From: a virus
Virus record (IMG/VR): IMGVR_UViG_3300006318_000066
Location: 1-24,535 of that record
Length of the DNA: 24,535 nucleotides
Reading direction: 5' to 3' (one strand)
The position numbers and the translations under genes were made by a program. The notes beneath the pieces are model-generated. The model saw only the letters and a program-made list of their open reading frames with translations, ran no database searches and was not told the origin of the DNA. Shown piece after piece: positions 1-24,535 of this stretch; position 1 is the stretch's first letter; every line of letters begins with the position of its first letter.

Positions 1-1
1 A

Positions 2-517
2 GATAAAGAGAAAGAATTAAATTTAACTTATCACAATTCAGTTGAGGATTTAGTTGCAGTATGTGATGTAATTAATATAAGTTGTCCTTTACATCCTGAA
101 ACTGAACATATGTTTAATGATGATTTAATTAGTAAGTGCAAAAAAGGTGCTTACATAATTAATACAGCAAGAGGAAAGATTTGTGATAAGGATGCTATTG
201 CAAGAGCAGTAGAGTCAGGACAATTAAGTGGCTACGCAGGTGATGTATGGTTTCCACAACCAGCACCTAACGACCACGTATGGAGAACAATGCCTCATCA
301 CGGTATGACACCACACACTTCAGGTACTTCACTATCAGCGCAGACTAGATATGCAGATGGTGTTAGAGAAATACTTGAATGCTTTTTTGATGGTTCAGAA
401 ATTAGAAATCAATATCTAATTGTTAAAGATGGAGACCTTGCAGGTATGGGTGCTCACTCTTACTCAAAAGGAACAGCAACAGGTGGTTCAGAAGAGGCGG
501 CGAAGTTTAAGAAGTAA
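2..517 (+). CDS. fdh: NAD-dependent formate dehydrogenase, C-terminal part (5' end outside window)
   Basis: The frame is open from base 2 and gives the last 171 residues; about 230 N-terminal residues of a usual ~400-residue enzyme lie upstream. It oxidises formate to CO2 with reduction of NAD+ in the cytoplasm. The visible part contains the end of the NAD-binding domain and the return to the catalytic domain: CPLHPETEHMFND, NTARGKI (the catalytic Arg), DVWFPQPAPND (the Gln/Pro of the active site) and GMTPHTSGTS (the catalytic His and Ser). The ending GGSEEAAKFKK is typical of bacterial formate dehydrogenases and not of other D-2-hydroxyacid dehydrogenases, so the assignment is specific. The next gene starts 2 bases after the stop, so it sits in a phage operon. 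No damage is visible. Its presence in a phage suggests a metabolic auxiliary gene that yields NADH from formate; that role is inference. Confidence 0.95.
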   Translation, partial: DKEKELNLTYHNSVEDLVAVCDVINISCPLHPETEHMFNDDLISKCKKGAYIINTARGKICDKDAIARAVESGQLSGYAGDVWFPQPAPNDHVWRTMPHHGMTPHTSGTSLSAQTRYADGVREILECFFDGSEIRNQYLIVKDGDLAGMGAHSYSKGTATGGSEEAAKFKK

Positions 518-518
518 A

Positions 519-683
519 ATGGAAAAATGTAGAAATTGTGGTAAGGACGCTCATTGTCCTGAAAAGTATGTAGAATATACTAGTTTTAGTCCAGACGGAA
601 AAATTGTTTGTAATAAATGTGACTGTTCCGTTTGTGAGAAACCACGACCCAATGTTAAAACAGGAGATGAAATAGTACAGTAA
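519..683 (+). CDS. Small Cys-rich (zinc-ribbon-like) protein, 54 aa
   Basis: Starts at ATG 519, two bases after the formate dehydrogenase stop, with a weak purine-rich leader (AAGAAG). The product has Cys pairs near both ends: CRNCGKDAHC at residues 4-13, then CNKCDCSVC in the second half, the layout of a small metal-binding ribbon. No enzyme motif is visible. The stop overlaps the next start as TAATG, so translation is probably coupled. The frame stays open upstream within the dehydrogenase gene, but the adjacent ATG is far more likely. Function unknown; small zinc ribbons are common in T4-like phage accessory regions and may bind nucleic acid or protein. Confidence 0.7.
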   Translation: MEKCRNCGKDAHCPEKYVEYTSFSPDGKIVCNKCDCSVCEKPRPNVKTGDEIVQ

Positions 684-847
684 TGGATAGCGAATTAGTA
701 TTAATGTTAAGTAGGTTGTGGCCTATGTTTGTTGCTTTTATATTATTAATAGTAACTTTAGCACAATCACATTATAGAATAAAAGTGTTGGAAGAAAAAG
801 TTAAAGTAGCGTTTGAGTTAATTAATAAATTAAACGATAAAAAATGA
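683..847 (+). CDS. Small single-span membrane protein, 54 aa
   Basis: ATG 683 overlaps the previous stop (TAATG), and the stop overlaps the next start (ATGA at 844-847). The product has a short N-terminus, one strongly hydrophobic segment (about residues 12-28, containing FVAFILLIVTLA) and a charged, helix-prone C-terminal tail rich in Lys and Glu. This is the layout of a small inner-membrane protein with a cytoplasmic or periplasmic helical tail. It is not recognisable by family. Coupled overlaps on both sides support it being a real gene despite its size. Confidence 0.65.
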   Translation: MDSELVLMLSRLWPMFVAFILLIVTLAQSHYRIKVLEEKVKVAFELINKLNDKK

Positions 848-930
848 ACATACTTTATACCCTAGCTGGTATTGTGGCAATCTTAACTATTATTATAGTT
901 ATGAGTGTCTTTGTAATTGCTTCTATTTAA
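844..930 (+). CDS. Tiny hydrophobic membrane peptide, 28 aa
   Basis: ATG 844 overlaps the preceding stop as ATGA. Almost the whole peptide is one hydrophobic helix (LAGIVAILTIIIVMSVFVIA). Its last 8 bases overlap the end of the cyclase gene on the opposite strand, and a hairpin spans the stop codon. It could be a membrane-acting phage peptide, for instance holin-like or a membrane-complex subunit, but no family can be named. Support is the overlap architecture and hydrophobic content only. Confidence 0.5.
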   Translation: MNILYTLAGIVAILTIIIVMSVFVIASI

Positions 931-943
931 TAGAATAGCAATT
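915..943. terminator. Hairpin between convergent genes, possible bidirectional terminator
   Basis: AATTGC TTCTA - TTTAA loop - TAGAA (TA bulge) GCAATT forms an 11-bp stem with a 2-base bulge. It spans the stop codons of the + strand 28-aa gene and the - strand cyclase gene. On the + strand it is followed by a T-rich stretch (about 946-960); on the - strand no clear U-run follows. The stem is AT-rich, so termination strength is uncertain. Confidence 0.45.
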
Positions 944-2551
944 AACCTTTTCTTTCTTACCCTTTACAGTACAAATACCTAGTTTATAAAACTTAAAGTC
1001 TAAATCTTTTTTAGTATTTTGAGATATTACTATTGTAGTATTGAAATCTTTACTCTTACCTTCCAATCTACTTGCCAAATTAACAGCGTCACCAATAACA
1101 GAATAATCAAAACGTTGTTCAGACCCCATATTACCTACAAGACACTCACCAGTATTGATACCTATACCAATGTTCAAAGGTGGGTCAAACTCTCCACTCT
1201 TATTCATTTTTTTAACTGTTTTTCTCATTTGGTACGCAGATAATATTGCTAGTCTTTTATGTTCTGGATTATCAAGTGGTGCGTTCCAAAATGCCATTAT
1301 ACAATCACCCATATACTTATCAATAGTACCACCATTTTTTAATATTATACCCGTCATTGCAGTTAAAAATTTGTTAACATATCGGGTAAGTTTTTCTGGA
1401 TTACCTTTCATAGATTCCGATATAGGAGTAAAGCCACGTATATCAGAAAATAAAAATGTCATTTCTTTTCTTTCACCACCTAGTTTTAATAGTGATGGAT
1501 TCTTTTGTAGTTTCTTAACCATATCTGGAGATAGATAGTGTTCAAATTGTTTCTTAATTTGTAGTCTTAATTTATTTTCTTTTGCATAGTTTTGATATGT
1601 TAACTGACCCCATATAATAGAACCTATTACAAGAGGACTAAACCAATCAGTTATGATTAAGTGTTGCGTCCATAGATAAGAACTTGCAAGTGTTAAATCA
1701 AATAAGTATCCACCAAACCATATCGCAGACCATATTACACTACATCTAGGTATAACTATGAGAAAGAATAGAGCACCTAATATTATAAATGCTAATTCAC
1801 TATGTGGTAACCAATAAGGTCTACTAATAAAATTACCTGACAATAAAGTTTCTGTACTGATTGCCATAATTTCGTGTGTGTTCTTTAAACCATTAGGAGT
1901 AGTTACAAACGTTGAACCTTTGAACGTTGTACCTATGAAAACTATTTTACCTTTTACAGACGACCAATCTTTATCAGTAAAATCTATTCTAGGAATATGA
2001 TGTCTGAAATCAATCCAGATATTATCTTTTGCTGAAGTTTTTGCATTGATAACTTTTAAGATAACATCAGGTATAGAACCATCAAGAGGTAGTTTTCTTA
2101 TAGTGCCATCTATATCAACTGGTACAGATACATTACCTATTGCTAATGCTTTACGTGATATACTTTGTAGATTTTTTACTTCATCCGTTTCAGTAAGTAT
2201 GACTGGATATTTTGAAATCATTTTTAAAAATACTTCATCACCACCTAATCTATCTTTATGTGGGAAGACTACTTGAAGAACGACAAGAGCGGCACCATTT
2301 TTATATGCATTGATTATAGTACGACCAAGTAAATCTCTTTTCCACGGCCATTGTCCATTCTTTTTTAATGCTTTGTCTGAAATGTCTACTAGAACTAAAC
2401 TCCTTGATTCATAATTCTTACCAAATGATTGGTAGAAATCAAAGGTGTTTAGCTTTGCTGTCTGTAGCAATACTGGATTTGATAAGTATATTCCGAGTAA
2501 TATAATTAAAGTCAGATATACTGTCCACGTTTTAGTCAATTTTTTAATCAT
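923..2551 (-). CDS. CHASE2-domain adenylate cyclase (class III), 542 aa
   Basis: Membrane-bound enzyme expected to make cAMP from ATP in response to an extracytoplasmic signal. Order: transmembrane helix (about residues 10-26), CHASE2 sensor domain (about 35-240; LVDISDKALKKNGQWPW is typical), three membrane helices (about 251-318), a linker helix, then a class III cyclase domain (about 362-540). Catalytic residues are intact: metal-binding D370 (FSDIRGFT) and D416 (DKYMGD), adenine-selecting K412, and transition-state N491 and R495 (GDAVNLASR). The second purine-selecting position is S484, which fits class IIIb bacterial adenylate cyclases (usually Lys/Thr) rather than guanylate cyclases. 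It is the only gene on this strand and is divergent from csgF. No Shine-Dalgarno sequence is evident before the start. In bacteria CHASE2 cyclases often sit near FecR-domain genes, and a FecR gene lies nearby here. A full sensor cyclase is unusual in a phage. Confidence 0.93.
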   Translation of the reverse strand: MIKKLTKTWTVYLTLIILLGIYLSNPVLLQTAKLNTFDFYQSFGKNYESRSLVLVDISDKALKKNGQWPWKRDLLGRTIINAYKNGAALVVLQVVFPHKDRLGGDEVFLKMISKYPVILTETDEVKNLQSISRKALAIGNVSVPVDIDGTIRKLPLDGSIPDVILKVINAKTSAKDNIWIDFRHHIPRIDFTDKDWSSVKGKIVFIGTTFKGSTFVTTPNGLKNTHEIMAISTETLLSGNFISRPYWLPHSELAFIILGALFFLIVIPRCSVIWSAIWFGGYLFDLTLASSYLWTQHLIITDWFSPLVIGSIIWGQLTYQNYAKENKLRLQIKKQFEHYLSPDMVKKLQKNPSLLKLGGERKEMTFLFSDIRGFTPISESMKGNPEKLTRYVNKFLTAMTGIILKNGGTIDKYMGDCIMAFWNAPLDNPEHKRLAILSAYQMRKTVKKMNKSGEFDPPLNIGIGINTGECLVGNMGSEQRFDYSVIGDAVNLASRLEGKSKDFNTTIVISQNTKKDLDFKFYKLGICTVKGKKEKVNCYSIK

Positions 2552-2575
2552 ATAGTATATTTAGTACAGATATCT

Positions 2576-2583
2576 TATAAATA
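2576..2583 (+). promoter_or_regulatory. T4-type late promoter box upstream of csgF
   Basis: A perfect TATAAATA, the T4 late-promoter -10 consensus read by gp55-type sigma, lies 24 bases before the csgF start, inside the 56-bp divergent gap. Transcription would begin around 2589-2590, leaving a short leader with the ribosome site GAGAAGGA (2597-2604). It was the only exact copy I noticed on the + strand. It implies that the curli-like genes are made late, with virion and lysis proteins. The gap is AT-rich, so chance occurrence cannot be excluded. Confidence 0.6.
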
Positions 2584-2607
2584 TATACATCAACGAGAGA
2601 AGGAAAA

Positions 2608-3072
2608 ATGCGTTTAATAGCCATTATTTTAACAGTATTATTGTTTATTCCTAGTGCCTATGCAAGTGAATTGGGGTTTGAATTCCACAGTCCATCATTT
2701 TCAGGTAAAGGAAAATCTTCACACTATCTAACGATAGAGAATATTGAGAAGACTAGGAAAGACGCCATAAAAGCAGCAAATAAAGCGGCAGCTGATAAAG
2801 CAACAGCAGACGCCAAGGCAACTGCTATAGCAAAATTTAAAGCAAATTTAGAGAGTAGATTTTATACTGCTCTAGCAAAACAAATTACAGACAACGTATT
2901 TGGTACTGATGGTTTACAACAAGACTCTGGTACATTTACATCACCAGTTGGTGGTGAAGTAGTAACTTGGACTACTACAACAACAGGTTCAAATGATACC
3001 GTAACCGTAGTTGTCACGGAGTCCGATGGAACTGTAACGACATTTACAATGCCTAAAGAGGACAACTCGTAA
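2608..3072 (+). CDS. csgF: Curli assembly factor CsgF homologue, 154 aa
   Basis: CsgF caps and plugs the CsgG outer-membrane channel and couples curlin secretion to fibre nucleation at the surface. The protein has a Sec signal peptide (LLFIPSAYA, cleavage probably after residue 19). The mature N-terminus ELGFEFHSPSFSG matches the CsgF pattern (F-x-F-x-x-P-x-F-x-G) that inserts into the CsgG pore. A Lys/Ala-rich helical segment (about 48-85) follows, then a Thr/Val-rich beta C-terminal region. Length is close to that of E. coli CsgF (about 138). The start has a good Shine-Dalgarno (AAGGA) and follows a late-promoter box. The stop overlaps the csgG start (TAATG). The central Ala/Lys-rich helix is more repetitive than in enterobacterial CsgF. 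Confidence 0.88.
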   Translation: MRLIAIILTVLLFIPSAYASELGFEFHSPSFSGKGKSSHYLTIENIEKTRKDAIKAANKAAADKATADAKATAIAKFKANLESRFYTALAKQITDNVFGTDGLQQDSGTFTSPVGGEVVTWTTTTTGSNDTVTVVVTESDGTVTTFTMPKEDNS

Positions 3073-4220
3073 TGTTTAAGTACATAGGTATATTTTTACT
3101 AACATTATTGTTAGTAAGTTGTGCAGGCAAACCAAAGTTTGATGTAAGAACACAAACAGTTGCTTATAAAGATTTAACAGTTGTACAGGCACCTAAAGGT
3201 GACCCTATTGTAATTGCTGTTTATGATTTTTTAGATATGACAGGTCAAAAGAAACCTGGAGGCAACTTTGCGTCTATGAGTACAGCAGTAACTCAAGGTT
3301 CATATCAATTGTTAATTAAAGCATTACAAGACGCAGGCGAAGGCAAATGGTTTAGAGTAGTAGAACGAGCAAGTTTGCCAAGTTTATTACAAGAAAGAAA
3401 ATTAATACGTTCTACAAGACAACAAGTTAATGGAGAAGGTGCAGAACCATTACCGCCATTGTTATTTGCAGGTGCATATATAACAGGTGGTATTGTAGGG
3501 TATGATAGTGATATTAAATCAGGTGGTTTAGGTGCTAGAATATTAGGTATTCAAAGCAACAAACAATTTAGACAAGATATAGTTACTATTATATTAAGAC
3601 TAGTTAATGTACAAACTGGTGAAGTAGTTATAACAACTACTGTTGAAAAGACTATTGTTTCAACAATGACAGGTGGAGATATATTTAAGTATTTTGATAC
3701 TGATACAATGTTATTAGAAGTTGAAGCAGGATATGCTAAAAACGAACCAGTAACTTTTGCAGTAAGAAAAGCAATAGAAAAAGGTGTAGTAGATTTAATT
3801 AATCAAGGTGCAGAAAAAGGACTATGGGAGTTTGAACCAATAGTTGAAGTACCTGAAATTAAAGACTACCTAGATGAAACTGGTACAAGTGATATTAAAG
3901 TTGATATGGGCGAAGTAAAACCAGAAAAAACATATGAAGATTTTAAGAAAGAAAAGAAAGCTAGAAAGCTAGAAATAAAAAATTATAACAAAAAACACGG
4001 TACAAAATTTAAAACTTGGGACGAATATCAAGCACATTTAGCACACTTAATAGCACTTGAAGCTAAAGAAGCAGAAAAAGAAAACCGTAAGAACGGTATA
4101 CAAGAGAAAATAACTGAAGAGGAAGAGTGGAACCAAGTAGACGAACAAACAGAAACAAAGGAGAATGCTGATGAAAAAGATAATGATAGCGATAGTGATT
4201 CTTCTGGCGACAACGATTAA
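3072..4220 (+). CDS. csgG: Curli secretion channel lipoprotein CsgG homologue, 382 aa
   Basis: CsgG forms the nonameric outer-membrane channel that exports curlin subunits (type VIII secretion). The product begins with a lipoprotein signal ending LLVSC, so Cys17 should be lipidated. Family hallmarks follow in order: IAVYDFLDMTGQ, STAVTQGSYQLLIKAL, WFRVVERASLPSLLQERKLIR, ITGGIVGYDSDIKSGGLGAR, LRLVNVQTGEVV and a C-terminal NEPVTFAVRKAIEKGVVDLI. Unlike E. coli CsgG (277 aa), it carries about 100 extra residues: a Lys/Glu-rich helical stretch and a very acidic Asp/Ser tail (KDNDSDSDSSGDND). The last 50 bases overlap the signal peptide of the next gene in another frame. Start overlaps csgF (TAATG) with AGAGGA upstream. 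The family call is firm; the role of the extra tail is unknown. Confidence 0.95.
   Translation: MFKYIGIFLLTLLLVSCAGKPKFDVRTQTVAYKDLTVVQAPKGDPIVIAVYDFLDMTGQKKPGGNFASMSTAVTQGSYQLLIKALQDAGEGKWFRVVERASLPSLLQERKLIRSTRQQVNGEGAEPLPPLLFAGAYITGGIVGYDSDIKSGGLGARILGIQSNKQFRQDIVTIILRLVNVQTGEVVITTTVEKTIVSTMTGGDIFKYFDTDTMLLEVEAGYAKNEPVTFAVRKAIEKGVVDLINQGAEKGLWEFEPIVEVPEIKDYLDETGTSDIKVDMGEVKPEKTYEDFKKEKKARKLEIKNYNKKHGTKFKTWDEYQAHLAHLIALEAKEAEKENRKNGIQEKITEEEEWNQVDEQTETKENADEKDNDSDSDSSGDND
4159..4163 (+). promoter_or_regulatory. Shine-Dalgarno that decides the curlin-like gene start
   Basis: AGGAG lies inside the csgG coding end. It is 7 bases before ATG 4171 but only 1 base before the alternative ATG 4165, so 4171 is the better start. 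That start also gives a cleaner signal peptide beginning MKKIMIAIV. Confidence 0.65.
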
Positions 4221-5259
4221 AAGTTTCGCAGGTAATTCCGTATATATTCAACAAGATAATCAAAACAGCGACGGATCAGTCTTTATAAAACAAGATGGTT
4301 CAGGAAATAAAGTAGGTATAAGTACCTCTTCAACTTTTAATATAAAAGGTGCAAATTTAACACTTATCATAAAACAATTAGGTAATTCAAATTTAGCAAC
4401 CGATAGCAACCACAAGTCATTTATGGGTTCTAATATGACTTTTGATTATACAGCAACAGGTAACTCAAACGTATTAAGATTAGACCTAGATGACGTAGGT
4501 GCTGATGGTCATTATTATGATATTGATATTACAGGTGGTTCAAATATAGTAGAACTAGATACTCATACAAGTGATGACATACAAGATACTCACATAGATT
4601 TAGATATAAGAGGAGACTCAAATGATTTTTGGGCATATGTTAGAGGTGATTCACACTTCTTATATGTTCTTATGTCAGGTGATTCAAATGATGTAGAGTT
4701 TTATGGTGCAACAAACTCAACAGGTATGGTTGGTTCTAGTAAAGCAAATGTTATGATTGGTCCAGATGTAGAGTCACACGGTATCTTTGCAGACTCAACT
4801 GGTGATGAAGGTGCTACAATTGATGTTTATATAATTGGAAGTTCCAATACTGTTCATATGGCAAGTTGGGGTGCAAGCAACTATCAAGTCCACGATATCA
4901 TAGGTGATTCAAATATTTTAGATGTTCATCCAGACGCAGTTGGTTCACACGTTAGAATGATACAATATGGAGATAATAATTATATGAAAACTGTAACTAG
5001 TGGAGATGATAATGTTTATAGATATTATGGAAGTGGTGGAAATAATAAAGCATATGTTTATATCTATACTTCGGACGCAACAGTAGAATTAAAACAAACA
5101 GGCGGTGCTAATACTGCCACTCTTACAATTTCTGGTTCATCAATATACGATTATACTTTACTTGTAGACCAAGATGGTTCAGATACTTGTACATATTCAT
5201 ACAATAGAAGCAATCAAACAGCAGATACAACTGTACAATTAAATAACAGCGGGTGTTAA
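4171..5259 (+). CDS. Secreted curlin-like beta-repeat protein, 362 aa
   Basis: Probable cargo of the CsgG/CsgF channel. A Sec signal peptide (about residues 1-20, ending KSFA) is followed by curlin-type segments (NSVYIQQDNQN, SVFIKQDGSGNK, LTLIIKQLGNSN). A long array of turns of the form G-[DGNS]-[SND]-N is flanked by alternating hydrophobic and polar strands. Turn spacing is mostly 11 or 22 residues, matching the half-repeat and repeat length of curlin beta-solenoids. The C-terminus has two Cys (residues near DTCTYSY and the final NNSGC), which could form a disulphide. At 362 residues it is more than twice the length of CsgA or CsgB (about 150), and its repeats are rich in Asp, Tyr and His. 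The gene begins within csgG and abuts the FecR gene. It is not a close CsgA copy; a virion or fibre adhesin is the alternative. Confidence 0.75.
   Translation: MKKIMIAIVILLATTIKSFAGNSVYIQQDNQNSDGSVFIKQDGSGNKVGISTSSTFNIKGANLTLIIKQLGNSNLATDSNHKSFMGSNMTFDYTATGNSNVLRLDLDDVGADGHYYDIDITGGSNIVELDTHTSDDIQDTHIDLDIRGDSNDFWAYVRGDSHFLYVLMSGDSNDVEFYGATNSTGMVGSSKANVMIGPDVESHGIFADSTGDEGATIDVYIIGSSNTVHMASWGASNYQVHDIIGDSNILDVHPDAVGSHVRMIQYGDNNYMKTVTSGDDNVYRYYGSGGNNKAYVYIYTSDATVELKQTGGANTATLTISGSSIYDYTLLVDQDGSDTCTYSYNRSNQTADTTVQLNNSGC
4381..5112 (+). repeat. In-gene repeat array with 33/66-base periodicity (G-x-[SND]-N turns)
   Basis: Copies of the turn codons (GGT/GGA, then codons for D/G/N/S, S/N/D/A and N) begin at 4381, 4459, 4534, 4612, 4645 (His for Asn), 4678, 4837, 4903, 4969, 5002, 5035 and 5101. 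From 4612 on, intervals are 33 or 66 bases apart from one 159-base step; the first three are 78, 75 and 78. DNA identity between copies is modest apart from GGTGATTCAAAT, which recurs, so selection appears to act on the protein fold. Confidence 0.7.
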
Positions 5260-6789
5260 ATGAGAAAGATATTTTTACTAATATCATTTCTAGTACTCTT
5301 CTGTTCTAGTGCGTTGGCTCAAACCGTTGGTACGGTTATAGGTCAAATGGGTACTACTTGGAATGAACGTGATGGAAAAATTGAAAATACTTCAATGGGT
5401 TATGAATTACAAATGTGGGACTTTCTTCAAACAGGTGAAGATGGTGGTATGATATTAAAGTATGCTGATAATACTAAATTTACAATGGGTCCAGGTACAG
5501 AATTAACTATTGATGAATATTCTTTTGATACTTCTGTTATACCAATTAAAATTGCAATGAACGTATCAGTTAATGTTGGTACATTTACATACGAATCAGG
5601 TTCTATATCTAATTTAGGTGGTGAAGTTAATATAAATGCTGGTAATGCCACAATTACAGTACAAGGTACTGCTTTTTCAGGAACAGTTGATACTTCAGGC
5701 AAAGCAACAATTACTTTGTTGCCAGATAGTACTGGTGCAGTAGGACAAGTAACTGTATCTAATGACGCAGGTTCTCAAACAATAACTAATGCTTACAATT
5801 CAGTAACCGTTTATACAAATGATTTAGCTCCAACACCTCCAAAAATAGAAACTAATAAACAAGATATTATTGAATTAGATAAATTTGAAGATGAAATTAA
5901 AGATGAAAGTCAAAAACATTTTGGTGATATAGATTCAAAATCTGAAATGTCTAAAGAAGAAACTCAAGCACAGGAGATGGAAGAGGCATTAATTAATGAA
6001 GAAGCAAGTGTTGTAGAAGATAGTAATACAATTGTTGGTACAGATATGTCAGTTAGTGAATCAGACGCAATGATTGAAATGGAATCAGTAGAAGAAAGTA
6101 CTTTAGTTGAAGTTATAGATGATGTTGATACATCTTATTATGACGAATGGGAAAGTGATTTAAAAGATTGGGGTTATATAGATGAAGATAACCAGATTTC
6201 AGTTTGGGATGCAGAAGGTGAAAAAACTATGGACTGGGATGACGCAAAGAAAATGTATGCAGAAATGGATCAAGCATACTTTGACGCCATTGGTTGTTCA
6301 GATTGTACTTGGGACACTATAAATTGGGATGATGTAGATTGGGACGCAGTTGATTGGGAAGCATACTATGATGAGTATAATGAACTATTAGAAGATTATG
6401 GATTAACTTCTTGGGCAGTTGAAGAAGAAGAGGTTAACGTAGTTGAAGAAACTAAAGAAGAAACAGAAGCAACTGTAGTTGAAGGATATACTTGGGAAGA
6501 TTTTGCTTTAGATGACGCTTACTATAGCAATTCTGAATACATAGCGGCAGGTGGTCCTCCAACATTAACTCTACAAAACTATTGTGAGTATAATGGTTAC
6601 GAAGACTATTGGTGTAACCAAGACTATGTTGATTACTTAAACTCGTGGTATAAAGATGACTGGACTTTAAAAGTAACCAATGATAGTTGGACTAAAGAAT
6701 CTAAAAAGATATTTGGTAAACTATATGGTTGGTGTGGAAGTTGGCCAATTGTAAGATGTGTGACAATCAACCTAAACCTTGGAAGATGA
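5260..6789 (+). CDS. Secreted FecR-domain protein with acidic Trp/Asp-rich tail, 509 aa
   Basis: A signal peptide (cleavage probably after FCSSALA, residue 20) is followed by a FecR/Ig-like beta domain (about 22-190) with VGTVIGQMGTTW, LQTGEDGGMILKYADNTKFTMGPGTEL and AGNATITVQGTAFSG, the usual FecR-domain pattern. Such domains bind partners in the periplasm or at the surface, often in signalling or adhesion systems. After about residue 195 the chain is strongly acidic, then becomes rich in Trp, Asp and Tyr, with tandem NWDDVDWDAVDWEAYYDEY (about 348-366) and scattered Cys (CSDC, YWCNQ, WCGSW). It directly follows the curlin-like gene and its stop overlaps the next ATG (ATGA). In this context it may be a second exported surface component or a periplasmic partner of the CHASE2 cyclase. 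The tail is not recognised. Confidence 0.82.
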   Translation: MRKIFLLISFLVLFCSSALAQTVGTVIGQMGTTWNERDGKIENTSMGYELQMWDFLQTGEDGGMILKYADNTKFTMGPGTELTIDEYSFDTSVIPIKIAMNVSVNVGTFTYESGSISNLGGEVNINAGNATITVQGTAFSGTVDTSGKATITLLPDSTGAVGQVTVSNDAGSQTITNAYNSVTVYTNDLAPTPPKIETNKQDIIELDKFEDEIKDESQKHFGDIDSKSEMSKEETQAQEMEEALINEEASVVEDSNTIVGTDMSVSESDAMIEMESVEESTLVEVIDDVDTSYYDEWESDLKDWGYIDEDNQISVWDAEGEKTMDWDDAKKMYAEMDQAYFDAIGCSDCTWDTINWDDVDWDAVDWEAYYDEYNELLEDYGLTSWAVEEEEVNVVEETKEETEATVVEGYTWEDFALDDAYYSNSEYIAAGGPPTLTLQNYCEYNGYEDYWCNQDYVDYLNSWYKDDWTLKVTNDSWTKESKKIFGKLYGWCGSWPIVRCVTINLNLGR

Positions 6790-7397
6790 AAGACTTAAAG
6801 AAAACATATATATCAGATTGGGAGTGGGCAGATTGGGATACATATTGGGACGCATTATATGATTGGTGGTATACAGGTTATGATTATAACAATGAAGATG
6901 ACCAAAGTAATTGGGAAGATGAATATAATTATGAAGATGACTATGATATAGACGCAGAATTAGAATTATTATTAGCAAGTTATGATAAAGAAGAGTGTTT
7001 AAATTATGGATATTATTGGGACAATGCCAAGTCTAGTTGTGGTACTGAATGGGTAGATAATAGTGGTTCAGAAACAACTGTAACTGCTAGTGGAGAAACT
7101 TTAAATTATAGTACAGGAGATGTAACTCAAACCTTAACAACAACCAGCGGTGGTGTGTCAACAAGTACTACTTCTACAGGAAGAGTATCAACGTTAGATA
7201 ACGATTTTGACGCAACTGCCTCAACGTCTGGTGATTACACAATCATAAATAGATATAACGACAACCATAGAGCTTATATTAAGACTGAAACTAGTAATGA
7301 AGCAGACGTCCAAATATTACAAGATAAAGAAGCTCAACACATTGACGTAGGGACTTCCTCTACACAAAATAATATAACTATAATACAAACGGATTAA
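6786..7397 (+). CDS. Acidic Trp/Tyr/Asp-rich protein with curlin-like C-terminus, 203 aa
   Basis: ATG 6786 overlaps the FecR stop as ATGA. The N-terminal half (SDWEWADWDTYWDALYDWW) has the same odd Trp/Asp/Tyr composition as the tail of the preceding FecR protein, plus a Cys pair (EECLNYGYYWDNAKSSC). The second half is Thr/Ser-rich and ends in segments like curlin strands (EADVQILQDKEAQ, NNITIIQTD). No signal peptide is visible, which is odd for a protein of this composition. The reading frame is open back to 6720, so the chain could instead start at ATG 6756, or it could be the displaced C-terminal part of the FecR protein after an old or programmed frameshift. I saw no convincing slippery heptamer in 6720-6789. 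Function unknown. Confidence 0.65.
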   Translation: MKDLKKTYISDWEWADWDTYWDALYDWWYTGYDYNNEDDQSNWEDEYNYEDDYDIDAELELLLASYDKEECLNYGYYWDNAKSSCGTEWVDNSGSETTVTASGETLNYSTGDVTQTLTTTSGGVSTSTTSTGRVSTLDNDFDATASTSGDYTIINRYNDNHRAYIKTETSNEADVQILQDKEAQHIDVGTSSTQNNITIIQTD

Positions 7398-7399
7398 AT

Positions 7400-7492
7400 A
7401 TGGACTACGGAACTATCAATTTATTCATAATCTTTGGATTACTAATTTATATGGACTGGTCTATCTATAGATGGATAGATAGAGAATTTTAA
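7400..7492 (+). CDS. Tiny membrane protein, 30 aa
   Basis: ATG 7400 follows the previous stop by 2 bases and its stop overlaps the next ATG (TAATG). The peptide has one hydrophobic helix (INLFIIFGLLIYM, about residues 6-18) followed by a Trp/Arg/Asp amphipathic end (WSIYRWIDREF). No Shine-Dalgarno is evident, so translation is probably coupled. Not recognised; its position before a coiled-coil tail-anchored protein and a terminator would suit a lysis or membrane accessory peptide, but that is speculation. Confidence 0.5.
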   Translation: MDYGTINLFIIFGLLIYMDWSIYRWIDREF

Positions 7493-7905
7493 TGGCTGAT
7501 TTACAAGTAGATATAGCAAAACTAAAAAAAGACATTGAGCAAGTCAATAGTATTCACACACGTTTAGACACAGCAATAGACAAATTAACAGATGTATCAA
7601 CATCTATTAAGTCTATGTTGGCAGTACACTCCGAAAAAATTGCTAGACAAGAACAAGTTGATGAAATTATATTTGAAAAATTGAAAGAAAGAGCAAGTGA
7701 AATTGACAATATACATAGAGAATTAACTAGAGAAATAGAACAAAGTGAAAAACGATTATTATTAGAAATTAAAGCAATAAGAGTTGATATTGGTTCCAGA
7801 GTTGGTATGTTAGAAAAATATAGATGGATTATACTAGGTGGTGCTATAGTAATAGGATGGATAGTATCTGGCAATTTTGAAGCAATTGTCAAGCTAATGA
7901 GCTAG
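7492..7905 (+). CDS. Coiled-coil protein with C-terminal membrane anchor, 137 aa
   Basis: The N-terminal ~110 residues are charged and heptad-like (VDIAKLKKDIEQVNSIHTRL and RELTREIEQSEKRLLLEIK), indicating a long coiled coil. A single membrane segment (WIILGGAIVIGWIVSG, about residues 112-128) and a short tail end the protein. This is the layout of small phage membrane proteins such as XhlA-like lysis accessory proteins, and similar proteins occur in marine T4-like phages, but no diagnostic motif is present. It is the last gene before the terminator at 7924-7953, so it belongs to the late curli-like transcript. The start overlaps the upstream stop (TAATG). Confidence 0.75.
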   Translation: MADLQVDIAKLKKDIEQVNSIHTRLDTAIDKLTDVSTSIKSMLAVHSEKIARQEQVDEIIFEKLKERASEIDNIHRELTREIEQSEKRLLLEIKAIRVDIGSRVGMLEKYRWIILGGAIVIGWIVSGNFEAIVKLMS

Positions 7906-7923
7906 AGAAAAATTGTTACCTTT

Positions 7924-7953
7924 TACCCGAGGAAAATAGCCTGGGTATTTTTT
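7924..7953 (+). terminator. Rho-independent terminator closing the curli-like operon
   Basis: TACCC(G)AGG - AAAATAG - CCTGGGTA is followed by six T. The stem is 8 bp with one bulged G and a 7-base loop, more GC-rich than its surroundings. It lies 18 bases after the preceding stop codon. Confidence 0.85.
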
Positions 7954-7978
7954 AGTCACCAGGTTTGAGCGTACAGAC

Positions 7979-8007
7979 TTGACTATTTTTGTTAAATGGT
8001 GTATATT
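7979..8007 (+). promoter_or_regulatory. Strong sigma70-type (early) promoter before the primase gene
   Basis: TTGACT at 7979-7984 and TATATT at 8002-8007 are separated by 17 bases; each hexamer matches five of six consensus positions. It sits immediately after the terminator and before the replication genes, as expected for a phage early promoter read by host RNA polymerase. Initiation near 8013-8015 would leave a leader of only about 6-8 bases before ATG 8021. Confidence 0.75.
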
Positions 8008-8020
8008 ATGAGATAGTGTT

Positions 8021-9016
8021 ATGTCAAGTTATATAGATTTAAAGTATATTAATTCAATCTCTTCAGGATTGGATAAGTTTAAAAAGAAAAACGATTATCT
8101 CTTCAATTTTAGGTGTCCACATTGTGGAGACTCGCAGAAGAGTAAAACTAAAGCAAGAGCATATCTTTATAGAGTAAAAAACGATATGTTCTTCAAATGC
8201 CACAATTGTGGTATGGGTCAGAATTTGGCAAATTTCATCAAATATCTGGATCCCAAAAAATACGGAGAATACTTATTAGAGAGATACAAAGGATCGGCAC
8301 CTTCCACGCCTCAACCTAAATTTGACTTTAAACCAACAAAGTTTGAAGAACCAAATTTACTAGATTCTTGTATTAAAGTAAGTACGTTAAAAGACGGACA
8401 TCCTGTAAAGGAGTACGTAAGAAAGAGATTGATCCCTCCACAATATTATGAGATAATTTATTTTGTTGACAAATTTCATAATTTTGCCAATAAAGTGAAA
8501 CCAGGGATTTTTAAAGAAAGTTATGAACACCCTAGATTAATTATTCCTTTCTTTGATGTAACTGGTAAGTTGTTTGCATTTCAAGGCAGAGCATTTGGAA
8601 AAGAACAACCAAAATATATTACTATTAAACTTGATGAAACAAAACAAAAAGTATATGGACTTGAACGTGTAAATTATCAAAAACATATTTACATAGTTGA
8701 AGGTCCACTTGATAGTTTGTTTTTAGATAATTGTTTAGCGGCAGGCGGAGCTGATTTAACTCTACGTGTGCCGAGTGACCAAGTTACATATATATTTGAC
8801 AACGAACCTCGTAATAAAGAAATAATAAAACGGATGTACGCTGTGATTGAAAAAGATTACAACGTAGTTGTTTGGCCAAATGATGTGCAACTTAAAGATG
8901 TAAATGAAATGATTATGGGTGGTATGAAAAGAGAAGAGTTAATAGATATTATAAGTAAGAATACATTTAGCAAATTAGAGGCATTAACGAAATTAAACTA
9001 TTATAAGAAATGTTAG
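8021..9016 (+). CDS. 61: T4 gp61-type DNA primase, 331 aa
   Basis: Makes RNA primers for lagging-strand synthesis with the phage helicase. The N-terminus holds a zinc ribbon (C32-P-H-C35 with GDS after it, then C60-H-N-C63) and the central/C-terminal part a TOPRIM fold: YIVEGPLDSLF (E227, D231), YIFDNEPRNKEIIKRM (D260) and KDVNEMI (D293). Wording around each motif closely follows T4 gp61, for example FRCPHCGDS, GPLDSLF and DNEPR, and the length (331) is near T4's 342. The start lies just below a strong promoter with only a weak GAGAT upstream, so initiation may be almost leaderless; ATG 8009 hits a stop after two codons. This is the best single marker of a T4-like phage here. Confidence 0.95.
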   Translation: MSSYIDLKYINSISSGLDKFKKKNDYLFNFRCPHCGDSQKSKTKARAYLYRVKNDMFFKCHNCGMGQNLANFIKYLDPKKYGEYLLERYKGSAPSTPQPKFDFKPTKFEEPNLLDSCIKVSTLKDGHPVKEYVRKRLIPPQYYEIIYFVDKFHNFANKVKPGIFKESYEHPRLIIPFFDVTGKLFAFQGRAFGKEQPKYITIKLDETKQKVYGLERVNYQKHIYIVEGPLDSLFLDNCLAAGGADLTLRVPSDQVTYIFDNEPRNKEIIKRMYAVIEKDYNVVVWPNDVQLKDVNEMIMGGMKREELIDIISKNTFSKLEALTKLNYYKKC

Positions 9017-9032
9017 GAGTGTGTAAATAAAA

Positions 9033-11348
9033 ATGGTGAATGAGAATATAAGTGTAGTGAAGCGAAATGGTAGAGGTAAGGAATCTCTAAACATTGAAAA
9101 GATACATCAAATGGTAGAATATGCGTGTGAAGACATAACGCAAGTTTCTGCTTCTTCTGTAGAAATGAATAGTGGTCTACAATTTTATGATGGCATATCA
9201 ACAAACGAAATTCAACAAATCTTAATTAAATCAGCAAACGATTTAATCACTTTAGAAAATCCAAATTATCAATATGTTGCCGCTAGACTATTACTCTATA
9301 GTTTAAGAAAACAATTATTCCATAAAATGTGGGATCATCCACATATTTACGACCACGTAAAAAAATGCATTGATATTAATGTATATGATAAAGAAGTTTT
9401 AAATTGGTATGATAAAAAAGATTTTGATAGAATGGAAAATTGGTTAAATCACGAAAGAGATTATACTTTTACATATGCAGGTTTAAGACAAGTCATTGAC
9501 AAATATCTAGTGCAAGATAGAAGTACAGGACAAATTTTTGAAACTCCACAATTTATGTATATGATGATATCTGCTACATTATTTGCAAAATACCCAAAGA
9601 ACAAAAGGATGAGTTATGTTAAAAAATATTATGACGCTATTTCACGTTTTAAAATCAATATTCCAACACCTGTTATGGCTGGTGTACGAACTCCTATTAG
9701 GCAGTATGCGAGTTGTGTCTTGGTGGATGTTGATGATACTTTGCCTAGTATCTTTTCCAGCGATATGGCTATTGGCAAGTATGTTGCCCAAAGAGCAGGT
9801 ATTGGAATCAATGCAGGAAGAATTAGAGGGATCAACTCACGTATTAGAGGTGGTGAAGTACAACATACTGGCGTTATTCCTTTTCTTAAAAAATTTGAAG
9901 CAACTGTTAAGTGTTGTACTCAAAACGGAGTACGTGGAGGTTCGGCAACTGTTCACTTCCCTATTTGGCACAAAGAAATAGAAGATATAATTGTATTAAA
10001 AAATAATAAAGGTAGTGAAGATAATAGAGTAAGAAAATTAGACTACTCTATACAGTTATCAAAATTATTTTACGAAAGATTTATTAATGATGAAGATATA
10101 ACTTTATTTTCACCACACGAAGTACCAGAACTTTATGAAGCGTGGGGAACAAAAGAATTTGATGAACTTTATGAAACAGCAGAAAGAAAAACAAGTGTAT
10201 GGAAAACTAAAGTAAAAGCACAGGACTTGTTTATGGCAATTTTAAAAGAAAGAGCAGAAACAGGTCGTATTTACATTATGAATATAGACCATTGTAATAC
10301 ACACTCTAGTTTCAAAGATAGAGTTTATATGTCTAACTTATGTCAAGAGATTACTTTACCTACAGAACCAATAAGTCATATAGATGGTAAAGGAGAAATT
10401 GCATTATGTATTTTATCAGCAATTAATGTAGGACTTTTAAAAGATTTAGATGAATTAGAAACCTTATGTGATTTAGCAGTAAGGTCATTAGACGAAGTTA
10501 TAGACCATCAAAGATATCCAGTTAAAGCGGCAGAAATTTCTACAAGAAATAGAAGAAGTTTAGGAATTGGATATATTGGTCTTGCTCATTACTTAGCAAC
10601 ATTAGGACTTGGTTATGAAACTAAAACTGCTTGGAAAGAAGTAGATAAGTTATCAGAAGCATTCCAGTATTATCTATTAAAATCTAGTAATGAATTAGCA
10701 AAAGAAAAAGGCAAGTGCGAAGCATTTGACAAAACAAAGTATTCAGATGGTATCTTACCAATTGACACCTACAAAAAAGAAGTAGATGAGATTGTATCTC
10801 GGAAACTTTCATATAAATGGGAAGACTTGAGGAAAGATATTAAGGAATTTGGGTTAAGACATAGCACACTCACTGCTCAAATGCCTTCTGAAAGCTCTAG
10901 CGTGGTTTGTAATGCCACAAACGGCATTGAACCACCTAGGGACTATATTTCAGTTAAGAAAAGTAAGAAAGGTACATTAAAACAAGTTGTGCCTGATTAT
11001 AAAAAATTAAAAAATAATTATACGTTATTATGGGATATGAAAAGTAATGAAGGATATATAAACATAGTAGCAGTAATGCAAAAATATTTTGACCAATCAA
11101 TTAGTGGTAATTGGTCATATAATCCTGAAAATTATGATGAAGGAGAAATACCTTTATCAATAATGGCAGAAGATTTATTAACAACTTATAAATTAGGTTG
11201 GAAGACTTCTTATTATCAAAACACATATGATAGTAAGAAAGATATAGAGGAACCTGTACATCCTATCGGTTGGAAAGATGATGTACCAGAAACCAAAACT
11301 ATAATGGAGAAAAAAGACGAAGAAGAATGTGAAACCTGTGTAATTTAA
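9033..11348 (+). CDS. nrdA: Class Ia ribonucleotide reductase, large subunit NrdA, 771 aa
   Basis: Reduces ribonucleoside diphosphates to deoxy forms with NrdB, supplying dNTPs for phage DNA. An N-terminal ATP-cone (about residues 5-95) is followed by the catalytic barrel. Active-site residues are present: C228 (ASC) and C459 as the redox pair, N435-x-C437-x-E439 in SNLCQEI, and the Tyr pair in TSYYQNT for radical transfer. The C-terminal CETC motif (C766, C769) for re-reduction is intact. An AGGAG at 9015-9019 overlaps the primase stop but is 13 bases from the ATG, a long spacing. The next gene follows after 9 bases. Length fits T4 NrdA (754) and E. coli NrdA (761). Confidence 0.97.
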   Translation: MVNENISVVKRNGRGKESLNIEKIHQMVEYACEDITQVSASSVEMNSGLQFYDGISTNEIQQILIKSANDLITLENPNYQYVAARLLLYSLRKQLFHKMWDHPHIYDHVKKCIDINVYDKEVLNWYDKKDFDRMENWLNHERDYTFTYAGLRQVIDKYLVQDRSTGQIFETPQFMYMMISATLFAKYPKNKRMSYVKKYYDAISRFKINIPTPVMAGVRTPIRQYASCVLVDVDDTLPSIFSSDMAIGKYVAQRAGIGINAGRIRGINSRIRGGEVQHTGVIPFLKKFEATVKCCTQNGVRGGSATVHFPIWHKEIEDIIVLKNNKGSEDNRVRKLDYSIQLSKLFYERFINDEDITLFSPHEVPELYEAWGTKEFDELYETAERKTSVWKTKVKAQDLFMAILKERAETGRIYIMNIDHCNTHSSFKDRVYMSNLCQEITLPTEPISHIDGKGEIALCILSAINVGLLKDLDELETLCDLAVRSLDEVIDHQRYPVKAAEISTRNRRSLGIGYIGLAHYLATLGLGYETKTAWKEVDKLSEAFQYYLLKSSNELAKEKGKCEAFDKTKYSDGILPIDTYKKEVDEIVSRKLSYKWEDLRKDIKEFGLRHSTLTAQMPSESSSVVCNATNGIEPPRDYISVKKSKKGTLKQVVPDYKKLKNNYTLLWDMKSNEGYINIVAVMQKYFDQSISGNWSYNPENYDEGEIPLSIMAEDLLTTYKLGWKTSYYQNTYDSKKDIEEPVHPIGWKDDVPETKTIMEKKDEEECETCVI

Positions 11349-11357
11349 AGGAGCCGT

Positions 11358-12029
11358 ATGGCGTTTTTATGTGCAAATGTTCCTCATATAGAGGTACTAG
11401 TTAAGAAACAATACCTTTACGATTTAGAGAAAGGTCACGGAGAGTTTGAACCAGGTATCTGGTGTACAGTTAAAAGTATTCAAGGTAGAGCATTATATTT
11501 TGAAACATATCTGTATGAAAGTGGAGCATTATATGATAAGTTGCCTATAAATGCTTTTGTATGGAAAAAAACGAAAGAAGATATAAAATTAAGTGAATTA
11601 CAATTATGGGACTGTTTTGATTATGATATATCAGTTATTGAGAAGCAATTAGTGAGTGGTAATAGATGTACATATTTGTCGCCAAGTAAAAAAATGTATG
11701 AAGGTAATTATATGTTTAGTATAGATAGTTGTAGTGCAACGAATAAAGAATTGAACGTAGGTTATAGTGAAAATCCATCACAACATAAATCATTTAACAT
11801 AATAAAATTAGATAATGGTCATTTTGCTGCTCAACCAAACAATAGAGTTTTATTTTATGACAAGTCTTTAACACCAAGTAAACCAAAAAGACCTGATTAT
11901 AAAGTATCTACTAGAGAATATAGTGTAGATAATATGGATAAATGGACAGCAGGTGATAGTGATGAACACCATTATAATTTAACAGAATCAGAAAGATTAC
12001 AAGCAGAATTAGAACCAATAAATGACTAA
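11358..12029 (+). CDS. Unknown protein between nrdA and nrdB, 223 aa
   Basis: A strong ribosome site (AAAGGAG, 4 bases before ATG) overlaps the nrdA stop, and its own stop overlaps the nrdB start by 8 bases, so it is locked into the reductase operon. The protein is mixed alpha/beta, soluble, with no membrane segment. The N-terminal region (CANVPHIEVLVKKQYLYDL) and the Cys- and Tyr-rich middle show no enzyme motif I know. The last ~50 residues look disordered and charged. I recall uncharacterised genes at this position in marine T4-like phages; that is memory, not a search. It could help reductase assembly or be a separate takeover protein. Confidence 0.85.
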   Translation: MAFLCANVPHIEVLVKKQYLYDLEKGHGEFEPGIWCTVKSIQGRALYFETYLYESGALYDKLPINAFVWKKTKEDIKLSELQLWDCFDYDISVIEKQLVSGNRCTYLSPSKKMYEGNYMFSIDSCSATNKELNVGYSENPSQHKSFNIIKLDNGHFAAQPNNRVLFYDKSLTPSKPKRPDYKVSTREYSVDNMDKWTAGDSDEHHYNLTESERLQAELEPIND

Positions 12030-13125
12030 AAGCGTATTTAATACAGAAAAAAAATTAGACTATACTAAACAACCTATGTTTTTTGGTAAAGACTTACAGG
12101 TGCAAAGATATGATGAACTAAAATATCCTATCTTTAATAAATTGTTTCAACAACAATTAGGTTATTTTTGGAGACCAGAAGAAGTATCTTTACAGAAAGA
12201 TATATCAGACTATAGAGAGTTAAATGAACAACAAAAGTTTATCTTTACATCTAATTTAAAATATCAAACAATGATGGATAGTGTGCAAGGACGAGGACCT
12301 GCTTTAGCATTTTTACCTTTTGTTTCAATACCTGAATTAGAGAGTTGTGTTCTTGCGTGGGACTTCTTTGAAAACATACACTCACACTCATATACATATA
12401 TCATTAAAAATTTATATTCAAATCCTAGTGAAGTTTTTGATACTATAATTTCAGATGAAAAGATTGAGAAAAGAGCAATTAGTATAACACAAAGATATGA
12501 TGATATGATAAATTTAGGTTATAAATGGCAATTAAAACCAGATAGTGTTGATATGTATGAGTTGAAAAAGAAATTATATTTAACATTGATGACTGTTAAT
12601 ATATTAGAAGGATTAAGATTTTATGTTTCTTTTGCGTGTTCGTTTGCGTTTGGAGAATTAAAAATGTTAGAAGGTTCTGCTAAAATATTATCATTGATAG
12701 CACGTGATGAAACTTTACATTTATCAATCTCACAAAGAATACTTAATAACTATCGTGATAATGAAAATGATAGAATTATGAATAAAGTGATGAAAGATAC
12801 AGAAAAAGAAGTTTATACAATGTATGAAAATGCAGTAGGACAAGAGAAACGTTGGGCGACTTATTTGTTCTCTAAAGGTTCTATGATAGGATTATCAGAA
12901 AAACTATTACATCAATTTGTAGAGTATATGGCAAATAGACGTATGAGAGCAATAGGATTAGAACCACAATATGACCAGAAAGTAAATCCATTGCCTTGGG
13001 TTGACCATTGGTTAAATAGTAGGTCATTACAAAATGCACCACAGGAAACAGAAATTGAAAGTTATGTTATAGGTGGTATTAAACAAGATGTACAAAAGGA
13101 TCAGTTTAAGAAATTTAAATTATAA
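12022..13125 (+). CDS. nrdB: Class Ia ribonucleotide reductase, small subunit NrdB, 367 aa
   Basis: Holds the diiron centre and tyrosyl radical used by NrdA. All ligands are in place: D86, E117, H120, E196, E230 and H233, with the radical Tyr at Y124 (ENIHSHSYTYII). The WRPEE motif (Trp50) of the radical path and a C-terminal KKFKL tail that docks to NrdA are also present. The sequence follows E. coli NrdB closely (376 aa). The retained Tyr and carboxylates argue for the ordinary Ia diiron-tyrosyl type rather than radical-site variants. Start overlaps the previous gene by 8 bases with no clear Shine-Dalgarno, so coupling is likely. Confidence 0.97.
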   Translation: MTKSVFNTEKKLDYTKQPMFFGKDLQVQRYDELKYPIFNKLFQQQLGYFWRPEEVSLQKDISDYRELNEQQKFIFTSNLKYQTMMDSVQGRGPALAFLPFVSIPELESCVLAWDFFENIHSHSYTYIIKNLYSNPSEVFDTIISDEKIEKRAISITQRYDDMINLGYKWQLKPDSVDMYELKKKLYLTLMTVNILEGLRFYVSFACSFAFGELKMLEGSAKILSLIARDETLHLSISQRILNNYRDNENDRIMNKVMKDTEKEVYTMYENAVGQEKRWATYLFSKGSMIGLSEKLLHQFVEYMANRRMRAIGLEPQYDQKVNPLPWVDHWLNSRSLQNAPQETEIESYVIGGIKQDVQKDQFKKFKL

Positions 13126-13133
13126 AATATATT

Positions 13134-13313
13134 ATGGACGAAGAGATAATAAAGAACACTAGGTTTAGTTGTGGTAATTGTAAAGTGACCTATACTATAA
13201 AATATGATGAAGAAGAAACAGATATGAAACCTATGTCTTGTCCATTTTGTAGTTATGAAATAGATGAAGAAGATGATATTGGAGATGAAAATGAAGAAAC
13301 TAGTTGGGATTGA
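13134..13313 (+). CDS. Small acidic zinc-ribbon protein, 59 aa
   Basis: Starts 8 bases after nrdB. Two Cys pairs (SCGNC at about residues 12-16 and SCPFC at about 35-39) flank a beta-prone linker, the pattern of a single zinc ribbon. The C-terminal third is Asp/Glu-rich. The end overlaps the start of the RuvC-like gene in another frame. Such mini-ribbons may bind nucleic acid or RNA polymerase; no specific function can be read. It is too short to be picked up by simple length cut-offs but is well supported by its motif and spacing. Confidence 0.7.
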   Translation: MDEEIIKNTRFSCGNCKVTYTIKYDEEETDMKPMSCPFCSYEIDEEDDIGDENEETSWD

Positions 13314-13848
13314 TTATAGTTTAACAAGTCCTGCCATATGTGTTACAGATGATTTTAAGTTTGAATATAGTCATTTCTATTTTCTTACTAATAAGAAAAA
13401 ACATTTAGGCAAATTTGGTAATATAATTGGTTATGAACATCAACCTTATACAGACCCTATCCAAAGATTTACTCAAATTTCTGATTGGGTTCTAAAAGTC
13501 TTAAAATTAAATCACTCTAAAGACAATATAGATACACTAGCAATAGCAATAGAAAACTATTCTTATGGTTCTAAAGGTCAAGCATTATTTCAAATAGCAG
13601 AAAATTGTGGCATACTTAAATATAGATTAGCAGAACAAAAATACAAATATAGTGTTATTGTACCAAGTGTTGTTAAGAAACTTGCTACAGGTAAGGGTAA
13701 TGCAGATAAAGAAATGATGTATGAACAATTTTGTAAAGATACAAAAACAGATTTAAAGAAATTATTAGACACAACAAAAGCAGGCAATCCAGTATCAGAT
13801 ATAGTTGATAGTTGGTATATAGCAAAGGCACATTATGGGCGACTTTAA
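13291..13848 (+). CDS. RuvC-like Holliday junction resolvase, 185 aa
   Basis: Predicted RNase H-fold nuclease that resolves branched DNA during replication and packaging. Acidic catalytic residues sit in the expected order: D8 (VGIDYSLTS), E88 (IAIENYSYG) and D170/D173 (SDIVDSWYIAKA). A basic central part (SVVKKLATGKGNADKEMM) matches RuvC-type phage resolvases. The start is taken at 13291 because GGAG (13281-13284) lies 6 bases upstream; earlier in-frame ATGs at 13264, 13273 and 13285 lack this and add a poor N-terminus. It overlaps the zinc-ribbon gene by 23 bases and the next gene by 14. T4 itself uses endonuclease VII (gp49), so this may be its functional substitute. Confidence 0.85.
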   Translation: MKKLVGIDYSLTSPAICVTDDFKFEYSHFYFLTNKKKHLGKFGNIIGYEHQPYTDPIQRFTQISDWVLKVLKLNHSKDNIDTLAIAIENYSYGSKGQALFQIAENCGILKYRLAEQKYKYSVIVPSVVKKLATGKGNADKEMMYEQFCKDTKTDLKKLLDTTKAGNPVSDIVDSWYIAKAHYGRL

Positions 13849-14152
13849 AATATTAATACTTGCATATCTAATTGGTCATAGTCCAATAGAAACACAACAA
13901 ACTTTCCAAATGGAAGGTTGGTATAAAAATATGGAAGAGTGTAAAAAAGAATTACTTTTACAAAAACCAGATGGAAGATACGAAGTGATGAACGAGTTTG
14001 TTGTAGATGGAGAGTTTAAATGGGATTGGTTAGTTGCAGGTTGCAAAAGTGATACAACAGGAGAAGAATTCCAAGTATGGCCTGACTACCCTAAAGGTAA
14101 ACCAAAAGAGTTAGAAGGCATTGAGTTTGATGTTTTTGAATTAAATATATGA
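13835..14152 (+). CDS. Unknown protein with possible N-terminal signal or membrane segment, 105 aa
   Basis: AAAGG (13824-13828) precedes ATG 13835 by 6 bases, within the end of the RuvC-like gene, and the stop overlaps the next start (ATGA). The N-terminus (FKILILAYLIGHS) is hydrophobic and may be a weak signal or anchor. The rest is soluble, with two Cys (MEECKK and AGCKSD) that could form a disulphide, and several Trp. It looks like a small exported or membrane-associated phage protein. No family recognised. Confidence 0.7.
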   Translation: MGDFKILILAYLIGHSPIETQQTFQMEGWYKNMEECKKELLLQKPDGRYEVMNEFVVDGEFKWDWLVAGCKSDTTGEEFQVWPDYPKGKPKELEGIEFDVFELNI

Positions 14153-14604
14153 AATTATTAAAAGCAAGACAATATGTAACCTGTCAACACGCACCATTAA
14201 AAGGAATAAAACCTAAAGTTACAATAGTGCCTGTTAAAGATTTAATGTTAACTGCTGATTATGAATGGATGATAAAAAGATATCCTGCTTTTAAAACTAG
14301 TATTGAAAGTGCAGGTATGAAGTTTCCTATTATCTATACAGATTTAGAACACTATTGGTTAAAAAGAAGATGGAAGAAAGACGAAGAAGGAAATTGTATA
14401 CCTGGCATTTCAGTACACACAGGTAATAAAAGAGTGTATTGGGCAAAGAGAAATGGGTTTACCCATATAGAAGGATACTTTGTTAATAATAAAGATGAAC
14501 AAGCGGCAATAGTTAGACAAACATTTTTAGCACCTGCTAGTTTTCCAACTACAAATGCTCGTGCATATCAAGAAGAGGTTAATAAATATGAAACCATTAA
14601 TTGA
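14149..14604 (+). CDS. Unknown protein with ParB-N-like features, 151 aa
   Basis: Coupled to the previous gene by ATGA. The central/C-terminal stretch has a layout like ParB N-terminal (nuclease-like) domains: FPIIYTD, then HTGNKRVYWAKRNGFTHIEGYFV, then a short helix (KDEQAAIVRQ). A GNKR-x(n)-G motif with a following strand is the usual sign of this fold, but the match is loose. The N-terminal part (KVTIVPVKDLML) would be the first strand and helix. It overlaps the next gene by 17 bases. Alternative: an unrelated phage protein of the same size. It sits at the border between the DNA and modification genes. Confidence 0.7.
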   Translation: MKLLKARQYVTCQHAPLKGIKPKVTIVPVKDLMLTADYEWMIKRYPAFKTSIESAGMKFPIIYTDLEHYWLKRRWKKDEEGNCIPGISVHTGNKRVYWAKRNGFTHIEGYFVNNKDEQAAIVRQTFLAPASFPTTNARAYQEEVNKYETIN

Positions 14605-15244
14605 ATTTCAAGATGAATTTCCTAAACAACTATTAGACGAATTTGCTCAAAGTAATTTGATGATATATAATTGGGCAATGCCAGTTAAAGATTGTCAAAT
14701 GATTATTGAGAAGTTTGAACAGGTAGTCAAATTTGATAAAACACAGGTAGATGAATTTAAAACTGGTCGTAAAAACTTTACTGAAATAGATATAGACAAA
14801 TATGGTGATTCAGATTTTTGGAAAGAACCTAAAAAGAAATTTGTTGCAATGATGGAAAAATATAAATTAGAATTTATGAAAAATTTGAATATTAAAGATT
14901 TAGATTTTCCACCAGTAATAGATATGGAAAATATAAGAATAAAAAAATATATGCCTAATGACGAAGACCAATTTAAAGTACACGTAGATGTTGTTCGTTC
15001 TATGGGTGATTCATCAAAAAGATTTTTAGTTTATATATTATATCTTAATGATGTTGAAACAGGTGGTCATACATATTTTCCAAAACCTGAAATATTAGTT
15101 AAACCAAGAGCAGGAAGATTGTTAATGTTTCCACCTTTTTGGACTAATCCACACGCTGGATTAAAACCAACTAGTGGACCAAAATATGTTATGATGTCTT
15201 ATTTACATTATGGGGACGTAGAAGATCCGAGGTATAAAAAATAA
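14588..15244 (+). CDS. 2-oxoglutarate/Fe(II) oxygenase, prolyl 4-hydroxylase type, 218 aa
   Basis: Predicted to hydroxylate a protein or small-molecule substrate using 2-oxoglutarate, O2 and Fe(II). The double-stranded beta-helix core has the iron triad H132-x-D134 (KVHVDVV) and H189 (TNPHAGL), with K199 (GPKYVMMSY) placed to bind 2-oxoglutarate. LVYILYLNDVETGGHTYFP and GRLLMFPPFW are typical of the P4Hc family. The start is set at 14588 (AGAAGAGG about 10 bases upstream); ATG 14555 would extend back inside the previous gene with no ribosome site. It overlaps the SET gene by one base (TAATG). Such oxygenases are frequent in marine T4-like phages; the substrate is unknown. Confidence 0.9.
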   Translation: MKPLIEFQDEFPKQLLDEFAQSNLMIYNWAMPVKDCQMIIEKFEQVVKFDKTQVDEFKTGRKNFTEIDIDKYGDSDFWKEPKKKFVAMMEKYKLEFMKNLNIKDLDFPPVIDMENIRIKKYMPNDEDQFKVHVDVVRSMGDSSKRFLVYILYLNDVETGGHTYFPKPEILVKPRAGRLLMFPPFWTNPHAGLKPTSGPKYVMMSYLHYGDVEDPRYKK

Positions 15245-15543
15245 TGTATCAACCATTACCACACGAATTAGAAATTAAAGTAAGTAAAATCCACGGTTCA
15301 GGATTGTTTGCAAAAGAAGATATTGATGACAATACAAAGATAGGATTAGGTTGGTTAGTAGTTGGTGCAGAATTAATAAGAACTCCTTTAGGAGGTTTCA
15401 TTAATCATAGTGATAATCCTAATACAATAAAGGAAAAAGTAGATGATAAGTATTATCTCTATAGTATAAGAGATATAAAAAAAGGTGAAGAGATAACTTT
15501 AAAATATACTTTTTATAGTGTAAATGAATCTAGAACAAAGTAA
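15244..15543 (+). CDS. Minimal SET-domain protein (putative lysine methyltransferase), 99 aa
   Basis: SET proteins transfer methyl from S-adenosylmethionine to lysine. The short chain carries the core landmarks: HGSGLFAKEDI (about 17-27), FINHSDNPN (N54-H55-S56, the pseudoknot/SAM motif) and IKKGEEITLKYTFY (G81-E83, Y88), in the right order. At 99 residues it is near the minimum for a SET fold and lacks pre- and post-SET regions. The region between the first motif and NHS is much shorter than in eukaryotic SET domains, as in viral and bacterial versions. Start TAATG-overlaps the oxygenase; end overlaps the radical SAM gene by 20 bases. Substrate unknown: host protein or virion protein. Confidence 0.88.
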   Translation: MYQPLPHELEIKVSKIHGSGLFAKEDIDDNTKIGLGWLVVGAELIRTPLGGFINHSDNPNTIKEKVDDKYYLYSIRDIKKGEEITLKYTFYSVNESRTK

Positions 15544-16402
15544 AGAATTATTTAAAAAAAATATATATTCAGTAGAGATAGGTATTCATAGTTATTGTAA
15601 TAGAACTTGTACATTTTGTCCATTGTCAAGAGAAGATGTAAACAGAAGAGATAAAAAGAATACAATTTATATGACAGATGAAATGTATGTAAGTATAATG
15701 AAACAACTAGGTGAAATTGATTTTGATGGTCGTATAGATTTTACAAGATATCACGAACCACTTGCAGATAAAGAAGCAATATTAGATAGAATTAGAATAG
15801 CAAAGAAGTATATACCTAAAGCAAAATTAAATATTAATACCAATTCAGATTATCTTAATAAAAAGTATATACAAGAGTTGATAGACGCAGGCGTAGATAA
15901 TATAGCAATGCAAGCGTATTTAAAAAATGGTACAACTGTTTATGATGAAAACGAAGTATTTGAACGTATCAATCATATATGTAATAGAATAGGTGCAGAA
16001 AGAATTAATCCAGAGGAACATAAAAATAAAGATTGGATTATATACAGATTGCCACAATTCAAAGGTTCTATTCACGCAAGAAATTATTGGAAGAATGGAA
16101 CTAATAGAGCAGGTAGTGTACCAATAGATTTAGGTTATAGAAGAACACAACCTTGTACGAGTATGAATAGAGGAATTTTTATAGAGTATGATGGTTCAAT
16201 GACTATCTGTTGTGATATGTTGACACCAGAAGTCCATAGTAAATGGGCAGTAGGTAATTTAAAAAAAGAACCTAGTTTATTTTTAAACTATACTAGTGAT
16301 TACTATACAGAATGGAGAGAAAGAATTAATAAAGCAGATTGGTTTAAAGGTTCTCCTTGTATAGTTTGTAAAAGGGATGTAAGAGGTAAAGAGGCAAGAT
16401 AA
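15524..16402 (+). CDS. Radical SAM/SPASM-type enzyme, 292 aa
   Basis: The N-terminal CxxxCxxC (C25, C29, C32 in YCNRTCTFC) binds the 4Fe-4S cluster that cleaves SAM to a radical. A TIM-barrel core follows (IDFTRYHEPL, KLNINTNSDYL). The C-terminal region has a SPASM/twitch-like Cys set: C211 (QPCTSM), C229/C230 (GSMTICCDM), and C279/C282 (SPCIVC), for auxiliary cluster binding. The family includes peptide-modifying and sugar or nucleotide-modifying enzymes; the substrate cannot be read. It starts inside the SET gene with no clear ribosome site and its stop overlaps the asnB start (TAATG). The neighbours suggest a role in glycan or protein modification. Confidence 0.9.
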   Translation: MNLEQSKELFKKNIYSVEIGIHSYCNRTCTFCPLSREDVNRRDKKNTIYMTDEMYVSIMKQLGEIDFDGRIDFTRYHEPLADKEAILDRIRIAKKYIPKAKLNINTNSDYLNKKYIQELIDAGVDNIAMQAYLKNGTTVYDENEVFERINHICNRIGAERINPEEHKNKDWIIYRLPQFKGSIHARNYWKNGTNRAGSVPIDLGYRRTQPCTSMNRGIFIEYDGSMTICCDMLTPEVHSKWAVGNLKKEPSLFLNYTSDYYTEWRERINKADWFKGSPCIVCKRDVRGKEAR

Positions 16403-18216
16403 TGTGTGCGATACACGGAATATTATGTAGGTCTAAAGAGTTAATGGATGAAATGTTGTGCCAAGCACATCATAGAGGACCTGATGGTAATGGTCAATGG
16501 AGTGATGAAGATATTACTTTAGGTCATAATCTATTATCAATTATAGACACTACAGAAAATTCAAAACAACCTTGGTTTCATAATGATTGGGTATTAGTTT
16601 ATAATGGAGAGATATACAATTATAAAGAATTAGGTTTTAAAACTAGAACTAATACAGATACAGAAGTTTTAATTAGAGGTTTAGAAAAAGAAGGTTCATC
16701 ATTTATTAAAAAATTAGATGGTATGTTTGCCTTTGCCGCTTATAATAAAAAGAAAAAAGAATTAATACTTGCTAGAGATAGTAATGGTGCGAAACCTTTA
16801 TATTATGGTTATATAAATGATAAGTTAGCATTTTCTTCTGAAATTAAAAGTTTATTAGCAATAGGATTTGAAAGAAAAGTAGATAAAGAAGGATTTAAAC
16901 ATTATTATAAACAAGGATACAATTCTGGTTATTTAACTTTATTTAAAGGTATAAAGAAATTAGTACCAGGTGAGTATGTTAAAATTAATCTTAACACAAA
17001 ACGAAGAACATCATCTAATCTTAATAATGAACTTGTAAAACAAATACCAGTTAAAAATGTAGGTAAGATTTCAGAAGAAGTTAGAAATAGATTATATCAG
17101 GCGACTAAACAGACTTTAATGGGACGTAGAGAGATTGGTTTATTTTTAAGTGGTGGTATTGATAGTACATCTATATTATATGAAATGACACAATCACTAG
17201 ATACAAAACCAAATACATTTAGCTCCAGATTTATATTAAGAGATAGAAAAAGTAGACTTAATCAAGACCCCGATTTGGCAAAACAAACATCAGCATTGTA
17301 TGGTGGTATACACAAAGAGATACTTATAGATGAGAAAAATTATGTAGATACTATGAGAGATACAATTTTAGCTTTAGAAGAACCTAGACAAAGTAAAAGT
17401 CTACCTGTGTATTACAATGTAAATAAATTTATAAAACAAAATGGCATAACAGTAACTTTAAGTGGTGATGGTGGAGATGAATTATTATGTGGTTATAAAC
17501 ATCATAGAAAACCAGAATGGAGAACTAAATTAAAAGCATTATCTTCTGAACATAAAGAATTACAAAATAAAGAGTTATGGGCAAGTCTTGATGACCAAAT
17601 GGCATATTTTGATAGTTGGTTTCCTACAGGTGGTTTACAAGGCGATAAGATAAATGATTTTATGTTTATAGAATGCTTGAATACATTATCAGAAGATTTT
17701 TTAATTAGAAATGATAAGTTAGGTATGAAGTGGAGTTTAGAAGGAAGATTTCCTATGTTGAATAAAACATTTAGAGATTATATAAGAAGTATACCTAGTC
17801 AGTTTAAAGTTAATGATGATTTTATGCTTAATGATTGGTCTAGGCATAATAAACCATTATTAAAAACTGCTTATTATAGTAGATTACCACATTATATATT
17901 AAAAAGAGCAAAAACAGGTTGGAGATTTCCTACAGATGAAGGTATAATAGGAAGATTTTCTAATCCAGCTCCACATAATAGTACATTGAAAGATTATATT
18001 AGACATTTATTAATGAATAAGGAAATGCAAGAAATTTTTGAATATAACCCTGCTGATATAGATGATAAATATATGAGTACGGAAGGATGGAAAAAAGGTT
18101 TAAATAAAAGTGGTAAAGAAACTATATTAGCAAATATAGGACAAAAATCACAAAAACAATTATTTACTATACTATCCTTTGCCGTGTGGTATGATGTATT
18201 TAAAATGAATATATAG
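16402..18216 (+). CDS. asnB: Asparagine synthetase (glutamine-hydrolysing)-type amidotransferase, 604 aa
   Basis: A class II glutamine amidotransferase domain comes first: Cys2 becomes the N-terminal nucleophile after Met removal, with HHRGPDG (about 23-29), VYNGEIYNY and DGMFAFA. The synthetase domain has the ATP pyrophosphatase loop SGGIDS (250-255) and SGDGGDE (354-360). It would transfer glutamine nitrogen to an acyl-adenylate, normally Asp to Asn. In surface-polysaccharide clusters, AsnB-like proteins are thought to amidate sugar acids, and the location here, before DegT and GMD, favours that reading. GAGG lies 7 bases before the ATG. Length is close to Bacillus AsnB-type proteins (600-640). 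No truncation. Confidence 0.93.
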   Translation: MCAIHGILCRSKELMDEMLCQAHHRGPDGNGQWSDEDITLGHNLLSIIDTTENSKQPWFHNDWVLVYNGEIYNYKELGFKTRTNTDTEVLIRGLEKEGSSFIKKLDGMFAFAAYNKKKKELILARDSNGAKPLYYGYINDKLAFSSEIKSLLAIGFERKVDKEGFKHYYKQGYNSGYLTLFKGIKKLVPGEYVKINLNTKRRTSSNLNNELVKQIPVKNVGKISEEVRNRLYQATKQTLMGRREIGLFLSGGIDSTSILYEMTQSLDTKPNTFSSRFILRDRKSRLNQDPDLAKQTSALYGGIHKEILIDEKNYVDTMRDTILALEEPRQSKSLPVYYNVNKFIKQNGITVTLSGDGGDELLCGYKHHRKPEWRTKLKALSSEHKELQNKELWASLDDQMAYFDSWFPTGGLQGDKINDFMFIECLNTLSEDFLIRNDKLGMKWSLEGRFPMLNKTFRDYIRSIPSQFKVNDDFMLNDWSRHNKPLLKTAYYSRLPHYILKRAKTGWRFPTDEGIIGRFSNPAPHNSTLKDYIRHLLMNKEMQEIFEYNPADIDDKYMSTEGWKKGLNKSGKETILANIGQKSQKQLFTILSFAVWYDVFKMNI

Positions 18217-18223
18217 GAAAATT

Positions 18224-19378
18224 ATGAAATATCCATTAGCTTGTGATACTTGGGATCAAAAAGAACTAGACGCAATACAAGAAGTTATAAAAAGTGGACG
18301 ATATACAATGGGTCCTCACGTCAAGAAGTTTGAGCAAGAGTTTGCCGACTATTTTAGATGTAAAGACGCAGTTATGGTTAATAGTGGTTCAACTGCCAAT
18401 CTATTAATGATAGCATTGTTAAAATTAAAATATAAAAAAGGTGGTAATATAATTGTGCCTGCTGTATCTTGGTCAACAACATATTTTCCATTACAACAAT
18501 ACGGTTTCAAATTAAATTTTGTAGATGTAGATAGAGAAACTTTAAATATAGACCCTAATAAAGTTAGAGAAGCAATTAATGATGATACTTGCGCTATATT
18601 TGCAGTTAATCTTTTAGGTAACTCCTGTGACCACTATTCATTAATGCATATTGCTAGAGAAAACAATATTATGTTAATAGAGGACAATTGTGAGAGTTTA
18701 GGTGCTCAGACATATAACTATGAATATTGTGGAACGTTTGGCGATTTAGGTAGTTTTTCTTTCTTCTTTTCACATCACTTACAAACAATGGAAGGTGGTA
18801 TGATTGCTTGTAGAGATAAAGATGACGCAGATTATTTAAGGTCATTAAGAGCACACGGTTGGTGCCGAGATTTACCAGACGATAATAAGATTTATAAGAA
18901 GACTGGAGATAAATTTAAAGATAGTTTTACGTTTGTAACTCCAGGATATAGTGTTAGACCATTAGAAATGAGTGGTGCGATAGGTAGTGTGCAACTTAAA
19001 AAAGAATTTGCAATGAGAACACAAAGAATTAAAAATGCTAAATATTTTCAAGAAAGATTTAAAAATAATAAAGATATTTTATTACAGAAAGAAATAGGAA
19101 CATCTAGTTGGTTTGGATTCTCACTAGTATTACAAAACAATTTAGAAGGTAAACGTGATGAAGTTGTTAAGAAACTTATAGAAAATGGAGTAGAGTGTAG
19201 ACCTATTGTTGCAGGAAACTTTATGAAAAATCCTGTAATAGATTATCTTGAATATTATAGTAATAGTTGTCCTAATGCAGATTATATTCATAAGAATGGT
19301 TTGTTTATAGGAAATGATATAGGAGATTTAACATTAAACATTGATATGGTATACAGTATAATAAAGGAAGTAAAATGA
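18224..19378 (+). CDS. DegT/DnrJ/EryC1-family enzyme with His at the PLP-lysine site (ColD-like 3-dehydratase), 384 aa
   Basis: Fold-type I PLP family acting on nucleotide-linked keto-sugars. Motifs: NSGSTANL (53-60, phosphate binding), IEDNCESLGA (D154, pyridine contact) and GSFSFFFSHHLQTMEGG (176-192). In most members the residue three after FSF-x-x-x is the Lys that binds PLP; here it is H184. That substitution marks the dehydratases ColD (GDP-4-keto-6-deoxymannose 3-dehydratase) and RfbH rather than aminotransferases. No RfbH-type 2Fe-2S Cys set is obvious. GDP-mannose 4,6-dehydratase, which makes the ColD substrate, is the very next gene (ATGA overlap), so a GDP-3,6-dideoxyhexose route is the best guess. 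AGGAAA precedes the start. The family call is firm; the specific reaction is inferred. Confidence 0.88.
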   Translation: MKYPLACDTWDQKELDAIQEVIKSGRYTMGPHVKKFEQEFADYFRCKDAVMVNSGSTANLLMIALLKLKYKKGGNIIVPAVSWSTTYFPLQQYGFKLNFVDVDRETLNIDPNKVREAINDDTCAIFAVNLLGNSCDHYSLMHIARENNIMLIEDNCESLGAQTYNYEYCGTFGDLGSFSFFFSHHLQTMEGGMIACRDKDDADYLRSLRAHGWCRDLPDDNKIYKKTGDKFKDSFTFVTPGYSVRPLEMSGAIGSVQLKKEFAMRTQRIKNAKYFQERFKNNKDILLQKEIGTSSWFGFSLVLQNNLEGKRDEVVKKLIENGVECRPIVAGNFMKNPVIDYLEYYSNSCPNADYIHKNGLFIGNDIGDLTLNIDMVYSIIKEVK

Positions 19379-20418
19379 AAAGAGCATTAATAACAGGTAT
19401 AACTGGACAAGACGGCGCCTATCTTGCTAAGTTATTATTAGAAAAAGGTTATAAAGTATTTGGTGGACAAAGACGAAGTACATCACCAAAACATTGGCGA
19501 CTAGATGAAATGGGTATTACAGACCAAATAGAGTTTGTTGAACTTGATGTAATAGACCAGGCAAACATAAGAAGAGCAATAGAAGAAACTCAACCAGACG
19601 AAGTGTATAATTTAGCGGCACAATCCTTTGTATGGTTATCATTTAAACAACCAGAACTTGCTACTCTAATAGACGCAATGGGTCCTTTAAGAATACTAGA
19701 AAGTATTAGACAAGTAAATCCTAAAATAAAATTTTATCAAGCAAGTACAAGTGAAATGTATGGAAAAGTATTTGAAACACCACAAAAAGAAACAACGAAG
19801 TTTTGGCCGAGGTCACCATATGGTGTTGCAAAACTATATGCTCATCACATAACAATTAATTATAGAGAAGCATATAATATGTTTGCTTGTTGTGGTCTTT
19901 TATTTAATCACGAAAGTCCACATAGAGGTGAGGACTTTGTAACTAGAAAAATATCAAAAGGTTTAGCAAAATGGATGAAAGATAGTACACCTATTGTTTT
20001 AGGAAATTTAGACGCAAAAAGAGATTGGGGACACGCCGAAGATTTTGTTAGAGGTATGTGGCAAATGCTACAACACGATAAACCAGATGACTATGTGTTA
20101 GCAACTGGTAAAATTCATACTGTAAAAGAATTTGCAGATATGGCATTAGATTATAAAGAGATTCCACATCATTGGAAAGATGGTGAGTGTTTTACAGATG
20201 GCAACTTATTAATTATAACAACTGATAAAAAACATTTAAGACCAGCCGAGGTTGATGTATTACAAGGGGATGCTAGTAAGGCAAGAGAGGTATTAGGTTG
20301 GGAACACAAACACAATGTTCAATCATTAATGGAAGAAATGGTTGACGCAGATATAGAAAGGATTGGACTTGATAGAGTTTCAGGATTTGATTATGATTCA
20401 CCAGACAAATGTATTTAG
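19375..20418 (+). CDS. gmd: GDP-mannose 4,6-dehydratase, 347 aa
   Basis: Extended short-chain dehydrogenase that converts GDP-mannose to GDP-4-keto-6-deoxymannose. The N-terminal Rossmann motif is GITGQDG (G8-x-x-G11-x-x-G14). The catalytic set is in QASTSEMYG (T125/S126, E127) and SPYGVAK (Y149, K153). NLAAQSFVWLSF, LLFNHESPHRGEDFVTRK, RDWGHAEDFV and LRPAEVD are characteristic of GMD and separate it from dTDP-glucose dehydratases. AAGGAAG lies just upstream and the start overlaps the DegT stop as ATGA. It supplies precursor for fucose, perosamine, rhamnose or colitose-type sugars; the ColD-like neighbour favours the last. Length is typical (345-375). Confidence 0.96.
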   Translation: MKRALITGITGQDGAYLAKLLLEKGYKVFGGQRRSTSPKHWRLDEMGITDQIEFVELDVIDQANIRRAIEETQPDEVYNLAAQSFVWLSFKQPELATLIDAMGPLRILESIRQVNPKIKFYQASTSEMYGKVFETPQKETTKFWPRSPYGVAKLYAHHITINYREAYNMFACCGLLFNHESPHRGEDFVTRKISKGLAKWMKDSTPIVLGNLDAKRDWGHAEDFVRGMWQMLQHDKPDDYVLATGKIHTVKEFADMALDYKEIPHHWKDGECFTDGNLLIITTDKKHLRPAEVDVLQGDASKAREVLGWEHKHNVQSLMEEMVDADIERIGLDRVSGFDYDSPDKCI

Positions 20419-20429
20419 GAGATATAAAA

Positions 20430-21188
20430 ATGGCAGCTGATTACGTATTTTGTACAACATTTAATAAAAAATTGTATGATGAATATGCTCATCAATTAAT
20501 TGACACGTTTGTGGCAACAAAACAAATACCAATGATGTATGTTTTTGTGGAGGATAATCCAATGTATTATCCTAAAGTAGATAGAGTGCATTATCTACAT
20601 ATATATGATTACGAACCAGATTTAAAAGATTTTGTTGAAAGAAATAAACATAGAAAGGCAGATACTTTTTATGAAGAAGCAATAAGATTTAGTTATAAAG
20701 TATTTGCTCAATCAGCGGCAAGACATAGAGGTGATAAAGTAATTTATGTAGATAGTGATTGTAAGTTTATGGACACAATACCAGGTACTTGGTATCAGCA
20801 ACTTATACCAAATCTTACATTTTTATCATTTTATGATAGACCAAATCAATATACAGAAACAGGTCTTGTTGCATTTAATGTTAAGCCAGAAAGTGACCAT
20901 ACTACAAGTTTATGCACGGATTTTTTTAATGCATATAGAGATTGGTATAAAACAGATAAAGTATATACAATAAACAAATTAGGAAAGAATTTTTGGACAG
21001 ATTGCCATACATTGGACGCAACTAGGCAAATGTTTAAAAACGATCCCAGGTATAATGAAAAACCTTTAGGTGATGGTGGTAATGGACATATAATGGCAAG
21101 AGATAGTTTTATTAATCCATATATAGACCATAGAAAAGGACCAAGAAAAAGACAATCAAATAGTCCAGAATGGAGAAAAAACAGATGA
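20430..21188 (+). CDS. Putative glycosyltransferase (GT-A, DxD), 252 aa
   Basis: Start at 20430 has an ideal AGGAG 8 bases upstream; ATG 20409 would extend into gmd without a site. The N-terminal half alternates strands and helices, with KVIYVDSDCKFMD giving a DxD (D108-S-D110) for metal and nucleotide-sugar binding. RFSYKVFAQSAARH just before it is typical of GT8-like and related phage transferases. The C-terminal GDGGNGHIMARDSFINPYIDHRKGPRK provides a conserved-looking acidic/His end. It is probably cytoplasmic and uses the nucleotide sugar made by its neighbours; acceptor unknown. The last 4 bases overlap the next start (ATGA). Confidence 0.78.
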   Translation: MAADYVFCTTFNKKLYDEYAHQLIDTFVATKQIPMMYVFVEDNPMYYPKVDRVHYLHIYDYEPDLKDFVERNKHRKADTFYEEAIRFSYKVFAQSAARHRGDKVIYVDSDCKFMDTIPGTWYQQLIPNLTFLSFYDRPNQYTETGLVAFNVKPESDHTTSLCTDFFNAYRDWYKTDKVYTINKLGKNFWTDCHTLDATRQMFKNDPRYNEKPLGDGGNGHIMARDSFINPYIDHRKGPRKRQSNSPEWRKNR

Positions 21189-21385
21189 CAGATAATGATG
21201 ACAACCAAAGAGGATTAGACGCAAGTTTTGAAAATGAAAGTAGAACTGTAACTATACCTCTAAAAGAATATGATAAGTTAAAAGAAGAAAGTAAATATAT
21301 TACAGACCCTACCTTGATTGCAACGATAGATAAGATAGAGTTTTTTGTAAAAGAATTGAGAAAGCATATTGTAAGAAAATTATAA
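21185..21385 (+). CDS. Small charged protein, 66 aa
   Basis: ATG 21185 overlaps the glycosyltransferase stop (ATGA) with GGAG 9 bases upstream; the stop overlaps the next ATG (TAATG). The chain is acidic at the start (MTDNDDNQRG), with a beta-like TVTIPLKEYDKLKEE segment and a C-terminal amphipathic helix ending in basic residues (KELRKHIVRKL). This looks like a small accessory or DNA-binding-type protein, but no family is recognised. Coupled overlaps make it likely real. Confidence 0.7.
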   Translation: MTDNDDNQRGLDASFENESRTVTIPLKEYDKLKEESKYITDPTLIATIDKIEFFVKELRKHIVRKL

Positions 21386-22062
21386 TGATTAACATTTTTG
21401 TAGGATATGATAGTAAAGAAAAGGTAGCATTTAATGTACTTGCATATAGTATATTAAAACGTAGTACAAGACCTGTTGCTATTACACCAATATATCTTCC
21501 TAATATAAAAGATAATTTTATTAGAGAAAGAAGTAATATAGAATCAACTGAATTTAGTTTTAGTAGATTTATAGTACCACACCTTATGAATTATAAGGGT
21601 TGGGCATTGTTTATGGATTGTGACCAGTTAATGATGACAGATGTTGCTGAATTATGGAGATTACGTGATGAGAAATATGCTGTCCAAGTATGTAAACACG
21701 ATTACATACCAAGAAACTCAAAGAAATTTTTAGGTCAAACTCAAACAAAATATGAAAAGAAAAATTGGTCAAGTTTTATGTTAATGAATTGTGATAAGTG
21801 TACAGCATTAACACCAGATTACGTTAATACTGCTACAGGATTACAATTACATCAATTTAAATGGTTAGAGAACGATAGTTTAATTGGAGAACTACCATTA
21901 GAGTGGAATTGGTTAGTTGGCGAATATCCACGTAAAGATGATGTTAAGAATGTCCATTTTACAGAAGGTGGACCTTGGTTTGTAGATTATCTACAATGTG
22001 ATTATGCAGATGAATGGCACAAATTGAAAAGAGAAACAACTGAAACAAATATGGTAAAATGA
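21385..22062 (+). CDS. Glycosyltransferase family 8-like protein, 225 aa
   Basis: Begins INIFVGYDSKEKVAFNVLAYSI, the first strand-helix of GT8-type enzymes, where the YDSKE region binds the nucleotide. The DxD is in WALFMDCDQLM (D78-C-D80). A downstream WSSFMLMNCDKC and VHFTEGGPWF are also usual for the family; the latter His binds metal. It probably transfers a sugar from a nucleotide donor to a surface or virion acceptor. No membrane segment. Start TAATG and stop ATGA overlaps place it in the same operon as the other glycan genes. Confidence 0.85.
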   Translation: MINIFVGYDSKEKVAFNVLAYSILKRSTRPVAITPIYLPNIKDNFIRERSNIESTEFSFSRFIVPHLMNYKGWALFMDCDQLMMTDVAELWRLRDEKYAVQVCKHDYIPRNSKKFLGQTQTKYEKKNWSSFMLMNCDKCTALTPDYVNTATGLQLHQFKWLENDSLIGELPLEWNWLVGEYPRKDDVKNVHFTEGGPWFVDYLQCDYADEWHKLKRETTETNMVK

Positions 22063-22229
22063 TTAGAGAATTATTAGAAGAAATTAAAAAGGTTAGGGAC
22101 GATTTAGTACATACTAATAATCCACATTTTCAATCATTACAAAATATAATATATAAATGGGAAACAAAACTTGCAACAAAAGAAATAGATGATGATCCAG
22201 GGACTACTGACAAGACCAGCGACAGATGA
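22059..22229 (+). CDS. Small helical protein, 56 aa
   Basis: ATG 22059 overlaps the GT8-like stop (ATGA). The first ~40 residues form an amphipathic helix pattern (RELLEEIKKVRDDLVH, then FQSLQNIIYKWETKL) followed by a charged, probably disordered end. It overlaps the next gene by 41 bases in another frame. No recognised family. The overlap with the preceding stop and the regular helix pattern are the only support. Confidence 0.55.
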   Translation: MIRELLEEIKKVRDDLVHTNNPHFQSLQNIIYKWETKLATKEIDDDPGTTDKTSDR

Positions 22230-22944
22230 AGTTGTAAAACCTTTTGTTGAAAGTGCAAAGGGAACATTACATACAGTTGACAATGTTGATATTAATAAAC
22301 CCATTGCTTGTTTTGGAATATTAAGAGGCACAGGCGAACTTTTAAAAAAAAGTAAAGAGTTTTATTATTTTGACCACGCTTACTTATATGGTAATAGACA
22401 TAAACCATCAAAGGTAAGTGGCGAAAGAATATATAGATTAACAAAAAATCATTATCATATACAAACGATACAAGAACTAACAGATGAAGACCACGAAAGA
22501 ATTAAAAAGTATAAACCTTATATAAAATTAAAACCTTGGAAAACTAATGGCGACTATATTTTAATTATAGCACCTTCTAATTTTCAAATAGACTATCATA
22601 ATATAAGTAGTTGGGTTGATGATACTATAAAGACTTTAAAACAATATACAGATAGACGTATTAAAGTAAGATGGAAAAATGATAAGAGACCATTAAAAGA
22701 AGATATACAAGGTGCATATGCTGTAGTAGCTCACAATTCAGCAGTTGTAGTTGAAGCTATTATGAATGGAGTACCTGTATTTTGTGATAAAATGAATATG
22801 GGTGTACCAATAGGGTTAACAGATTTTAGTAAAATAGAACAACCTATAAAACCTGGTAGATTGAACTGGATATATAGTTTACTAGCAAATCAATTTACTA
22901 TGACAGAAATAAAAGATGGAACAGCGTGGAGAAAAGTACAATGA
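22189..22944 (+). CDS. Putative glycan transferase-like protein, 251 aa
   Basis: The chain is alpha/beta with an N-terminal Rossmann-like part (ACFGILRGTGELLKKSKEFYYFDHAYLYG), a middle YILIIAPSNFQ, and a C-terminal AVVAHNSAVVVEAIMNGVPVFCD. The last motif is like the donor-binding end of GT-B or capsule-type transferases (HNS...EA...G.PV.). This supports a role in polysaccharide synthesis or modification, matching the neighbours, but the donor and the precise family are unclear. The start has no good ribosome site and overlaps the previous small gene by 41 bases; ATG 22192 is equally possible. The stop overlaps the next ATG (ATGA). Confidence 0.7.
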   Translation: MMIQGLLTRPATDEVVKPFVESAKGTLHTVDNVDINKPIACFGILRGTGELLKKSKEFYYFDHAYLYGNRHKPSKVSGERIYRLTKNHYHIQTIQELTDEDHERIKKYKPYIKLKPWKTNGDYILIIAPSNFQIDYHNISSWVDDTIKTLKQYTDRRIKVRWKNDKRPLKEDIQGAYAVVAHNSAVVVEAIMNGVPVFCDKMNMGVPIGLTDFSKIEQPIKPGRLNWIYSLLANQFTMTEIKDGTAWRKVQ

Positions 22945-23018
22945 GATTAGGTATTGGCGCTTTATTTGTTTTCTTGTCAAGTATATTTGCTTGGATAATG
23001 AAGAGAAAGAAAAGATGA
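22941..23018 (+). CDS. Tiny membrane peptide, 25 aa
   Basis: Overlaps both neighbours by 4 bases (ATGA at 22941-22944 and at 23015-23018). The peptide is a single hydrophobic helix (LGIGALFVFLSSIFAWIM) with a basic tail (KRKKR), so it would insert with its C-terminus in the cytoplasm. No family can be assigned at this length. The double coupled overlap is the main evidence. Confidence 0.5.
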   Translation: MRLGIGALFVFLSSIFAWIMKRKKR

Positions 23019-23500
23019 AAGTATTAAAAAGTAAATTATCAGATTTTTTTAAATGGGTAAAGGGTACTGAACTTGTTGAGTTAGATAATATAGACGTATC
23101 GGAAGATCCAGTTAGACCTGAATTAACTTTAGGTTGGCGAATAACAAATGGTCGTAAGATATTTGGTTTAAAATATGGTGATGAAATTGAAGGTATTATA
23201 TGTATAGCATTTACTAATGATGTTCCTTCAAGTGTAAAAGAACTAGATATTATGAGTGAGTTAGCACATTTAAAAAATGAAAAGAAAATTGCTATTGCAT
23301 ATACAGTATGGTCAAGAAAAAAAGGTGCAGGTAAAGAGATAGTAAACAAAATATTAGAATATGCTAAAAAGAACAAAATTGAAAGAGTAATAACGTTGTC
23401 CCCATTAACACCTGTGGCGACACACTTTCATATTAGAAATGGTGCGAAACAAATTAACATAAATGAGGTAACCCAAAATTTTGAATATGAGATTAGATAA
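23015..23500 (+). CDS. GNAT-family acetyltransferase-like protein, 161 aa
   Basis: Predicted to transfer an acyl group from acyl-CoA. The CoA-binding motif A is visible as YTVWSRKKGAGKEIVNKILEY (R-x-x-G-x-G/A followed by a helix), then ERVITLSPLTPVATHFHIRNGAK, which is the strand and final helix of GNAT folds. The N-terminal ~60 residues are not recognisable and may be a separate substrate part. The start is set at ATG 23015 because of the ATGA overlap and a purine-rich leader; an in-frame ATG at 22916 would run through the tiny membrane gene. Overlaps the next gene by 14 bases. The target (sugar, protein or small molecule) is unknown. Confidence 0.8.
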   Translation: MKVLKSKLSDFFKWVKGTELVELDNIDVSEDPVRPELTLGWRITNGRKIFGLKYGDEIEGIICIAFTNDVPSSVKELDIMSELAHLKNEKKIAIAYTVWSRKKGAGKEIVNKILEYAKKNKIERVITLSPLTPVATHFHIRNGAKQININEVTQNFEYEIR

Positions 23501-24535
23501 CGAAATAAAATTAGATTACAAAGACGTATTATTAAAACCTAAAAGGTCAACATTATCATCAAGACGTGATGTAGAAATGACTAGGTCATTTACATTTAGA
23601 AATTCTGGTGAAACATATGAGTGTTGTCCAATAATAGCGTCTAATATGGATGGTGTTGGAACCTTTAGTATGGCGAAAGTTATACAAGAGTATAAGATGA
23701 TGACCACGATTACGAAGACAACAACACTAGAACAATGGAAAAAAGCAGTTGGGGAAGGTATTAAATTAAAATATCTATCAGTATGTACAGGCACAGGTAA
23801 GTTATGGGATGATGACGCTGAAGATTATTCTACAATGCAAAAAGTATTGAAGAGTTATCCAGATGTTAAATTTATTACAATAGATGTTGCAAATGGATAT
23901 CATACAAATTTTTCAGATTTTGTTGGTGCAGTTAGAGAAGAGTATCCAGATAAAACTATTATTGCAGGTAATGTAGTAACTGCTGAAATGACAGAAGAAC
24001 TAATTATACAAGGTGCAGACGTAGTTAAAGTAGGTATTGGACCAGGTAGTGTATGTACGACAAGAACTATGGCAGGTGTAGGTGTACCTCAATTTAGTGC
24101 AGTAGTAGAATGTGCTGACGCCGCCAATGGTGTTGGTGGTCATATAGTTGCAGATGGTGGTTGTAATATGCCAGGAGATATTGCGAAAGCATTTGGTGGA
24201 GGTGCTCATTTTGTTATGTTGGGTGGTATGTTAGCAGGACATAATGAAAGTGAAGTACAATCAAAAGATGGTAAAAGAGAATTTTATGGTATGTCTTCTG
24301 ATAGAGCAAGAGAAGTACACGGTAAACGAAAAGATGGATATAGAGGCAATGAAGGACGAGCAGTTATATTACCAGATAGAGGACCTGTTAAAGAAACGAT
24401 AGAAGATTTATTAGGAGGTGTTCGTTCAAGTTGTACATATATTGGTGCAAGACGATTAAAAGATATTCCTAAATGTGCAAGTTTTGTTAGATGTAACCAA
24501 CCATTGAATACAGTATTTGAAAAAATGAAATGTTT
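23487..24535 (+). CDS. guaC: GMP reductase (3' end cut by the window edge)
   Basis: NADPH-dependent conversion of GMP to IMP and ammonia in purine salvage. 349 full codons are visible with no stop; E. coli GuaC has 347, so the gene is nearly complete. The start KLDYKDVLLKPKRSTLSSR, then FTIRN-like segments, ASNMDGVGTFSMA, TIDVANGY, AGNVVTAEM, and the loop GIGPGSVCTTR with catalytic C190 are all present. FVMLGGMLAGH and EFYGMSS are characteristic of GMP reductase, and no CBS domains interrupt the barrel, which separates it from IMP dehydrogenase. It overlaps the acetyltransferase gene by 14 bases and lies in the same operon. The likely benefit is shifting guanine to adenine nucleotides for an AT-rich genome; that is inference. 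Confidence 0.95.
   Translation, partial: MRLDNEIKLDYKDVLLKPKRSTLSSRRDVEMTRSFTFRNSGETYECCPIIASNMDGVGTFSMAKVIQEYKMMTTITKTTTLEQWKKAVGEGIKLKYLSVCTGTGKLWDDDAEDYSTMQKVLKSYPDVKFITIDVANGYHTNFSDFVGAVREEYPDKTIIAGNVVTAEMTEELIIQGADVVKVGIGPGSVCTTRTMAGVGVPQFSAVVECADAANGVGGHIVADGGCNMPGDIAKAFGGGAHFVMLGGMLAGHNESEVQSKDGKREFYGMSSDRAREVHGKRKDGYRGNEGRAVILPDRGPVKETIEDLLGGVRSSCTYIGARRLKDIPKCASFVRCNQPLNTVFEKMKC

Follow-up and report, generated by a model that had tools for sequence, protein, structure and literature searches.

The 24.5-kb virus fragment analyzed here at its full length (the window) originates from a T4-like phage; its primase, NrdA/NrdB and RuvC-like resolvase match phage families. Around the module described below, the genes assigned through Pfam or PHROGs follow the order cyclase (923-2551, minus strand), csgF, csgG, a curlin-repeat gene and a FecR-domain gene. 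Rfam and tRNA scans of the window gave no match and thus no riboswitch of the Melnitz type was seen in it. Apart from the module, positions 14555-24533 hold a run of genes resembling a 2OG-Fe oxygenase, a SET-domain protein, a radical-SAM enzyme, an asparagine synthase, a DegT aminotransferase, a GDP-mannose dehydratase, a glycosyltransferase and an IMPDH/GMP reductase, and this run resembles the surface-glycan islands published for pelagimyophages. A small membrane protein is encoded at 683-847. In loci with a downstream cyclase, a sequence similar to this ORF lies directly 5' of csgF, meaning that in the window the divergent cyclase is interposed between both.

The two export genes proposed by the initial annotation, csgF and a csgG with a lipobox, are confirmed. 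csgF (2608-3072, plus strand) encodes a protein of 154 aa with a signal peptide (Pfam PF10614, 1.5e-11), and its alignment evidenced retention of the N-terminal FxFxSPSFSG segment, which in E. coli CsgF sits inside the CsgG barrel; on both grounds it is assigned as the CsgF accessory protein. The product of csgG (3072-4220, plus strand; 382 aa; Pfam PF03783, 1.7e-49) matches the sequence of the solved E. coli CsgG at 5.4e-49 and contains a lipoprotein signal with the lipobox LLLVSC, ending in Cys17, and is hence a predicted CsgG lipoprotein channel homolog. Beyond the CsgG core, the aligned proteins carry an acidic/lysine-rich C-terminal extension of variable length. The constriction of E. coli CsgG is formed by Tyr51, Asn55 and Phe56; the corresponding loop reads KPGGNFASMSTAV in the phage protein, without the Tyr and Phe at the positions aligned to them. 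As had been noted for the window, no CsgE was found, in this case in nine related phage records including two complete isolates, with a positive E. coli control, and PMC9599517 likewise reports it as missing from phage and alphaproteobacterial modules. Based on both observations, CsgE is taken as dispensable for the phage form.

The curlin-repeat gene (4165-5259, plus strand; 364 aa, likely true start ATG 4171) encodes the candidate major cargo. The signal-peptide, curlin-like repeat protein described at first was recovered as such: it is predicted to be Sec-secreted, with degenerate repeats that match Pfam Curlin_rpt (PF07012) in two stretches at 6.9e-5, above the Pfam cut-off. In the mature protein (counted from residue 25) the strict N-x-x-x-x-x-Q curlin motif does not occur, and a looser strand-Gln motif is enriched (5 vs 1.1 expected, p 0.003). 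Alignments showed that the C-terminal Cys364 is invariant, plus Cys342. The structure prediction that had been called for was carried out with AlphaFold and produced a long beta-solenoid of moderate confidence (pLDDT 74, pTM 0.77). Foldseek retrieved no significant match for this model, and its VIA matches (Z 13-17) were mainly generic beta-helices, tailspikes among them, rather than curlin, a list that does not by itself rule out a curlin fold.

The curlin gene is also the most variable block of the module. Nucleotide identity between the window and its relative L006 is 93-100% in the cyclase gene, in csgF and in most of csgG, drops to 57-71% inside the curlin gene and is back at 98% where the FecR gene begins. 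The curlins of the clade form two classes, with 54-60% or 71-96% identity to that of the window, and mapping these on the cyclase tree requires at least seven changes, forced by well-supported branches; as read from these sequences, the allele classes have been swapped at least seven times between otherwise similar phages. Exchange of the cargo is expected for an exposed, interacting protein, and equally for receptor-binding proteins. The existence of two interchangeable classes suggests a surface role in phage-phage or phage-host competition, such as superinfection exclusion or adhesion.

Downstream of the curlin gene, the initial annotation recognized a FecR-domain protein (ORF 5260-6789) followed by a separate acidic protein with a curlin-like C-terminus (ORF 6729-7397). 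The domain assignment stands, as this ORF shows a sub-threshold Pfam FecR match (0.0075), matches phage family phrog_37870 (1.5e-21) and has relatives that align with clear FecR proteins; its extent does not, and the second protein has to be withdrawn. In the window a frame slip around 6744-6760 separates the two halves, which constitute a single open frame in 57 of the 57 related loci that show both of them (some are overlapping views of one contig and two are cut by a contig end), of 710-796 aa when complete. A second curlin gene at 6729-7397 was therefore rejected. The slip is unique to the window among the related loci, the very near relatives L054 and L010 having intact copies, and represents either a sequencing/assembly error or a broken gene. 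The FecR-curlin gene thus spans 5260-7397 (plus strand) and its product, of 712 residues in the nearest intact relative, comprises a signal peptide, the FecR domain, an acidic Trp/Tyr-rich middle domain and a curlin-like tail. In the AlphaFold model the helical Trp-rich middle (residues ~288-545) is confident and the overall arrangement unreliable (pTM 0.28); Foldseek found no significant match for it.

The tail (7296-7394, plus strand) ends in ...ITIIQTD. A hydrophobic-x-hydrophobic-x-Gln strand is located at the extreme C-terminus of 21 out of 26 non-redundant FecR proteins, compared to 1.3 expected from shuffling. Among 90 proteins, the preceding strand-Gln lies 22 residues upstream in 62 cases and 21 in 10 cases, a spacing close to the length of 23 +/- 5 published for curlin repeats, which have the motif N-x-h-x-h-x-Q (PMC10192328). 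Since the signal peptide directly precedes the FecR domain, in place of a cytoplasmic N-terminal anti-sigma region followed by a transmembrane helix, and no other Pfam domain matched, the phage proteins are not built like classical anti-sigma FecR. The curlin-type strand at the end of most of them makes a role as fibre partners probable, instead of one in iron regulation.

Homologs of this domain occur in bacteria. With a shorter-form FecR profile, the same class was detected in 139 of 385 alphaproteobacterial genomes; in its best matches the domain mostly stands at the start of long adhesin-like frames of up to 6913 aa. None of the 30 loci examined first displayed a curlin tail, many of these frames being cut by short flanks. 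In 20 loci with wider flanks (up to ~8 kb a side) a class III cyclase was found nearby in five, once divergently oriented like that of the window (L211), and csgG or curlin in none. Conversely, neither FecR nor cyclase was matched next to bacterial csgG loci, and seven csgG-bearing bacterial genomes gave no match with the long phage-form FecR profile, which is unsuitable for them. From this distribution we infer that a FecR/cyclase pair and a curli operon, once separate, came together. A literature search for FecR together with CHASE2 cyclases yielded no direct precedent other than cAMP work in Sinorhizobium.

The cyclase of the window (542 aa) is divergent from the csgF operon and contains a CHASE2 domain (Pfam, 2.4e-27) and a Guanylate_cyc domain (5.7e-24). 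Its catalytic set is intact, comprising the metal-binding Asp pair (D370, D416), the adenine-specifying Lys/Asp (K412, D488) and the catalytic Asn/Arg (N491, R495), as predicted for a class III adenylyl cyclase; all these residues are invariant in 58 of 58 sequences with the exception of N491, kept in 57. Two placements of the cyclase occur in the clade of the window, upstream of the module and divergent or downstream and co-directional, with one orientation switch on the cyclase tree. A cNMP-binding effector was not found in the related phage records searched. In three loci (L041-L043) the minus strand downstream of the module gave another cyclase-like match, which suggests a duplication.

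The octamer TATAAATA, which contains the TATAAAT used as T4-type late promoter sequence for Melnitz in PMC9004378, is located at 2576-2583 (plus strand), 24 nt upstream of the csgF start, and this is its one exact copy in the window (7.5 expected by chance). It precedes csgF in 64 of 72 loci, six more having CATAAATA, and is kept although the flanking sequence diverges among relatives. These observations support the earlier proposal of late expression, and the module is probably expressed late in infection from this putative promoter. Purifying selection acts on all five genes (dN/dS 0.09-0.46).

Altogether, the gene content indicates that this is a genuine phage-borne curli-type (type VIII) export module, and the proposal that a T4-like phage carries it with its own secreted curlin-like cargo is supported, except that the cargo may not be single, as the FecR protein with its curlin tail is a second candidate. 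With a probability of about 0.6, the module is a late curli-like export operon that equips the infected cell with a surface fibre or coat. Once the operon is switched on late in infection, lipoprotein CsgG would form an outer-membrane channel into which CsgF would plug via its conserved N-terminal segment, and the Sec pathway would bring two substrates, the curlin-repeat protein and the FecR protein, to the periplasm. The long, degenerate beta-solenoid would be the major fibre subunit, and the FecR protein would probably dock end-on onto this stack of curlin, which it would anchor, nucleate or cap in a CsgB-like role, displaying its FecR and Trp-rich domains. The cyclase may sense something periplasmic through CHASE2 and make cAMP. 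Exclusion, adhesion, sibling capture and lysis timing are all candidate uses of the fibre. The Pfam and PDB assignments, the conservation of the module, the late promoter, the dN/dS values, the FecR curlin tails, the exchange of cargo and the position of alphaproteobacterial FecR domains at the start of giant adhesin-like proteins count in favor of an export operon. The missing CsgE, the degenerate repeats, the lack of a cNMP-binding effector in the phage records searched, the moderate confidence of the curlin model with its generic beta-helix matches, the poorly modeled FecR domain arrangement and the report in PMC9004378 that its authors saw no clumping of Melnitz-infected cells count against it.

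Other explanations account for part of these data. CsgG/CsgF might now serve another purpose, as a gated pore or a pinholin-like lysis timer, with the remaining genes as passengers or regulators. A lysis role was proposed for Melnitz (PMC9004378), and the absence of the CsgE gate, a loop without the E. coli constriction Tyr and Phe at the aligned positions and late expression would all fit. This explanation is unlikely, considering that holins act on the inner membrane and CsgG is in the outer membrane, that the accompanying curlin and FecR-curlin proteins are secreted and under purifying selection, and that swapping of cargo alleles is not expected of a bare pore. That same swapping is typical of receptor-binding proteins and does not by itself speak against the curlin-like protein being part of the virion, as a tail-spike or fibre, instead of a secreted fibre; late expression and the alignment of its model with phage tailspikes and other beta-helices (Z 13-17) would also conform to this. 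Its Sec signal peptide, its Curlin_rpt matches and its fixed place behind csgG are at odds with a virion protein, as are the Foldseek search without significant match and the generic nature of the VIA beta-helices, making this assignment rather improbable.

PMC7029224 and PMC9599517 suggested that the channel takes up large nutrients (cobalamin, siderophores), in which case FecR would be an iron-linked regulator and the cyclase would provide its signal. This is considered very improbable here, as the FecR proteins start with a signal peptide in place of a cytoplasmic anti-sigma part and mostly have a curlin strand at the other end, the related bacterial domains are found at the start of adhesin-like proteins, and a fibre protein would be superfluous for uptake. 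Finally, the broken FecR gene of the window could denote a laterally acquired bacterial operon carried without function; with dN/dS of 0.09-0.46, a conserved late promoter, the FecR frame intact in all other loci and a very wide distribution, this is highly implausible.

Within the preferred export-operon reading, a more elaborate arrangement is put forward tentatively: a two-part surface fibre composed of a swappable curlin stack, whose two classes would serve as self/non-self types when phages compete, and of the FecR-curlin chimera, which would hold or cap the stack. In this chimera an adhesin-leader domain and a curlin strand would be fused in a new way to do the job of CsgB, and its cognate CHASE2 cyclase would read the state of the fibre or surface.

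The module as a kind has already been published, with a few details that are not found in the available portions of PMC9599517, PMC7029224 and PMC9004378. The present data extend the phage curli modules by a lineage with many members and would refine the published readings in three respects: FecR would be a fibre partner rather than an iron regulator, the module would be expressed late from a T4-type promoter, and cargo alleles would be exchanged. If it is true that a phage fibre coats infected ocean bacteria, superinfection, aggregation and lysis would be affected in very abundant marine bacteria such as SAR11.

An IMG/VR scan with a CsgG profile detected at least 484 confirmed CsgG relatives. 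Nearly every viral locus inspected with enough flank contained csgF-csgG-curlin-FecR, usually together with the cyclase. A complete module including two curlins is located at 9557-16335 of a very large viral contig (L154, 306,714 bases), and a CsgG match without annotation occurs in a 1.5-kb record named Salmonella phage (OR851715.1), which may be host DNA. Clusters of csgF/csgG were reported in pelagimyophages (PMC7029224), and csgF-csgG-curlin-FecR-curlin-cyclase was described in 2022 in pelagiphages, both podo- and myophages, including its ocean-wide spread and expression (PMC9599517). These modules (Podoviridae, Myoviridae and pelagimyophage MAGs) share with the window CsgF, CsgG, CsgA/B-like repeats, FecR and an adenylate cyclase, without CsgE; FecR was taken for an iron regulator, curli regulation was ascribed to the cyclase, and neither a curlin tail on FecR nor exchange of cargo alleles was found in the passages covered. 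The window carries the same set, csgF-csgG-curlin-FecR plus an adenylyl cyclase, on a marine phage. Consequently, the combination of FecR with a cyclase, singled out by the initial annotation as the point to check for novelty, was already published (PMC9599517).

The earlier statement that curli-type genes exist in some marine T4-like phages was borne out by two isolates in which they are annotated, and the search for the gene set in marine phages recovered the module from both of these and from the viral loci. Pelagibacter phage HTVC008M (NC_020484, gp014-gp019) encodes, in order, csgF, csgG, curlin, a FecR-type protein that ends in a curlin strand, a second curlin and an adenylyl cyclase, with TATAAATA before csgF; the FecR-type protein and the second curlin are annotated as hypothetical. 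Its CsgG is 45% identical to that of the window over the full alignment and 50% over the core. In contrast to the window, HTVC008M has a FecR protein of 368 aa (vs 712), two curlin genes (vs one) and a co-directional, downstream cyclase. Methylophilales phage Melnitz (EXVC044M, MZ577097, gp99-gp104) has the same content and likewise differs in its two curlins, short FecR and co-directional cyclase; among isolates, the closest relative of the window curlin is the second curlin of Melnitz (28% identity), and a search of the 130 nt upstream of the csgF start used did not show TATAAATA. Two relatives of 171-177 kb have one curlin gene and FecR open frames of 716-727 aa, vs two genes and 374-379 aa in Melnitz and HTVC008M. 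The alphaproteobacterial FecR-adhesin/cyclase loci (L195-L214) share the FecR domain class (E to 1e-38) and differ from the phage module in that FecR leads large adhesin-like proteins, with no csgG or curlin nearby and no curlin tail in the fetched frames, many of them incomplete. Compared with E. coli curli (csgBAC-csgDEFG), the module of the window lacks CsgE and canonical CsgA/CsgB, has in common the CsgG and CsgF homologs and the Sec-dependent curlin substrates, and adds a FecR protein and a CHASE2 cyclase.
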